A stretch of DNA of 64,000 bases from Janthinobacterium sp. (GTDB taxonomy: Bacteria; Pseudomonadota; Gammaproteobacteria; Burkholderiales; Burkholderiaceae_D), in contig PKWL01000125.1 of assembly GCA_003133225.1 (NCBI GenBank), forward strand, positions 748 to 64,747. The letters run 5' to 3'. The notes beneath the pieces are model-generated. The model searched no databases and had not been told where the DNA came from. It saw only the letters and a list, made by a program, of their open reading frames with translations. Shown here piece by piece: positions 1 to 64,000 of the stretch; positions within the stretch are counted from its first letter, which is position 1; every line of letters starts with the position of its first letter. The translations under genes and the position numbers were made by a program.

Positions 1-168
1 TTTTGAATGTTGAAAGATACCAGAGGGAAACGCGGATCAAATCAACTTTGACCATCCCATTGGCGTAACTCGAATTTTTTGTTCGCGCTGCGCGAGATAT
101 TACGTTGCTTTTTGCAATCGCGTCCGGTTTTTCAGTTTCTGTGGTTGCGGTAGGGACGGAGGTTACCC

Positions 169-543
169 CCACTGTAGACAGCAGCCACCAGGTGATAGTG
201 GCTGCTGACGTAAGCGGCTCGGGTTCCGAGCAAAGCATGCTCGTACCCATGGTCCAACAAAGCAATATCGTGCGTGCAGAGCACACCTTGATTACTGCCG
301 ATGCGGGCTATCACAGCAACGACAACGTCGCTGCGCTCAAAGACGCCAACATCCCGGCCATGATCGCCGACAACCAGATGCGCCAGCGCGATGAACGCTT
401 CAAAGACCAGGGCAAACACAAAGCCAAGGCCGACCCGCTGTACGACAAGCGTGCCACCGGGCGAGAGGCGCCGATCCGGTTGTACCGACCTTCAGATTTT
501 GCGCATGACCCAAGTACCAACACCTGCATCTGTCCGGCTGCCC
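169..543 (+). pseudogene. IS1182-like transposase remnant
   Basis: An internal slice of a DDE transposase reads open here. The segments AADVSGSGSEQSMLVPMV, ITADAGYHSNDN and FAHDPSTNTCICPA follow the order seen in IS1182-family transposases (the catalytic Asp region, then a Cys-containing stretch). Neither the N-terminal part nor the region after the CPA motif is present, and the frame then runs into unrelated sequence to a stop near 665. No terminal inverted repeats were recognised. The rest of 1-168 and 544-601 shows no gene. I read it as a decayed insertion sequence marking the left edge of the catabolic island. The family call is by pattern recognition only. Confidence 0.7.
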
Positions 544-601
544 TGATCGCTGTGAATTCGCAACGCCCAAAACCAAAATCGGGAAATTTGCAAAAAATAA
601 G

Positions 602-629
602 TTGCTTTATCAAAGCTCCGTGCTACACT
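602..629 (+). promoter_or_regulatory. Probable sigma70 promoter of the GntR gene
   Basis: TTGCTT at 602-607 and TACACT at 624-629 are separated by 16 bp and precede the regulator start by about 20 bp. Both hexamers are good matches to the sigma70 consensus. The -10 overlaps the left arm of the inverted repeat that follows, which would suit repression. Confidence 0.5.
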
Positions 630-660
630 AACAATAAGTTAGTCCTTTATTGGTTAGTCC
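628..660. promoter_or_regulatory. Candidate autoregulatory operator
   Basis: CTAAC (628-632) and GTTAG (638-642) form an inverted repeat with a 5-bp spacer. The octamer GTTAGTCC occurs at 638-645 and again at 653-660, a 15-bp period. The array spans the -10 hexamer and the start codon of the regulator, where FCD-type GntR proteins often bind to repress themselves. Binding itself is inference. Confidence 0.4.
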
Positions 661-1435
661 ATTGAACGAAACATTATTATTTAAGAACCTCGGGCAAGGT
701 AAAGCCTACGAAAAAGTCGCCGATCAGATTCGCGAGCGGATCTTTGCGGGGGACTTATGCCTGTCCGACCGTCTCCCCGCCGAGCGGGACTTGGCCGCGC
801 AGTTCGGCGTGAGCCGCGTTGTGGTCCGCGAAGCAATACGCACCCTGGAGTTCAGCGGGCTGCTGACAGTCAAGAAGGGGGCCAAGGGCGGAATTTTTGT
901 CGTGCAGGATTACGACCGGCCCATCTCACACTCCATTGTCAACTTGCTGTCCGGAGGCCACGTCAGCCTGGAGAATCTGTTCGAAATTCGTCAACTGATC
1001 GAGCCCTTTGCGGCATCCAAAGCGGCGGTGTTGGGGGCGGACGGGGACTTCGATCAGCTGGCCGCCATACTCGCACAAGCAGAACGGGAGATTGCCCAAA
1101 GTAAAGATCCCCGTCTGCACAACCTCGAGTTTCATAAATCAGTCATCCGCATGAGCGGCAATCCGATCCTGAGCGTGATCGGGGAAACGGTTCTGTTGCT
1201 CCTGTCGGAGCGAATCAGGGACATTCCCAGCCTGGAAACTCCTGCCACTGTATTGGCTATGCACAAGAAAATTCTCGCGGCGTTGCGGGGGCGGCAACCG
1301 GAAAAAGCGAAGTTGATCATGGCAACAGACATCCGCGGTGTGGGCGAACGGTTGGACAGGATGAGCGAACAAAAGAGCGTTACGCAGAAAGAGGATACGG
1401 TTTTATATCTAAGCAGCACAAAGGGAATGCACTGA
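650..1435 (+). CDS. GntR-family regulator, FadR subfamily
   Basis: A 261-residue transcription factor. Residues about 17-85 form a winged helix-turn-helix with the GntR signature (RLPAERDLAAQFGVSR, then VVREAIRTLEFSGLL). The rest is an all-helical FCD ligand-binding domain with the family's conserved ExRxxxE-type and FH segments (LFEIRQLIEP, LEFHKSVIRMSGNP). FCD domains usually bind carboxylic acids or acyl-CoAs, which suits the downstream genes. No ATG is available: the start is TTG at 650 or TTG at 662, and neither has a clear ribosome-binding site. It is the first gene of the island and reads toward the decarboxylase genes, so it is the likely local regulator. Confidence 0.88.
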   Translation: MVSPLNETLLFKNLGQGKAYEKVADQIRERIFAGDLCLSDRLPAERDLAAQFGVSRVVVREAIRTLEFSGLLTVKKGAKGGIFVVQDYDRPISHSIVNLLSGGHVSLENLFEIRQLIEPFAASKAAVLGADGDFDQLAAILAQAEREIAQSKDPRLHNLEFHKSVIRMSGNPILSVIGETVLLLLSERIRDIPSLETPATVLAMHKKILAALRGRQPEKAKLIMATDIRGVGERLDRMSEQKSVTQKEDTVLYLSSTKGMH

Positions 1436-1494
1436 AATGCTGCTGATGCAGTTGGTGAGTGATGAGTTTATGTTAAACAACGAAACAGGAGTGA

Positions 1495-3018
1495 ATGATG
1501 GAAGATAGAAACAAGCGCGTCATTGAGACACAGGGCATCAAGAGCCTGGGTGACTGGCTGGCAAAGGTTGAAGCGATCGGCGAACTCAAGCGGATTACCG
1601 CACTAGTCGACCCGGAGTTGGAGGCGTCAACGATCACCTATATGCACGGCAAGACCGTCGGGGGACCGACCTTGCTGTTCGAAAACATTAAGGGACATCC
1701 CGGACAGCGGCAGCTGTTCAATCCATTCGGCAGCAGCCTCAACCGCGTGGCGATCTCGATTCGCGAAGAGCCGGGCAAGGATGCCATCGAGCTCACCAGG
1801 ATTCTTAGCCATAAGATGAAGAACCGGATCGCGCCAAAGAAGGTAGACGCAAAGTTCGCGCCGGTCAACCAGAACATCGAAACCGGCGACCAGGTGGATG
1901 TCACCAAGTTCCCGGCGCCCAAAATGTGGCCCCTGGACGGCGGCAAATACATCGGTACGGCCGACGCGGTGATCACCAAGGATCCCACCAATGATCGCAT
2001 TAACCTGGGGACCTTCCGGCAGATGATTCAGGGGCCGAAACAGGTGGGTTTCTACGCTTCTCCGGGCAAGGACGCGGTGCTGGACCGCGAGCGCTGGTGG
2101 GCTCTAGGCAAGCCCGCGCCCGTGGCTGGCGTGTACGGCCTGGATCCCTTGCTGTTCCTGTGCGCCGCCACTTCCTTCCCCAAGGACGTTTCGGAATACG
2201 AGTTCGCCGGAGGCATCAACGGCGCGCCGATTGAGGTGTTCGAGAGCGATATTACCGGCCTTCTGCTGCCAGCCAACGCCGAAATCATCATTGAAGGTTT
2301 TTCCTACCCGGACAAGACTGCGTCGGAAGGCCCATTCGGGGAATTTACCGGCTACTACGGTCGACCCGGCGGACCGACGCCGTATATCGAGATCAAGGCG
2401 ATCCGGTATCGCAACAAGCCCATTCTCACCAGCGCGCTGATGTCGGACGGTCCGTCCAACGAGTGCGGACTGATGTGGGGCATGGCGAAAGCCGCCAAGG
2501 TATGGACTGACCTCGATGCTCTGGGGGTTCCGGGAATCAAAGGCGTCTGGTCGCCGCCTGAGGGCGCTGGCTGGGGCATGACGGTGGTCTCGATCGAGCA
2601 GCGCTATGCCGGGCACGCCGCGCAGGTCGGCGCGCTTGCCGCCCAGTGCATGGGCGGGGCCTACTTCAGCAAGTATATCGTCGTGGTCGATGATGACGTG
2701 GATCCCTCCAACATGCAGGAAGTGATCTGGGCCATGGTCACGCGCTCGCGCCCGGCCCAGTCGATCGAGATTTTGCGCGAGACCTGGAGCACTTATCTCG
2801 ACCCTAGCCAGAATCCACCCGAGATCCGGCCCTGGGGTTCCAAGTGCATCATCAATGCCTGCAAGGAGTTCAAGTACATCAAGGTGTTCAGCCCGCGCAA
2901 CTTGCTCAAGAAAGAGATGTACGAACAGGTGTGCGCGCGTTGGCAGGAACTGGGATTCGAAGGCGCGCCGCCCAAGATCACCACTTTCGAGCCGTTCGCG
3001 GGCCAGCACATCGGCTAG
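1495..3018 (+). CDS. UbiD-family prenyl-FMN decarboxylase (copy 1)
   Basis: A 507-residue member of the UbiD family, which reversibly decarboxylates aromatic or unsaturated acids using prenylated FMN. The cofactor and metal segment RINLGTFRQ places Asn170 and Arg175 five residues apart. SEGPFGEFTGYYG supplies Glu278 and Glu283, the pair equivalent to the catalytic glutamates of fungal Fdc1. The C-terminal part carries the usual GVPGIKGVW and VVVDDDVDPSN motifs. ATG occurs at 1495 and 1498 behind AGGAG at 1487-1491. It resembles the third UbiD in this window more than the second. The cofactor would be supplied by the UbiX at 8961. The substrate is unknown; phthalate-type acids or their CoA esters are possible. 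Confidence 0.9.
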   Translation: MMEDRNKRVIETQGIKSLGDWLAKVEAIGELKRITALVDPELEASTITYMHGKTVGGPTLLFENIKGHPGQRQLFNPFGSSLNRVAISIREEPGKDAIELTRILSHKMKNRIAPKKVDAKFAPVNQNIETGDQVDVTKFPAPKMWPLDGGKYIGTADAVITKDPTNDRINLGTFRQMIQGPKQVGFYASPGKDAVLDRERWWALGKPAPVAGVYGLDPLLFLCAATSFPKDVSEYEFAGGINGAPIEVFESDITGLLLPANAEIIIEGFSYPDKTASEGPFGEFTGYYGRPGGPTPYIEIKAIRYRNKPILTSALMSDGPSNECGLMWGMAKAAKVWTDLDALGVPGIKGVWSPPEGAGWGMTVVSIEQRYAGHAAQVGALAAQCMGGAYFSKYIVVVDDDVDPSNMQEVIWAMVTRSRPAQSIEILRETWSTYLDPSQNPPEIRPWGSKCIINACKEFKYIKVFSPRNLLKKEMYEQVCARWQELGFEGAPPKITTFEPFAGQHIG

Positions 3019-3023
3019 TCGGG

Positions 3024-3055
3024 TAGCGGCGCGCCGCCTGAGGCGGGCGCCGCTA
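3024..3055 (+). other. Strong RNA hairpin between decarboxylase and binding protein
   Basis: TAGCGGCGC (3024-3032) pairs perfectly with GCGCCGCTA (3047-3055). An inner CCGCC/GGCGG stem closes on a TGA loop, with G3033 unpaired. No T-run follows, so it is not a typical intrinsic terminator. Its place between a cytoplasmic enzyme gene and a periplasmic binding protein gene fits a 3' stabiliser that lets the two be expressed at different levels. Confidence 0.5.
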
Positions 3056-3111
3056 CGACTGCGATTTCTTCAACAAGAACAATTACTCACATCCACTCAT
3101 GAGGAGACATC

Positions 3112-4209
3112 ATGGTAAAGCAAATTCATTCCCCCTTTGGGATTCGCGGGGCGGTATCAGCTGATCGCATCTTTTCCTTGATTTCGGCGGCGCTTATCTG
3201 GATTGCGGCGCTAGCGGGGCTGGGACTCGCCAGCTCTCACGCGCAGGCCGCGCCTGCGGTACGAGTAGCCACCAGCAACAGTAGCAGCGACGTGGGTTTC
3301 TTCATTGCCGAAAAGAGGGGCTATTTCAAGCAGGAGGGAATCAGCGTCACGTTCATTGCCTTCGATTCGGCTGGCAAGATGGTCGCGCCCCTCGGCGCCG
3401 GGCAACTGGATGTAGCCGGGGGAGCGCCGTCTGCCGGACTCTACAATGCCGTCGCCCGCGGGATCAACATCAAGATTGTCGCGGACAAGGGCTCGACCCC
3501 GCCGGGGCATGGCTATCAGCCGCTGCTGGTACGCAAGGACCTGGTCGACAGCCGCAAATTCAAGAGTTTCGCCGATTTGAAGGGACTGAAGATCGGCAGC
3601 GGCGCCACCGGCATCAGCACGTCCTCAACCCTGAACGAAGCCCTGAAGAAAGGCGGTCTCACCTACAGCGATGTGACGGTGGTGAACCTGGGTTATCCGC
3701 AGCACGTGATGGCCCTGCAGAACAAGGCGGTGGATGCCAGCTTGACCACCGAGCCCTCCGCGACTGTGGCGGTGGCGAGTGGGGCCGCAGTCCGGTTCGC
3801 CGGCGACGACGTCATTTATCCCTATCATCAGCTTGCTGTGGTGCTCTATGGCGGCGACTTCATCAAGGAGAACCCCGAGGTTGCGAAGAAATTCATGCGC
3901 GCCTATATCCGCGGAGTACGAGACTACAACGATGCCCTGAACGACGGCAAGCTCACAGGGCCGAAGGCGGACTCGATCATCGCGATCCTCACTGAATTTA
4001 CCAACATCAAGGATCCCAATGTCTACCGGGCCATTGTTCCCCAAGGCACCAATCCGGATGGCAAGGTGAACGAGGCGAGCCTCAGGAAGGACTACCAGTT
4101 TTTTAAGGAACAAGGGTTGCTTGAGGGCAGCGTGAGCGTCGAACAGGTCGTCGACAACTCGTTTGTGGAGTGGGCGCTCAAAGAGCTTGGCCCGTATATT
4201 AAGAGTTAG
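3112..4209 (+). CDS. TauA/SsuA-type ABC substrate-binding protein (copy 1)
   Basis: A 365-residue periplasmic binding protein of the NMT1/SsuA/TauA group. The N-terminus is a long Sec signal with probable cleavage after SSHAQA near residue 45. The mature part opens with SSDVGFFIAEKRGYFKQEG, the standard first-lobe segment. A GAGQLDVAGG loop and a KSFADLKGLKIG segment follow. The start has a strong GAGGAGA at 3101-3107. A close paralogue lies at 6179-7243, nearly collinear along its length. The group takes up sulfonates, nitrate, thiamine precursors and aromatic acids; the context of UbiD enzymes and aromatic CoA ligases favours an aromatic carboxylate. Confidence 0.88.
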   Translation: MVKQIHSPFGIRGAVSADRIFSLISAALIWIAALAGLGLASSHAQAAPAVRVATSNSSSDVGFFIAEKRGYFKQEGISVTFIAFDSAGKMVAPLGAGQLDVAGGAPSAGLYNAVARGINIKIVADKGSTPPGHGYQPLLVRKDLVDSRKFKSFADLKGLKIGSGATGISTSSTLNEALKKGGLTYSDVTVVNLGYPQHVMALQNKAVDASLTTEPSATVAVASGAAVRFAGDDVIYPYHQLAVVLYGGDFIKENPEVAKKFMRAYIRGVRDYNDALNDGKLTGPKADSIIAILTEFTNIKDPNVYRAIVPQGTNPDGKVNEASLRKDYQFFKEQGLLEGSVSVEQVVDNSFVEWALKELGPYIKS

Positions 4210-4363
4210 CACAGGAGTCAGAGTTCAGAGTTGTCCGCGATGAGGGGAACGCGGATTGATGATTCGCAACGACCACGGGTTGCCCCAGCAACGGACCCGG
4301 TTTCCAAACTCTCGGCGCCCGATTTTCATGCTAGGCGTCCGAAAAACGAAGGAGGTATCCAGC

Positions 4364-4567
4364 ATGGTAAGACTATTTAATCCCACCTGCCCGAAATGCA
4401 AGGGCGTTTTCCACGTGCATCACGATGACTTGCGGCATCTGCACGTCAAGCTCCATTGCCCGTATTGCGATGAACGGTTTTTTGTAGAAGAAAGCTTCGC
4501 CCTAGTAGAGCAGGACGGCGCAACGTGGAATCCCGCCGGAGACAACAGGTCAAAGCTCAATACGTAA
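4364..4567 (+). CDS. Small zinc-ribbon protein, candidate decarboxylase accessory subunit
   Basis: A 67-residue protein with two CxxC knuckles, TCPKCKG near residue 9 and LHCPYCDERF near residue 32, followed by an acidic tail. The His-rich linker (HVHHDDLRHLHVKLH) is unusual. I chose ATG 4364 because GGAGG at 4351-4355 sits 8 bases upstream; the longer open frame from 4256 has no ribosome-binding site. It sits between a binding protein and the second UbiD. Some UbiD decarboxylases (the VdcBCD and BsdBCD systems) have a small D subunit of about 75 residues with paired cysteines, so an analogous role is plausible. That comparison is inference; a free-standing regulator or metallochaperone is the alternative. 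Confidence 0.65.
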   Translation: MVRLFNPTCPKCKGVFHVHHDDLRHLHVKLHCPYCDERFFVEESFALVEQDGATWNPAGDNRSKLNT

Positions 4568-4670
4568 GCTTGGGCAATGCATCATCCCGATGGCCCGTTT
4601 TCGGACGCAAGTTGTCAGCGAGCTAGACAGTCCGATTATCCACATTTGATACAAATATAGAAAGATCATT

Positions 4671-6113
4671 ATGAATCGTGTTAAAGAAAAGGCCAATTTG
4701 GCCGAAAGGCTTGCGGAGCATAATCTGCGCGATTTCATCGCACGGATCGAGCGGGAGCATCCGGGAGAAATCCTGCGCATAAAGGATGAAATCCACCCGG
4801 GCTCGTTCGAAGCCACGGCAATCCTGGTGAACCTGGAGAAGTGCGGGCTCTATCCGATGGTGCTGTTCGAGCGTCCCGTGAACCAATTAGGCGAAGTTTC
4901 ACCGTTTCCGCTGCTGACGAATATCTATGCATCGAGAAACCGGTGCGCGCTTGCCCTGGGGTTGCAGGCGCACCAGTATCAAAACGAACTGAGTTTGGAA
5001 TATTCCCGGCGCGAAGCGCGGCGGATTGCTCCCACGAACGTTTCAAAAGAAGATGCGCCCGTAAAGCAAGTGGTGAAGACAGGCGCGCAGGTCGACCTGC
5101 GCGAGTTGCCCATTGTGCGTCACCACCACATGGACCCGGCGCCCTATATCGACATGACACCCGTCATGCGCGATCCGGAAATGGGGCACTACAACGTCGC
5201 GTTCTTGCGGACCATGTACAAAGGACCGCAAAAACTCGGCATACATATGTCTCCCCGCCATAACTGGCAAATCTGCCGCAAATACGAGGAAAAGAATCTC
5301 CCTACGCCGGTTGTGATCGTTGTCAGCCACCATCCGGCTTTCTATCTGGGCGCATTGAACGTTTCGCCATTCGGGGTCGATGACTACGAGCTGATCGGCT
5401 CGATGATGAACGACTCGCTGCGTCTGGTTCCTTCCGAGACGTGGGGTGCGGATTTCATGGTTCCGGCCGACGCCGAGATCGTGATCGAAGGCGAAATACC
5501 GCCCGGCGTGCGGGAGGTCGAAGGTCCATTCGGTGAATTTCCCGGCACCTATGGGCCGCAGCGGTCGCGCTGGATCATTGACGTGAAGGCGGTCACCCAC
5601 CGCAAAGACGCGATCTACCAGGATATCTTCGTCGGCCATCCTGACAACTGGGTGCTGGGAGCCATTCCCAAGGAGGGCACACTGTTCAATCGCATCAAGG
5701 GAGTGGTGCCGACGGTAAAGGCCGTGCATTTGCCGAATTCCGGATGCGGCCGGTTCAACTGCTACATCTCAATCGACAAGAAAGTGGATGGAGAAAGTAA
5801 GCAGGCGGCGTTGATCGCGCTCGGGGAGTGCGACTTCGTCAAGAACGTGTTCGTCGTGGACGCCGACATCGATCCCTTCAACGAGCAGCAAGTCATGTGG
5901 GCATTTGCTACGCGCGTCCAGGCGGACCAGGACGTCGACATCATCAAGAATGTAAAAGGCGCCACGCTGGAACCCTCGCAAATTGACGACATCATGACCA
6001 CAAAAATGATCATCGATGCCACAAGACCCATTCGGCGGCCTTTCGCCTCGCGGATACAAGTACCCCAAGATGTGCGGGACCGTTTACCGGTAGAGCGTTA
6101 TCTAAAAAAATAA
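4671..6113 (+). CDS. UbiD-family prenyl-FMN decarboxylase (copy 2, divergent)
   Basis: A 480-residue UbiD-family enzyme that differs clearly from the other two copies. The metal and cofactor segment is GHYNVAFLRTM, with Asn175 and Arg180 at the family spacing. VEGPFGEFPGTYG carries Glu284 and Glu289. The N-terminus (RDFIARIEREHPGEILRI) is the usual UbiD entry segment, and FVVDADIDPFN marks the C-terminal domain. A His-rich insertion (IVRHHHMDPAPYIDM) replaces the WPLDGGKYIGT segment of copy 1, suggesting a different active-site lining. Its ribosome-binding site is weak. It directly follows the small zinc-ribbon gene, so the two may be partners. It probably handles a different acid from copies 1 and 3. 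Confidence 0.88.
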   Translation: MNRVKEKANLAERLAEHNLRDFIARIEREHPGEILRIKDEIHPGSFEATAILVNLEKCGLYPMVLFERPVNQLGEVSPFPLLTNIYASRNRCALALGLQAHQYQNELSLEYSRREARRIAPTNVSKEDAPVKQVVKTGAQVDLRELPIVRHHHMDPAPYIDMTPVMRDPEMGHYNVAFLRTMYKGPQKLGIHMSPRHNWQICRKYEEKNLPTPVVIVVSHHPAFYLGALNVSPFGVDDYELIGSMMNDSLRLVPSETWGADFMVPADAEIVIEGEIPPGVREVEGPFGEFPGTYGPQRSRWIIDVKAVTHRKDAIYQDIFVGHPDNWVLGAIPKEGTLFNRIKGVVPTVKAVHLPNSGCGRFNCYISIDKKVDGESKQAALIALGECDFVKNVFVVDADIDPFNEQQVMWAFATRVQADQDVDIIKNVKGATLEPSQIDDIMTTKMIIDATRPIRRPFASRIQVPQDVRDRLPVERYLKK

Positions 6114-6178
6114 GCAGCGAACGGCGTAGCCCACCTGCAAGGAAACACCACCGATTTAACTCTCAGGAGGAGACAAAC

Positions 6179-7243
6179 ATGCGGATTTTAAAAAATGGGC
6201 TTCTTTTTGTTCGCGTAGCCGGCAGCGTGGCACTCGCGGCGACCCTGGCGCTCAACAACGGCGTCGCTTTGGCGGAGACGGCTACCGTTCGGGTAGGGAT
6301 CGCGAATACCAGCAGCGACGTAGGCTTTTTTATCGCCGACAAAAAAGGCTACTTCAAGCAGGAGGGCCTGAATGTGGTTTTTACCCCATTCAACTCCGCC
6401 GCCAAAATGGTTGCCCCGCTCGGGGCCGGGCAATTGGATGTGGGCGGCGGAACGGTTTCGGCCGGGCTCTATAACGGCATCGCGCGCGGCATTAACGTGA
6501 GGATAGTCGCGGACAAAGGCTCGATTCCGCCTGGGTACGGTTATTCGGCCGTGCTGGTGCGGAAAGACCTGATTGACAACGGAAAATTCAAGAGTTTCGC
6601 GGATTTGAAGGGACTGAAGGTCGCAGTGGGCGCGGAGGGGACGGGCACGGCATCCGCGCTCAACGAAGCCCTGAAAAAAGGCGGGTTGAAATACTCGGAT
6701 GTTCAAGTCGTGACTCTGGGGTTCCCGCAGCATCTTATGGCGCTGGGCAACAAGGCGATCGAGGCCAGCATGACCAACGAGCCGACCGTTACACAGGCCG
6801 TGAACGAAGGCGTCGCCGTGCGTTTTGCCACCAACGACACGTTTTACCCCAATCAGCAGGTGGCGGTTGTGCTCTATAGCGACGGGTTCATCAAAGGTAA
6901 TCCTATCGTCGCCAGGAAATTCATGCACGCCTATGTCAGGGCTGTGCGCGACTACAACGACGCGTTGAAGGACGGCAAGCTCGCCGGAGCGAACGCTACA
7001 GAGGTCATTTCGATTCTCGCGGAATATACCCAGATCAAGGACCCGGCCGTTTATCGGGCCATCACGCCAAACGGCTGCAATCCGGACGGGCACGTCAATA
7101 TGGCCAGCCTGGAGAAAGACTTCCAGTTCTTCAAGGAACAGGGGCTGATCGAAGGCAACGTAAGCGTCGGGCAGGCGGTGGACAGATCGTTCGTCGAGGC
7201 GGCGCTCAAGGATCTGGGCCCCTACGTTCGGCGCAGCAAGTAA
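6179..7243 (+). CDS. TauA/SsuA-type ABC substrate-binding protein (copy 2)
   Basis: A 354-residue paralogue of the protein at 3112, with the same SSDVGFFIADKKGYFKQEG opening, the GAGQLDVGGG loop and a matching C-terminus (KDFQFFKEQGLIEG). The signal peptide probably ends after NNGVALA near residue 31. AGGAGGAG at 6165-6172 gives it an excellent ribosome-binding site. It lies 9 bp upstream of the transporter ATPase gene, so this copy is the one physically linked to the permease. The duplication with divergence suggests two binding proteins feeding one permease with related ligands. Co-occurrence with aromatic-acid genes is the only clue to the ligand. Confidence 0.9.
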   Translation: MRILKNGLLFVRVAGSVALAATLALNNGVALAETATVRVGIANTSSDVGFFIADKKGYFKQEGLNVVFTPFNSAAKMVAPLGAGQLDVGGGTVSAGLYNGIARGINVRIVADKGSIPPGYGYSAVLVRKDLIDNGKFKSFADLKGLKVAVGAEGTGTASALNEALKKGGLKYSDVQVVTLGFPQHLMALGNKAIEASMTNEPTVTQAVNEGVAVRFATNDTFYPNQQVAVVLYSDGFIKGNPIVARKFMHAYVRAVRDYNDALKDGKLAGANATEVISILAEYTQIKDPAVYRAITPNGCNPDGHVNMASLEKDFQFFKEQGLIEGNVSVGQAVDRSFVEAALKDLGPYVRRSK

Positions 7244-7252
7244 GGGGCCGCC

Positions 7253-8121
<869 letters not shown>

Positions 8122-8125
<4 letters not shown>

Positions 8126-8934
8126 GCATGAACAAATCGTTGAGAGGACCTTTCGCCCGTCGCGCTTTCAAGCTCAACGCAGGGAACCGCGACCGGCTGA
8201 TCAGCATCGTCTCGCCGTTGCTGCTGCTGCTGGTGTGGGAGATCGCCGCCCGCACGGGGCTGATCGACACGCGCTTCTTTCCGGCGCCCAGCACCATCTT
8301 TCATACACTGCTCGCCCTGGTGGACTCCGGGGTGCTGTGGATCAACACCTGGGCCAGCCTACAGCGGCTGTTCTGGGGCTTTCTCCTGGGCGGCGTCCCG
8401 GCGCTGGTGCTGGGCATCGTGATGGGCCTGTCCCGGTCGGTGCGCGCGGCCATCGACCCGCTCATCGCGGCCACCTATCCGATCCCCAAGAGCGCCATTT
8501 TTCCGCTGATCCTGCTCATTTTCGGGTTGGGAGAAGCGTCAAAGATCGTGATGGTGGCGATCGGCATGTTCTACCCCATTTGCATCAATGCGGTGGCCGG
8601 CGTGCTCGAGATCAACAAGATCTATCTCGATGTCGGCAAGAACTTCCGGGCCAGTCGCTGGCAGATGTTCTGCACCATCGCGCTGCCGGGCGCGCTGCCA
8701 TTCATCATGTCGGGGATCAAGCTCGGGGTCGGCATGGGGCTCATCCTCATCGCCATCGCCGAGATGATCGGGGCCAAGAGCGGGCTCGGCTACATGATCT
8801 GGAACGCCTGGGAAATCCTCTCGGTGGAAACCATGTATGTCGGCTTGCTCATGATCGCGGTGATCGGCTATCTGTTCAGCCTGTTTCTGAACGAGCTCGA
8901 GAGCTGGATCATTCCGTGGAAAGTTGAGCAGTAG
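8122..8934 (+). CDS. TauC/SsuC-type ABC transporter permease
   Basis: A 270-residue inner-membrane permease with about six hydrophobic segments. The EAA loop typical of BPD-type permeases appears as LDVGKNFRASRWQMFCTIALPGALPFIMSGI. The start overlaps the ATPase stop by four bases; an in-frame ATG at 8128 is a possible alternative. With the ATPase and two binding proteins it forms a complete importer. It is followed after 26 bp by ubiX, so transporter and cofactor synthesis are probably on one transcript. Confidence 0.92.
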
Positions 8935-8960
8935 AACCCACTCACAGAAAAAGGACTTTC

Positions 8961-9545
8961 ATGCGACGCCTCATCATCGGCATCTCCGGCGCCTCGGGCG
9001 CTCTCTACGGCATTCGGGCCCTGGAGGCGCTCAAGAACATCCCCGAGATCGAAACCCACCTGGTGCTCTCGCCTTCGGCCAAGCGCACCATCGCCGAGGA
9101 GACCGACTGGACGGTACAGGCGGTGGAGGCGTTGGCCGACGTGGTGCATACCCATCGCGATATTGGCGCTTCCATTGCTAGCGGCTCGTTCATCACCGCC
9201 GGCATGATCGTGGCGCCCTGCTCGATCAAGACCCTGTCGGAGATTGCGAACTCGCACAACGACAATCTGCTGACGCGCGCCGCCGACGTGTGTTTGAAGG
9301 AGCGCCGTCGGCTTGTGTTGCTGGTGCGCGAAGCCCCCCTGCATCTGGGGCACATTGAGCTCATGGCGCAGGCCTGTCGCTACGGCGCGGTCCTGCTGCC
9401 ACCGGTGCCAGCCTTCTACAACCGCCCGCAAACGATCGACGACATCGTCAACCACACGGTGGGCAAGGCGCTCGATCAGTTCGACATTCCGCACCAGCTC
9501 CTGAAGCGATGGAAAGAACCGGCCGCCGAGGAGAGGGCAGCTTAG
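8961..9545 (+). CDS. ubiX: UbiX-family flavin prenyltransferase
   Basis: A 194-residue enzyme that transfers a dimethylallyl group to FMN to make prenyl-FMN, the cofactor of UbiD decarboxylases. It has the flavoprotein opening IIGISGASGALYG, the ITAGMIVAPCSIKTLSEIA segment and the REAPLHLGHIELM phosphate-site motif of the family; length is normal. An AAAAGGA stretch lies 8-14 bases upstream of ATG 8961. It is the only such gene in the window and would serve all three UbiD copies. A second, housekeeping ubiX elsewhere in the genome would be expected for ubiquinone synthesis. Confidence 0.93.
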   Translation: MRRLIIGISGASGALYGIRALEALKNIPEIETHLVLSPSAKRTIAEETDWTVQAVEALADVVHTHRDIGASIASGSFITAGMIVAPCSIKTLSEIANSHNDNLLTRAADVCLKERRRLVLLVREAPLHLGHIELMAQACRYGAVLLPPVPAFYNRPQTIDDIVNHTVGKALDQFDIPHQLLKRWKEPAAEERAA

Positions 9546-9563
9546 GGATGGCGGCGCATCACC

Positions 9564-9662
9564 ATGACCAGCATGGCGATGACGGCCGTGGTGCTGTCGG
9601 TGATTGCGTTTACCGGTCCTTCCCAGACCATCATCCCGCTCATTGCCTCCCTGGGCACATGA
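9564..9662 (+). CDS. Possible 32-residue hydrophobic peptide
   Basis: Nineteen bases after the ubiX stop, and in the same frame, ATG 9564 opens a short frame with one hydrophobic stretch (MTAVVLSVIAFTG, then TIIPLIASLGT). There is no good ribosome-binding site. It could be a tiny membrane peptide, the tail of a decayed transporter gene, or chance. It is the only coding-like content of the 135-bp gap between ubiX and the ligase gene. Confidence 0.2.
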   Translation: MTSMAMTAVVLSVIAFTGPSQTIIPLIASLGT

Positions 9663-9701
9663 TGAACGACCAACCAAACAATGAAGAAATTGGAGAAAGA
9701 C

Positions 9702-11312
9702 ATGGCAGCAGAACTTTCCTCGGCAGACCACTCCGTCACCCCGCCGCGAGTGGCCATTCCGCGTGAGTACAACGCCGCGCACGATCTCATCGAACGCAAT
9801 CTCTCCGCCGGTCGCGCCAGCAAGGTAGCGATCCGCGACGACGTCGGCGAGTACACCTATGCGCAGGTGGGCGAACGGGTGAACCGCTTCGCCAACGTGC
9901 TTGGCGATCTCGGCGTGGCGATGGAGCAGCGCGCCTTCGTCGCGCTGCTCGACACCATCGATTTTCCCACCGTGTTTCTCGGCTGCATCAAGGCGGGCGT
10001 GGTGCCGATCGCCGTCAATACGCTGCTCACCCGCGCCGACTACGAGTTCATGCTGAACGACAGCCGGGCGCAGCTGCTGGTGGTGTCCGAAGCGCTGCTG
10101 CCGGCGTTCGCCGACCTCATCGAGCGCTCGCGGTATTTGAAGCATGTCATCGTCTCCGGCGCCGACGGCAAGGGCCACGCATTGCTGGCGCACCTCATGG
10201 CGAAGGCCGCTACGAGCTTCGAGCCGGCGCCAACCACCTCCGACGACATCTGCTTCTGGCTCTATTCCTCGGGCTCCACCGGCTCGCCCAAAGGCACGGT
10301 GCATATCCACCAGGATATCATCCTCACCGCCGAACTCTACGCCCGGCCGGTGCTCGGCATCCGCGAGGACGACGTGGTGTTCTCGGCGGCCAAGCTCTTC
10401 TTCGCCTATGGCCTGGGCAACGGCCTGACCTTCCCCTTCTCGGTGGGTGCGACGGCGGTGCTGATGGCCGAACGGCCCACGCCCGACTCGGTGTTCAGGC
10501 GCCTGCGTGAACACAAGCCCACCATCTTCTACGGCGTGCCCACGCTCTATGCGGCGCTGCTGGCGAGCCCGGCGGCACCCAAACGCGAAGAACTCAAACT
10601 GCGCGCCTGCACCTCTGCCGGCGAGGCCCTGCCCGCCGACATCGGCAAGCGATGGAGCGAGCGCTACGGCGTGGATATCCTCGACGGCATCGGTTCCACA
10701 GAGATGCTGCACATCTTTCTTTCCAACCGGCCGGGCGAGGTGCGCTACGGCACCACCGGCAAACCGGTCCCCGGTTACGACATCCGCCTGATCGGCAATG
10801 ACGGCAAACCCACGCCCCAGGGCGAGGTCGGCGAGTTGCAGGTCAACGGCCCCACCGCTGCTCTCATGTACTGGAACAACCGGCCCAAGTCGCTCGCCAC
10901 CTTTGAGGGACCATGGACACGCAGCGGCGACAAGTATGTCGAGGACGCGGACGGTTACTTCGTCTACTGCGGGCGCTCCGACGACATGCTCAAGGTCTCC
11001 GGCATCTACGTCTCACCCTTCGAAGTGGAAGCGGCGTTGATGACCCACGAAGCAGTGCTCGAGGCGGCGGTGGTTGGCGAGGCCGACGAGGCGCAGCTCG
11101 TCAAGCCCAAAGCTTATGTGGTGCTGAAGCAAGGCGTCGCGGCCTCGCCCGGGATCGAGGAATCCCTCAAGCAGCACGTCAAGAGCAGGCTTGCCCCCTA
11201 CAAGTACCCGCGCTGGATAGAGTTTGTCAGCGAACTACCCAAAACCGCGACCGGCAAAATCCAGCGCTTCAAGCTGCGCAGAGCCGCGCTTGGAAAAGCG
11301 TTTGATTCGTAG
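9702..11312 (+). CDS. Benzoate-CoA-ligase-like acyl-CoA synthetase (1)
   Basis: A 536-residue adenylate-forming enzyme that activates a carboxylic acid with ATP and CoA. The phosphate loop is YSSGSTGSPKGTVHIHQD, the adenine-binding motif is GIGSTEMLHIFLSN, the hinge region is GRSDDMLKVSGIYVSPFEVE, and the catalytic Lys sits in TATGKIQRFKLR near the C-terminus. The IGSTEMLHIF form is typical of benzoate-CoA ligases. I prefer ATG 9702 over ATG 9681 because GGAGA at 9692-9696 precedes it. Lying between ubiX and the third UbiD, it suggests that decarboxylation acts on, or yields, aromatic CoA esters. Confidence 0.88.
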   Translation: MAAELSSADHSVTPPRVAIPREYNAAHDLIERNLSAGRASKVAIRDDVGEYTYAQVGERVNRFANVLGDLGVAMEQRAFVALLDTIDFPTVFLGCIKAGVVPIAVNTLLTRADYEFMLNDSRAQLLVVSEALLPAFADLIERSRYLKHVIVSGADGKGHALLAHLMAKAATSFEPAPTTSDDICFWLYSSGSTGSPKGTVHIHQDIILTAELYARPVLGIREDDVVFSAAKLFFAYGLGNGLTFPFSVGATAVLMAERPTPDSVFRRLREHKPTIFYGVPTLYAALLASPAAPKREELKLRACTSAGEALPADIGKRWSERYGVDILDGIGSTEMLHIFLSNRPGEVRYGTTGKPVPGYDIRLIGNDGKPTPQGEVGELQVNGPTAALMYWNNRPKSLATFEGPWTRSGDKYVEDADGYFVYCGRSDDMLKVSGIYVSPFEVEAALMTHEAVLEAAVVGEADEAQLVKPKAYVVLKQGVAASPGIEESLKQHVKSRLAPYKYPRWIEFVSELPKTATGKIQRFKLRRAALGKAFDS

Positions 11313-11413
11313 TGTCGATATTACGCTTTGTAGGTCAACGACGCGTCAGTTGCTCGCCCATTTAGGCACACAATTTGGCGGTGTTTGGATCAAACCACAA
11401 CGGAGGAGAAAAA

Positions 11414-12946
11414 ATGGAAGAATTCTTAGGGACGGGGAGCACCCCCGCGCCCGCGTCCCCCGCCGACAATCGGCGCGGGGCACGGGATTTGCGCGACTGG
11501 CTGCGCAAGATTGAAGCGGCGGGCGAGTTGAAACGGATCGATGCCCCGGTCGATCTCGACCAGGAGCTGTCAGCGATCGCTTATATGGCCGCGCAGCGGG
11601 AAGACTCCCCCGCGCTGATCTTCTCTCAGTTCACCGAGCCCACTGAGGGACAGGTGCTGATCAACTTGCTGGGCGCAAGCACGCGGCGCTACGCGCTTGC
11701 GGTGGGCCTCGATCCGGACCTTTCGGTTGCCCGTCTGATCGTCGAAACTCGGCGCATCATGGGGCGGCGGATCGCGCCGGTCCGAATTGCTCCGCAGGAC
11801 GCGCCGGTGAACGAGATTATCCTCACGGGCGATGACATCGATCTCACCCGGCTGCCGGTGCCGAGGTTCTGGCCAGGCGACGGCGGCCGCTACATCGGCA
11901 CGGGTGACATCACCTTCACGCGCGATCCCCATACCGGCCGTATCAATGCCGGCGTCTACCGGCAGATGCTGCACGGACCGCGCCGGGTCGGGATGCATAC
12001 CTCGCCCGGCAAGCACGGCGGGCTGGACCGCGATGCCTGGTGGGCCTCCGGCAAGCCGTGTCCCGTGGTTGTGGCCTATGGCATCGATCCCATCCTGTTC
12101 ATGGTCGGCGCCCAGGTGTTCGGCTCACAAGAGTCGGAACTCGATGTGGCCGGCGGGCTGCTCGGCGAGCCGGTGCAGCTTACCGACGGCGTGGTCGTGG
12201 ACCTGCCCATTCCGGCGAATGCCGAGATCGTGATCGAAGGCGTTATCCATCCCGGGCAGTTGGAGGCCGAAGGCCCGCTGGGCGAATTCACCGGCTATTA
12301 CGGCGGCGCCCGCGCGCCCCAGCCGGTGATCGAGGTCAAGGCGCTCCACATGCGCCGAAATCCCATCCTCACCGCCACGCTGATGGCGCGCTACCCGGCT
12401 TGTGAGATTGGCGCCTACTACGCCATCATGCGTTCGGCCCGCATCTGGGACAATCTCGAATCCCTTGGCGTTCCGGGGATACGCGGCGTATATGCACATC
12501 CGGCAGCGGCCTCGGGCTGGGGCATGACGGTGGTCTCGCTCAAGCAGCAGTACGCCGGACACGTGGCGCAGGTTCTGGCGCTGGCCGCACAGTGCTCTGC
12601 CGCGGCCTACTACAGCAAGTGGATCATCGCCGTGGATGAAGACGTCGATCCAACCAACCTCAACGATGTGCTATGGGCGCTGAGCACGCGCTGCAATCCC
12701 GCGGACAACATCGACATCCTGCGCAATACCTGGTCGACCGGCCTCGATCCCAGCCAGGTCCCGCGCGAGTTGCGGCCCTACGGCTCGAAGGCGCTGATCG
12801 ATGCCTGCAAGCCGCATCGCTATCTGAAGGAGTTCCCCCAGAGCACGCTGCTGCGGCAAAGCGTGTACGAGCGCGTTCGCGAGCGCTGGTCCGAATTGGG
12901 ATTCTCCGGGACCGCTCCGACATGCAACGAGTTTCACCGCGAATAG
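11414..12946 (+). CDS. UbiD-family prenyl-FMN decarboxylase (copy 3)
   Basis: A 510-residue UbiD-family enzyme similar to copy 1 throughout (ARDLRDWLRKIEAAGELKRI opening, GGRYIGTGDITFTRDP, GVPGIRGVY). Asn178 and Arg183 lie in RINAGVYRQ, and Glu286 and Glu291 in AEGPLGEFTGYYG. Compared with copy 1, the catalytic loop has Leu in place of Phe (GPLGE against GPFGE). ATG 11414 has GGAGGAG at 11402-11408; the in-frame ATG at 11375 lacks one. About 13 residues before the conserved region are Pro/Ala-rich and not conserved. It precedes the Bug-type binding protein gene. Confidence 0.9.
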   Translation: MEEFLGTGSTPAPASPADNRRGARDLRDWLRKIEAAGELKRIDAPVDLDQELSAIAYMAAQREDSPALIFSQFTEPTEGQVLINLLGASTRRYALAVGLDPDLSVARLIVETRRIMGRRIAPVRIAPQDAPVNEIILTGDDIDLTRLPVPRFWPGDGGRYIGTGDITFTRDPHTGRINAGVYRQMLHGPRRVGMHTSPGKHGGLDRDAWWASGKPCPVVVAYGIDPILFMVGAQVFGSQESELDVAGGLLGEPVQLTDGVVVDLPIPANAEIVIEGVIHPGQLEAEGPLGEFTGYYGGARAPQPVIEVKALHMRRNPILTATLMARYPACEIGAYYAIMRSARIWDNLESLGVPGIRGVYAHPAAASGWGMTVVSLKQQYAGHVAQVLALAAQCSAAAYYSKWIIAVDEDVDPTNLNDVLWALSTRCNPADNIDILRNTWSTGLDPSQVPRELRPYGSKALIDACKPHRYLKEFPQSTLLRQSVYERVRERWSELGFSGTAPTCNEFHRE

Positions 12947-12974
12947 CGATCCATTAACGAAAGGAAAACCGATC

Positions 12975-13970
12975 ATGCATTTCCCTGTATTACCCCATCG
13001 ACCCGGCAAAGCCGTCGCCCTGGTCGCAGCCGTGCTGGGTTGCGCGATTGGTTCAGGCATTTCCGTCGCGCAGCCGTACACTTCGCAACCGATCAAGATC
13101 ATCGTTCCGTATACGCCGGGGACCGGTAACGACATTCTGGCGCGCACGATAGGCCAGCGCATCACCGAAAGATGGAAGACCCCTGTCGTCGTCGAGAACC
13201 GCCCCGGGGCGAGCGGCAACATCGGCACGGCGGCGGTGGCGCGCGCAGCACCCGACGGTCTGACCTTGCTGGTGGCGCCGAACAACTTTGTCATCAACCC
13301 GTATGTGTTCAAGAACGCGCAGTACGATCCATTCAAGGATTTCGAGCCGGTCGCGTTGCTGGGCTGGGGACGCCTGCTGCTGGTGGCGAACCCGGCCACG
13401 CGTTTTACCAATGCGCACGACCTCATCGAGGCGGCGAAGGCGCAGCCCGGCAGGATCACCTATGCGTCGCCCGGCGCGGGTACGCCGCATCACGTATCGA
13501 TGGAGCTGTTCAAGGTGGTTACCGGGATCGACCTGCTCCACATACCCTACAAGGGATCGGCTGGCGCGGTAACGGACGTCATCGCCGGCAACGTCAACGT
13601 CATGTTTATGCCGATCCACGTCGCGCTTCCGTACGTCAAGGACGGCCGACTGCTGGTGCTGGGCCTGGGAAGCGCAAAGCGATCCGCGAACGCCCCCGAC
13701 ATCCCAACACTTGCGGAACAGGGCATCAAAGGGGCGGAGGTGGATATCTGGTACGCGCTGTTTGCGCCTTCAGGCACGTCCAAGGAGATCGTCCGGCGCC
13801 TGCACCAGACGGTGAACGAGATCCTGGATGGACCCGAAACCAAGGGCCTGTTGGCAAAGCAGGGTCTAGAAGTTGAGACGGTCTCCATCGAGGCATTCAA
13901 ATCGCTGATGGAACGCGATTCCGTGCGATGGGGCCAAGTGGCACGAAGCGCCAAGCTAACCGCGGATTAG
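12975..13970 (+). CDS. Bug/TctC-family solute-binding protein
   Basis: A 331-residue periplasmic protein of the Bordetella uptake gene family, which serves tripartite tricarboxylate transporters. A signal peptide ends near SGISVAQ (residue about 35), followed by QPIKIIVPYTPGTGNDILAR and VENRPGASGNIGTAAVA, both diagnostic. AAAGGAAAA lies just upstream of ATG 12975. No TctA or TctB membrane subunits are in the window, so it either borrows one encoded elsewhere or works as a sensor. Bug proteins such as TphC bind phthalate-type acids, consistent with this island, but the ligand is not readable from sequence. Confidence 0.9.
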   Translation: MHFPVLPHRPGKAVALVAAVLGCAIGSGISVAQPYTSQPIKIIVPYTPGTGNDILARTIGQRITERWKTPVVVENRPGASGNIGTAAVARAAPDGLTLLVAPNNFVINPYVFKNAQYDPFKDFEPVALLGWGRLLLVANPATRFTNAHDLIEAAKAQPGRITYASPGAGTPHHVSMELFKVVTGIDLLHIPYKGSAGAVTDVIAGNVNVMFMPIHVALPYVKDGRLLVLGLGSAKRSANAPDIPTLAEQGIKGAEVDIWYALFAPSGTSKEIVRRLHQTVNEILDGPETKGLLAKQGLEVETVSIEAFKSLMERDSVRWGQVARSAKLTAD

Positions 13971-14042
13971 ATGCGCATCGCGGGACGCAGTCGCGCAAGA
14001 CTGGCGTTCGAAATCCATTGAATTTGGAGGGTAGTCCGCATA

Positions 14043-14063
14043 AATTGGCAACCTTTGCCAATT
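14043..14063. promoter_or_regulatory. Perfect 9-bp palindrome, candidate operator
   Basis: AATTGGCAA and TTGCCAATT are perfect inverted repeats around the 3-base centre CCT. The element sits in a 150-bp AT-rich gap, 58 bp upstream of the second ligase gene, where a separate promoter is likely. The sequence differs from the CTAAC/GTTAG repeat at the GntR gene, so a different regulator may bind it. Confidence 0.4.
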
Positions 14064-14120
14064 AAATGTTTTCTTCTGATGAATTTTCGCTTCAATTGCA
14101 CCTAATTTTGGAGTCTATCT

Positions 14121-15761
14121 ATGACCTACACTGCACATGTAGATACCTTTGCCAGAGACAACCTCCCGCCGGAAAGCCAGTGGCCGGAACTGATTTTTGA
14201 ACTACCGGAGCTACAGTATCCCAAGCGCCTCAACTGCGCCGCCGTGCTGCTCGACAAAATGGTCGCGGGCGGACATGGCGAGCGCACCGTAATCCATACC
14301 CTGATCGACGGCAAAGCCTACTCATGCACTTACCGGCAGCTGCTGCATCGAGCCAACCGGATCGCGCGCGTGCTCACCGAGGACATGGGGTTGAAGCCCG
14401 GGAATCGCGTGCTATTGCGCGCGCCCAACAACCCCATGATGGCCGCCTGCTGGTTCGCGGTGATTAAGTCCGGGCTGGTCGCAGTGGCCACGATGCCGCT
14501 CCTGCGCGCAACGGAGCTGCGGCAAATCATCGACAAAGCCAAAATCGGGGCTGCGCTGTGCGACCTGCGATTAAGAGAAGAAATGGAACTGGCACAGGCC
14601 GGGTGCCCGGGCATGAAGCAGGTGCTCTACTTCAACGACGACGGCCCCGGCTCGCTCGAACAAAAGCTCTCGGCCAAACCGCCGACGTTCGCGAACGTCA
14701 ACACTGCGGCCGACGACGTCTGCCTGATTGCCTTTACCTCGGGCACCACCGGGCAGCCCAAGGGCACCGCGCACTTTCACCGCGACGTGCTGGCGATGTG
14801 TGACAGCTTCCCACGTTCTTGCCTGAATCCCACGCAAAACGACATCTTCTGCGGCACGCCGCCGCTCGCCTTTACCTTCGGCCTGGGCGGCCTGCTGTGC
14901 TTTCCCATGCGCTTCGGCGCCTCCACCGTGCTGATGGAACGGCTTACGCCCGACAGCCTGCTGGCAACCATCGAGGATTTCAAGGCCACGATCTGCTTCA
15001 CCGCTCCGACCTTCTATCGCCAGATGGCGAGCCTTGTCAGGAACCACAAGCTGAAGAGCCTGAAGAAATGCGTCTCGGCGGGCGAGGCACTGCCCGATGC
15101 GACGCGGCAACTGTTCAGGCAGGCGAGCGGCATCGAGATCATCGACGGCATAGGCACGACCGAGATGATCCACATCTTCATCTCGCACACGCCGGAGCGC
15201 GTGCGCCGCGGCGCCACCGGCTATGCCATCCCCGGCTACCAGGCGCGGGTAATAGACGATGTCGGCAGGCCTTGCGCGCCGGGCGTGGTCGGGCGCCTTG
15301 CAGTCAAAGGGCCGACCGGCTGCCGGTACCTCGCCGATGAACGGCAGAAGGCCTATGTGATCTGCGCCGGAGAAATGCGGGGTTGGAATCTGACCGGCGA
15401 CGCTTACAAGATGGATGCCGATGGCTATTTCTACTATCAGGCGCGCACCGACGACATGATCATCTCCGCCGGCTACAACATCGCCGGGCCGGAAGTGGAG
15501 TCCGCGCTGCTACAGCATCCCGCCGTGGCCGAGTGCGGCGTGGTTGGTGTGCCCGACGCGGAGCGCGGCCAGCTCGTCAAAGCCTGCGTGGTGCTCAAGT
15601 CCGGCTATAGCGGCAACGCGCCGATGGTGAAAGAGCTACAGGACTTCGTGAAGAAGACCATCGCGCTCTACAAGTATCCGCGCTCGGTCCAGTTCGTGGC
15701 TTCGCTGCCGCGGACCGAAACCGGCAAGCTACAGCGATTCAGGCTGCGGCAGGCTGGTTAG
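14121..15761 (+). CDS. Benzoate-CoA-ligase-like acyl-CoA synthetase (2)
   Basis: A 546-residue adenylate-forming CoA ligase of the benzoate-CoA ligase type. Motifs in order: IAFTSGTTGQPKGTAHFHRD (phosphate loop), GIGTTEMIHIFISH (adenine motif), ARTDDMIISAGYNIAGPEVE (hinge) and TETGKLQRFRLR with the C-terminal catalytic Lys. It differs from the ligase at 9702 along its length, so it is not a recent duplicate and may take a different acid. TTTGGAG lies upstream of ATG 14121. It probably has its own promoter, given the 150-bp gap with a palindrome. It is the last large enzyme gene of the island. Confidence 0.88.
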   Translation: MTYTAHVDTFARDNLPPESQWPELIFELPELQYPKRLNCAAVLLDKMVAGGHGERTVIHTLIDGKAYSCTYRQLLHRANRIARVLTEDMGLKPGNRVLLRAPNNPMMAACWFAVIKSGLVAVATMPLLRATELRQIIDKAKIGAALCDLRLREEMELAQAGCPGMKQVLYFNDDGPGSLEQKLSAKPPTFANVNTAADDVCLIAFTSGTTGQPKGTAHFHRDVLAMCDSFPRSCLNPTQNDIFCGTPPLAFTFGLGGLLCFPMRFGASTVLMERLTPDSLLATIEDFKATICFTAPTFYRQMASLVRNHKLKSLKKCVSAGEALPDATRQLFRQASGIEIIDGIGTTEMIHIFISHTPERVRRGATGYAIPGYQARVIDDVGRPCAPGVVGRLAVKGPTGCRYLADERQKAYVICAGEMRGWNLTGDAYKMDADGYFYYQARTDDMIISAGYNIAGPEVESALLQHPAVAECGVVGVPDAERGQLVKACVVLKSGYSGNAPMVKELQDFVKKTIALYKYPRSVQFVASLPRTETGKLQRFRLRQAG

Positions 15762-15861
15762 TACCACGACACGTTAATTTCGAAGCCTGTGCCGGTCAGC
15801 CGCAAGAATATCCCCCGGCCTTTCAGCGCCACTGACCACTGGAACCAATCAGGAGAAAAGA

Positions 15862-16335
15862 ATGAAAGTCAACAAACTCGATCACATCTGCATCGCCGTG
15901 CGCAACCTCGACGAAGCCCGCAAAATCTGGGAACCGCTGCTCGGCAAGACCGCTCCAGATGATGCCTATATCGACGAACCCGAAAAAATCCGGGTGGCGC
16001 GGTATTGGCTTGGCGGCGTCGGCTTCGAGCTAATGGAGTCGCTAACGCCGGATGGCGATGTCGCGAAGTTCATTGAGCGTCGCGGCGAAGGGGTGATGCT
16101 GATCAGCCTTAACGTCGACAGCACCCGTGAGGCCGTCCAGGAGATCGCCAGCAAAGGTTACCTGATGATCGGCGGTCTGCGCTCATTCCGGGACTGCCAG
16201 TTCGCCTTTGTGCACCCGAAGAAGATGAATGGGGTCCTGCTCGAGGTCATCGACTACAAGTGGCGCGAGCTCGAAGGATCGGACGGATCGGTGCCGCCCG
16301 AAAGCTCGGCGTCTTGCGCGACCGTCAATCTTTAG
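15862..16335 (+). CDS. VOC-family protein, methylmalonyl-CoA-epimerase-like
   Basis: A 157-residue protein with two vicinal-oxygen-chelate half-domains. The opening KLDHICIAVRNLDEARKIWE resembles methylmalonyl-CoA epimerase and provides one metal ligand (His8); GVLLEVIDY provides another (Glu128). The His usually found at the start of the second module (HHIAxxV) is replaced in GVMLISLNVDS, so a standard metal site is incomplete. It follows the second CoA ligase by 100 bp with AGGAGAAAAG upstream of the ATG. The role may be epimerase or lyase chemistry on a CoA ester, or a non-metal binding function. Confidence 0.75.
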   Translation: MKVNKLDHICIAVRNLDEARKIWEPLLGKTAPDDAYIDEPEKIRVARYWLGGVGFELMESLTPDGDVAKFIERRGEGVMLISLNVDSTREAVQEIASKGYLMIGGLRSFRDCQFAFVHPKKMNGVLLEVIDYKWRELEGSDGSVPPESSASCATVNL

Positions 16336-16574
16336 CCGGGTCGCTTGTCACATGGGGCATCAGCGACTGGTTGCTGGGCTGCTATTGGAGCTGTGTCTTG
16401 TGATTCGGTGCTGGTTTGAGCCAGAACTTCGGCTTCATCAAACAAGCGGCTCTGCGCTGACATTTGCTCGGAGCTGGTGCCGAACATGCGCTGACGGGCA
16501 AGAATGGCTTGCTCGAGCATGCGCATGACGTGATCGTGGGCCTCCTGGCGAATGGCCACAGCTTTTTGATGCAT
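16332..16574 (-). pseudogene. IS66-like transposase N-terminal remnant
   Basis: Read on the minus strand, an 80-residue frame contains HDHVMRMLEQAILARQRMFG followed by TSSEQMSAQSRLFDEAEVLA. This matches the N-terminal region of IS66-family transposases (the LAxxRFGxSSEK...LFDEAE pattern). The frame then stops against the VOC gene, so most of the transposase, including its DDE domain, is missing. It lies exactly between the catabolic island and the conserved MFS/rluF region and fills the 280-bp gap. I read it as a scar of mobile DNA at the right edge of the island. Confidence 0.7.
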
Positions 16575-16614
16575 GGCCGCAACGACCGGCTTTCAAGAGC
16601 TGGCCAGCTGCGTT

Positions 16615-17838
16615 TTATCCCGGAGGGCGTCCGGACGTGAGTCGCCCCACCCCGAGCGCGGCCACCACACTGAAAGCCAATACGACAGCGGCGCCGAAGA
16701 GCGTAGCGCCATACCAGCCGCGATCCATAAACATGCCAAACAGAACAGGGGAAATAGAAGAGCCAACGTCCATGCCGGAATACACCAAGCCAAAAACACG
16801 ACCGGTGGCACCCTTGGGGGTGGCCCGTCTGATCATCATGTCACGCGATGGCCCCCCAATGCCAATCGCAAAACCGGTGCTGACCAAAACGACCATGGTA
16901 GCCAACGCACCCAAAATACCGCTGCCACATAGTGCCAGCAAAATTGAACCTACCGCCATGGCCACGGCGACAACATGATCGCTGTTGGCTATGCGTGCTG
17001 CCACAAAACCGCCCACAAACATACCCAATGCGCTGCACAGCATGTAAGCAGTCAAGGTCGAGGTGGCAGCCTCAAAACTCACCCCCTGCATGGCCTTGAG
17101 AATAGGGATAGAAAAATTTTGCACCACGGACAGCGTCGCGACGGCGAGCAAAAAATACGCGAAGCACCACCACACAACCGGCAACTTCATGAAAGCCATG
17201 CTGTGTTCGGCCGACGCGTCCGCAGCTTGTGTCTGCACCTGCGTGCTCAGTTTGTCCCGCAACAAAATGAACAATACCAAAATGCAAAAGTACAACGCTG
17301 CGGCGATCAGATAAACCGTGCGCCAGTGGTACCAACTGCCGAGCACCGAAAAGAATACCGGTGCTGCGGCCCAGCCCAAGTAGCCAGTCAAACCGTGGGC
17401 GCTAAAGGCATGTCCCAGCCTTGGGGTCGATACCCGCAGGTTCAAAATGGTGAAATCAACCGGATGAAAAGTAGCATTGCCAAGGCCCGCCAGCGCCGCC
17501 ACCATCAACAAACCGCTATAGCCGGTCACGCTGGACGCCACACCACAGGCCAGCACCAATAAACCCAGCGCCAGGAACAGCAAGGGCCGCGCACCCAGAC
17601 GGTCAACCGCAAAGCCGGCGCCGGCCTGCCCCAGCCCTGAGATGACAAAAAAAGTGGACATCAACAGGCCCAGTTCGGAGTAACTCAAACCAAACTCCTT
17701 GATGAACACCGGAAACATCAGCGGCAGCAGCAAGTGGGAAAAATGCGAGCTGGCATGCGCAAAGCCAACTAAAGCGATGATGCTGGCGTCCTGCTTGAAA
17801 GGTGCTGACAAGGAGGCGGGAAGTGTGGTGCTGGTCAT
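16615..17838 (-). CDS. MFS transporter, fosmidomycin-resistance (Fsr)-like
   Basis: A 407-residue major facilitator protein with about twelve hydrophobic segments. FAHASSHFSHLLLPLMFPVF and the DRLGARPLLFLALG loop between helices 2 and 3 recall the Fsr-like exporters. HPVDFTILNLRVS and GFAIGIGGPSRDMMIRRATP are further conserved segments. I prefer ATG 17838 (TSTTLPASL) over 17880, because the 14 extra residues are not typical. It stands alone, convergent with the island. A role in export of a small acid or drug is inferred from the family only. Confidence 0.75.
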   Translation of the reverse strand: MTSTTLPASLSAPFKQDASIIALVGFAHASSHFSHLLLPLMFPVFIKEFGLSYSELGLLMSTFFVISGLGQAGAGFAVDRLGARPLLFLALGLLVLACGVASSVTGYSGLLMVAALAGLGNATFHPVDFTILNLRVSTPRLGHAFSAHGLTGYLGWAAAPVFFSVLGSWYHWRTVYLIAAALYFCILVLFILLRDKLSTQVQTQAADASAEHSMAFMKLPVVWWCFAYFLLAVATLSVVQNFSIPILKAMQGVSFEAATSTLTAYMLCSALGMFVGGFVAARIANSDHVVAVAMAVGSILLALCGSGILGALATMVVLVSTGFAIGIGGPSRDMMIRRATPKGATGRVFGLVYSGMDVGSSISPVLFGMFMDRGWYGATLFGAAVVLAFSVVAALGVGRLTSGRPPG

Positions 17839-17949
17839 GCGACTAAGATAATTTGGAGTGTACGGATGCAACGAGGACATCCGACATCTGACGATCAGTT
17901 GGGGACAGAGCTTGTTCGCTTCGCGTAACTGTAGTCTGTCTCACAATGT

Positions 17950-18864
17950 CTAGAACTTCTCATGCGGGGCCAGATAGCGCCATTGACCCAGGGGCAGATT
18001 GCCCAGCATGACGTTGCCAATGCGTACCCGTTTGAGGCCGACCACTTTGAGGCCGACCAGTTCGCACATGCGGCGAATCTGGCGCTTCTTGCCCTGTGTC
18101 AAGACCACGCGCAGTTGCTCGGGGTTTTGCCAGGTGACCTTGGCGGGTTGCAGAGCCTGGCCGTCCAGGCTCAAGCCGTGGCGCAATTTGTCCAGCCCGG
18201 CAACTGGGAAGATCGCTTGCACATTGCTGCTGATCGGGTCGCCATCGTTGATCTGCAAGAGCTGATCCGGTTCGCCATCGGGCTCATTGAACCCGGTGTA
18301 ACTGACGCGCACCAGATACTCTTTCTCCATCACAGAATCTTCGCCAATCAGTTGGCGCGCCACGCGACCGTCCTGCGTCAGTACCAGCAGACCAATCGAA
18401 TCAATGTCGAGGCGTCCGGCCGGTACCAGGCTTTGCAGTTGCTTTGGGTGAAAGAAGAAGCGCGCGTTGTCCTCGGCCCAGCGGTTTTGCGGCTGGATCA
18501 AGGTGATGGCGGGCAGGTGACCATCTTCGGCTTGGCCGCTGACAATGCCCATCGGCTTGTTGAGCAAAATCGTCACCTGGTTAGCCTGTGCTCCTTTAGC
18601 CTGATTGCTCACTTCGATGCGCACGTCGGGCAGCACTTGCATGCCCATGATTGCAACTGCGCCATTGACCTTGACCCAGCCCTTGGTGATCCAGTCGTCG
18701 GCTTCACGCCGCGAGGCCAGCCCCAGCTCGGCCATGCGCTTGTTCAGGCGCAGCGTGCCGTTGGGGCCAAAGGCGGCTGTGTTGGTTTGACCGGCGGGAA
18801 TGGGTGGGCGGTTTGCCGGGACGGCGGCACGACGGAACGTGGAGGGTGGTTTGGAGTCTGTCAT
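17950..18864 (-). CDS. rluF: 23S rRNA pseudouridine synthase, RluF/RluB type
   Basis: A 304-residue RsuA-family pseudouridine synthase. An S4 RNA-binding domain (LNKRMAELGLASRREADDWI) occupies roughly residues 38-90. The catalytic domain follows, with the motif GRLDIDSIGLLVLTQDG holding the essential Asp, and the C-terminal GKKRQIRRMCELVGLKV motif. The VTILLNKPMGIVSGQ strand resembles RluF rather than RluB. It modifies a uridine of 23S rRNA in helix 69-75 territory. A housekeeping gene with no evident link to its neighbours. Confidence 0.85.
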   Translation of the reverse strand: MTDSKPPSTFRRAAVPANRPPIPAGQTNTAAFGPNGTLRLNKRMAELGLASRREADDWITKGWVKVNGAVAIMGMQVLPDVRIEVSNQAKGAQANQVTILLNKPMGIVSGQAEDGHLPAITLIQPQNRWAEDNARFFFHPKQLQSLVPAGRLDIDSIGLLVLTQDGRVARQLIGEDSVMEKEYLVRVSYTGFNEPDGEPDQLLQINDGDPISSNVQAIFPVAGLDKLRHGLSLDGQALQPAKVTWQNPEQLRVVLTQGKKRQIRRMCELVGLKVVGLKRVRIGNVMLGNLPLGQWRYLAPHEKF

Positions 18865-18867
18865 TTG

Positions 18868-18923
18868 CTATATATGTTGTAGCTGCTTGCGCTTATGCTA
18901 CGGGGACTGGTGCCCCATTTTAT
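18868..18923. repeat. Comamonadaceae-style intergenic repeat with two hairpins
   Basis: The gap between kdpE and rluF contains TGTAGCTGCTTGCGCTTATG followed by CTAC, a GGGG/CCCC hairpin and a T-rich tail. GTAGC and GCTAC can pair across the first part. Short intergenic repeats of this form are, to my memory, common in Comamonadaceae genomes and often end transcripts. Only this clear copy was seen in the window. Confidence 0.4.
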
Positions 18924-19637
18924 TCAGATTGTGAGAAGCCGGTAGCCGACCGCGGTCTCGGTCAGTAGATGCCGCGGCTGGGCCGGGTCGATCTCCAGCT
19001 TTTGCCGCAAGTGGCCCATATAAATGCGCAGGTAGTGGCTTTGCTCCGCATGCGAGGGGCCCCAGACCTCGCGCAACAGTTGGCGGTGCGTCAGCACCCG
19101 GCCCACGTTGGCAATCAGCACGGTCAGCAAGCGGTACTCGATTGGGGTCAGATGCACCTCGGCGCCGCCGCGGCGCACCAGGCGCGCCTGCCGATCCACT
19201 TCGACCTCGCCAAAGTGAAAGAGCGGATCTGCCTCACCTGATGCGTCTGCTGCGCCCTCACCTGGCGTTGCGCGGGGTCGGCGTAGGTTGGCGCGCACCC
19301 GGGCCAGTAGCTCGCCCACACCAAAGGGCTTGGTGAGGTAGTCGTCAGCGCCGGCATCAAGGGCTGCAATCTTGTCGGCTTCATCTGAACGCGCCGATAG
19401 CACCACGATCGGCACGCCGGACCAGCCGCGCACATCACGGATCAGCTCCAGCCCGTCGCCATCGGGCAGGCCCAGGTCCAGCACCAGCAGATCGGGCTTG
19501 CGGGTGCCGGTTTCCGTCAATCCTTTTTTTATCGTGTCGGCTTCATGGACTTGCCAGCCCTCGGCTTCGAGTGCCGCCCGCACAAAGCGGCGAATCTGGG
19601 GTTCGTCTTCAATGATGACGGCGATGGGGGCGAGCAT
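18924..19637 (-). CDS. kdpE: KdpE response regulator
   Basis: A 237-residue OmpR-type regulator. The receiver domain has the phospho-acceptor Asp54 in LLVLDLGLPDGDG, with acidic residues near the N-terminus (IIEDEPQIRRF) and the Lys in DDYLTKPFG. The C-terminal winged helix spans roughly residues 135-235 (VHLTPIEYRLLTVLI, GHLRQKLE). Phosphorylated by KdpD at low potassium or osmotic stress, it activates kdpFABC. The gene follows kdpD by 26 bp, so they form one unit. Unusually, kdpDE is separated from kdpFABC by about 7.8 kb of other genes. Confidence 0.95.
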   Translation of the reverse strand: MLAPIAVIIEDEPQIRRFVRAALEAEGWQVHEADTIKKGLTETGTRKPDLLVLDLGLPDGDGLELIRDVRGWSGVPIVVLSARSDEADKIAALDAGADDYLTKPFGVGELLARVRANLRRPRATPGEGAADASGEADPLFHFGEVEVDRQARLVRRGGAEVHLTPIEYRLLTVLIANVGRVLTHRQLLREVWGPSHAEQSHYLRIYMGHLRQKLEIDPAQPRHLLTETAVGYRLLTI

Positions 19638-19663
19638 GGTTGGGGTGAAAATTGGTTCAGGGT

Positions 19664-22429
19664 TCAGGCATTGTGGATGTCGGGGAGTTCCGGCGGTGGC
19701 ATGCGTGGCAGCGTGAGGATGAATTCTGCACCACCCCCCAAGGCCTGGGCCGCCGTGATGTGTCCCCGGTGCGCTTCCACCACTGCTTTGCAGATCGCCA
19801 GCCCGAGACCGACACCTGGCGTGGCCGACTCGGTCTTGCCGCGTGTGAACTTCTCAAACAAGGTCTGTTCCTGACCTATGCTCGAACGTGGTAGGCCCGG
19901 TCCATGGTCGCGCACGCTGAGCACCAGTGTGGTGGGTGTCACCCGGGCGCTGATCAGGATAGGTTTGGCCTCAGGCGCCCCAGAAACACCATACTTGGTG
20001 GCATTTTCCAGCAGATTCACCAGCACCCGCTCCATCAACGCCGCGTCGAACTTAACCAGAGGCAAGTCGGCAGGCACGTCGGTTTGCACCACCACATTTC
20101 CCAAGGCGTGGCGTGCCGCGCGGATGGCGCTGCCGACCAGTTCCTCGATCGAATGCCAGTCGCTGCGCAGGTTGACCTCGCCGCTTTGCAGACGTGCCAT
20201 GTCCATCAGGTTGGTGACCAGCGCATTGAGTTGCCGCGCCTCCTGGACGATGGCGCGGGCCGAGCTGGCCTGGTCGTCTGCCAGTGGCGGCGTCGAGCGC
20301 TCAAGCGATTCCGCCAGCCCTACCAACGCCGTCAGCGGTGTGCGCACGTCATGCGAGATGGCCGCCAGCAAGGCGCTGCGCAGGCTCTCAGACTCCATTT
20401 GTACCACCGCCGCTTGCGCCACTTCCACATAGTGCACCCGCTCGATAGCAATGGCAATCTGGCGTGCCAGCGTCTCCAGCTGCTTCACCTGTTCAGGGAT
20501 CAGCAGCCAGCGCGGATGCGCAGGCCGCAGCGCCAGCACGCCCCGAATCCGCATCGGCGCGCGCAGCGGAACGTAATGCCAAGCGTGGGCGGGCAAGGTG
20601 GCGGTGGCCAGGCCAGCGCGCTGACCGTTGTGAAAAGCCCAGTCGGCAATACTGGCATCGATGGAGTCGGGCAAGTCGCTACCCAGTGCCAGCTGGTCAT
20701 TGACGTCGGTCAGCAGCACTTTGGCCTGACCGCCAAAAGTGCGCTGCACCGCCGCCTCGCCAAGTTCCACTACTTGGACGGCCTGTAGGGCTGCCGACAG
20801 GTCACGCGTCAACTCGAACAGGGCCTGGGCGCGCCGCTCGCGACTGGCCGAAATGCGGGCCGAAAAGCGCAGGTTCGCAGTGAGCTGGCCAATCATCAGG
20901 CCCACTCCCAGCATCACTGCAAACGTCATCAGGTATTGCACATCAGTGACCGCGAACGAAAAGCGGGGCTGCACAAAGAAAAAGTCGAATGACGCCACAC
21001 CCAGCACTGCGGCCAGTGTGGCTGGGCCGCGCCCCAGCTTTACGGCCACCAGCACCACGTACAGCAGGAACAGCATCACGATGTTGGCCAGGTCGAACAG
21101 GGGTGCCAGCGGCAAAGCCAGCAGTGTGGTCAACAGGCAGGCGAGGCCGGTCCAGGCATAGGCCGGCCAGGCCTCACGCCAGACTGCTGCGTCCTCAATC
21201 TCCCGGTCATCGTGAGGCAAGGCCTGCGACAGCCGACGGCTGCTGTCGGCAACGCCAACCTCGACGATGTCCAGCGCCGGGGCCAGGGTGGCCAGCTGGC
21301 GCGTGACGGTCGGACGCCGGATCCGCCACAGCGCCTGCCAGCGCCGCGCAGTTGGCCGACCCGTCACCAAGGTGGCGCAATTCAAGGTGGCGGCCTGGCG
21401 CACGAGTTCGGCCGCCACGTTGCTGCCGGACAGCACCGCCGTGCTGGCGCCCATTTCTTCAGCCAGCTTGAGCACGGCCAGCGTACGGTCGCGCACAGTT
21501 GCGGGTAGGCGCTGCTGTTCTGGTGTTTCCACATAAACCGCATGCCAGCGCACGTTGAGCTGACCGGCCAGCCGGGCTGCGCTTCGCACGGCATGCTCGG
21601 CACCCTCATGGGGGCCGACACACACGAGGATGGCACCGGAGGTGTTCCATGACGGCGCACTGGCGAGGGCTTGGCCCGCCCCCGATTGCGACTGCTCGAT
21701 CCGGTAACTGCGCACGTCGTCTTCCACATGCTCGGCGGTGCGGCGCAGGGCAATCTCGCGCAACGCGATCAGGTTGCCTTTGCGAAAAAAATTCTGCGCC
21801 GCGCGCTCCGCCTGTTGCGGCAGGTAGACCTTGCCGGCCTTCAGGCGCTCCAGCAACTCGTCGGGCGTGACGTCCACCAGGATGATCTCGTCGGCGCGGT
21901 CCAGCACCGTGTCGGGCACGGTTTCGTGAACGCGAATACCGGTAATGGCGCCTACCGTGCCATTGAGGCTTTCCAAGTGTTGCACATTGAGGGCGCTCCA
22001 GACGTCGATGCCCGCCTCCAGCAACTCCTGCACGTCCTGCCAGCGCTTCGGATGGCGCGAGCCCACCGCATTGCTGTGCGCCAGCTCATCAACCAGCAGC
22101 ACCGCCGGATGCGCGGCCAGGGCGGCATCCAGATCAAATTCAAACAGGGTGCGGCCACGGTAGGGCACCGCGCGCTGAGGCAATTGCGTTAGGCCCGCCA
22201 GCAATTCGGCGGTCTCGCCACGACCATGGGTTTCGATCACGCCAACCAGCACCTCGCGCCCGGCCCGCTGTTCGCGCTGCGCCGCGTTGAGCATGGCGAA
22301 GGTCTTGCCGACGCCGGCGCCGGCACCAAAGTAAATGCGCAGCTTGCCCAGACGTGCGCGCTCGCCCTCGCTACGGATTTGCTCCAGCAGTTGATCGGGG
22401 TCCGGTCGGGCGTCGTGGAGGCTAGCCAA
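19664..22429 (-). CDS. kdpD: KdpD sensor histidine kinase
   Basis: A 921-residue membrane sensor for potassium limitation. The N-terminal KdpD domain has a Walker A motif (GAGAGVGKTFAML) and HGRGETAELL. A universal-stress-protein-like domain follows near residues 250-370, then four closely spaced membrane helices around residues 410-500 and a GAF-like segment. The kinase core has His693 in SHDVRTPLTALVG, the N box NLLENATKYG and the G box DHGPGLP. The start is TTG 22429 with AAAGG 9 bases upstream; no ATG is available. Length is close to the E. coli protein (894). Confidence 0.95.
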   Translation of the reverse strand: MASLHDARPDPDQLLEQIRSEGERARLGKLRIYFGAGAGVGKTFAMLNAAQREQRAGREVLVGVIETHGRGETAELLAGLTQLPQRAVPYRGRTLFEFDLDAALAAHPAVLLVDELAHSNAVGSRHPKRWQDVQELLEAGIDVWSALNVQHLESLNGTVGAITGIRVHETVPDTVLDRADEIILVDVTPDELLERLKAGKVYLPQQAERAAQNFFRKGNLIALREIALRRTAEHVEDDVRSYRIEQSQSGAGQALASAPSWNTSGAILVCVGPHEGAEHAVRSAARLAGQLNVRWHAVYVETPEQQRLPATVRDRTLAVLKLAEEMGASTAVLSGSNVAAELVRQAATLNCATLVTGRPTARRWQALWRIRRPTVTRQLATLAPALDIVEVGVADSSRRLSQALPHDDREIEDAAVWREAWPAYAWTGLACLLTTLLALPLAPLFDLANIVMLFLLYVVLVAVKLGRGPATLAAVLGVASFDFFFVQPRFSFAVTDVQYLMTFAVMLGVGLMIGQLTANLRFSARISASRERRAQALFELTRDLSAALQAVQVVELGEAAVQRTFGGQAKVLLTDVNDQLALGSDLPDSIDASIADWAFHNGQRAGLATATLPAHAWHYVPLRAPMRIRGVLALRPAHPRWLLIPEQVKQLETLARQIAIAIERVHYVEVAQAAVVQMESESLRSALLAAISHDVRTPLTALVGLAESLERSTPPLADDQASSARAIVQEARQLNALVTNLMDMARLQSGEVNLRSDWHSIEELVGSAIRAARHALGNVVVQTDVPADLPLVKFDAALMERVLVNLLENATKYGVSGAPEAKPILISARVTPTTLVLSVRDHGPGLPRSSIGQEQTLFEKFTRGKTESATPGVGLGLAICKAVVEAHRGHITAAQALGGGAEFILTLPRMPPPELPDIHNA

Positions 22430-22489
22430 AAGTGAGTACCTTTCGTGTCAAGGAGCGAATGACACGAAGGGTAACACCACGGCGCCGGT

Positions 22490-23338
22490 TCAGAAAGTTT
22501 TTCCGATCGACAGCACTGCTGTGGTTTTGCCGAGCTTCTGTGGGTCCAGGCCAGCCGAGTTGCCAGTTTGGTAGAACGTGGCGTCGGCGTTGCTGCCGAC
22601 CACGGCCAGCCCGAGGTTAAAGCCGCCCACTTCCTTGGCTAACGACAGCTTGTAGTCCGCGTAGGAAAGCTCGCCGTAGTTGCGCACCGAGGTATAGCCC
22701 ACATGCAGGCCCAGCGTGAGCTGGTTGCCCATGTCGGCGTTGTAGTTCAGATCAAGGTAGGTCGTGCCTTTCGAGTCGCCGCGTGCTGGCAGGGCGCTCC
22801 AGTAGGCATAGCCCGAGGTGCTGCTGTTGAGGCCGAAATAGTCGGTCACGGCATACGACAGCTTGGCGTTGAACGGCCCACGCGTGAGGCCGACGTAGAG
22901 CTCGGTGTTGTCGTATTTTTCGCCCGTGGGCGAGGCCGGTGCGCTGTTCAGCCGAGCGCCGGGGTATACGTAGTTCAAGACGCCAACATCGACCGTCAAG
23001 TCTTTGACCGGCTCAAAGCGGTAGCCACCATACAAGTCCATCTCCAGGCTGGCGCCGTTGTTGTAGCTGTTGGACGATACGTTGGAGTTCCAGTTGCCAA
23101 GGTAGAAGCCGCTGGCGTGGGTGTAGTCGAAGCCGCCTTGCACCGCTGGTTGGCCCCAGCTTTGCGCGATACCGCGAAAGCGGTAGTCCGAGACCAGGGT
23201 CAGGTTGCCGGTGACGGCCGGGGTCGCCGCTGGCGTGGCGGCTGTGCCCGAAGCATCGGTGGGAGTTTGTGTCTGCGCGTTGGCAGCGCCGAAAACCAGG
23301 CTGAGGGCCACTGGGGCCAAAAGTTGTTTGAAAAGCAT
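22490..23338 (-). CDS. TorF-family putative porin
   Basis: A 282-residue outer-membrane beta-barrel candidate with a signal peptide ending after FGAANA (residue 21). It has alternating strand patterns such as GNLTLVSDYRFRGIAQSWGQ, VQGGFDYTHASGFYLGNWNS and a C-terminal aromatic residue (VLSIGKTF), typical of barrel proteins. The DYRFRGIAQ opening marks the family annotated as TorF/CHP02001, often found beside PII and ammonium-transport genes. Here it is third in a unit with a possible PII-like gene and a small membrane peptide, 21 bp after the latter. It likely lets a small solute cross the outer membrane. Confidence 0.85.
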   Translation of the reverse strand: MLFKQLLAPVALSLVFGAANAQTQTPTDASGTAATPAATPAVTGNLTLVSDYRFRGIAQSWGQPAVQGGFDYTHASGFYLGNWNSNVSSNSYNNGASLEMDLYGGYRFEPVKDLTVDVGVLNYVYPGARLNSAPASPTGEKYDNTELYVGLTRGPFNAKLSYAVTDYFGLNSSTSGYAYWSALPARGDSKGTTYLDLNYNADMGNQLTLGLHVGYTSVRNYGELSYADYKLSLAKEVGGFNLGLAVVGSNADATFYQTGNSAGLDPQKLGKTTAVLSIGKTF

Positions 23339-23359
23339 GATGTTTTCCCTTGGGTTAAT

Positions 23360-23503
23360 CTATCTCAATGCGCGGCTCTGACGGGCGGCCGCGCGGTCGC
23401 CCTTTTTCTTTGGTTTATCCCAGACCAGGTAGCCCCAAGCCATCAGCATGGGCAGCACGAAGACGCCCAGCGCGCACAAGGCGCGCAGCAAGTCAGAAAA
23501 CAT
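23360..23503 (-). CDS. 47-residue single-pass membrane peptide (paralogue A)
   Basis: The sequence opens MFSDLLRALCALGVFVLPML, continues AWGYLVWDKPKKKGDR and ends with a basic tail. One hydrophobic helix of about 20 residues is followed by positive charges, so it should sit in the inner membrane with the tail inside. It aligns with the 41-residue peptide at 26668-26793 (shared SDL, L-AL, FVP-L-AWG, W and DR positions). Its start overlaps the preceding gene's stop by 11 bases, so translation is probably coupled. It recalls KdpF-like stabilising subunits by size and shape only. Confidence 0.7.
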   Translation of the reverse strand: MFSDLLRALCALGVFVLPMLMAWGYLVWDKPKKKGDRAAARQSRALR

Positions 23504-23873
23504 GGCGCTGCGCCCCGTTGAAATTGCTGGCACGCAAGCTCGCGCAGGCGGCGATAGCTCCGATCTCGCCATTCGGCAGGCAGGCCAGGATCTGGTCGAT
23601 CACCGCCTCACCCTGGCCAGCCGGAAAACGGATTTCCAGTTCAACCTTGTCGATTTTGTGCATAGGCAAGCAGCGCACTATGGCGGTCTCAGGACAGGCC
23701 AACAAAGCCCTGCGAGCCAGCAAGGCGTCCCTGCTCGCCACCACCACCTTGAGCAGCTCGAAATGCGTGCTGAAACCCGGAGCGGTGGCCCGATGCCGGT
23801 CAAGAAACGCCATGGCATGACCGTGACGCGAGGCGCCTGCGGCCCTAAAACCCAAAACAGAAAGAATGTTCAT
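23493..23873 (-). CDS. Possible PII-like small regulatory protein
   Basis: A 126-residue protein I cannot assign firmly. The C-terminal half, KVELEIRFPAGQGEAVIDQI followed by LACLPNGEIGAI, resembles the second beta-alpha unit of PII signalling proteins (KVKIEI...VIEAI...GKIGDG). No T-loop tyrosine motif is visible, so it would be an atypical PII relative. ATG 23873 has TTGGAG about 9 bases upstream; the longer frame to 23933 runs through the promoter. It leads a unit with a membrane peptide and a TorF-type porin, and lies behind a promoter like that of kdp. Confidence 0.5.
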   Translation of the reverse strand: MNILSVLGFRAAGASRHGHAMAFLDRHRATAPGFSTHFELLKVVVASRDALLARRALLACPETAIVRCLPMHKIDKVELEIRFPAGQGEAVIDQILACLPNGEIGAIAACASLRASNFNGAQRHVF

Positions 23874-23914
23874 CGTGGACTCCAACGTGCCGGTAATAAA
23901 AGCACGATGCGAGA

Positions 23915-23980
23915 AGCATAGAAATTTCGGCATAAAAACGGGGATGAAAGCTGGCCCCTGCGTGCAAAAAAGGCGTAAAG
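23915..23980 (-). promoter_or_regulatory. Kdp-type two-box promoter of the PII-like/porin unit
   Basis: On the minus strand, CTTTACGCCTTTTTTGCAC (23980-23962) is followed after 18 bp by CCCCGTTTTTATGCC (23943-23929). The -10-like TATGCT (23920-23915) begins 23 bases after the first base of the second box. The kdp promoter (34982-35047) and the one at 26888-26953 have the same boxes at the same distances. No TTGACA-like -35 exists, as expected for an activator-dependent promoter. KdpE is the obvious candidate activator. Confidence 0.65.
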
Positions 23981-23993
23981 AAAAGCATGGGAC

Positions 23994-25538
23994 TCAATCC
24001 GATCCGGTCTTGAGGTAGCCGCTTGCTGGCAGGCTGGTCAGGCCAGCTTGCACGGTCGCTGGCTGGGCCTCATGCGGCGCTTCGAATTGGCGCAGCAGAT
24101 GCCCGAGCAGCTTGCGATAAAGCTCATCGCCGAGCACGGCATCTTCCATGCCGGCATCGATGTTGGGGTTGTCGTTGATCTCGATCACATAGACGCCCGA
24201 GGCGTTTTCTTTCAGGTCCACGCCGTAAAGCCCGTCACCCACCAGCTTGGCGCAACGCACGGCGGCATCCAATACGGCCTTGGGCGTGTCCTTGATCGCA
24301 ACGGCTTCGGTGCGGCCTTCCTCATGCTTGCCGTCGGCGCCGTGCTTGAGGATCTGCCAGTGGTCCCGGGTCATGAAATAGCGGGCGACGAAAAGCGGCT
24401 CGCCCGCCAGAATGCCAACGCGCCAGTCGAAGTCGGTGTACATGAACTCCTGCACCAGAATGATTTCCGATTCCTTGAACATCGCCTGGGCGATGTCTTG
24501 AAACTGTTTCCAGCTCTCCGCCTTCTTGACGTTGCGGCTGAACGAGCCGTCCGGCACCTTCAGGACAACGGGATAGGCCAGCACATCTTCCAACTTCAAC
24601 AGCGTGCGCCGGCTCACCAGCCGTGTGCGCGGCGAGGCGATTCCGCTGCCCTGCAATAGCTCGGACAGATAGGCCTTGTTCGTGCAGCGCAGGATGGAGG
24701 TCGGGTCATCGAGTACGGGCATGCCTTCGGCGGCGGCTTTTTTTGCGAACTTGAAGGTATGGTGATCCACCGCGGTCGTTTCCCGGATGAGCAGCGCATC
24801 GAATTGGGTGAGCCGGGAGAAATCCTTCTTCTCGATCAGTTCCACGTCGATATTCATTGAGCGCCCGACCCGCACGAAGTTTTGCAAGGTCTCGGCGCTT
24901 GAGGGGGGCAGCGGGTCGCGCGGGTCATGCAGGATGGCCAAGTCCATTCTGGGCGCACTCTCGACCAGGGCGGGACGCCAGGTTCGGCGGGTGAAGCGTT
25001 CCAGGGCATCGAGGAACACGCTGTCGCGCGCCGGGTCCACGTCGCGCGGATCGAGCGGGAGCAGTTGGGCGATCTTCCAGCCGTTCGAGCTCTCCAGGCG
25101 CTCAAGGCCAACCTCAAGCAGGGGGCAGCGGAACAACTCGAAGCTGCGGCGGGCCAGATCGGACAACTCCGGGTCTTCGATCTGCCCGAAGAAAACATGG
25201 AAGCTCAGCGAATTGACGGACCTGGGCACATCCTCCAGGCCGCCAATGAGACGATTCAGGCCTGACAGCCGGGGGGAGTCAGCCGTCTTTTGCTGCAGGT
25301 CCAGTATGGTTTCAACGCTGGGGGTCACGCGGTCGCCCCGCGCTTCGGCCAGCAGCGAGCAGTAGTAGCCCATGCTGAGGTAGTCATAACTGCGGCACAG
25401 GTTGATCACCTTGCGCTGCCGGGTGCGCCCGTCGGCGTGTTCCGAGACGAACTCCTCTGCCGTCATGACGCGGGAGCCCGGATCGGGCCAGCGAAAATCC
25501 GAGCGCTTTTCAACAACAATGATATGAACGGAGCTCAC
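23994..25538 (-). CDS. RimK-type ATP-grasp ligase with RLAN N-terminal domain
   Basis: A 514-residue protein. The N-terminal 200 residues ([20 protein letters not shown]) match the RimK-like ATP-grasp N-terminal domain. The C-terminal half is an ATP-grasp ligase: [19 protein letters not shown] (nucleotide loop), [20 protein letters not shown] and [20 protein letters not shown], followed by PNID with the Mg-binding Glu/Asn pair. Such enzymes join amino acids to proteins, peptides or small acids. Its start overlaps the GNAT/C39 gene stop by 4 bases. The target is unknown; the tiny membrane peptides nearby are possible candidates but this is speculative. Confidence 0.85.
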
Positions 25539-26713
25539 TGTGTACCTTTGGAAAGAATGACGGCCGCGGTTTGTCGTCGTCGGCCATAGCGCGTGATGCG
25601 CCGGAACTCGTCAATGCTGACGGAGATGCCTGGATCCCCTTCGGCAGGCGGGGCAATCGGGTCCAGAATGCGGAAAACCGCACCGTCGAATCCGGTGACG
25701 ACGACCCAGTGCGGGCCTTTTTCGCCATGCAGGCGCCACAGGCTGATCAGAACAATGGGCACGCCGCCGCGCTGCAAATGGTCGGCAATCCGCTTCGGGG
25801 AGACCGGCGACTCGACGATCACTGTGCTGGTGGCGGCGATCTCGGCGCGGAAATCCGCTTCCACCAGCTCGATGACGGCCTTTTTGCGCGGGTCGCGTAC
25901 GCTGCTCGTGAACAGGCTGGTGCCGGACGGGGCGTAGACCGTGGCGTCAAAACCTCGCCTGGCCGCAGCGAGTGACAGGCCAAAGGGGCCGCAGCCGCCA
26001 TGCCCGGCTGCCATGAACACGGTGGTGGCCTCGCGCCAGACCCGTATTTCCGCCGCACGGTCGATGGTGATGGTCCGATCGAGCGCGGCCATGGCCATCA
26101 ACAGCGCGCAAGGCCCGCAAGTAAAGTCGAGTGTCTGGCCGTAATAAGGCGCGCGCAGGGCAACCGAGCGCGACGCCTTGCCCACATTCCACAGCGATTT
26201 CTGGAACCGCAGGGCATCCGTTCCATCATCATAGTAAGTCGGCTTGCGGTCCAGCGGCGCGAATCCATGGCGGCGAAAAAGCGACTGCGCGGCTTTGTTG
26301 TCAACCCGTGTCTCCAGCCTCAGGACAGAGGCGCCGGCTGCCCGCGCGTTCTCTATGGCGGTTTCGAGCAGCATCCGTGCAATGCCTTGGCCGCGCGCAA
26401 CCGGATCAACCGCGATGGAATAGAGACGGGCTACCGATGTGTGCGCGCTATGCAGCAGTACGCTTGCCCCTACAATGCCGCCGGACGTGGCCGCGACGGT
26501 GACAGTGGCCGACGCTCTGGCTATCAGTCCGCGCCAGCTGCGCCTGGAGATGCGGTCCCCGGCGAAGGCGCTTTGCTCCAGCTGGCTCAGGGCGCCGATG
26601 TCCTTGGCGCACGCACGCCTCAGCCGGACGGCCGCTTTGGGCCCAACTGGAGTGGCTTCAGAGATGCTCACCGCCGTCGCCGATCCGGTTGGTTCTTTGA
26701 GCGCTCCTGCCAT
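25535..26713 (-). CDS. GNAT acetyltransferase / C39-like peptidase fusion
   Basis: A 392-residue two-domain protein. Residues about 30-170 are a GNAT fold with the acetyl-CoA loop [20 protein letters not shown] and [19 protein letters not shown]. Residues about 185-390 are a C39/papain-like peptidase with Cys199 in [13 protein letters not shown], His335 in [10 protein letters not shown] and Asp351 in RILDP, a complete triad. No membrane segments are visible. ATG 26713 was chosen; GTG 26728 in frame is also possible. It overlaps the upstream membrane-peptide gene by 46 bases and the ATP-grasp gene by 4. GNAT, papain-like and ATP-grasp pairings are known from amidoligase operons. Confidence 0.85.
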
Positions 26714-26793
26714 GAGACGATGCCCCACGCCAGCAGCAGCGGAACGAACAATGCCGCCAGTGCCAGCACGAACGTTCCCAGGTCAGAGCCCAT
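26668..26793 (-). CDS. 41-residue single-pass membrane peptide (paralogue B)
   Basis: The sequence opens MGSDLGTFVLALAALFVPLL and continues [14 protein letters not shown] before an Arg-rich end. It has one hydrophobic helix and a basic cytoplasmic tail. It matches the 47-residue peptide at 23360-23503 at SDL, AL, FVP-L-AWG, W and the DR near the end. It is the first gene after a kdp-type promoter and its last 46 bases overlap the GNAT/C39 gene in another frame. The ribosome-binding site is weak. The conserved pairing with the same style of promoter argues that it is real. Confidence 0.65.
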   Translation of the reverse strand: MGSDLGTFVLALAALFVPLLLAWGIVSWQERSKNQPDRRRR

Positions 26794-26887
26794 GATGACA
26801 CGCCGCGCCGATGGCACCCCTAGCGAGGTAAGACAGCAGGTTCATCGATCTAGCCGATGCGCTTTCAAATGATTTCACGATGGGCTT

Positions 26888-26953
26888 AGCTTAGCGAAGC
26901 CGACGTAAAAACAGGGACAAATAGGGCCGAGGTCGCATAAAGAAAGCGTAAAT
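26888..26953 (-). promoter_or_regulatory. Kdp-type two-box promoter of the ATP-grasp/C39 unit
   Basis: Minus strand: ATTTACGCTTTCTTTATGC (26953-26935), an 18-bp gap, CCCTGTTTTTACGTC (26916-26902), then TAAGCT (26893-26888) as -10, 23 bases after the first base of the second box. Distances are identical to those at the kdp and PII-like promoters. Transcription should start near 26881, giving a leader of roughly 90 bases before the membrane-peptide gene. Confidence 0.65.
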
Positions 26954-26973
26954 ACTTGGTCAGCGCCGTGCTG

Positions 26974-28320
26974 TCATGCCCGGACTTCCCCAGCTTGATC
27001 CTCTTCCTTGGGAACAAAAACCATGCCGGTATTGGCATTGCAATCCATCAAGCCGGCATAGCGGCCCCACGCGATCATGGTTTGAAAGATCTTCTCCGGG
27101 TTGTCGTAAGGCAAGGCGCTGGCGATGTCCTTGATCACACGCTGCGATTCCACCTCTTGGTATTCCTTGAGCAGGGCAATGATGATGTGAAAGAGGCGCA
27201 GCTTGAACACCTGCTCGGCAAAGATCGCACGCCGGCCCAGGCGGTCAGCCGCAACGAAGCGTCGGCCCAGTTCGGTAAAGCGGACCGCGTCTTTGGGCGT
27301 GTCGATGAACTCCAGAATCTCCGCAGCCTTCACCAGGGCGATCGTCTCGCCAAACTCCTTGCCGATCTCATCCGAAATGTCGTAGATGTTCGACATCTCG
27401 GGTGAGTCGTGAAGAATGCTCAGCAGGCCGAGGATCTGGCCCACTGACACCAGGGGAATCGACTCCATGCGCCGACGGGCGCGCGAGACCGGATGGCCGG
27501 GCAGCGGCGTTTCCGGCGGAAGGTCGGGCAAGGTCGTGGTGGTGATCGATTCATGGATCACGCGGACCAGCCGCTGGAACTCCGGGTCCCGGCTGTCACG
27601 CGGATAAGGCAAGGAGTTCTCCAGCACCAGGCCAAGGCGGCCCGGGTTGGGAAAAAGCACAACGATGCGGGTGGCCATTTCCACTGCCTCTTCAATGTTG
27701 TGTGTCACCATGAAAACCGAACGCGGTCCGACGCCGTGGCCCTGCCAGAGACTGATGAGTTCCTGGCGCAGGTTCTCCGCCGTGAGAACGTCCAGTGCGC
27801 TGAATGCCTCGTCAAGGCACAAGAGCTTGGGTTGCGACACCAGGGCGCGGGCGATGCCGACGCGCTGGCGCATACCGCCCGAAAGCTCTCGAGGATAAGC
27901 GGCGTGATAGTTGCCCAGGCCTATCAGTTCGATCGCCTGTTCGACCGCCGCATCACGCTCGGCACGGCTGACTCGACGTGACATGAGTCCTACCGACACG
28001 TTCTGCTCCACCGTGAGCCACGGGTAAAGCGCAAAGGTCTGGAACACCACGGAAGCGTCCCGGTTGATGCCGTGCAGCTCTTGCCCGTTGCACAGCACGC
28101 GCCCGGAGGTCGGCTCGATAAGCCCAGTCAGGCAGCGCAGGATGGTTGACTTGCCGGAGCCGGACTGGCCCAGCAGCGCCAGCAGCTCTCCCTCGTGGAC
28201 CGCCAGGTCAATGTTCTCCAGAACCTTCAGTTCATGGCCCCCGTCAATAGTGAAAGACTTGGTAACGGCACACAGTTGCGCAATCGCTGGAGCGGCTTGG
28301 TTGGTTGGCGTGGTGTTCAT
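26974..28320 (-). CDS. ABC transporter ATPase with AAA-associated C-terminal domain
   Basis: A 448-residue protein. Residues about 10-270 are a NitT/TauT-type ATPase: Walker A GQSGSGKST, signature ELSGGMRQRVGIARA, Walker B LLCLDEAFSALD, and His in MVTHNIEEA. Residues about 300-430 (VSVGQILGLLSILHDSPEMS, DISDEIGKEFGETIALVKAA) match the AAA-associated helical domain found on some of these ATPases, probably regulatory. The start ATG 28320 lies 5 bp after the permease stop. Upstream in-frame open sequence is only a shadow of the permease gene. Substrate unknown; no binding protein is adjacent. Confidence 0.88.
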   Translation of the reverse strand: MNTTPTNQAAPAIAQLCAVTKSFTIDGGHELKVLENIDLAVHEGELLALLGQSGSGKSTILRCLTGLIEPTSGRVLCNGQELHGINRDASVVFQTFALYPWLTVEQNVSVGLMSRRVSRAERDAAVEQAIELIGLGNYHAAYPRELSGGMRQRVGIARALVSQPKLLCLDEAFSALDVLTAENLRQELISLWQGHGVGPRSVFMVTHNIEEAVEMATRIVVLFPNPGRLGLVLENSLPYPRDSRDPEFQRLVRVIHESITTTTLPDLPPETPLPGHPVSRARRRMESIPLVSVGQILGLLSILHDSPEMSNIYDISDEIGKEFGETIALVKAAEILEFIDTPKDAVRFTELGRRFVAADRLGRRAIFAEQVFKLRLFHIIIALLKEYQEVESQRVIKDIASALPYDNPEKIFQTMIAWGRYAGLMDCNANTGMVFVPKEEDQAGEVRA

Positions 28321-28325
28321 CGGGG

Positions 28326-30065
28326 TCAATCCAGGCGGAAGCGGCGTTCCGCAAAGGTGTAGAGGCGCCGCCAGATCAGTCTGTTCATCAGCAGCACGAA
28401 AAGCGACATCACGCCGATGCTGGCGATGATGAGTGGGGTGTCGCCAGACTTGGTGACCGTGGCAATGAACGCGCCCAGCCCGTCGGCCTTCAGCGTCGTG
28501 TCGCCCCAGGTTGCAAGTTCGGCTACGATGCTGGCGTTCCAGGCGCCGCCCGCTGCGGTGCAAGCTCCGGTAACCCAGAACGGAAAGATGGCAGGCAGGA
28601 TCAGCGTGCGCCACAAATCCCAGTTGCGCAGGCCGTAAATGCGGGCCGCTTCCTTCAAGTCGTTCGGGATCGCCATGGCACCTGCAATCACGTTGAACAG
28701 GATGTACCACTGCGTTCCCATCGCGATCAGCAGGACACTGCCCCAGTTCATCGGCGTGTGCGTCGCCACAAAGAAACCGACGACGATGGGAAAGGTCATG
28801 TTGACCGGGAACGATGCGCCGATTTGAGCCAGCGGCTGCGCAATGCGGGCCACACGGGGCTGGAAACCGATCCACACGCCGACCGGTGTCCAGATCAGCG
28901 TCGCGAAAATGGTCATCGCGATGACCCGCAACAAGGTCAGCAAACCCAGCCACACGATATGGCCCAGGATGGCGGGCGTCACGGTGCCGTGCAACGCGGC
29001 AACTGCGGCGATGATGGCGGTGAGAATCTCGAAGCCAAGCCACGCTGCCAGTGCCACTGCGATGGTCCGCAAGGGCCAGTTCCGACCCACGGCTGGTTGG
29101 CCGGTGCCGGCTTTGGAGCGGGGAACCAGGTCCTGCAGCCGGTCTTTCAGTGCTTGCCAGACCCGCTTGCTGAACCAGCGGAAGATGTAGGCACCACGCA
29201 GCAAGTTGTAGACCCACGAGGTCGCCGGCGTCGCGGATTCGGTCATCTCGACCTTGAACTTGTCGGCCCAGGCCAGTAGTGGCCGCCACACGAGCTGATC
29301 GCTGATGAGAATGATCGCCAGCATCGCCAACACTGCCCAAAAGGCGGCCTGGTGGTCGCCGCGCCCGATAGCCTGTGCCATGTAGGCGCCCAGACCCGGC
29401 AGCTTGATGTCCTTGTTCATCACGCTGATGGCTTCGCTTTGCGCAACAAAAAACCAGCCGCCCCCAAACGACATCATCGAATTCCAGAGAAGGCTGTGCG
29501 CCGACGCCGGCAGTTCGACCGTCCTGAAACGTTGCCAGCGGTTCAGTCCATAGGTTGAGGCGGCCTCCTGCATGTCGGTCGGTATCGTGACCATCGAATG
29601 GTAGAAACCAAAGGCCATGTTCCAGACCTGGCCGGTAAATATGGCGAAGATGGCGGCACATTCCACACCCAACAGGCTGCCCGGGAATAGCGCCATGAAA
29701 CCGGCGACCGTGGCCGATAGGAAGCCAAGGACAGGCACCGACTGCAACACGTCCAGCGCGGGAAGAATGATGCTGCGGGCGAGGCGATTTTTTGCAGCAA
29801 GGTAGCCTAGCGAGACCGCGAAGAACAGCGAAAAACTGAAGGCGATCCACATCCGCAACAGCGTGCGGCCGGCGTAGTACGGGATCTGACTGGGCGAAGC
29901 GTCCAATCGAGGCGTGCTGGCCGGATCGAAATGTGCCAGCATTCCTCTTCCAAAATGCATTGCACTCCACAAGAGGCCCATCACCGCCAGCAACACCAGC
30001 ACGTCGATCCAGCCAAAGCCAGAATGCGCTTCGTTGATGGCAAGCCTGGGTGCGGTGCTTTTCAT
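28326..30065 (-). CDS. ABC transporter permease, two fused BPD domains
   Basis: A 579-residue membrane protein with two homologous permease halves. Each has an EAA loop: EAASTYGLNRWQRFRTVELP in the first half and EAARIYGLRNWDLWRTLILP in the second. About twelve hydrophobic segments are visible. A linker near residues 285-330 (RWFSKRVWQALKDRLQDL) is polar. I chose ATG 30065 because the 32 residues upstream are not hydrophobic or conserved-looking. With the ATPase downstream it makes a full transporter core, but no solute-binding protein gene is linked. Fused permeases of this kind occur with AAA-associated-domain ATPases in proteobacteria. Confidence 0.85.
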   Translation of the reverse strand: MKSTAPRLAINEAHSGFGWIDVLVLLAVMGLLWSAMHFGRGMLAHFDPASTPRLDASPSQIPYYAGRTLLRMWIAFSFSLFFAVSLGYLAAKNRLARSIILPALDVLQSVPVLGFLSATVAGFMALFPGSLLGVECAAIFAIFTGQVWNMAFGFYHSMVTIPTDMQEAASTYGLNRWQRFRTVELPASAHSLLWNSMMSFGGGWFFVAQSEAISVMNKDIKLPGLGAYMAQAIGRGDHQAAFWAVLAMLAIILISDQLVWRPLLAWADKFKVEMTESATPATSWVYNLLRGAYIFRWFSKRVWQALKDRLQDLVPRSKAGTGQPAVGRNWPLRTIAVALAAWLGFEILTAIIAAVAALHGTVTPAILGHIVWLGLLTLLRVIAMTIFATLIWTPVGVWIGFQPRVARIAQPLAQIGASFPVNMTFPIVVGFFVATHTPMNWGSVLLIAMGTQWYILFNVIAGAMAIPNDLKEAARIYGLRNWDLWRTLILPAIFPFWVTGACTAAGGAWNASIVAELATWGDTTLKADGLGAFIATVTKSGDTPLIIASIGVMSLFVLLMNRLIWRRLYTFAERRFRLD

Positions 30066-30187
30066 ACCGACAGCTATCTCATCGACTCCTGTTCGACACA
30101 GATCGCCATTGCCTCGGCAGACTACCGGGTCTGCTCGGTGCCAAGTTCGACAAGACGACACGCATAGGGGAGACTGGCTCTGGCAGA

Positions 30188-30218
30188 CACCCGGGCGATG
30201 CCTGCCATCGCCCGGGTG
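30188..30218. terminator. 13-bp hairpin downstream of kdpC
   Basis: CACCCGGGCGATG (30188-30200) and CATCGCCCGGGTG (30206-30218) pair perfectly around a 5-base loop, 9 bp after the kdpC stop. No T-run follows on the minus strand, so it may act as a Rho-linked terminator or 3' end protector for the kdpFABC transcript. Confidence 0.55.
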
Positions 30219-30227
30219 ATTGAAGTT

Positions 30228-30800
30228 CTATCGCAGCGCTTCCAGGGCCAAGTTCAACTGCAACACGTTAACCTGCGACTCACCCAGAAACGGGATGAGC
30301 GGCTTTTCGGTCTGCTGCTCAACGAGGCCCTGAACCCTGTCGGCCGTCAGGCCGCGGGCTTTGGCCACCCTGGCCACCTGGTAGCGTGCCGCAGCCGGGC
30401 TGATGTGCGGGTCCAGCCCACTGGAGGAGGCCGTCACCAGATCCACCGGCACCGGCGCCGTGTTGCCCGGATCGGCGGCGCGCAGGGCTTCCACACGACC
30501 CTTGACGGCATCGGTCAAGGCCGGGTTCAGCGGCCCCAGGTTGGAGCCACTGGAGTTCGCGGCGTTGTAACCCATCGGGCTGGTGGCTGACGGGCGACCC
30601 CAGAAGTGTTTCGGGTCGCTGAAGTTCTGGCCGATCAGGCTGGAGCCGACCGGCTTGCCGCCACGCAGGATCAAGCTGCCGCCGGCTTGCGCCGGAAACA
30701 GGGACTGCGCCACGCCGGTCACCACCAGGGGGTAGGCGATGCCAGTCAGCAGCGTGAGGACGAAGAACAGCACGAGTGCTGGCCGAAGAATGTTTTTCAT
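30228..30800 (-). CDS. kdpC: KdpC, potassium ATPase subunit C
   Basis: A 190-residue subunit of the KdpFABC potassium pump, anchored by one N-terminal helix ([20 protein letters not shown]). Conserved segments include [35 protein letters not shown] and [20 protein letters not shown]. The length matches the family (about 190). It follows kdpB by 39 bp on the same strand and is closed by a strong hairpin. In most genomes kdpD follows here; in this one it does not. Confidence 0.96.
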
Positions 30801-30839
30801 GATGATTTCCTTGAAGCTTGTGGCTTGAGACCGTCTGGC

Positions 30840-32927
<2,088 letters not shown>

Positions 32928-32952
32928 ATCATGTACTCACTTTTTCGGCGGT

Positions 32953-34752
32953 TCAATGGCCAGACCACAGCATCAGATGCTCAACTATTGGGCCCAGCGC
33001 CAGCCCCGGCACGTAGTTCAGCAGGCCCACCAGCAGCACGGTGCCAATCAGCAGCGTCACAAACAGCGGACCATGGGTTGGCATGGTGCCCGCCGTCACG
33101 GGCAGGCGTTTCTTGGCGGCCAGGGCGCCGGCAATCGCCAGCACCGGCACGATCATGGCGAAGCGACCGAACCACATGGTCAGGCCCAGCATCCAGTTGT
33201 AGAAGGGTGTGTTGGCGGACAGGCCGGCAAAGGCGCTGCCGTTGTTGTTGCCGGCCGATACGAAGGCGTAGAAGATTTCGGAAAACCCGTGCGCGCCAGG
33301 GTTGGCAATGCCGGCCGTGCCGGCGCTTGCCAGTACCGCAATGGCGGTACCGACCAGCACCACGGTCGGCGTCACCAGAATGGCAATCGAAGTCAGCTTC
33401 ATTTCATGCGCCTCGATCTTCTTGCCCAGGTACTCCGGCGTGCGGCCTATCATCAAGCCGGCAATGAACACCGCCAGGATGGCAAAGATCAGCATGCCGT
33501 AGAGGCCGCTGCCGGTGCCGCCGAACACCACTTCGCCGAGCTGCATCATCACCAGGGGCACCATGCCGCCCAGCGGTGTGAAGGAGTCGTGCATGCTATC
33601 GACAGCACCACACGAGGCCGAGGTGGTGACCACGGTAAACAGGCTGGTGGCGTTGATGCCGAAGCGGGTTTCCTTGCCTTCCATGTTGCCGCCGGACTGC
33701 AAGCTGCTGGCGGTCTGGTCCACGCCCAGGGCAGCGATCAGCGGATTGCCGGCCTGCTCGGCGGGCGTGATAACCACCACGGCGACGACAAACATCACGG
33801 TCATCGCGGCCAGCACGGCCCAGCCCTGACGCCGGTCGCCGACCTCGTGGCCGAAGGTAAAGCACAGGGCAGCGGGGATCAGGAAAATCAACAGCATCTG
33901 CAGCAAATTGGTCAGTGCCGTCGGGTTTTCATAAGGGTGAGCCGAATTGGCGTTGAAGAAACCACCGCCATTGGTGCCCAGCATCTTGATGACTTCCTGC
34001 GACGCGACCGGGCCCATAGCCAGGCTTTGCGTGGGGGTCTTCAAGTCTTCCATGACCGGGTTGCCCTTGGCATCTTTCAAGGGCTGTCCGTCGGCACCAT
34101 TCTTGGGCTGCTGGTAGGCGTTGACTTCCAGCGTGGTGACGTCCTTGTAGGCGTCAAAGTTCTGGATCACGCCCTGGCCGACCATAAACACGGCGATGAC
34201 CAGCGACACTGGGACCAACACCCAGGCCGTGATGCGGGTGACGTCAACCCAGAAGTTGCCAATCACGCCGGTTGAGCGTGCAGCAAAACCGCGAATGAGC
34301 GCGAATGCCACGGCGATGCCGGTGGCAGCGGAGAAGAAGTTCTGCACCGTGAGCCCCAGCATCTGCGTCAGGTAGCCCATGGTGGACTCACCGCCATAGC
34401 CCTGCCAGTTGGTGTTGGTGACAAAGCTGATGGCGGTGTTGAAAGACGAGTCAGGCGATACATTGGCCATGGCAGCGGGATTGAGCGGTAGCCAGACCTG
34501 CAAACGCTGCAGCGCATAGACCGCGAACACGCCCAGCGCGTTGAAGGCCAGCACGGCCAGCGCGTAGTGCGACCAGTTCATGGACTTGTCGGCAGAAGTG
34601 CCTGCCAGACGGTAGAGGGGCGCTTCCACCCGCAGCATCCAGAGCGGCAGCTTGCCGGAACTCAGGCGTGCCAGCCAGATGCCCAGGGGCCACGATGTCA
34701 CCAGCAATAGACCGAGGAAAAGGGCCAACAGGCCCCATGACGTGGTACTCAT
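32953..34752 (-). CDS. kdpA: KdpA, potassium channel-like subunit
   Basis: A 599-residue membrane protein of the Trk/Ktr-like superfamily that forms the selectivity filter and pore of the Kdp pump. Filter-like segments include [39 protein letters not shown] and [19 protein letters not shown] used ATG 34752, which overlaps the kdpF stop by one base (TGATG); a longer frame to 34812 would read through kdpF. The protein is about 40 residues longer than in E. coli (557). Confidence 0.96.
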
Positions 34753-34850
34753 CAGAACTCCTCGGCGCGGATCAGCGCATAAATCAGATAGGCGAACAAC
34801 AGGGCGGCGCAAACGCCGCCCAGGCCGTACAGAACTGTGAGGCTGATCAT
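34752..34850 (-). CDS. kdpF: KdpF, small stabilising subunit
   Basis: A 32-residue single-helix peptide beginning [20 protein letters not shown] and ending [12 protein letters not shown]. The LxYALIRAExF end is the hallmark of KdpF, which stabilises the KdpABC complex in the membrane. Its stop overlaps kdpA by one base, and its ATG overlaps the stop of the preceding small gene by four (ATGA). It is too short for ordinary gene finders. Confidence 0.9.
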
Positions 34851-34951
34851 GGCCGGCCTCCTGCTGGTTTTTCGAGCTTTTTGAAACCCCAGACCATCAG
34901 GACCATTAGGCCCCACAGCCCGGCGGCAGCGGCGATAAATACGATATCCAT
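34847..34951 (-). CDS. 34-residue membrane peptide at the head of the kdp operon
   Basis: It opens [20 protein letters not shown] and continues [14 protein letters not shown]: one hydrophobic helix with a basic tail. GAGGAG lies 6-11 bases upstream of ATG 34951, and the stop overlaps the kdpF start by four bases, so it is almost surely translated. Small peptides of this type often precede kdpF in proteobacteria but have no assigned role. The WG at the helix end followed by Lys is shared with the two membrane peptides at 23360 and 26668. Confidence 0.75.
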
Positions 34952-34981
34952 GAGCAACTCCTCAATCAAATGAACGACTGG

Positions 34982-35047
34982 AGTATGGTCACCGACGCGT
35001 AAAAACGGGGTTGATATTTATCAAGAGAGTGTAAAAAAACCGTAAAC
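34982..35047 (-). promoter_or_regulatory. kdp promoter with KdpE-like boxes
   Basis: Minus strand: GTTTACGGTTTTTTTACAC (35047-35029), 18 bp, CCCCGTTTTTACGCG (35010-34996), then CATACT (34987-34982) as -10. The first box resembles the T-rich KdpE site of the E. coli kdp promoter, with TTTAC half-sites 11 bp apart; a third half-site in the second box lies 32 bp further on. Transcription should start near 34975, about 24 bases before the first small gene. Confidence 0.7.
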
Positions 35048-35130
35048 GCGTGAGCTTGAACAGCTCGGGAGAAAGGCCAATAAGCTATAAATTTAGCAGC
35101 ACATTTGCCAATCAGGTGTTGTCTAGAAGC

Positions 35131-35847
35131 CTATTTGACTGGGAAAATACTGGACCGTAGCGCCACCAGATTAAGCACCCGCAGGCCGCCGTATTCAACC
35201 CGGATTACGTCTTGTGCCGCCAACGCCATCAAAGCTTCATTGACGCGTTGGCGCGACAAACCTACCAGGTAGGCCAGCTCCTGCTGGGTGATGCGCAGCA
35301 CCTCGCCGACACCGGGGTAAAGCACCGGGTTAAAAAGTGCGGCCAGGCTGCGCGCGACACGCACGTCGGGGTTGCTCATGCGATCTATTTCCCGCGCCGC
35401 AATGAATTGGCCGAGTCGCTCATTGAGCTGGTTCATGACAAAGCGGTTAAAGCCAATGGAATGATCCAATAGCCAGTGGAAGGTATCAACATGCAGCCCG
35501 GCCACCATGCTTTTGCGCAGGGCCTGGATGTTGTAGCGGTAGCTTTCGCGCTTGAGCGCCGTGCCCTCGCCAAACCAGCCGCCCGGCGGCAACCCGGTAA
35601 ACGTCATGGTCAACCCCTCAGCGTTGTCGCTGCTCATTTTGAGCAAGCCATCGACCACGCCAAACCAGTAGGTCACTGGTCGGCCACTGCGGCAAACGTA
35701 TTCGCCGGGACTGGCATCAGCAATCTGCAGGTCGGCGACGGCGCGCTCGCGCTCATCGGGCGCGAGCCGCGCCAGCCACGGAATGGTGGCGAGTTCGGTT
35801 GCCGACAGGGGGCGGCGGCGCTGGTGCAGAGGTAAGTCGGAGCTCAT
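35131..35847 (-). CDS. Crp/Fnr-family transcription regulator
   Basis: A 238-residue regulator. An N-terminal cyclic-nucleotide-binding-like beta barrel (residues about 40-140, with GEYVCRSGRPVTYWFGVVDG and GGWFGEGTALKRESY) is followed by a dimer helix and a Crp-type helix-turn-helix (ITQQELAYLVGLSRQRVNEA). The effector pocket lacks an evident cAMP-binding Arg-Ser pair, and there are no Fnr cysteines. ATG 35847 was chosen; open sequence upstream is not gene-like. It is divergent from the CoA-ligase/Liv operon, separated by about 190 bp, and may control it. Confidence 0.85.
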   Translation of the reverse strand: MSSDLPLHQRRRPLSATELATIPWLARLAPDERERAVADLQIADASPGEYVCRSGRPVTYWFGVVDGLLKMSSDNAEGLTMTFTGLPPGGWFGEGTALKRESYRYNIQALRKSMVAGLHVDTFHWLLDHSIGFNRFVMNQLNERLGQFIAAREIDRMSNPDVRVARSLAALFNPVLYPGVGEVLRITQQELAYLVGLSRQRVNEALMALAAQDVIRVEYGGLRVLNLVALRSSIFPVK

Positions 35848-36039
35848 GGTGAAAGTGTGAATAGACCTGACGGGCTGCAAGTTATCAAAAAGTGCAGGGA
35901 AAACACCTACCGAGAAAGGCGGTGATTGTCGTCCAAACGACAACTTAACGTCAAATGGATGCCTATTATTCGACTTATTCCAGCCACAGGATGGAATGTA
36001 ACGCGGTTGTTTTAATTGGATTGACGACAAGGCACCTTG

Positions 36040-37986
36040 ATGCAGACGACTTTCCCTCGACTTCTTTTGAATCATGCCGCCCAGCGTCCGGCTGAGACGG
36101 CCATGCGCGAGAAAGAATACGGTATCTGGCAAGCTTTGTCTTGGGCTGAGCTGGCAGTCATGGTCGAGCACCTTGCGGGTGGGTTGTCTCAGGCCGGATT
36201 GCGCCGCGATGAGCATATGATCGTCATCGGTGCCAATCGGCCGCGCTTGTACGCCACCATGCTGGCGGCGCAGTCGATTGGTGCGGTGCCGATTCCGCTC
36301 TACCAAGACGCGGCCGCGCCCGAGTGTGTCTTCCCGATCAACAATGCAGAGGTGCGTTTTGCTTTTGCCGAAGACCAGGAACAGGTTGACAAGCTGCTCG
36401 AAATCCGTGCGCAATGCCCGCAACTCTCCAACATCTACTTTGACGATCCGCGTGGTCTGCGCAATTACGACGAGCCAGGACTGACGGCGATTGATGATTT
36501 GCTTGCCGTTGGCCAGGCCTATGCCGAGCTGCACCCTGATTTTCTGCAAGCCGAAGTGAGCCAGATCAAGCCTGACGATGTGGCTGCCATGTTTTTTACT
36601 TCCGGCACCACCGGCAACCCCAAGGGCGTGGTGCATACGCACAATTCACTGCTGAACCGGGCCAAGGCGGGCGCTGATTTTGACCATTTGACCCACGCCG
36701 AGGAAGTGCTGGCCTATTTGCCACCGGCCTGGATTGGGCAAAATATATTCAGCTATGCACAGTGGCTGGCCTGCGGCTACGTCGTTAATTGTCCAGAGTC
36801 GGCCGAGACCGTCACCATCGACCTGAAGGAAGTCGGTCCGACCTATTACTTTGCGCCGCCCCGGGTATTTGAAGGCTTGCTCACAAGGGTCATGATCCGC
36901 ATGGAAGACGCTGGCGCCATCAAGCGCCACATGTTTGAGTATTTCATGAGCGTGGCTAAACGCGTTGGCCCGGCCCTGATGGATGGTAAACCGGTGGGCT
37001 TGACGGACAAGGTTCTGTACACCCTGGGTAACTGCATGGTTTATGGCCCGTTGCGCAACAACCTGGGTTTCAGCCGGGTGCGCGTTGCCTACACGGCGGG
37101 TGAAGCGATCGGCCCGGATCTGTTCAGTTTCTACCGCTCCATTGGCGTTAACCTGAAACAGCTCTATGGCTCGACCGAGACCGCTGTGTTCGTTTGTCTG
37201 CAGCCCGACAATGAAGCGCGCGCCGATACCGTGGGCATTCCGATTAGCGGCGTAGAAATCAAGGTCGCTGACAACGGTGAGGTGCTGATCAAGTCAGCCG
37301 GCCTGCTCAAGGAATACTTCAAAAACCCAGCGGCAACGGCCGAGGTGCTGACATCCGATGGCTGGTATCACACCAGTGACGCCGGTTTTCTCGATGCCCA
37401 CGGCCACCTCAAAATCATCGATCGGGTCAAGGATGTCGGCCACATTTTGGGAGGTGCCAACGACGGCGCCATGTTTGCGCCCAAATACGTGGAGAACAAG
37501 CTCAAGTTCTTCCCGCACATCAAGGAAGCGGTCGCTTATGGCGATGGGCGCGAAAAAGTCTGCGTCATGATCAACATCGACTTTGATGCTGTCGGCAATT
37601 GGGCCGAGCGGCGCAATCTGCCTTATGCCGGCTACACCGACCTGGCGCAAAAACCCGAGGTCTATCAGCTCATCAAGGAGTGCGTCGAGAAAGTGAACGC
37701 CGACCTGAGCGTCGATGCGATGCTGGCCGGCTCGCAAATCAGTCGCTTTCTGGTGTTGCATAAAGAGCTCGACGCCGACGATGGTGAATTGACGCGCACC
37801 AACAAGGTTCGGCGTGGTTTCATCGCGGAAAAATATGATGTGCTGGTGGACGCCCTGTACGGAGGCAAGACCGAGCAGTTCATTGATACCCAGGTCAAGT
37901 TTGAAGATGGTCGCACCGGCAGCATCAGTGCCACGCTCAAAATTGATGACGCAAAGACCTTTGCACCAGTGAAGGCACCCGCATGA
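36040..37986 (+). CDS. Long-chain-type acyl-CoA synthetase, AMP-forming
   Basis: A 648-residue adenylate-forming enzyme. Its phosphate loop is FFTSGTTGNPKGVVHTHNS, the adenine motif is KQLYGSTETAVFV, the hinge is IIDRVKDVGHILGGANDG, and a C-terminal TRTNKVRRGF supplies the catalytic Lys region. The long form with a C-terminal extension recalls FadD15-type synthetases often placed in Liv-transporter operons. ATG 36040 has AAGG at 36029-36032. Its stop overlaps livG by four bases. The acid is probably imported by the transporter encoded downstream, then activated to a CoA ester. Confidence 0.85.
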   Translation: MQTTFPRLLLNHAAQRPAETAMREKEYGIWQALSWAELAVMVEHLAGGLSQAGLRRDEHMIVIGANRPRLYATMLAAQSIGAVPIPLYQDAAAPECVFPINNAEVRFAFAEDQEQVDKLLEIRAQCPQLSNIYFDDPRGLRNYDEPGLTAIDDLLAVGQAYAELHPDFLQAEVSQIKPDDVAAMFFTSGTTGNPKGVVHTHNSLLNRAKAGADFDHLTHAEEVLAYLPPAWIGQNIFSYAQWLACGYVVNCPESAETVTIDLKEVGPTYYFAPPRVFEGLLTRVMIRMEDAGAIKRHMFEYFMSVAKRVGPALMDGKPVGLTDKVLYTLGNCMVYGPLRNNLGFSRVRVAYTAGEAIGPDLFSFYRSIGVNLKQLYGSTETAVFVCLQPDNEARADTVGIPISGVEIKVADNGEVLIKSAGLLKEYFKNPAATAEVLTSDGWYHTSDAGFLDAHGHLKIIDRVKDVGHILGGANDGAMFAPKYVENKLKFFPHIKEAVAYGDGREKVCVMINIDFDAVGNWAERRNLPYAGYTDLAQKPEVYQLIKECVEKVNADLSVDAMLAGSQISRFLVLHKELDADDGELTRTNKVRRGFIAEKYDVLVDALYGGKTEQFIDTQVKFEDGRTGSISATLKIDDAKTFAPVKAPA

Positions 37987-38765
37987 GTAAAACAATTGGT
38001 GACGTCATTCTTGACGTTAATAACATCTCTCTGACTTTTGGTGGCGTCAAGGCGCTAACCGACATTTCGTTCGACGTGCGTGAGCATGAGGTGCGCGCCA
38101 TCATCGGCCCCAATGGTGCCGGCAAAAGCTCCATGCTCAACTGCATCAACGGTGTCTATGCGCCGCAGCAAGGCTCCATCACTTTTCACGGCAGGTCTTT
38201 CCACCACATGGACAGCCACCAGGTGGCGGTGATGGGCATTGGCCGAACGTTTCAGAACCTGGCGTTGTTCAAGGGCATGAGCGTGATTGACAACATCATG
38301 ACCGGACGCAACCTGCGCATCAAGAGCAATTTGTTGCTGCAAGCCTTGCGCATTGGTCCGGCGCAACGCGAAGAAGAACACCACCGCGAATTTGTCGAGC
38401 ACATCATCGATTTTCTGGAAATCCAGGCGCACCGCAAAACGCCGGTCGGCCAGTTGCCCTATGGCTTGCAAAAACGCGTGGATCTGGGTCGCGCCCTGGC
38501 GATGGAGCCACAGGTGCTGCTGCTCGACGAGCCGATGGCCGGCATGAACGTGGAAGAAAAACAGGACATGTGCCGCTTCGTGCTGGACGTGAATGAAGAG
38601 TTCGGCACCACCGTGGTGTTGATCGAGCATGACATGGGCGTGGTGATGGATATTTCAGACCGGGTGGTGGTGCTCGATTACGGCAAGAAGATCGGCGACG
38701 GAACCCCCGATGAAGTGCGAAACAACGAGGAAGTGATCAGCGCCTATTTGGGAACAGGACACTAG
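37983..38765 (+). CDS. livG: LivG-type ABC ATPase
   Basis: A 260-residue ATPase of the branched-chain amino-acid type. Walker A is GPNGAGKSSML, the signature is LPYGLQKRVDLGRALA, Walker B is VLLLDEPMAGM, and VLIEHDMGVVMDISDRVVVL ends the domain. It is coupled to the upstream CoA-synthetase gene by an ATGA overlap. LivG/LivF pairs serve amino acids, amides, urea or aromatic acids; the flanking CoA ligases point to a carboxylic acid. Confidence 0.92.
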   Translation: MSKTIGDVILDVNNISLTFGGVKALTDISFDVREHEVRAIIGPNGAGKSSMLNCINGVYAPQQGSITFHGRSFHHMDSHQVAVMGIGRTFQNLALFKGMSVIDNIMTGRNLRIKSNLLLQALRIGPAQREEEHHREFVEHIIDFLEIQAHRKTPVGQLPYGLQKRVDLGRALAMEPQVLLLDEPMAGMNVEEKQDMCRFVLDVNEEFGTTVVLIEHDMGVVMDISDRVVVLDYGKKIGDGTPDEVRNNEEVISAYLGTGH

Positions 38766-38766
38766 C

Positions 38767-39696
38767 ATGGCATTCTTTCTTGAAACACTACTCGGCGGCC
38801 TGATGGCCGGCATGTTGTATTCGCTGGTGGCGCTGGGCTTTGTGCTGATCTACAAAGCCTCGGGAGTCTTCAATTTTGCGCAGGGCGCGATGGTGCTGTT
38901 CGCAGCACTGGCCATGGCGCGTTTTGCCGAGTGGATACCAGCCTGGAGCGGCATCACCAACCCCATAGTCGCCAACGTGGCCGCCTTTTTACTGGCCGGC
39001 GCCGTGATGTTCCTGGTCGCGTGGCTGGTCGAGCGCCTGGTATTGCGCCATCTGGTCAACCAGGAAGCCACCACCCTGCTAATGGCTACTTTGGGTATTG
39101 GTTACTTTCTCGATGGCATCGGACAGACGATTTTCGGCAGCAATATCTACGAGATCAACATCGGTATGCCAAAAGACCCGGTGATCGCGTTTGAAAGCCT
39201 GTTTGAGGGTGGCATCCTGATCAACATGGAAGATCTCTATGCCGCCTTGATTGCCGCCATACTGGTGACGATGCTGAGCGTGTTCTTCCAGAAAACCAGC
39301 ACTGGGCGTGCTTTGCGCGCAGTGGCAGACGATCATCAAGCGGCCCAAAGCATTGGCATCCCCTTGAACCGCATCTGGTTCATTGTCTGGTGTGTGGCCG
39401 GCGTGGTGGCGTTGGTGGCCGGCATGATCTGGGGCAGTAAGCTGGGCGTACAGTTTTCGCTCACCACGGTGGCGCTGCGGGCCTTGCCGGTGGTGATTCT
39501 GGGTGGTCTGACCTCGGTGCCGGGTGCCATTATTGGCGGTCTCATCATTGGCGTGGGTGAAAAGATGTCTGAAGTGTTTTTGGGCCCCTACGTGGGGGGT
39601 GGCATCGAGATCTGGTTTGCCTACGTGCTGGCCTTGGTGTTTCTTCTGTTCCGGCCGCAAGGCTTGTTTGGCGAGAAGATTATTGATCGCGTCTGA
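38767..39696 (+). CDS. livH: LivH-type ABC permease
   Basis: A 309-residue inner-membrane permease with about eight hydrophobic segments. Family hallmarks are GLMAGMLYSLVALGFVLIY, FNFAQGAMVLFAALAM, STGRALRAVADDHQAAQSIG (the ATPase-contact loop) and the end FRPQGLFGEKIIDRV. The gene starts one base after the livG stop. It pairs with LivM to form the translocation channel. Confidence 0.92.
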   Translation: MAFFLETLLGGLMAGMLYSLVALGFVLIYKASGVFNFAQGAMVLFAALAMARFAEWIPAWSGITNPIVANVAAFLLAGAVMFLVAWLVERLVLRHLVNQEATTLLMATLGIGYFLDGIGQTIFGSNIYEINIGMPKDPVIAFESLFEGGILINMEDLYAALIAAILVTMLSVFFQKTSTGRALRAVADDHQAAQSIGIPLNRIWFIVWCVAGVVALVAGMIWGSKLGVQFSLTTVALRALPVVILGGLTSVPGAIIGGLIIGVGEKMSEVFLGPYVGGGIEIWFAYVLALVFLLFRPQGLFGEKIIDRV

Positions 39697-39719
39697 CGAC
39701 ACATTAGAAAAGAAACACC

Positions 39720-40796
39720 ATGTTCTACAGAGAAAACGGCCAGTTCAAGACAAGCTATCGCTCCGACCAGCAGATTTTCCCCATTACCCAGGATCGCTGG
39801 GCGGTGCTGCTGATCATCGCCGCCGCCTTCATTGTTGTGCCTATGCTCAGCAGCGGCTACATGTTTCGGGCAATTCTCATTCCGTTTTTGATCATGTCAC
39901 TGGCCGCCCTCGGCGTGAACATTCTGGTGGGTTATTGCGGGCAGATTTCTTTGGGTTCCGGCGCTTTCATGGCGGTCGGTGCCTACGCAGCGTTCAATTT
40001 TTTTGTGCGTGTGCCCGGCATGCCACTGCTGCTGGCTCTAGTACTGGGTGGCCTGTGCGCCAGCGCCTTTGGCATCCTGTTTGGTTTGCCCAGCCTGCGT
40101 GTCAAGGGTCTGTACCTGGCGGTGGCGACTCTGGCGGCGCAGTTCTTCAGTGACTGGATGTTTTTGCGCATCAAGTGGTTTACTAATGACGCGCCTTCTG
40201 GCTCAGTTTCGGTGTCAAGTTTGCAGGTGTTTGGTTTTTCGCTTGAAAGCCCAACCGCCAAGTATTTGTTTTGCCTGTCAGTTCTGGTGCTGCTGGCACT
40301 GCTGGCGAAAAACCTGGTGCGTGGCGCCATTGGCCGGGAGTGGATGGCAATCCGCGACATGGATGTGGCCGCTGCGGTGATTGGCATCCGGCCCATGTAT
40401 GCCAAGCTCAGCGCTTTTGCTGTGAGCTCTTTCATTATCGGTGTCGCCGGTGCCTTGTGGGGCTTTGTCTATCTGGAGTCTTGGGAGCCTGCCGCTTTTT
40501 CCGTGGACTTGTCGTTCAGACTGTTGTTTATGGTGATCATTGGCGGCATGGGTTCCATCATGGGTGCTTTCTTTGGTGCAGGCTTTATCGTAGTGTTGCC
40601 AATTTTCCTGAACCAGTTCTTGCCCTCGCTTGGCGCTGCGGTCGGCATCCAAATTTCAACCGCTGTGACCTCGCACGCCGAGTTGATCGTCTTTGGTGCC
40701 TTGATCGTGTGGTTCCTGATCGTCGAACCCCACGGCTTGGCCAAGTTGTGGTCTATTGGCAAGCAGAAGCTTCGCCTTTGGCCCTTTCCTCACTGA
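39720..40796 (+). CDS. livM: LivM-type ABC permease
   Basis: A 358-residue permease with about nine to ten hydrophobic segments. GYCGQISLGSGAFMAVGAYA, FGLPSLRVKGLYLAVATLAA and FMVIIGGMGSIMGAFFGAGF are characteristic. The N-terminus (FYRENGQFKTSYRSDQQIFP) is a polar extension often seen in LivM of these CoA-ligase-linked operons. It follows livH by 23 bp with GAAAAGAAA upstream. Confidence 0.92.
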   Translation: MFYRENGQFKTSYRSDQQIFPITQDRWAVLLIIAAAFIVVPMLSSGYMFRAILIPFLIMSLAALGVNILVGYCGQISLGSGAFMAVGAYAAFNFFVRVPGMPLLLALVLGGLCASAFGILFGLPSLRVKGLYLAVATLAAQFFSDWMFLRIKWFTNDAPSGSVSVSSLQVFGFSLESPTAKYLFCLSVLVLLALLAKNLVRGAIGREWMAIRDMDVAAAVIGIRPMYAKLSAFAVSSFIIGVAGALWGFVYLESWEPAAFSVDLSFRLLFMVIIGGMGSIMGAFFGAGFIVVLPIFLNQFLPSLGAAVGIQISTAVTSHAELIVFGALIVWFLIVEPHGLAKLWSIGKQKLRLWPFPH

Positions 40797-40869
40797 GTTT
40801 GTTCGTTTGTTAGTCGTTTCAGCTTTTGCTAACCCAAGCACCCCGGTGCTCACTATTTAGGAGACATTC

Positions 40870-42183
40870 ATGAAGATTCGCCATATTGTTTTAGCCAGCG
40901 TCATTGCGGCTGCCAGCGCTGGGGCGTTCGCCCAGGCCAAGGAGCAGTTCTTTCCGCTGCTGTCCTACCGCACGGGTGCTTACGCGCCCAACGGCACGCC
41001 CTGGGCCAACGGCAAGCAGGATTACCTCAAGATGGTCAACGCGCGCGACGGCGGCATCAATGGCGTCAAGCTCACGTACGAAGAGTGTGAAATGGCCTAT
41101 GACACCGCGCGCGGTGTGGAGTGCTACGAGCGCCTGAAGAGCCATCCGGGCGTGGCGCTGTTCGACCCCCAGAGTACCGGCGTCACTTTTGCCCTGACCG
41201 AAAAGGCGCCGCAGGACAAGATACCCTTGATGACGCTGGGCTATGGCCTGTCGGTGTCGCAGGACGGCATGGCATTCAAATGGAATTTCCCGCTGATGGG
41301 TAGCTACTGGACCGGTGCCGACGTGCTGATCCAGTACATCGGAAAGAGCCTGGGCGGCATGGATAAGCTCAAGGGCAAAAAGATCACACTCGTGTACCAC
41401 GACAGTCCGTTTGGCAAGGAGCCCATTCCGCTGCTGCAAGAGCGTGCCGCCATGCTGGGTTTCAACCTGCAACTGCTGCCGGTGACCGCACCAGGGGTTG
41501 ATCAGAAAGCCACCTGGCTACAAGTGCGCCAGGCCAAGCCCGATTACGTGCTGTTGTGGGGCTGGGGGGTGATGAATTCCACGGCACTGAAGGAAGCGCA
41601 AGCCACCGGCTACCCGCGTGACAAGATGTTCGGCGTCTGGTGGGCCGGTGCCGAACCGGACGTGAAAGACGTGGGCGAAGGGGCCAAGGGTTACCGCGCG
41701 CTGGCACTCAATACCTCAGGCCAGCAGCCCAAGGTGATCCAGGATATCCTGAAATATGTGTATGCCAAAGGCCAGGGTGCCGGGTCGAAAGAAGACGTGG
41801 GCTCGGTGCTCTACACCCGTGGCGTGATCATCCAGATGTTGTCGCAAGAGGCGGTTCGCCGGGCCCAGGAACGTTTCGGCAAGGGCAAGGTCATGACCGG
41901 CGAGCAGGTGCGCTGGGGTCTGGAAAACCTGGCGCTGGACCAGAAGAAACTCGATGCGTTGGGCTTTAGCGGCGTCATGCGCCCGATCAGCACCTCGTGC
42001 GCCGACCACATGGGCTCAACTGCGGTGCGCATCGAAACCTGGGACGGCAAGAAATGGGGCATTACCTCGGATTACATCGAGGCCGACGAGCAGATTCTCA
42101 AGCCGATGATCAAGGCCGGGGCCGACAAGTACCTGGCCGACAAGAAGATGACCCGGCGCACTGCCGCGGACTGCCAGTCCTGA
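40870..42183 (+). CDS. livK: LivK-type periplasmic binding protein
   Basis: A 437-residue binding protein with a signal peptide cleaved after SAGAFAQ (residue about 22). It belongs to the large LivK-like class, not the strict leucine-binding group: GGINGVKLTYEECEMAYDTA and VALFDPQSTGVTFALTEKAP resemble proteins that bind aromatic or aliphatic acids. AGGAG at 40859-40863 serves ATG 40870. It is placed between the permease and LivF genes, giving a complete importer. Confidence 0.88.
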   Translation: MKIRHIVLASVIAAASAGAFAQAKEQFFPLLSYRTGAYAPNGTPWANGKQDYLKMVNARDGGINGVKLTYEECEMAYDTARGVECYERLKSHPGVALFDPQSTGVTFALTEKAPQDKIPLMTLGYGLSVSQDGMAFKWNFPLMGSYWTGADVLIQYIGKSLGGMDKLKGKKITLVYHDSPFGKEPIPLLQERAAMLGFNLQLLPVTAPGVDQKATWLQVRQAKPDYVLLWGWGVMNSTALKEAQATGYPRDKMFGVWWAGAEPDVKDVGEGAKGYRALALNTSGQQPKVIQDILKYVYAKGQGAGSKEDVGSVLYTRGVIIQMLSQEAVRRAQERFGKGKVMTGEQVRWGLENLALDQKKLDALGFSGVMRPISTSCADHMGSTAVRIETWDGKKWGITSDYIEADEQILKPMIKAGADKYLADKKMTRRTAADCQS

Positions 42184-42271
42184 TCGACTTGTCATTGCGG
42201 ACCTGATCCGCAATGACAGTCCAACCGGCAGCGTTGCGTGCAGTGCTGCCGACTGGTGAAGGCAAGAATTT

Positions 42272-43081
42272 ATGGACTCCAAAAAAATCGTTCTAAACGT
42301 TAATGGCATCGAAGTCATTTACAACCACGTCATTCTGGTACTCAAAGGCGTTTCGCTCAATGTGCCGGAGGGGAAAATTGTGGCGATCCTGGGCGGCAAT
42401 GGTGCGGGTAAAACAACGACATTGCGTGCCATTTCAAATTTACTCAAAAGCGAGCGCGGCGAAGTCACCAAAGGTTCGATTGAGCTGCGCGGCGAGCGTA
42501 TCGAGAACCTCTCGCCGGCCGATCTGGTGCAACGCGGCGTAGTGCAGGTGATGGAGGGGCGCCACTGTTTTGCGCACCTGACGATCGAAGAAAACTTGCT
42601 CACCGGCGGCTATACCCGCAAAAGCAAAACCGAGGTGGCCGCCAATCTGGACAAGGTTTACACCTATTTTCCACGGCTCAAGGAACGCCGCACCAGCCAG
42701 GCGGCTTACACCTCGGGCGGCGAGCAACAGATGTGTGCCATCGGTCGCGCGCTGATGGCCAACCCAAGCATGGTGCTGCTGGATGAACCCTCGATGGGGC
42801 TGGCCCCCCAAATCGTCGAAGAAGTGTTCGAGATTGTGAAAGACCTCAACAGACGAGAAAAAGTTACTTTCCTGTTGGCCGAACAGAACACCAACATGGC
42901 ACTCAAATACTCCGACTATGGCTACATCATGGAGTCCGGCCGTGTCGTGATGGACGGCGTGGCCAGCGACCTGGCCAACAATGAAGACGTCAAGGAGTTC
43001 TATCTCGGCGTGGGTGCTGGCGAGCGCAAGAGTTTCAAAGATGTGAAGAGTTACAAACGGCGCAAACGTTGGCTGGCATAA
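42272..43081 (+). CDS. livF: LivF-type ABC ATPase
   Basis: A 269-residue ATPase. Motifs: GGNGAGKTTTLRAISNLL (Walker A), TSGGEQQMCAIGRALM (signature), MVLLDEPSMGLAPQIVEEVF (Walker B) and FLLAEQNTNMALKYSDYGYI. The LLAEQN motif, with Gln in the switch region, is typical of LivF. A basic tail of about 15 residues (KSYKRRKRWLA) extends past the usual end. It completes the importer. Confidence 0.92.
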   Translation: MDSKKIVLNVNGIEVIYNHVILVLKGVSLNVPEGKIVAILGGNGAGKTTTLRAISNLLKSERGEVTKGSIELRGERIENLSPADLVQRGVVQVMEGRHCFAHLTIEENLLTGGYTRKSKTEVAANLDKVYTYFPRLKERRTSQAAYTSGGEQQMCAIGRALMANPSMVLLDEPSMGLAPQIVEEVFEIVKDLNRREKVTFLLAEQNTNMALKYSDYGYIMESGRVVMDGVASDLANNEDVKEFYLGVGAGERKSFKDVKSYKRRKRWLA

Positions 43082-43139
43082 GTCTCATGACACCAGTACG
43101 CCAGCCCGGCACTGCCAGCCACCCCCACAGGAACAAAAG

Positions 43140-44396
43140 ATGACTGACCATTTTGATGCGCTGGAAACGCGCGACCCTGCTGCGCGTGAAGCGGCGCTGA
43201 TGGCAGCCTTGCCGGCTCAAATGGCTCATGCCAAGCATGCATCGAACGCTTTCGGGCAAATTTTGAAAAACGTCAACCCCGGCACCGTCACCTGTCGGCA
43301 AGTGCTGGCCAGCCTGCCCGTGACGCGTAAGCATGAACTGCTGGAACGCCAGCAAGCTTGTCGCAGTGCCGGGGGCAATGTGTTTGGCGGCTTTAGCGCC
43401 ATCGATTTTGGCTCCCACATGCCGCGCGTCTTCTCCAGCCCGGGCCCGATCTACGAACCCGAAGGCCGCGCAAGTGACTATTGGCGCATGGCACGAGCCA
43501 TTTTTGCCGCTGGTTTTCGTCCTGGCGAGCTCATTCATAACAGCTTCAGCTACCACTTCGTGCCGGCCGGCTCAATGATGGAATCAGGTGCCCATGCGCT
43601 TGGCTGTACGGTGTTTGCGGGCGGCACCGGTCAAACCGAGCAGCAGGTGCAGGCGATGCGCGAGCTGCGTCCGGCGGGTTATATCGGCACCCCCAGTTTT
43701 CTGAAAATAATTGTCGAGAAAGCGGTTGCCATGGGTGTCGCCTTGCCCGGCGTTACCAAGGCCATGTTCGGTGGCGAAGCCTTTCCGCCGTCCTTGCGCG
43801 ACTGGTTTGCCGGGCATGGCATTGCCGGGTACCAGTGCTACGCCACGGCCGATCTGGGATTGATTGCTTACGAGACCGCCGCTCGCGAAGGCCTGGTGCT
43901 CGACGAGGGTGTGATCGTCGAGATTGTTCGCCCCGGCACCGGCGACCCAGTGGCTGACGGTGAAGTGGGTGAAGTGGTGGTGACCACGCTCAACCCGGAC
44001 TATCCCTTGATTCGCTTTGGCACCGGCGATTTATCGGCGGTGCTCAGCGGCACCTGCCCGACCGGGCGCACCAACACCCGCATCAAGGGTTGGCTCGGGC
44101 GCGCTGACCAGACCACCAAAATCCGCGGCATGTTCGTGCATCCGGGCCAGGTCGCCGACATCATCAAGCGCTTCCCCGAAGTGGTGCGTGCGCGCCTGGT
44201 GGTCAGCGGCGAGATGGCCAAAGATACCATGACGCTCATGGTGGAAACCGCGTGCAGCGGGCCCGATGCGTTGGCGCTCAAGATCGGCGAGGCCATTCGT
44301 GATGTGACCAAGTTGCGCGGCCAGGTTGAACTGGTTTTGCCTGGCACTCTGCCCAACGACGGCAAAGTGATCGAGGACGCGCGCAGCTACAAGTGA
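43140..44396 (+). CDS. PaaK-like AMP-binding protein with altered phosphate loop
   Basis: A 418-residue relative of phenylacetate-CoA ligases. The conserved core is recognisable (KAMFGGEAFPPSLRDWF, YQCYATADLGLIAYETA, RFGTGDLSAVL, GRADQTTKIRGMFVHPGQVA), and NDGKVIEDARSYK ends it with the candidate catalytic Lys. The SSGTTGxPT phosphate loop of the family is replaced by VFSSPGPIYEPEG. Activity may therefore be altered, although the same change may be usual in this operon type. It is the last gene of the Liv operon, 58 bp after livF. Confidence 0.8.
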   Translation: MTDHFDALETRDPAAREAALMAALPAQMAHAKHASNAFGQILKNVNPGTVTCRQVLASLPVTRKHELLERQQACRSAGGNVFGGFSAIDFGSHMPRVFSSPGPIYEPEGRASDYWRMARAIFAAGFRPGELIHNSFSYHFVPAGSMMESGAHALGCTVFAGGTGQTEQQVQAMRELRPAGYIGTPSFLKIIVEKAVAMGVALPGVTKAMFGGEAFPPSLRDWFAGHGIAGYQCYATADLGLIAYETAAREGLVLDEGVIVEIVRPGTGDPVADGEVGEVVVTTLNPDYPLIRFGTGDLSAVLSGTCPTGRTNTRIKGWLGRADQTTKIRGMFVHPGQVADIIKRFPEVVRARLVVSGEMAKDTMTLMVETACSGPDALALKIGEAIRDVTKLRGQVELVLPGTLPNDGKVIEDARSYK

Positions 44397-44454
44397 CGGT
44401 AGATTTCTCTAAATAAAGCCTTGATTTAAATTTGCAGAGCATGGCGGGCCGGGT

Positions 44455-45726
44455 TTAGCGGTACGCGTATTCGCGGTTGAAGGGGTAGCTCGAGCGGGCC
44501 CCGCGCATGGCGTTGCAGCCGTCATCGGCCTCTGGGCGCAGCGCCAGTATCTGATGCAGCGAAATCCAGCCCTGCTCGAAACTCATGGCGCTGCCGGCCA
44601 AGTACAAACGGTAAGCACGCAGAATTTTTTCGGCGCGCGCCAGATCACCGTCGGCGGCCAGCACCTCGCGCGCCTGCTCCAGTTGGGCCTCCAACGCGTC
44701 TGACCAGGCCCAAAGCGTGCGTGCGTAGTGGGGCCGCAGATTCTCGGTATCGACCATTTCGAGATGGGCACCGGCCATTGCGTGCAATACCTTGCTCACA
44801 TGCAGCAACTCACCGCCGGGGAAAATATACTTCTCGATGAAGTCGCCCATGCCTGCTCCCAACTGGTCATGCTCGGTACCGCCCGCCGTAATGCCGTGGT
44901 TCATCACCAGCCCCCCCGGTTTGAGCAGGCGGTAGATCTTGTCGAAATAGGTCGCCATGTTGGCGTGACCCACATGTTCGAACATGCCCACCGAAGCAAT
45001 CTTGTCGAAGGTCCGTGATTCATCGATGTCGCGGTAGTCGCACAGCAGCATGCGCACGCGGCCGCTCATGCCGCTGGACTCAATCAACTGCTGCCCGTAG
45101 GCATACTGGTTTTTTGACAAGGTAACACCGGTGGCTTCAACGCCGTAGTGCTTCGCCGCCCACAACAGCAAGGCGCCCCAGCCAGCACCAATGTCGAGAA
45201 ACTGCTCGCCTGGCTTGAGCGCCAGCTTGCGGCAGATATGGTCAAGCTTGGCCTCCTGGGCTTGGGCCAGCGTCAGGCTGGCGTCTCGGTAATAGGCGCA
45301 GGAATAGACCCGCATTGGATCGAGCCAAAGCGCATAGAAATCATCCGACACATCGTAATGAAATTCTATTTGTTCAGCGTCACGGTCGGTCGAGTGCGCT
45401 TGCAAGGACCTGACGCGGCGCAGCAGTTGCAGCCACCAGCGGCGCTCCGGGCTGGCTGGCGTACCGGCGAGCAGGCTCGCCGCGACCACCATCAATTCGC
45501 GCATGCGGCCTTCGAGTTGCAAACGACACTCGACAAAATCCTCGGCCATGGCACCGATACGCCCGGTCGCCATGGTCGCCAGGCTGGACCAATCCGAGAA
45601 CGACAGGCGAACCGCCGCACCGGTGGGCCCGACTTGCCGTCCGGCGGGTAATTGAAGCGCCACCGTCACGGGCAGATCGCGTAACCGCGACTCAATTTTG
45701 CAAAGCAGGTTTTCCATGTCAACCAT
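44455..45726 (-). CDS. cfa: Cyclopropane-fatty-acyl-phospholipid synthase
   Basis: A 423-residue SAM-dependent enzyme that methylenates double bonds of membrane lipids. The N-terminal lipid-binding part is followed by a methyltransferase domain: FHYDVSDDFYALWLDPMRVY, the SAM motif LDIGAGWGALLLWAAKHYG, ASVGMFEHVGHANMATYFDK, and a C-terminal FEQGWISLHQILA. The length is normal. ATG 45726 is followed by a second ATG at 45717. It is a single gene, convergent with the Liv operon. Confidence 0.92.
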   Translation of the reverse strand: MVDMENLLCKIESRLRDLPVTVALQLPAGRQVGPTGAAVRLSFSDWSSLATMATGRIGAMAEDFVECRLQLEGRMRELMVVAASLLAGTPASPERRWWLQLLRRVRSLQAHSTDRDAEQIEFHYDVSDDFYALWLDPMRVYSCAYYRDASLTLAQAQEAKLDHICRKLALKPGEQFLDIGAGWGALLLWAAKHYGVEATGVTLSKNQYAYGQQLIESSGMSGRVRMLLCDYRDIDESRTFDKIASVGMFEHVGHANMATYFDKIYRLLKPGGLVMNHGITAGGTEHDQLGAGMGDFIEKYIFPGGELLHVSKVLHAMAGAHLEMVDTENLRPHYARTLWAWSDALEAQLEQAREVLAADGDLARAEKILRAYRLYLAGSAMSFEQGWISLHQILALRPEADDGCNAMRGARSSYPFNREYAYR

Positions 45727-46046
45727 CCCGTTTAGAGTCTCCAGTTGGACGCGTCGGCCTGGGTTGCCGACCGCATAGCCAAGCCGAGGAGGTCAAGATT
45801 CAAAAGGATTCAATGAACACAACAAGCCGTCAACTCAAGTTTGCAGGTTTACCAAGATTCACCACACTCGTCAAGCGGTTAGCGCACAGCCGTTAGCGCA
45901 CTTCTTCGCCATGGCGCAGCGTCGCACCTCCTGGCCCGCTGCCGCACGCCTGGCGATGACGCGTGAAGTGCGCCAACCAGCGCCAGATAAGGGCCTGCGC
46001 AGGTGCCTACAGCGGAAAAATCCAAATTTAAACTATATTCAACCCC
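45727..46046. other. Divergent intergenic region without a gene
   Basis: A 320-bp gap between the divergent cfa and aminopeptidase genes. It should contain both promoters. A short direct repeat (GTTAGCGCAC near 45879 and 45892) is the only pattern noticed. No convincing ORF, RNA gene or terminator was seen. Confidence 0.5.
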
Positions 46047-47192
46047 ATGACCCTGCTGCCCAACGCTCAAGCTGACCTGACATTTTTTTGTGGTGCGCGA
46101 CGGGCCTGCTGGCATGTGCTGACGGGAGCCGCCGCCGTTGTGTTGACGCTTCTCATGACGGCGTGCACCGACACACGCTATTACCTGCAATCGGTGGGAG
46201 GTCACCTCCAAATGATGCAGGAGGCGCGACCGATTGAACAGTGGTTGGTCGACGAAAGTGTTGCTCCGGCATTGAAACAACGTTTGGCGCTGGCCCAGCG
46301 CATGCGCAGCTTTGCCGTGACCGAGCTGAAGCTGCCCGACAACGCCAGTTATCACCGCTACGCCGACTTGCAACGTCGCTCGGTCGTCTGGAACGTGGTG
46401 GCGGCGGGCGAGTTTTCACTGACCCTCAAGACCTGGTGCGTGCCGGTGGCGGGCTGCGTCAGTTACCGCGGCTATTTCAGCGAGGCGCAGGCGCGTGAGC
46501 AGGCGCTGGCACTGGCCGCCACGGGACTGGAGGTCAGTGTTTATGGTGTGCCGGCTTATTCGACGCTGGGCTGGCTGAACTGGGCCGGTGGCGACCCGTT
46601 GCTCAATACTTTCATCAATTACCCGGAGGGCGAGTTGGCGCGCATGATTTTTCATGAGCTCGCGCATCAGGTGTTGTACGTCAAGGACGATACCCTGTTC
46701 AACGAATCTTTTGCCACGGCCGTGGAGCGTCTCGGAGGCGAACGCTGGCTCCAACTACACGGCTCGCCGACGGCAAAAAACGAGTACGCCGCGTTGGACG
46801 GCCGGCGGCGGCAGTTGCGCGCACTGGCGCTCGCCACACGGCTTAGACTGGCGCAGATTTACAAGCAAACTGAGGTGCAGAATTCCGACAAAGCGTCGCT
46901 GCGGAAATTGAAAAACCAGACGCTACAGGACTTCAGAGACGACTACGCTCGGCTTAAAAAAAGTTGGGGCGGTTACGCGGCTTATGACCCCTGGGTCGCC
47001 GGGGTCAACAATGCCGCCTTGGGTGCCCAGGCCGCTTATGACGAACTGGTGCCGGCTTTTGAGGCTGTGTTTGAGCGAGCAGACCGCGACTGGCCGCGCT
47101 TCTACGCCGATGTCAAGCGCCTGGCACAGCTGCCAAGGGTGGCGCGCACGCAGGCCTTGCAACAAATGGTAGTCCCGCACGCAACCCGCTGA
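46047..47192 (+). CDS. Predicted lipoprotein aminopeptidase (zinc)
   Basis: A 381-residue protein of the uncharacterised aminopeptidase family (Aminopep, PF10023 by recollection). A hydrophobic segment ends in the lipobox-like LLMTAC, so it is probably an envelope lipoprotein. The zinc motif HELAH is at residues 203-207, with NESFATAVERLGGE downstream giving a candidate third ligand. Further conserved regions are YYLQSVGGHLQMM at the mature N-terminus and GWLNWAGGDPLLNTFINYPE. No operon partner is evident. Confidence 0.8.
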   Translation: MTLLPNAQADLTFFCGARRACWHVLTGAAAVVLTLLMTACTDTRYYLQSVGGHLQMMQEARPIEQWLVDESVAPALKQRLALAQRMRSFAVTELKLPDNASYHRYADLQRRSVVWNVVAAGEFSLTLKTWCVPVAGCVSYRGYFSEAQAREQALALAATGLEVSVYGVPAYSTLGWLNWAGGDPLLNTFINYPEGELARMIFHELAHQVLYVKDDTLFNESFATAVERLGGERWLQLHGSPTAKNEYAALDGRRRQLRALALATRLRLAQIYKQTEVQNSDKASLRKLKNQTLQDFRDDYARLKKSWGGYAAYDPWVAGVNNAALGAQAAYDELVPAFEAVFERADRDWPRFYADVKRLAQLPRVARTQALQQMVVPHATR

Positions 47193-47196
47193 TCGC

Positions 47197-47970
47197 TCAG
47201 TCTTGCAGCTCCACTTTGGCCATTTCCACATCCAGCCGTTCCATCGCATCCATCGGCTTTGCCATGGCGGCTAGTTGGTACAGTCGGGTGGCCTCCATGA
47301 TCATCTTGTCGCCCTCGAGCATCATCATGGCGTTGGCGTATTCGATCATGCCAAGGACCGATTCAAAGTTCAGTTTCAGCGCTTGCTGCAGCAGACCCAG
47401 GCCGGTGTCCTTTTTGGCACCATAAGTCATGCCGGCGATGAGCAAGCCAACTTTGTCGATGACGTCGGCGTGAAAGGCTCCTAATGCGATATGGGCATCA
47501 ACGTGTCTGGGTTGGAGCTTGATGACGTTTTCGAGCTCTTCTTTAATCTTGCTGCCAAGCCCCTGGGCCAGCGCCTTGGCCACACTGATGCCCTGACTGT
47601 AGCGGCCCAATGCATAAGCTTGCCAGTAATGGGCGTTGATGTTTTGCGGGTCGGCCGCCGCTTGGGCACCGGCGCGTTCGGCAACCTCCAGATAAAGGTC
47701 GAGACGGGCTTTTTCTTTTTGCTCCAGGTAAGTGGCGTAAACGCAAGCCGCCTTGTTGGCAACGGTGAGGCCCGCACCGCCAAGTTTGAGCCCCATTTCC
47801 ATTGCCTTCTGGAATTCGCCATTGTGGAACAGCGCCCAGGCTTGCAGCACTTGGGTATCTTTGGGCAGCGGCTCGGCATCACCGGCATGCAGCCGGGCCC
47901 AATTTTTTTTCACACTGGCGGCGTCAAAAGCATAATCGCCAGGGTAGGGGAAGGCGGTCCACTTGGCCAT
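47197..47970 (-). CDS. TPR-like helical protein of unknown function
   Basis: A 257-residue cytoplasmic protein made of helix pairs resembling degenerate tetratricopeptide repeats (VLQAWALFHNGEFQKAMEMG, INAHYWQAYALGRYSQGISV, HVDAHIALGAFHADVIDKVG). No catalytic motif, signal peptide or membrane helix is visible. ATG 47970 has AGGAGTGAG upstream and is preferred to 48030. The gene is convergent with the aminopeptidase gene, 4 bp apart. Function not known to me. Confidence 0.75.
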   Translation of the reverse strand: MAKWTAFPYPGDYAFDAASVKKNWARLHAGDAEPLPKDTQVLQAWALFHNGEFQKAMEMGLKLGGAGLTVANKAACVYATYLEQKEKARLDLYLEVAERAGAQAAADPQNINAHYWQAYALGRYSQGISVAKALAQGLGSKIKEELENVIKLQPRHVDAHIALGAFHADVIDKVGLLIAGMTYGAKKDTGLGLLQQALKLNFESVLGMIEYANAMMMLEGDKMIMEATRLYQLAAMAKPMDAMERLDVEMAKVELQD

Positions 47971-48108
47971 TTTTCTCACTCCTGAAGTCGGTTTCACCGG
48001 CCCACTGTTTGTCAGCGCTATTGTAGGCACCCTTGGTATAAACTCGTCCAGTCAGCCGCACGGCTTGAACTGCGAGCGGCTGTGACCCCTAATAGTCGGA
48101 ATTAAAAC

Positions 48109-48984
48109 ATGACAAAGCGCAAAGGCATTATCCTGGCTGGCGGCTCCGGCACTCGGCTCCACCCTGCCACCCTGGCGATGAGCAAACAATTGCTGCCGGT
48201 GTATGACAAGCCGATGATTTATTATCCCTTGAGCACCCTGATGCTGGCGGGTCTTCGAGACATTCTGGTGATCAGCACGCCGCAAGATACACCGCGTTTT
48301 GTGCAATTGCTGGGCGATGGTTCGCAATGGGGACTCAATTTGCAATATGCCGTGCAAGCCAGCCCGGACGGCTTGGCACAAGCCTTTCTGATTGGTGAAA
48401 AATTCCTGCAGGGTGCACCGAGTGCGCTGGTGCTGGGTGACAACATTTTTTACGGGCACGACTTTACGCCACTGTTGGCCACTGCCAATGAAAACGCCAA
48501 GGGTGCCACCGTGTTTGCCTACCATGTGCAGGACCCCGAGCGTTATGGCGTAGTGGCCTTTGACGCCCAGGGTCAGGCCAGCAGCATCGAAGAAAAACCC
48601 ATCAACCCGAAAAGCAACTACGCTGTCACCGGTCTGTATTTTTACGATAGTCAGGTGGTCGAAATTGCCAAGGCGATCCAACCCAGCGCGCGCGGCGAGC
48701 TCGAGATTACCGCCGTCAACCAGGTTTATCTGGAGCAACAGCAACTCAAGGTGCAGATCATGCAACGCGGTTACGCCTGGCTCGATACCGGTACCCATGA
48801 CAGCCTGCTTGAGGCCAGCCAGTTCATCGCTACGCTGGAGCGCCGCCAGGGCCTCAAGGTTGCCTGCGTCGAAGAGATCGCATGGCGCAATGGTTTTATT
48901 GATGATGCCCAGTTGCAGCGACTGGCGCAGCCGCTGGCCAAGAATGGCTACGGCCAATACTTGCAACGCCTGCTTAAAGAATAG
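48109..48984 (+). CDS. rmlA: Glucose-1-phosphate thymidylyltransferase
   Basis: A 291-residue nucleotidyltransferase that makes dTDP-glucose, the first step to dTDP-rhamnose. The N-terminal signature is [20 protein letters not shown], then [31 protein letters not shown] and [19 protein letters not shown] follow, and [18 protein letters not shown] is near the C-terminus. Length is normal. The usual rmlBCD partners are not adjacent. Its 3' end overlaps the convergent yggS gene by 11 bp. Confidence 0.93.
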
Positions 48985-49675
48985 CTGCCTTAAGCGGCCT
49001 GCCGCCAAAGATAGCGCTGCCCACCCGCACCAGCGTGCTGCCGCAGTGGATGGCCGCCTCCAGATCGGCACTCATGCCCATGGACAAGGTATCGAGCGCC
49101 AGGCCGTGGGCGTTCAGTTCATCAAAGAGCGCTTTGACGCGGGCAAAGGTGGCACAGGCCGCGGCAAAATCAGGCGCGGGCTCCGGGATGCTCATGAGGC
49201 CGCGCAAGCGCAAATGCGGCAAGGCAATGACCTGTCTCGCCAGCGCCAATGCGTCCTGCGGCGAAACGCCTGACTTGGCTGCGCTACCATCGACGTTGAC
49301 CTGGATGCAAACCTGCAACTGTGGCAAATTGGCTGGGCGCTGCTGGCTTAAACGTTGCGCGGTTTTGAATCGATCGACGGCCTGTACCCAGTCAAAATGC
49401 GCGGCCACCAAACGGGTCTTGTTGCTCTGAACCGGACCGATGCAATGCCACTGAATGGGTAACTCGCGCAGTTGATTGATTTTCTCCAGTCCTTCCTGGA
49501 TGTAGTTTTCGCCGAAAGCAGTTTGTCCGAAACCATAGGCTTCGAGCACGGTCGCCGCAGCAACGGTCTTGGATACTGCCAACAAAGTGACTTCGGCTGG
49601 CACACGACCGGCCGCCTGACAGGCGCGTGCAATGCGCTGGTGGACGGTCGGCAGATTGGTCCCGATAATGGTCAT
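48974..49675 (-). CDS. yggS: YggS-family PLP homeostasis protein
   Basis: A 233-residue pyridoxal-phosphate-binding protein with an alanine-racemase-like barrel. The PLP Lys is in [43 protein letters not shown] and [20 protein letters not shown] are family signatures. It stands divergent to pilT, an order common in proteobacteria. It is thought to buffer PLP and keep amino-acid metabolism balanced. Confidence 0.93.
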
Positions 49676-49711
49676 AATTATCCCGAGCGTAACAAATTAC
49701 CGGGGCACTTC

Positions 49712-50755
49712 ATGGACATTACCCAACTATTGGCGTTTAGCGTTAAAAACAAGGCGTCTGACCTGCACCTCTCCTCGGGGTTGCCGCCCATGATTCGCGT
49801 CAACGGCGACGTGCGCCGCATCAACGTGGAGGCGCTTGATCACAAGCAGGTGCATGCCATGGTTTATGACATCATGAACGATGCCCAGCGCAAGTCCTAC
49901 GAGGAGTTTCTGGAGGTTGATTTTTCATTCGAGATCGAAGGACTGGCGCGCTTTCGGGTCAACGCCTACAACCAGCAACGCGGCGCCGGGGCGGTGTTCC
50001 GAACCATCCCCAGCAAAATACTCACGTTGGAACAATTGAATGCGCCCAAGATTTTCGGCGAGTTGGCCTTGAAGCCGCGCGGTCTGGTGCTGGTCACCGG
50101 CCCCACCGGTTCGGGCAAATCAACCACGCTGGCAGCGATGGTCAACTATCTCAACGAGACCGAGTTTGGCCACATCCTGACGGTCGAAGACCCGATCGAG
50201 TTCGTCCATGAATCCAAAAAATGCCTGATCAACCAGCGCGAGGTGGGCACCCATACCCTGAGCTTTGCTGCTGCGCTCCGCTCCGCGCTGCGCGAAGACC
50301 CGGATGCCATTCTGGTGGGTGAAATGCGTGACCTCGAAACCATCCGTCTGGCCATGACGGCAGCCGAAACCGGCCACCTGGTGTTTGGCACGCTGCACAC
50401 CTCCAGCGCTGCCAAAACCATCGACCGGATCATTGATGTGTTTCCGGCGGAAGAAAAAGAAATGGTGCGCGCCATGTTGAGCGAGTCATTGCAAGCAGTG
50501 ATCTCGCAAACGCTGTGCAAAACCAAAGACGGCCAGAGTCGGGTGGCGGCGCACGAGATCATGCTGGGCACCAGCGCCATCCGCAACCTGATCCGCGAAG
50601 CCAAAGTGGCGCAGATGTATTCGAGCATTCAGACCGGCAACAGTGTGGGCATGCAAACACTGGATCAAAATCTAACCGATCTGGTCAAGCGCAACGTCAT
50701 CAGCCCGGCCGAGGCGCGCTCCAAAGCCAAGATTCCAGAGAACTTTCCCGGCTAA
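49712..50755 (+). CDS. pilT: PilT, twitching motility retraction ATPase
   Basis: A 347-residue hexameric ATPase that retracts type IV pili. Walker A GPTGSGKST is at residues 130-138; the Asp box VEDPIEF, Walker B-like ILVGEMRDLETI and the His box GHLVFGTLHTSSAAKTIDRI follow. The C-terminal AIRNLIREAKV is the PilT helix needed for retraction. ATG 49712 gives the standard length; open sequence upstream overlaps yggS and is not coding. Confidence 0.96.
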   Translation: MDITQLLAFSVKNKASDLHLSSGLPPMIRVNGDVRRINVEALDHKQVHAMVYDIMNDAQRKSYEEFLEVDFSFEIEGLARFRVNAYNQQRGAGAVFRTIPSKILTLEQLNAPKIFGELALKPRGLVLVTGPTGSGKSTTLAAMVNYLNETEFGHILTVEDPIEFVHESKKCLINQREVGTHTLSFAAALRSALREDPDAILVGEMRDLETIRLAMTAAETGHLVFGTLHTSSAAKTIDRIIDVFPAEEKEMVRAMLSESLQAVISQTLCKTKDGQSRVAAHEIMLGTSAIRNLIREAKVAQMYSSIQTGNSVGMQTLDQNLTDLVKRNVISPAEARSKAKIPENFPG

Positions 50756-50780
50756 GCACGGCTTTTATCAGGAGAACACC

Positions 50781-51917
50781 TTGGAACGCGATCAAGCCAC
50801 CAAATTCATCAATGATCTGCTCAAGCTGATGGTCAGTCGCAACGGGAGCGACTTGTTCATCACCGCTGATTTTCCGCCCGCCGTCAAGGTCGATGGCAAG
50901 ATCACCAAGCTCTCGCCGCAGCCGCTCAGCGCCGCGCATACTTTGGCGCTGGCGCGTTCGGTCATGAGTGACAAGCAGGTGGCCGAGTTTGAGCGCACCA
51001 AAGAATGCAACTTTGCCATCGCGCCGTCAGGCATCGGGCGTTTTCGCGTCAGTGCTTTTATTCAGCAGGGCCAGGTTGGTATGGTGTTGCGAGTGATCCC
51101 CATGACCCTGCCCACGATTGACGGGTTGGACGTGCCGCAAGTGCTCAAAGAAATAGTGATGTCCAAGCGCGGCCTGTGCATCATGGTGGGTGCCACCGGT
51201 TCGGGCAAATCAACCACGCTGGCGGCGATGGTGGACTGGCGCAACGAGAACTCGTTTGGTCACATCATCACGATTGAAGACCCGATCGAGTTTGTGCATC
51301 CGCACAAAAACTGTGTCGTGACGCAGCGTGAGGTCGGCACCGACACTGACAGTTGGGATGCGGCGCTAAAAAACACCTTGCGTCAGGCGCCGGATGTGAT
51401 TTTGATGGGCGAGATTCGCGACCGCGAAACCATGGAGCACGCTGTTGCCTTTGCCGAAACCGGGCATTTGTGCCTGGCCACGTTGCACGCCAACAGTGCC
51501 AACCAGGCGCTCGACCGGATCGTCAACTTCTTTCCGGAAGAGCGCCGTGCCCAGTTGCTGATGGATTTGTCTCTCAATCTCAAGGCGCTGGTGTCACAGA
51601 GGCTGATTCCCAAGCAGGACGGCAAGGGTCGCGCGGCAGTGGTAGAGATCATGCTCAACTCGCCCCTGATTTCCGACCTGATTTTCAAGGGTGAAGTGGC
51701 CGAGATCAAGGAGATCATGAAAAAAAGCCGTAATTTGGGGATGCAAACCTTTGACCAGGCTTTGTTTGACGCTTATGAAGCCAACGTCATCACTTATGAA
51801 GACGCCTTGCGCAATGCCGATTCACTCAATGACTTGCGGCTGCAAATCAAGCTCAATAGCCATCGCGGCAAGAACCAGGATTTGAGTGCTGGTACTGAAA
51901 ACTTTTCCATCGTATAA
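50781..51917 (+). CDS. pilU: PilU, accessory pilus retraction ATPase
   Basis: A 378-residue PilT homologue. Walker A GATGSGKST starts at residue 137; VILMGEIRDRETM and GHLCLATLHANSANQALDRI follow. The start is TTG 50781 with AGGAGA at 50770-50775; no ATG suits. It lies 25 bp after pilT and is presumably co-transcribed. PilU works with PilT for forceful retraction. The LRLQIKLNSHRGKNQDLSAG tail is typical of PilU. Confidence 0.95.
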   Translation: MERDQATKFINDLLKLMVSRNGSDLFITADFPPAVKVDGKITKLSPQPLSAAHTLALARSVMSDKQVAEFERTKECNFAIAPSGIGRFRVSAFIQQGQVGMVLRVIPMTLPTIDGLDVPQVLKEIVMSKRGLCIMVGATGSGKSTTLAAMVDWRNENSFGHIITIEDPIEFVHPHKNCVVTQREVGTDTDSWDAALKNTLRQAPDVILMGEIRDRETMEHAVAFAETGHLCLATLHANSANQALDRIVNFFPEERRAQLLMDLSLNLKALVSQRLIPKQDGKGRAAVVEIMLNSPLISDLIFKGEVAEIKEIMKKSRNLGMQTFDQALFDAYEANVITYEDALRNADSLNDLRLQIKLNSHRGKNQDLSAGTENFSIV

Positions 51918-51937
51918 CCCTCACCAACAGGCCCATC

Positions 51938-52864
51938 ATGCCCAATATCAATACCAAAACATATCCCTCAACCCCGTCACGCAAGGTCGCCTTTTTAGGG
52001 TTGGGCGTGATGGGTTACCCCATGGCCGGACATCTGGCGCTGGCTGGGCACCAGGTCACGGTGTACAACCGCACCGCCGCCAAGGCAAAAGCGTGGTGCC
52101 AGGAATTTGCCCGCACCAGCGGTCAAAATCAGGCGATCAAGCAAGCTACCACGCCCAGGCTCGCGGTGCAACAGGCGGAACTTGTTTTCTGTTGCGTTGG
52201 CAACGACGACGATTTGCGTAGCGTCACGCTCGGTGCCGACGGTGCCTTTGCCGGCATGGCAACAGGGGCTGTGTTTGTCGATCACACCACCGCTTCAGCC
52301 AGCGTCGCGCGAGAGCTCTACGGTGCGGCTAAAAACCTCGGCCTGCAGTTTGTCGATGCGCCGGTGTCGGGTGGCCAGGCCGGCGCGCAAAACGGACTGC
52401 TCACGGTGATGTGTGGCGGCGACCAGGCCGCATTTGACACCGCCCAACCGGTCGCCATGGCTTTCTCCAAGGCGTTTACGCTGCTGGGTCAAAGTGGCTC
52501 CGGCCAACTTGCCAAGATGGTCAATCAGATTTGCATTGCGGGCCTGGTGCAGGGCTTGAGCGAGGCGATTGCCTTTGGCCAACAGGCCGGGCTCGACATG
52601 CTACAGGTGCTTGAAGTGATTGGTAAAGGGGCAGCGCAAAGCTGGCAGCTCGACAACCGTGGCAAAACCATGATCGCCGATCAATTTGATTTTGGTTTTG
52701 CCGTTGACTGGATGCGCAAAGACCTGGGCCTGGTGCTCGATGAGGCCAAGCGCAATGGTGCGCGCCTGCCAGTGACGGCGCTGGTGGATCAGTTTTACGC
52801 CGACGTGCAGCACATGGGCGGCCAGCGCTGGGATACCTCCAGCCTGATCAAGCGCCTGCGCTGA
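51938..52864 (+). CDS. 3-hydroxyisobutyrate-dehydrogenase-family oxidoreductase
   Basis: A 308-residue NAD(P)-dependent beta-hydroxyacid dehydrogenase. The Rossmann motif is VAFLGLGVMGYPMAGHLAL; FVDAPVSGGQAGAQNGLLTV and KMVNQICIAGLVQGLSEAI, with the catalytic Lys, follow; RMC-like DWMRKDLGLVLDEAKRNGA is near the C-terminus. The substrate could be 3-hydroxyisobutyrate, tartronate semialdehyde or a related acid. It starts 20 bp after pilU, though a functional link is not evident. Confidence 0.88.
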   Translation: MPNINTKTYPSTPSRKVAFLGLGVMGYPMAGHLALAGHQVTVYNRTAAKAKAWCQEFARTSGQNQAIKQATTPRLAVQQAELVFCCVGNDDDLRSVTLGADGAFAGMATGAVFVDHTTASASVARELYGAAKNLGLQFVDAPVSGGQAGAQNGLLTVMCGGDQAAFDTAQPVAMAFSKAFTLLGQSGSGQLAKMVNQICIAGLVQGLSEAIAFGQQAGLDMLQVLEVIGKGAAQSWQLDNRGKTMIADQFDFGFAVDWMRKDLGLVLDEAKRNGARLPVTALVDQFYADVQHMGGQRWDTSSLIKRLR

Positions 52865-52873
52865 AAAAGGCGC

Positions 52874-52913
52874 TTCGTGGCAGTTCGATACCGCTCCGTT
52901 AGGCTGCCACGAA
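52874..52913. terminator. Bidirectional terminator between convergent genes
   Basis: TTCGTGGCAG (52874-52883) and CTGCCACGAA (52904-52913) pair perfectly around a 20-base loop. On the minus strand GCGCCTTTTTC follows, giving a T-run for the dolP transcript; on the plus strand no T-run follows. It lies between the dehydrogenase and dolP stops. Confidence 0.6.
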
Positions 52914-52916
52914 ACC

Positions 52917-53555
52917 CTACTTCTTGACTTCAACCGGCGCTGGTTTGGGCAGCATGTTTTGCAACTCTTCTTCGCTGATGATCTCCAACACCCGGACCAC
53001 CTTGAGTACACCGCTGGTGCTGCGGGCGATGTTGGTGGCATGGTCGGCCTCGCGCTGGGTGATGCGTCCCATCAAATAAACCGTGCCACGTTCGGTCACC
53101 ACTTTGAAGGCATTGGCAAACAGGTCTTTGCTGTCGACCAGACTGGCCTTGATTTTGCCGGTTATGTAAGTATCGGAAGAGCGTTGACTTAGCGAGGCGT
53201 TGCCGGCAATGGCAAGCTCATTGACAATCTTCCGCATATTCTCGACCTGGGCTACCACTTGTTCCACCCGTTGCTTGTCTTGCTCGGTCGGCACCTCACC
53301 GGTTAACAGCACCTGCCGGTTGTAACTGGTGACGTTGACGTGAACGCGTTCCCCCAGGCTATCGCGTACGCGACTAGCCGCGCGCAGCTCAATGCCCTCG
53401 TCTTCGAGCTGGGTACCTGAGGTTCGGCGGTCAGTCGCCACCAGGGAGCCCATCACGGCACCGCCCAGGATGACTGGCACACAGGCGCTCAAGCTCGCGA
53501 TGATGCAGGACGTTAATGTCAGCAGCGTCAAAAGTTTTCGAGTGGTAAATTTCAT
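52917..53555 (-). CDS. dolP: BON-domain lipoprotein, DolP (YraP) type
   Basis: A 212-residue lipoprotein with a signal peptide ending at the lipobox LSAC. Two BON domains follow (VRDSLGERVHVNVTSYNRQV and KASLVDSKDLFANAFKVVTE regions), as in DolP, which helps outer-membrane integrity. I used ATG 53555 in place of the TTG two codons earlier. It lies downstream of the SIS-domain gene with a 4-bp shift, in the conserved rsmI-yraN-diaA-dolP neighbourhood. Confidence 0.88.
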   Translation of the reverse strand: MKFTTRKLLTLLTLTSCIIASLSACVPVILGGAVMGSLVATDRRTSGTQLEDEGIELRAASRVRDSLGERVHVNVTSYNRQVLLTGEVPTEQDKQRVEQVVAQVENMRKIVNELAIAGNASLSQRSSDTYITGKIKASLVDSKDLFANAFKVVTERGTVYLMGRITQREADHATNIARSTSGVLKVVRVLEIISEEELQNMLPKPAPVEVKK

Positions 53556-53557
53556 GA

Positions 53558-54187
<630 letters not shown>

Positions 54188-54565
54188 TTAAGCGTCAAAC
54201 GCCGCCTGTAACCATTCAATGCGCTCGCCCTGCAAAAGCACCACATCAAAGCGGCACGGTGGCGGCTGGACAAAGCGTAGCAGGTAATGCCGGGCGGCAA
54301 AAATAATGCGCCGTTGCTTGACGCAGCCGACACTGGCAGCAGCGCCCCCATGGCTGGCATTTTTACGCTGGCGCACTTCAACGAAAACAAGGGTGCCGTC
54401 GCTGGCGCGCATGATCAAGTCAATTTCCCCGCCACCGCGCCCGGGCGTCCGATAATTGCGCAATAGCAGGCGCAACCCGGCCTGCTGCAAATGGCGCAAG
54501 GCGGCGTCTTCAGCGACGTCGCCGGTTTGTTTGGTCGTGCTGACCTTGATTGGAGGGAACCCCAT
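54188..54565 (-). CDS. yraN: YraN-family nuclease-fold protein
   Basis: A 125-residue UPF0102 protein with the restriction-endonuclease-like core: GDVAEDAALRHLQQAGLRLL, NYRTPGRGGGEIDLIMRASD and LVFVEVRQRKNASHGGAA, containing the Glu, Asp and ExK-like residues (here EVRQR, with Arg-Gln-Arg following). Its cellular role is unsettled. The ATG begins at 54565, the same base pair as the likely rsmI start on the other strand. Confidence 0.88.
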   Translation of the reverse strand: MGFPPIKVSTTKQTGDVAEDAALRHLQQAGLRLLLRNYRTPGRGGGEIDLIMRASDGTLVFVEVRQRKNASHGGAAASVGCVKQRRIIFAARHYLLRFVQPPPCRFDVVLLQGERIEWLQAAFDA

Positions 54566-55515
54566 TGACTGCTGCGAATGCCTTTGCTGCTACGTCTGCC
54601 TACACCCATGCCTTGATCGCCGCGCATGAGGCTGCGGCTGGTCAGAATTATCCGCCCGGTGCGCTCTACGTGGTGGCGACACCGATTGGCAATCTGGCCG
54701 ACATCACATTGCGGGCGCTGCATGTGCTGCAACTTGCCGACACCATTGCCTGCGAGGACACGCGCCACACCCAGGCTTTGCTGCGGGCTTATGGCATCGA
54801 CAAGTCAGCTGCGCAATTGCTCGGCGTCCACCAGCACAATGAGGCGCAAGCGGCACAAATCGTGATCGAACGCCTGCACCAAGGTGAACGCGTCGCTTAC
54901 GCCAGCGACGCCGGTACCCCCGCCATCAGCGATCCGGGCGCACGCCTGGTTGCCACCGTGCGCCAGCAGCGCTTGCCGGTGATTCCGCTGCCCGGAGCCA
55001 GCTCCGTGACCACCGCGCTGAGCGTGGCCGGTATTGCCAGCGATGCCAGCCAGCACGGTGAGTTTGTCTTTGTTGGTTTCTTATCCACCAAGAGCAGCGA
55101 GCGGGCCAGTGCGATCGAGGCGCTGGCGCTGGAAGCGCGCACGGTGGTGTTGCTCGAAGCGCCGCACCGCATTGAGGCGCTGGCGGCGGCCCTGGAACCG
55201 CTGGGAACTCGATCACTGACCATCGGGCGTGAACTCACCAAGCAGTTTGAAGAAATCGCGACCGTTGCCGCCGGTGATTTTGTCCAATGGCTGGCTGCTG
55301 AGGCCAATCGCAGCCGCGGTGAATTTGTGCTGGTGCTGCACCCAATTGCCGTCGCCAGTAAGCCCGACGCAGCGCAACGCATCCTGCAACTGCTGTTAAA
55401 TGAGTTGCCCCTAAAGACCGCGGTCAAGCTGACCGCCGAGATTACCGGTGCTGCGCGCAATACTTTGTACGAGGCCGCACTGGCATTGAAAAACGAGTTA
55501 CTTGATACACACTGA
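54565..55515 (+). CDS. rsmI: RsmI, 16S rRNA 2'-O-ribose methyltransferase
   Basis: A 316-residue enzyme that methylates C1402 of 16S rRNA with RsmH. YVVATPIGNLADITLRAL, CEDTRHTQALLRAYGI, YASDAGTPAISDPGARLV and IPLPGASSVTTALSVAG are diagnostic of the tetrapyrrole-methylase-like fold. No ATG fits. TTG 54565 is favoured because GGAGGG at 54552-54557 lies 7 bases upstream; TTG 54550 is a second option. The first 30 residues are a poorly conserved extension. The 3' end overlaps the convergent PilB-like gene by 18 bp. Confidence 0.9.
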   Translation: MTAANAFAATSAYTHALIAAHEAAAGQNYPPGALYVVATPIGNLADITLRALHVLQLADTIACEDTRHTQALLRAYGIDKSAAQLLGVHQHNEAQAAQIVIERLHQGERVAYASDAGTPAISDPGARLVATVRQQRLPVIPLPGASSVTTALSVAGIASDASQHGEFVFVGFLSTKSSERASAIEALALEARTVVLLEAPHRIEALAAALEPLGTRSLTIGRELTKQFEEIATVAAGDFVQWLAAEANRSRGEFVLVLHPIAVASKPDAAQRILQLLLNELPLKTAVKLTAEITGAARNTLYEAALALKNELLDTH

Positions 55516-57918
55516 CCGGACCATTTTCAGATCAGTCAGCCCCATCATGATTTTCTCCATGCCGTCCATCTTCAGGGTGCGCATACCGCCTTCCACGGCG
55601 GCGGAAAAAATCTCTGCCACCCGCGCGCGCTCCTGGATCAGCTTCTTGATGTCGTCGGAGGCAATCAGCAATTCGTGCAGGCCGATGCGGCCTTTGTAGC
55701 CGGTTTTGTTGCACTTGTCGCAACCGACATGGCGGTAAAACTTGAGCTGGCCGTCCTGGTCGTAGCTCTGGTGCCAACTGTCGATCAATTTTTTGGTTTC
55801 ACCCGCGTAGTCCGCCGCCCAGACCGCGCTGTGGCGCAGTTCATCCGAATATTCGACTGCAAACAAGCGCAGTTCCTCAGCGTCTGGCACATAGGACTCT
55901 TTGCATTCGCACAGTTTTTTGGCCAGGCGTTGTGCCAGAATTCCAAGCAAGGCATCGGCAAAGTTGAACGGATCCATGCCCATGTCGAGCAAGCGCGTGA
56001 TCGACTCGGGTGCCGAATTGGTGTGCAAGGTGGAGAACACCAGGTGGCCGGTCAGCGAGGCTTCCACGCCCATCGCCACCGTTTCATGGTCGCGCGATTC
56101 ACCTACCATGATGATGTCGGGGTCGGCGCGCAGGAAGGCCCGCATGATAAGCGCAAAGTCAATGCCGGCTTTGCGGTTGATCTGCACCTGACGCAGACCT
56201 TTTTGCGTGATTTCAACCGGGTCTTCGGCGGTCCAGATTTTGGTGTCGGGTGTGTTCAGGTGTTTGAGGATGGAGTGCAGTGTGGTGGTTTTGCCGGAAC
56301 CGGTGGGGCCGCACACGTAGAACAAGCCATAGGGCTTCTCAATCGTGCGAAGGACACGCTCCATGTTGTGCGGGGTCAGCCCCAGCTTATCCATCGGAAT
56401 GGGCTCGCCACCGGCCAATATGCGCATGACCACATCCTCCACACCACCGGCTGAGGGAATGGTGGCAACGCGCAGTTCAATGTCGATCGGACCGTATTTT
56501 TTGAACTTGATTTTTCCGTCCTGTGGTCGGCGCCGCTCGGAGATGTCGAGGTCGCACATAATCTTCAGGCGCGTCACCATGGCTTGGCGAAAATGCGCTG
56601 GCACCTCGACGTAAGGCTGCAAACTGCCATCAATGCGGAAACGGATGCCGGTTTTGAGCTTGCCCGGCATGGGCTCGATATGAATGTCGGAGGCCTTCTG
56701 GTTGAAGGCGTCGATGATGACCTTGTTGACGAACTTGACCAGTTCATTGTCGGCTGCGGCGGACTCGAGCGAATCGTCATAGCTGCCTTCATCGATGGCC
56801 GTACCGTCCATGTCGGCCAACAATTCGTCAATTGAGCCCCCCTCTACCGCCACCCCAAAAATCTGCCCCAGGGTTTCTGCAAATTCGGCCTGCGTGGTGA
56901 CGCGATAGGAAAATTTGCCGCTGCGCGGGAACACCTGCGGCACGATGCGGGAGCTGCGTACGGCTTCCGGATCCAGACACATAACAACCAGCCCGTTGGG
57001 CGACTCTTCCAGCGGAATCCAGCCTTGCTCTTTGATGAACTCACGCTTGAGCGCACCGTGCAGCAGCTCGGAACGAATTCGACCGGCGCCAAAAGGCTCG
57101 TAGGGCACACCAAAATATTTGGCCAGGGCTGCCCCAATCTGGGCTGGGCGCACCTTGTAGTGGTGCAGTAATTCAAACTCAACCGTTTGGCCTTGGTCGC
57201 GCGCTACTTGCAAACACTGCTGTAACTCTTGCGATGTCATGATGCCGTCGGTAACCAGACCATCGTATTTGGTGGGGCGCTGCCGCGCCGCTTCATCGGC
57301 TTTTTGCACGCGTTGGCGAATCGCCGTTGCCAGTGTCTTGCACAACTCCAGAATACCTTCAACGTCGAGTTCGCCAAAGGGTTGGCTGTTTTTATTATTA
57401 ATGACCTGCAGCACGCCCAGCAGGGTGTCGCCTTCAAGGATGGGCGCGACCAGCATCTGGCGGGTTCGGTAGCCCGAGCGTTTGTCAACTTCCTTAAGAA
57501 AAGTCAGCGCCGGGTGAATCTGTTTGAGTGCCTCGTCGTCATAAACGTCGCTCAGGTTGAGCAGTTGGTGGCTGAAGGCGACGTAGCCGGCAATACTTTG
57601 CGGCGTGATCGGCAGCCTCAGATCGCGGCTGCTGTTGAGACCAGTCTTGACCTTGGAAATAATCGCCGTTCGATCTTCGTTTACAGCATAGAGCGTCAGG
57701 CGATCGGCATTGAAGAGCTGGCAGATATCCTGACTGGCTTCGAGCATGATCTGCTCTACATTTTCAGTCTCGTGAATGCGCGCCGTGACATGCTGGAGCT
57801 GTTTGTAAAAAAGCGCCTCAAACGTCATGCCGCGTTTATCCGCGTGCAAATGCTGGGCGTCAAATAAACCAGGAGCCGAATTTTTTTCCGTTTCAGTCGG
57901 TTTTATCACTGCGTTCAT
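55498..57918 (-). CDS. GAF-domain PilB/GspE-like secretion ATPase
   Basis: An 806-residue protein. Residues about 30-200 form a GAF sensor domain (IMLEASQDICQLFNADRLTL, GVLQVINNKNSQPFGELDVE). An MshE-like N domain follows near residues 230-350 (LLHHYKVRPAQIGAALAKYF). The type II/IV secretion ATPase is C-terminal: Walker A GPTGSGKTTT at residue 537, IIMVGESRDHETVAMGVEAS and LTGHLVFSTLHTNSAPESIT. Paired cysteines (LCECKES, CDKCNKTGYKGRIG) form the usual zinc site. The GAF fusion suggests ligand-controlled activity. It shares a 4-bp overlap with the phosphodiesterase gene upstream. Confidence 0.88.
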   Translation of the reverse strand: MNAVIKPTETEKNSAPGLFDAQHLHADKRGMTFEALFYKQLQHVTARIHETENVEQIMLEASQDICQLFNADRLTLYAVNEDRTAIISKVKTGLNSSRDLRLPITPQSIAGYVAFSHQLLNLSDVYDDEALKQIHPALTFLKEVDKRSGYRTRQMLVAPILEGDTLLGVLQVINNKNSQPFGELDVEGILELCKTLATAIRQRVQKADEAARQRPTKYDGLVTDGIMTSQELQQCLQVARDQGQTVEFELLHHYKVRPAQIGAALAKYFGVPYEPFGAGRIRSELLHGALKREFIKEQGWIPLEESPNGLVVMCLDPEAVRSSRIVPQVFPRSGKFSYRVTTQAEFAETLGQIFGVAVEGGSIDELLADMDGTAIDEGSYDDSLESAAADNELVKFVNKVIIDAFNQKASDIHIEPMPGKLKTGIRFRIDGSLQPYVEVPAHFRQAMVTRLKIMCDLDISERRRPQDGKIKFKKYGPIDIELRVATIPSAGGVEDVVMRILAGGEPIPMDKLGLTPHNMERVLRTIEKPYGLFYVCGPTGSGKTTTLHSILKHLNTPDTKIWTAEDPVEITQKGLRQVQINRKAGIDFALIMRAFLRADPDIIMVGESRDHETVAMGVEASLTGHLVFSTLHTNSAPESITRLLDMGMDPFNFADALLGILAQRLAKKLCECKESYVPDAEELRLFAVEYSDELRHSAVWAADYAGETKKLIDSWHQSYDQDGQLKFYRHVGCDKCNKTGYKGRIGLHELLIASDDIKKLIQERARVAEIFSAAVEGGMRTLKMDGMEKIMMGLTDLKMVRSVCIK

Positions 57919-58706
57919 AGTTCAAACTCCTGACCGGCACGCAACCAACGAATGTCATGAACGGCATGGGATGGAGCCGCCACCGTTTGATCAAAACACT
58001 CAATCTCAGCCATGATCAAATCCGTTTCTGCGGGCTTGGTATGCGTAATGTAAATGGGATACTTGTTGCCCGGAGAAATAAAGCTGAGTTCCTGCGCCAG
58101 CACATGGGGCGACAAGTGCAGACTTCGTTCGGCCAGGTCTCTTTCACGGTTGCTAAATGCAGTTTCAATCACCAGGACCGCTACTTTCAACTGGTTGATT
58201 CTTTTCCAGAATGCCGGGTTGCGTTCGGTGTCACCCGTGAACACCCAATAACCGCGCCCCTGCGTGACGGCATAGCCAACGGCTGGCACGGTATGCACCG
58301 CAGGTAGGACTTCAACCGATTTATTGCCAAATTGCAGCGTCTGCCCGATCTGTATTTCATGAAAACTGATGAATGGGTGCTGCGGCGTCGGAATCAGGCT
58401 GAAGTCGGGCCAGATGATGCCATTGAAAATATGCGCTTTCAAAGCGGCAATGGTGCCGCCCAGCGCATGAATCTGCAAGGGTGCCGTGCGCTGGGACGCA
58501 ACCGCGTCCACCATCAACGCCAGCGCCGCCACATGATCCAGGTGTGAATGCGTGAGTAGGACGTGCTCAACGCGGCGCATTTCATCCAGCGTCAGATCAC
58601 CGACGCCCGTGCCGGCATCCAGCAACACATCGCCATCAATCAGAAACGACGTCGTTCGACAGTCTTTTGAAATGGAGCCTGAGCAACCCAACACACGTAT
58701 TTTCAT
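57915..58706 (-). CDS. Metallo-beta-lactamase-fold cyclic-nucleotide phosphodiesterase-like
   Basis: A 263-residue metallohydrolase. The metal motif is LLTHSHLDHVAALALMVDAV, with further ligands in VHTVPAVGYAV, FTGDTERNP and ITHTKPAE. The RVLGCSGSISKDCRTTSFLI opening resembles class II 3',5'-cyclic-nucleotide phosphodiesterases. The operon with FHA, PP2C and a GAF ATPase supports a signalling role, perhaps lowering cAMP or another cyclic nucleotide that the GAF domain could sense. Confidence 0.8.
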   Translation of the reverse strand: MKIRVLGCSGSISKDCRTTSFLIDGDVLLDAGTGVGDLTLDEMRRVEHVLLTHSHLDHVAALALMVDAVASQRTAPLQIHALGGTIAALKAHIFNGIIWPDFSLIPTPQHPFISFHEIQIGQTLQFGNKSVEVLPAVHTVPAVGYAVTQGRGYWVFTGDTERNPAFWKRINQLKVAVLVIETAFSNRERDLAERSLHLSPHVLAQELSFISPGNKYPIYITHTKPAETDLIMAEIECFDQTVAAPSHAVHDIRWLRAGQEFEL

Positions 58707-58761
58707 GGCGTATCCTTATTTGCTCTGGAAATTGGTGGCACTGTCCCAGGCCGGGCCAATA

Positions 58762-59373
58762 TCAGACCTGAATGAATTGCATCCGGGTGCCAGCCAGTTC
58801 AATCAAGTCGTCATTTTTCAATGACACTGGGTCTGCTCCGATGGGCACTCCATTGAGCAAGGGGTAAGCTGAACCTTCGATATGGTGGATCGCAAAACCC
58901 TGCTGACGCCGGATAATCGCTGCGACCGCCACTGCGGGTTTGCCAACGGTAGTGACTACCTTGGTCAGAGGCAACTCACGACCTGCGGCGGAGCCCGATA
59001 GCACTTTGATCAGAGCAGAAACGGGGGCAACACCCGTGGCATCGGGCACCACTGGTGAAGGCGGCACCGACACCGGAACAACCCCAGCGTCGCTCATAAA
59101 ATTAAGTTGGTATTTGCCAACGGCAACAACATCGCCATATTGCAACAGCTGCTTCTTGACCGCCTTGCCATTGACGAAGCTGCCATTGGTGCTGTGCAGG
59201 TCTTCGAAATAAACTTCAGTGGCGGTCATCTGGAACACAGCGTGTTCGCCGCTGACGGCCAGGTCGTCGATCACGATGTCGTTGTAGGGGCGCCGACCCA
59301 AAGTCGTGCGCTCCTTGGTCAACCGGGCTTCCTTGATAACAACGCCAGCAACCGATACGATCACTCTCGGCAT
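58762..59373 (-). CDS. FHA-domain protein (one clear, one degenerate domain)
   Basis: A 203-residue protein. Residues about 20-95 are a canonical FHA phosphothreonine-binding domain (TTLGRRPYNDIVIDDLAVSG, then EHAVFQM and LHSTNGSFVNGKAV). After a Pro/Val linker, residues 115-203 look like a second FHA fold without the Ser-x-x-His motif (TVGKPAVAVAAIIRRQQG, FAIHHIEGSAYPLLNGVPIG). It should read Thr phosphorylation that the PP2C encoded upstream removes. No kinase gene is present in the window. Confidence 0.85.
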   Translation of the reverse strand: MPRVIVSVAGVVIKEARLTKERTTLGRRPYNDIVIDDLAVSGEHAVFQMTATEVYFEDLHSTNGSFVNGKAVKKQLLQYGDVVAVGKYQLNFMSDAGVVPVSVPPSPVVPDATGVAPVSALIKVLSGSAAGRELPLTKVVTTVGKPAVAVAAIIRRQQGFAIHHIEGSAYPLLNGVPIGADPVSLKNDDLIELAGTRMQFIQV

Positions 59374-59456
59374 GACCGTCTCCTGCTCCTGAAATTGGCT
59401 ACTGGTTTTCTCATGAGTTGATTATTTATCAAGTAATTTGGAAATGAAGCCGCGTT

Positions 59457-60206
59457 TCACAAAGTTGCTGTCGCCTGTGTCAACAATACCGTGATGTTAT
59501 CGCGTCCGCCGTTTAGGTTGGCCGAGGCAACCAGCTCGGTAGCCATTTGTGCCAGTGAGCTGCCTTTTTGCAGGACGCTGGCGATGGCTGCATTTGGCAG
59601 CATGTCCCAGAGTCCATCAGAGCACAGCAAATAAATATCACCCGCCTCCACCCTGTGTTCTTTGAGTTCGAGCAGTGCCTCAGGTTCAATGCCCAAGGCC
59701 CGCGTGAGCAGATTTTTTTTGGGTGCAGTGGCCGCTTGTTCGGGTGTTAACAAGCCGGCGTCAATTTGCTCTTGCAAGAATGAGTGATCCTGGGTGATTT
59801 GCAACAACTCAGCGCCGCGCCAGCGATAGCAGCGCGAGTCACCGATATGTCCGACCAGCAACCTGTCATGATGAAATACGCCAAGCACCAAGGTGGTTCC
59901 CATACCCGCATACTGTCGGTTGGATCTGGCGGCCTTGAAAATAGAGCGGTTGACGTTGGCTACACAAAGCTCAATGGCTCGTTTGACTTCACCGGTTTTA
60001 GCCTGCGGCGGTGCTTCAGACAACCAGTGGACTAACGCTGACTTGAGCAAGGCGGTGGCCATGCCGCTGGCGATCTCGCCCGCGTTGTAGCCGCCCATGC
60101 CATCGGCCAATACGCCCAATTGCGTGGCCTCGTCAAAAACCACCGAATCTTCGTTGTTGGCGCGCCTTCGGCCCACATCGGTGACTGAGTAGAAGGTGTA
60201 TTTCAT
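59457..60206 (-). CDS. PP2C-type protein serine/threonine phosphatase
   Basis: A 249-residue metal-dependent phosphatase. RRANNEDSVVFDEATQLGVL, ADGMGGYNAGEIASGMATAL, VGHIGDSRCYRWRGAELLQI, LLCSDGLWDMLP and LNGGRDNITVLLTQA contain the metal-binding Asp residues in order. It is the first gene of the four-gene signalling unit, followed after 83 bp by the FHA gene. Confidence 0.92.
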   Translation of the reverse strand: MKYTFYSVTDVGRRRANNEDSVVFDEATQLGVLADGMGGYNAGEIASGMATALLKSALVHWLSEAPPQAKTGEVKRAIELCVANVNRSIFKAARSNRQYAGMGTTLVLGVFHHDRLLVGHIGDSRCYRWRGAELLQITQDHSFLQEQIDAGLLTPEQAATAPKKNLLTRALGIEPEALLELKEHRVEAGDIYLLCSDGLWDMLPNAAIASVLQKGSSLAQMATELVASANLNGGRDNITVLLTQATATL

Positions 60207-60328
60207 GACATCGGGGATGGATTAGGCGGCCCAGTGCAACCTGAGCCAGTTGACAACGTTAGCAGACAGCGCCCATGCCGACAAGGCGATAAAACAAAAA
60301 CCCTATCGTTTTTGTGAAAGACCAACTG

Positions 60329-61021
60329 TCAGCTACTTGTTTGCTCAGCCTTGTTGTGGCGCTTTTGCAGCATTTGCCCCAGACCAATTACAAAAGCGGC
60401 ACCCGCTGCCGCTGCCCCGTAATGCAGCCATGGTGCCCCGGCCAGTACACCTTTCAATGTCACGTCGCCGACGATCGTCTCGCCACCGATCCAGCCAATC
60501 AAGCCGGCCCCAACCATCACGATGATCGGGAAGCGCTCCATCAGCTTGATCATCAGCGTGCTGCCAAAAATAACCAGCGGGATGCTGATTGCCAGACCCA
60601 TTATCAACAGCACCATGTCGCCTTTGGCAGCGGCTGCCACGGCAATCACGTTGTCCATGCTCATGATAAAGTCGGCCACCAGAATCGTGCGCACTGCTGC
60701 CATCAGCGTGCCAGTTCCCTTGACTTCACCGTCTTCTCCTTCTTCTTCGCTGAGCAACTGCGCGCCAATCCACAGCAGCAGCAACCCGCCGACGATTTGC
60801 AAATACGATAGTTCTAACAATTTGACCGCCACTACCGTCAAACCAATACGCAACACCACCGCAGCACCGGCGCCCAGAAAAACCGCTTTCCTTTGTTGCC
60901 TGAGCGGCAGCGAACGAACGGCCAGTGCAATCACCACCGCGTTATCGCCCGACAAGATGATGTCGATCCAGACAATCTTGAGCAGACCAATCCAGAAGTC
61001 AATACTTTGTAGCAATTCCAT
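60329..61021 (-). CDS. TerC-family integral membrane protein
   Basis: A 230-residue membrane protein with about seven helices. The conserved acidic motifs are ILSGDNAVVIALAVRSLP and FIMSMDNVIAVAAAAKGD. A central polar loop (SEEEGEDGEVKGTG) is acidic. TerC proteins are linked to tellurite resistance and to manganese or calcium handling during protein secretion. No ter partner genes are nearby, so a general metal-export role is more likely. Confidence 0.88.
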   Translation of the reverse strand: MELLQSIDFWIGLLKIVWIDIILSGDNAVVIALAVRSLPLRQQRKAVFLGAGAAVVLRIGLTVVAVKLLELSYLQIVGGLLLLWIGAQLLSEEEGEDGEVKGTGTLMAAVRTILVADFIMSMDNVIAVAAAAKGDMVLLIMGLAISIPLVIFGSTLMIKLMERFPIIVMVGAGLIGWIGGETIVGDVTLKGVLAGAPWLHYGAAAAGAAFVIGLGQMLQKRHNKAEQTSS

Positions 61022-61139
61022 TGAGCTTCTCCTACGTCATCAATGCAGGAGCGTCGAAAACACCATGTTCGGAACGCTGCAAGCTTATTTATTCAAGCGT
61101 TTAGTGTCCTCTTGAGCGGCTGGTCACGGGTCGTTTCGC

Positions 61140-62033
61140 TTAAAGCATGGCTTTCAATAATTTGGCCAGTTCGGACGGATTGCGCGTGACTTTGAAACCG
61201 CACTCCTCCATCACCGCCAGCTTGGCCTCGGCGGTGTCGCCACCGCCCGAGATCAAGGCGCCGGCGTGCCCCATGCGTTTGCCCGCGGGTGCAGTGACGC
61301 CCGCGATGAAGCCAACGATGGGCTTTTTCATGTGGGCTTGGCACCAGCGCGCTGCTTCGGCCTCGTCCGGCCCCCCAATTTCTCCAATCATGATGACGGC
61401 GTCGGTGTCCGGGTCTTCGTTGAAGAGCCGCATGATGTCGAGGTGTTTGAGGCCATTGATCGGATCGCCACCGATGCCCACGGCAGTGGACTGGCCCAGA
61501 CCAATTTCAGTCACTTGCGCCACCGCTTCGTAGGTCAGTGTGCCAGAGCGGCTGACCACGCCAATGCGGCCCTTGCGGTGGATGTGCGCGGGCATGATGC
61601 CGATCTTGATTTCATCGGGCGTAATCAGGCCCGGGCAATTCGGGCCGAGCAGCAGGGTTTCCTTGCCACCAGCGGCCACTTTGGCGCGCATCTTGTTGCG
61701 GACTTCGAGCATGTCGCGGATCGGAATGCCTTCGGTGATGCAAATCGCCAGGTCCAGATCTGCTTCGACCGCTTCCCAGATGGCAGCGGCGGCACCGGGA
61801 GGCGGCACGTAGATCACGGAAACGGTGGCGCCGGTCTGGCTGGCCGCTTCCTTGACCGAGGAAAAAATCGGAATGTCAAAAATCTTTTCACCCGCTTTTT
61901 TGGGGTTGACTCCGGCGACGAAACAGTTTTTTCCGTTGGCGTATTGCTGGCACATTTCAGTGTGAAACTGACCGGTCTTGCCGGTAATGCCTTGGGTGAT
62001 GACCCGGGTGTCTTTGTTGATGAGGATGGACAT
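61140..62033 (-). CDS. sucD: Succinyl-CoA ligase, alpha subunit
   Basis: A 297-residue subunit of succinyl-CoA synthetase of the TCA cycle. VITQGITGKTGQFHTEMCQQ, FVAGVNPKKAG, LLGPNCPGLITPDE and the phosphohistidine segment AGKRMGHAGALISGG are all present. ATG 62033 gives the standard length; open sequence upstream overlaps sucC. It follows sucC by 16 bp. Confidence 0.96.
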   Translation of the reverse strand: MSILINKDTRVITQGITGKTGQFHTEMCQQYANGKNCFVAGVNPKKAGEKIFDIPIFSSVKEAASQTGATVSVIYVPPPGAAAAIWEAVEADLDLAICITEGIPIRDMLEVRNKMRAKVAAGGKETLLLGPNCPGLITPDEIKIGIMPAHIHRKGRIGVVSRSGTLTYEAVAQVTEIGLGQSTAVGIGGDPINGLKHLDIMRLFNEDPDTDAVIMIGEIGGPDEAEAARWCQAHMKKPIVGFIAGVTAPAGKRMGHAGALISGGGDTAEAKLAVMEECGFKVTRNPSELAKLLKAML

Positions 62034-62049
62034 GATTCTCTTTCTAATT

Positions 62050-63213
62050 TCACGCTGCTGCTGCCGCCACTGCTTTTTGCGCCGCATCGGCCATAGTGTC
62101 GGCGCTGATGATGGGAAGGCGGGAGTCGGCCAGCAATTTCTTGCCTATCTCTTCGTTGGTGCCTTTCATGCGCACCACCAGTGGCACTTGCAGGTTCACC
62201 GCCTTGCACGCCGCAATGATGCCCGCTGCAATGGTGTCGCATTTCATGATGCCACCAAAGATATTGACCAGAATCACCTTGACCTTGGGGTTTTTCAGCA
62301 TGATCTTGAAGGCTTCTGTCACTTTTTCTGGCGTGGCGCCGCCACCGACATCGAGGAAGTTGGCCGGTTCCGCGCCAAACAATTTAATGGTGTCCATGGT
62401 GGCCATCGCCAGACCGGCGCCATTGACCAGACAACCAATGTTGCCGTCAAGGCTGATGTAGGCTAGATCAAACTTGCTGGCCTCGATCTCGGCCGGGTCT
62501 TCTTCGTCGAGATCACGGTAGGCGACGATCTCCGGGTGGCGAAACAGGGCGTTGTCGTCAAAGTTGAATTTGGCATCGAGTGCCTTGATGTGGCCGTTGC
62601 CTTCGAGGATCAGCGGGTTGATCTCGACCAGCGACGCATCGGTGTCCATATAAACCTGGTAGAGCTTTTGCAGCACATCCACGCACTGGGCGCTGGAGTC
62701 GGCCGGTACGCCTATGCCGTCAGCCAACTCTTTGGCTTGGGCTGCAGTCAGCCCGGTGGCCGGATCGACCAGCACCTTGATGATTTTCTCCGGCGTGTTG
62801 TGCGCCACTTCTTCAATGTTCATGCCGCCTTCGCTGGAGGCCATCAGGGCGACGCGTTGGGAGGCACGATCGGTCACGGCCGAGACGTAATATTCTTTTT
62901 TGATGTCGGCACCGTCTTCAATCAGCAGGCGGCGCACTTTCTGGCCGAGTGGACCGGTTTGGTGCGTGATGAGTTGCATGCCCAGAATTTCACCGGCGAG
63001 CTTTTTCACTTCGTCAATCGAGCGTGCCAGCTTGACGCCGCCGCCCTTGCCACGGCCACCCGCATGAATCTGCGCTTTGACCACCCACACCGGGCCGCCG
63101 AGTTTTTGGGCGGCTTCCACCGCCTCCTGAACGGTAAATGCCGCAATGCCGCGTGGCACCGGGATGGCCGCCTGGCGCAAGATGTCCTTGCCTTGGTATT
63201 CGTGAATCTTCAT
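62050..63213 (-). CDS. sucC: Succinyl-CoA ligase, beta subunit
   Basis: A 387-residue ATP-grasp subunit of succinyl-CoA synthetase. [60 protein letters not shown] and [20 protein letters not shown] are diagnostic. First gene of the sucCD operon, divergent from argC with about 150 bp between. Confidence 0.97.
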
Positions 63214-63363
63214 ATTAATTTCCTGGTTTCATATCCAATCGCGCAATTTGACAGATATGCGCTTGGCACTGGACAACGTCGCGTCGAACTGTATCATGCT
63301 GCGTTGCACCAAACTTTGACCCAACGCACAGAGCGTCTTTAAGCACTTTGACAGAGATTCATC

Positions 63364-64000
63364 ATGCACAAGATTTTCATTGACGGCGAAGCCGGCACCA
63401 CCGGCCTGCAAATCCGCAAGCGCCTGCAATTGCTGCCCCACATTGAGTTGCTCAGCGTTGCTACCGCACAGCGCAAGGACCCCAGCGCCAAGCGCGCTTT
63501 GCTGGCACAAGTGGACTTGGTGGTGCTTTGCCTGCATGATGAGGCGGCGATTGAAACGGTAGCGATGATTGACAGCATGGAATTGGCAACAGGTCAAATG
63601 GGTCCGAAAATTATCGATGCCTCGACCGCCCACCGTTGCGCGCCGGGTTGGGCGTTTGGCTTTGCGGAACTGGTGGCAGGACAAGGTGCAGCCATAGCGC
63701 AGGCGCGCCGCGTTGCCAACCCAGGCTGCTACGCGACCGGTGCCATCGCGCTGCTGCGTCCGCTGCTCGATGCCGGCTTGATACCGAAGGATTTCCCGAT
63801 TATCTTGCCTGCCGTCAGTGGCTATTCAGGGGGCGGTCGCAGCATGATAGAAGCCTACGAAAACGGGACAGCACCCGCCTTTGAGTTGTACGGCCTGGAT
63901 TTGAAGCATAAACACATTCCCGAGATCATGAAGTACACCGGTCTGACCCGCCGTCCGCTGCTGATCCCCTCGGTCGGCAATTTCAGGCAGGGCATGCTGG
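63364..64000 (+). CDS. argC: N-acetyl-gamma-glutamyl-phosphate reductase, type 2 (partial)
   Basis: The first 212 codons of ArgC, third enzyme of arginine synthesis, cut by the window end. [19 protein letters not shown] is the NADP-binding opening of the short (type 2) form. The catalytic Cys122 is in [15 protein letters not shown], and [20 protein letters not shown] follows. ATG 63364 fits the family start. It reads away from sucCD. Confidence 0.93.

Follow-up and report, generated by a model that had tools for sequence, protein, structure and literature searches.

Putative KdpE-type promoters with four half-sites upstream of kdp and two accessory units in a Burkholderiales genome

The window, a stretch of 64,000 nucleotides, carries a potassium-uptake locus whose genes all lie on the minus strand. 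As had been proposed from the sequence alone, this kdp locus is split: kdpABC occupies 30.2-34.8 kb and kdpDE lies at 18.9-22.4 kb, past the accessory genes. The first open reading frame downstream of the upstream-most promoter element, E1, encodes a small membrane protein of 34 amino acids (34847..34951). It is followed by an ORF of 32 amino acids (34752..34850), which we take to be kdpF-like from its position and its likeness to KdpF. Then come kdpA (32953..34752; PF03814), kdpB (30840..32927; E1-E2_ATPase and Hydrolase domains), which sits between kdpA and kdpC, and kdpC itself (30228..30800; PF02669). An ABC permease and ATPase (26974..30161; BPD_transp_1, and ABC_tran with AAA_assoc_C) separate kdpC from the second element, E2, and have no counterpart at the corresponding place in locus L040. 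E2 is followed by a small membrane ORF of 41 amino acids of the PLLLAWG..W type (26668..26793), a GNAT protein with a C39-like peptidase domain (DUF3335; 25535..26671, from a putative GTG start), and a protein with RLAN and RimK-like ATP-grasp domain matches (23994..25538). Beyond the third element, E3, lie a small PII-like protein (23493..23873, although its start may be 23813), a small membrane ORF of 47 amino acids of the PMLMAWG..W type (23360..23503), a TorF-family porin (Gcw_chp; 22490..23338; PF09694, TIGR02001), kdpD (19664..22429; PF02702 match at G000:C59:22472-23095), and kdpE (18924..19637).

The product of kdpE scores 353 bits against the NCBIfam KdpE equivalog, over the cut-off of 325, and is assigned at the orthologue level. 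Its recognition helix, SHYLRIYMGHLRQKLE, is identical to that of E. coli, and it conserves R193, R200, and T215, residues described as required for binding in E. coli (PMC3264566, accessible text). The kdpD product matches PF02702 but scores 1024 bits for the NCBIfam KdpD equivalog, under the cut-off of 1123. The porin belongs to its family (TIGR02001, 158.5 bits against a cut-off of 47.15). The ATP-grasp protein stays under the RimK family cut-offs (TIGR00768, 70 bits against 143; PRK10446, 25 against 331). The small PII-like protein has no Pfam or NCBIfam match at E<=0.001 and is not placed in the P-II family, and many ferredoxin-like folds tie in a fold comparison, which speaks neither for nor against PII. 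Small proteins of other genomes have a similar predicted topology and align with it in hhalign (probability 30%, E 5e-4, 46 columns); they are probably homologous to it. The accessory genes are not always present, since the RimK-like gene occurs in 41 of 245 family genomes (weakly in G020). Among 31 genomes of the assigned genus, only the window's own has it; contig C59 may be mis-binned.

Three minus-strand elements precede these units, and we scored them with the R1 model and with a matrix built from 66 kdp promoters, all from loci outside the window. E1 (34982..35047; matrix 28.4 bits, R1 21.2 bits) is the putative KdpE-type promoter of the kdpFABC unit, with half-sites S1 at 35046-35042, S2 at 35035-35031, a decayed S3 at 35014-35010, S4 at 35003-34999, and a -10 hexamer at 34987-34982. 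E2 (26888..26953; 27.3 and 21.1 bits) is the candidate promoter of the small-TM/GNAT-C39/RimK-like unit (S1 26952-26948, S2 26941-26937, S4 26909-26905, -10 26893-26888), and E3 (23915..23980; 34.8 and 22.0 bits) that of the PII-like/small-TM/TorF-porin unit (S1 23979-23975, S2 23968-23964, S4 23936-23932, -10 23920-23915). Without gaps they align with 30 of 66 positions invariant. Box 1 (66-mer positions 1-19) contributes 12 of 19 and box 2 (positions 38-52) 11 of 15, or 10 of 15 when box 2 is shifted by one base; an 18-bp gap separates the boxes in all three. The hexamers are CATACT (E1), TAAGCT (E2), and TATGCT (E3). The sequence-only reading had reported these coordinates, the 12 of 19 and 11 of 15 invariant positions, the gap, and the hexamers, and all were reproduced to the base.

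Half-sites stand at 0, +11, and +43 in each element, and the -10 hexamer at +59; S3 is decayed in all three. The 11-bp S1/S2 pairs are TTTACG/TTTACA in E1, TTTACG/TTTATG in E2, and TTTACG/TTTGCA in E3. Each element thus shows the direct repeat of a KdpE operator, in which a 5-bp spacer separates two TTTA-type half-sites; S2 of E3 (TTTGC) is one mismatch away from TTTA. S1 begins 59 bp above the hexamer here, in the 66 kdp promoters, and in E. coli; the transcription starts of E1-E3 are predicted ones. At the -35 region, E1-E3 match TTGACA at 0-2 of 6 positions.

This layout is not private to the window. From 79 kdp upstream regions, 66 were selected by S1 and S2 as the kdp promoter set; locus L107 was scored as a miss, although its kdp site turned up in the model scan. 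In the 66 promoters, TTTA occurs at +32 (S3) in 56 and at +43 (S4) in 54, as against 0-3 at 18 control offsets, and TAnnnT is invariant at +59. The kdp promoter of E. coli K-12 has the same four offsets (TTTAT/TTTAC/TTTGC/TTTGC) and TACCCT as its hexamer. There is no clear -35 in the set, 58 of 66 having at most 3 of 6 TTGACA matches. The proximal box was considered as a canonical -35 and rejected: four of six matches at 16-18 bp were found in 8 of 66, and about 8% are expected at random. The two-box promoter design proposed earlier is real as to its elements, but corresponds to the kdp promoter usual in these bacteria, whose four half-sites stand at 0, +11, +32, and +43. By this alignment, the second box of the window is the S3-S4 pair with a decayed S3.

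We lean towards the proximal box being a second KdpE site. A substantial but lesser possibility is that KdpE binds only the distal S1-S2 pair, with the proximal box serving as part of the promoter core or as a spacing feature. The E. coli footprint, as given in the accessible text, spans just -72 to -50 (PMC3264566), and Acidovorax kdp promoters, like E1-E3, have a decayed S3. On the other hand, the frequent TTTA at S3 and S4 falls at exact 32-bp offsets from S1 and S2, and at Acidovorax C39 units the proximal pair matches better than the distal one. At 11 of 13 such C39 loci, S3 and S4 are both TTTA, S1 and S2 are near-matches, and TAGACT stands in register; R1 detects the site in just four of the 13.

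In whole-genome scans, matches fall mainly at kdp loci and at one recurring gene set: TorF/BBP2 porins, the small PII-like protein, DHDPS-like and MinD-like proteins, the C39/RimK-like pair, kdpDE, and kup. Among 53 examined family sites, 43 precede this small set, and 10 have no assigned target, including strong ones at G108:C206 (58 bits) and G100:C2:1506434 (45.6 bits). A motif spread widely over unrelated genes would have spoken against KdpE, and this is not what the scans returned. Across 114 class-wide genomes, the three non-own matches at E<=1e-4 are all kdp-linked. Fourteen genomes behind the Rhodoferax and Acidovorax loci supplied no training promoters; at E<=0.1, 21 of their 23 matches precede kdpA (12), a porin (6), C39 (2), or a PII-like gene (1). 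In three of them, all Acidovorax, the porin site and kdp lie on different contigs. The accessory genes are found again as KdpE-type targets in other genomes, also on contigs other than that of kdp, and so form, as far as sequence comparison can tell, a conserved regulon and not a one-locus peculiarity.

The motif also tracks the Kdp proteins. Over 116 family genomes, 60 have both the motif and KdpD or KdpA, 8 the motif only, 12 Kdp only, and 36 neither (p 3e-12); there is some circularity in this association, since kdp promoters from 33 of these genomes served to train R1. When these are dropped, the association is weaker but still stands (83 genomes: 27 both, 8 motif only, 12 Kdp only, 36 neither; p 2.7e-6). 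No motif match was found in 12 of the 72 genomes that have KdpD or KdpA. This comparative evidence, the distribution of the motif and its association with Kdp, supports the earlier proposal of KdpE control of all three units, and we consider E1, E2, and E3 likely to be KdpE-dependent promoters of these units (probability about 85%).

Operators of 11-bp direct repeats are common to members of the OmpR/PhoB family, and another response regulator of this family might read the repeats, alone or alongside KdpE. We regard this as improbable. KdpD and KdpA both went undetected in 8 of 68 motif genomes; of these, G025 carries KdpD/KdpE genes downstream of the motif site, G041, G047, and G070 have only weak matches, and G058 and G078 only partial ones. 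A site with full spacing also precedes a glutamine-amidotransferase-like gene (named by eye) in three g26 genomes, and inputs can mix, as PhoR is reported to be able to phosphorylate E. coli KdpE (PMC5458449, accessible text). Against this, the matrix comes from kdp promoters, the model fires on E. coli kdp, matches concentrate at kdp loci and the recurring set, and the recognition helix is that of E. coli.

It is very improbable that E1-E3 are recent duplicates of one promoter, whose likeness would be uninformative on regulation. They lie within 11 kb and have CCCYG beside S4 in common, but their flanks differ (3-16 of 40 identical), and the porin sites of three Acidovorax genomes are not on the kdp contig. 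Moreover, E3 has more positions in common with the promoter of its matching L040 gene (51 of 72 identical) than with E1 (42) or E2 (41).

The motif pattern with up to three mismatches has exactly three matches in the 5.74-Mb assembly. E3, E1, and E2, in this order, take the top three matrix scores on both strands of the window; the next are -10.9 and -21.5, where E1 and E3 are met again in overlapping registers, and -22.3 at an unrelated place. R1 gives modest scores of 21-22 bits (E about 1e-3 per genome). Chance resemblance of T-rich promoter DNA, for which only the low complexity of the half-sites speaks, is excluded for practical purposes by the assembly count with no match to the reversed pattern, by the kdp-trained ranking, and by 300 dinucleotide shuffles of the window that peak at -1.7 against 27-35.

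Under KdpE control, KdpD would sense potassium shortage and yield phosphorylated KdpE, which would bind the TTTAC-type direct repeats on a single helix face. Relative to the predicted transcription start, the distal pair would lie about 71 and 60 bp upstream, and the proximal site, with its weak partner, about 28 bp upstream. KdpE would then recruit RNA polymerase to a -10 hexamer lacking a -35 element, and kdpFABC, the GNAT-C39/RimK-like pair, and the PII-like/porin unit would be turned on jointly in a putative potassium response. A doubtful extension is a conserved potassium-starvation regulon of Burkholderiales with tandem KdpE operators. The accessory gene most often targeted in it, that of the small PII-like protein, would encode a GlnK counterpart for potassium, which would control potassium entry by docking on Kdp, porin, or kinase. 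Opening of the outer membrane would fall to the porin, and adjustment of glutamate-type polymers as counter-ions to the RimK-like/C39 pair.

In the current picture, KdpE serves essentially one operon in E. coli K-12, and broader roles concern mainly virulence genes of pathogens. If the present reading is true, a compact and recurring group of KdpE-type targets (porins, the ATP-grasp/peptidase pair, DHDPS- and MinD-like proteins, Kup, and a small PII-like protein that has no entry in Pfam or NCBIfam) would reveal other needs of the cell under potassium exhaustion. The four-half-site promoter code offers a testable means of finding such genes in related genomes.

Class II promoters of the Pho-box type carry tandem 11-bp direct repeats in place of the -35, above a good -10. 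The promoters described here are alike in this substitution, but their half-site is TTTAC instead of TGTCA and they are associated with KdpDE and kdp. The rim/rlo operons likewise pair an ATP-grasp protein with a peptidase, and the accessible text links rlo peptidases to hypo-osmotic stress in P. aeruginosa (PMC12239564). Here, however, a C39-like peptidase is fused to GNAT in place of a retropepsin, the RimK match is far below cut-off, and the pair is kdp-linked.

KdpE action at promoters beyond kdp has already been reported in S. aureus and EHEC, although there it concerns virulence genes of other lineages; the accessible part of that account names no porin/PII-like/C39/RimK-like set and no four-half-site promoter (PMC3610689). 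In M. smegmatis, a 22-bp KdpE site also lies above kdpFABC, but the kdpF promoter is of the SigF type with its own -35 and -10, and accessory KdpE targets were not found in the accessible text (PMC5401905). Our literature search, in sources accessible in part, found neither tandem KdpE sites nor a KdpE regulon that includes porin, RimK, or PII-like genes. A close relative is the E. coli kdpFABC operator, TTTATA-N5-TTTACA, which has the same 11-bp register, lies at about -72 to -50, and is KdpE-activated according to the accessible text (PMC3264566). Its promoter shares the four half-site offsets and the -10 position, whereas the operator was published as one dimer site and its proximal half-sites are TTTGC. 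For E. coli K-12 KdpE, ChIP-exo and expression data gave kdp as the essential target and three genes besides, although there were 31 peaks (PMC7657598, accessible text). Unlike in E. coli K-12, three units here have one promoter type in common.

Three KdpE-type promoter elements lie on the minus strand of the window, at 34982-35047 (E1), 26888-26953 (E2) and 23915-23980 (E3), where the sequence-only reading had placed them. Its counts of invariant positions in the two boxes (12 of 19, then 11 of 15), the 18-bp gap and the three -10 hexamers were all reproduced; aligned without gaps, the elements are invariant at 30 of 66 positions. E1 stands 5' of a 34-aa membrane ORF, then kdpF, kdpA, kdpB and kdpC. 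E2 precedes a 41-aa membrane ORF and the genes of a GNAT-C39 protein and a RimK-like ATP-grasp protein. E3 precedes a small PII-like ORF, a 47-aa membrane ORF and a TorF porin gene, after which come kdpD and kdpE. When up to 3 mismatches are allowed, the 5.74-Mb assembly contains exactly three copies of the two-box pattern and none of its reversed control. The possibility that E1-E3 are fresh copies of one another was rejected because their flanks are unlike (3-16 of 40 positions identical) and E3 shares more positions with the matching gene's promoter in a Rhodoferax MAG (51 of 72) than with E1 (42) or E2 (41).

The kdp promoter layout was examined in the 2 kb upstream of KdpA at 79 loci, namely 78 genomes picked to span genera from the 155 of 245 having KdpA, and the second kdp locus in the bin that holds the window. 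A pair of the form TTTAY-N6-TTTAY was found 230-420 bp upstream in 66 of the 79; the 13 misses include one locus (L107) counted from a wrongly cut sequence. Relative to the first half-site of the pair (S1, with S2 at +11), TTTA is found at +32 (S3) in 56 and at +43 (S4) in 54 of the 66 promoters, compared with 0-3 at 18 control offsets; where a locus had several candidate pairs, the pair with the best S3/S4 was kept, which causes a small bias. In all 66, the hexamer at +59 keeps T, A and the final T. A clear -35 was not found in these promoters: the best TTGACA match at 16-18 bp is at most 3/6 in 58 of 66, about the random level, and just 0-2/6 in E1-E3. By its sequence, the kdp promoter in these bacteria is a four-half-site, activator-type promoter, the half-sites being in register and no clear -35 being present. 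The two-box design proposed earlier holds for the first box, which is S1-S2, while the second is re-read as S3-S4 with a decayed S3. Acidovorax kdp promoters, where the whole element is readable, have TTTAC at S1, S2 and S4 and TGTGC at S3, and thus read as the same form as E1-E3, with S3 decayed. The E. coli K-12 kdp promoter has TTTAT, TTTAC, TTTGC, TTTGC and TACCCT at the matching places. Its TTTGC copies at +32 and +43 (L171) lie downstream of the known KdpE site, a hint that E. coli too may have a proximal site that has gone unrecognised.

A matrix built from those 66 kdp promoters, none from the window, gave its three highest values on both window strands to E3 (34.8), E1 (28.4) and E2 (27.3). 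The next were -10.9 and -21.5, in overlapping registers of E1 and E3, then -22.3; the maximum in 300 dinucleotide shuffles of the window was -1.7. The sequence-only promoter model R1 was trained on 65 kdp and porin-side promoters, including the second kdp promoter of the window's bin and no window sequence. In the whole assembly it matched seven places at E<=10: three at the bin's second kdp locus, on contig C65 (57.7 bits by construction, 32.1 and 23.8), E3 (22.0), E1 (21.2), E2 (21.1) and a seventh with E 0.15. The scores of E1-E3 are modest because S3 has decayed. At that second kdp locus (L208, G000:C65:21000-40900), KdpE-type sites precede kdp, a PII-like/MinD-like/TorF-porin unit and a divergent PII-like/DHDPS/MinD-like unit; the locus also contains a truncated kdpA-like ORF at 4971-6110.

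Judging from gene relationships, the window's contig, C59, does not look native to its bin, whether through mis-binning or transfer. Of the 31 assigned-genus genomes searched, just one has the RimK-like gene, which was not found in the other 30; its closest relatives are in Rhodoferax and Acidovorax, with 82-84% identity in Rhodoferax MAGs. For LivM, the window's copy shares 59-62% identity with full-length counterparts from the assigned genus and 65-68% with those from two other families in the order. Counts given for the window's own genome may combine two organisms. The specificity claim stands without them, since it is carried by the Rhodoferax and Acidovorax scans.

These scans covered the genomes from which 14 loci came (2 Rhodoferax MAGs and 12 Acidovorax), none used in training. 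At E<=0.1, R1 gave 23 matches spread over 12 of them: 12 before kdpA, 6 before the TorF porin, 2 before C39 and 1 before a PII-like gene; the remaining two are weak, lie in one Rhodoferax genome and matched no target. The porin site and kdp are on different contigs in three genomes. R1 detected the C39 site in just 4 of the 13 Acidovorax loci. With the -10 fixing the register, 11 of the 13 show TTTA at S3 and S4, and TAGACT, with near-matches at S1 and S2 (TTGA or TTCA; one S1 weaker); of the other two, one has no such pattern and the other is truncated.

In 116 family genomes (E<=0.01), R1 found matches in at least 68, a lower bound because its filters are strict, and a KdpD domain was detected in 68. 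Motif and KdpD or KdpA occur together in 60 genomes, the motif only in 8, Kdp only in 12 and neither in 36, with KdpA presence taken from a separate listing assumed to cover identical genomes. Since 33 genomes had supplied R1 training promoters, the count was redone on the other 83, giving 27, 8, 12 and 36 (p 2.7e-6). Among the motif-only genomes, G025 has KdpD/KdpE downstream of the site by tblastn; G041, G047 and G070 are weak, and G058 and G078 give partial matches. In 114 class-wide genomes (E<=1e-4), there were three non-own matches, two before kdpA and one just after kdpDE. The window KdpE scores above the KdpE equivalog cut-off, and its recognition helix, SHYLRIYMGHLRQKLE, with R193, R200 and T215, is identical to that of E. 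coli, where these residues are described as required for binding (PMC3264566).

Of 134 family matches listed, 53 sites were examined, mainly picked outside the kdp promoter. A recurring gene set follows 43 of them; this is a recurrence count and no blind test, because some query proteins came from these loci. The targets were the PII-like small ORF (21), MinD-like (19), DHDPS-like (15), TorF porin (8), KdpA (5), BBP2 porin (3), C39/RimK-like (3), KdpD (2, one with KdpE behind it) and Kup (1). The C39/RimK-like pair has its own KdpE-type site in G107, G052 and G111. The other ten sites had no target among the proteins tested, two of them being strong: G108:C206:7783-7851 (L253, 58 bits) and G100:C2:1506434 (45.6 bits). 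The Kup case has the site just upstream of the kup potassium transporter gene (L238:614-2667, G087:C226). The RimK-like gene of G052 matches in three separate pieces (L251, G052:C2:157420-158557) and looks broken, though its C39 neighbour keeps the KdpE-type site. Three genomes of one genus (L005, L006 and L007; G196, G287 and G240) have a full-spacing KdpE-type site (S1, S2, S4, -10) some 110 bp ahead of a glutamine-amidotransferase-like ORF, named by eye.

In the Rhodoferax MAG locus L040, the C39/RimK-like pair lies directly 3' of kdpC, and no separate site was found there. In the window, kdpC and the C39/RimK-like unit have an ABC permease/ATPase pair between them (26974-30161). E2 may matter because this gene pair now separates kdpC from C39, unlike in L040. 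Small membrane ORFs of 39-47 aa recur near C39 and porin genes (window 26668-26793 and 23360-23503; L040 8770-8889; L042 about 8762-8884). An A-W-G..W stretch is seen in those of the window and L040, the L042 ORF being merely loosely alike; these ORFs are possibly KdpF-like. On another Rhodoferax MAG contig (L039, 1-1400), kdpC directly follows the porin gene, and no kdpA or kdpB match was found on its 8.5 kb.

The four-half-site layout is conserved, specific and recurrent, and KdpE is intact. KdpE~P would bind S1-S2, probably also S4 with a weak S3, and would contact RNA polymerase at the -35-less promoter. Potassium scarcity would then turn on the pump together with the porin, the PII-like protein and the enzyme pair, and the porin would pass potassium across the outer membrane.

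KdpE, kdpFABC and the S1-S2 operator have been described before; neither the four-half-site layout nor this target set was found in the portions of the literature retrieved. KdpE targets beyond kdp are reported in S. aureus and EHEC (PMC3610689). For E. coli K-12, kdp is described as the essential target together with three genes by ChIP-exo and expression, and 31 peaks were nonetheless seen (PMC7657598). An ATP-grasp/peptidase operon of P. aeruginosa is linked to osmotic stress (PMC12239564), to which the C39/RimK-like pair would compare by analogy only.
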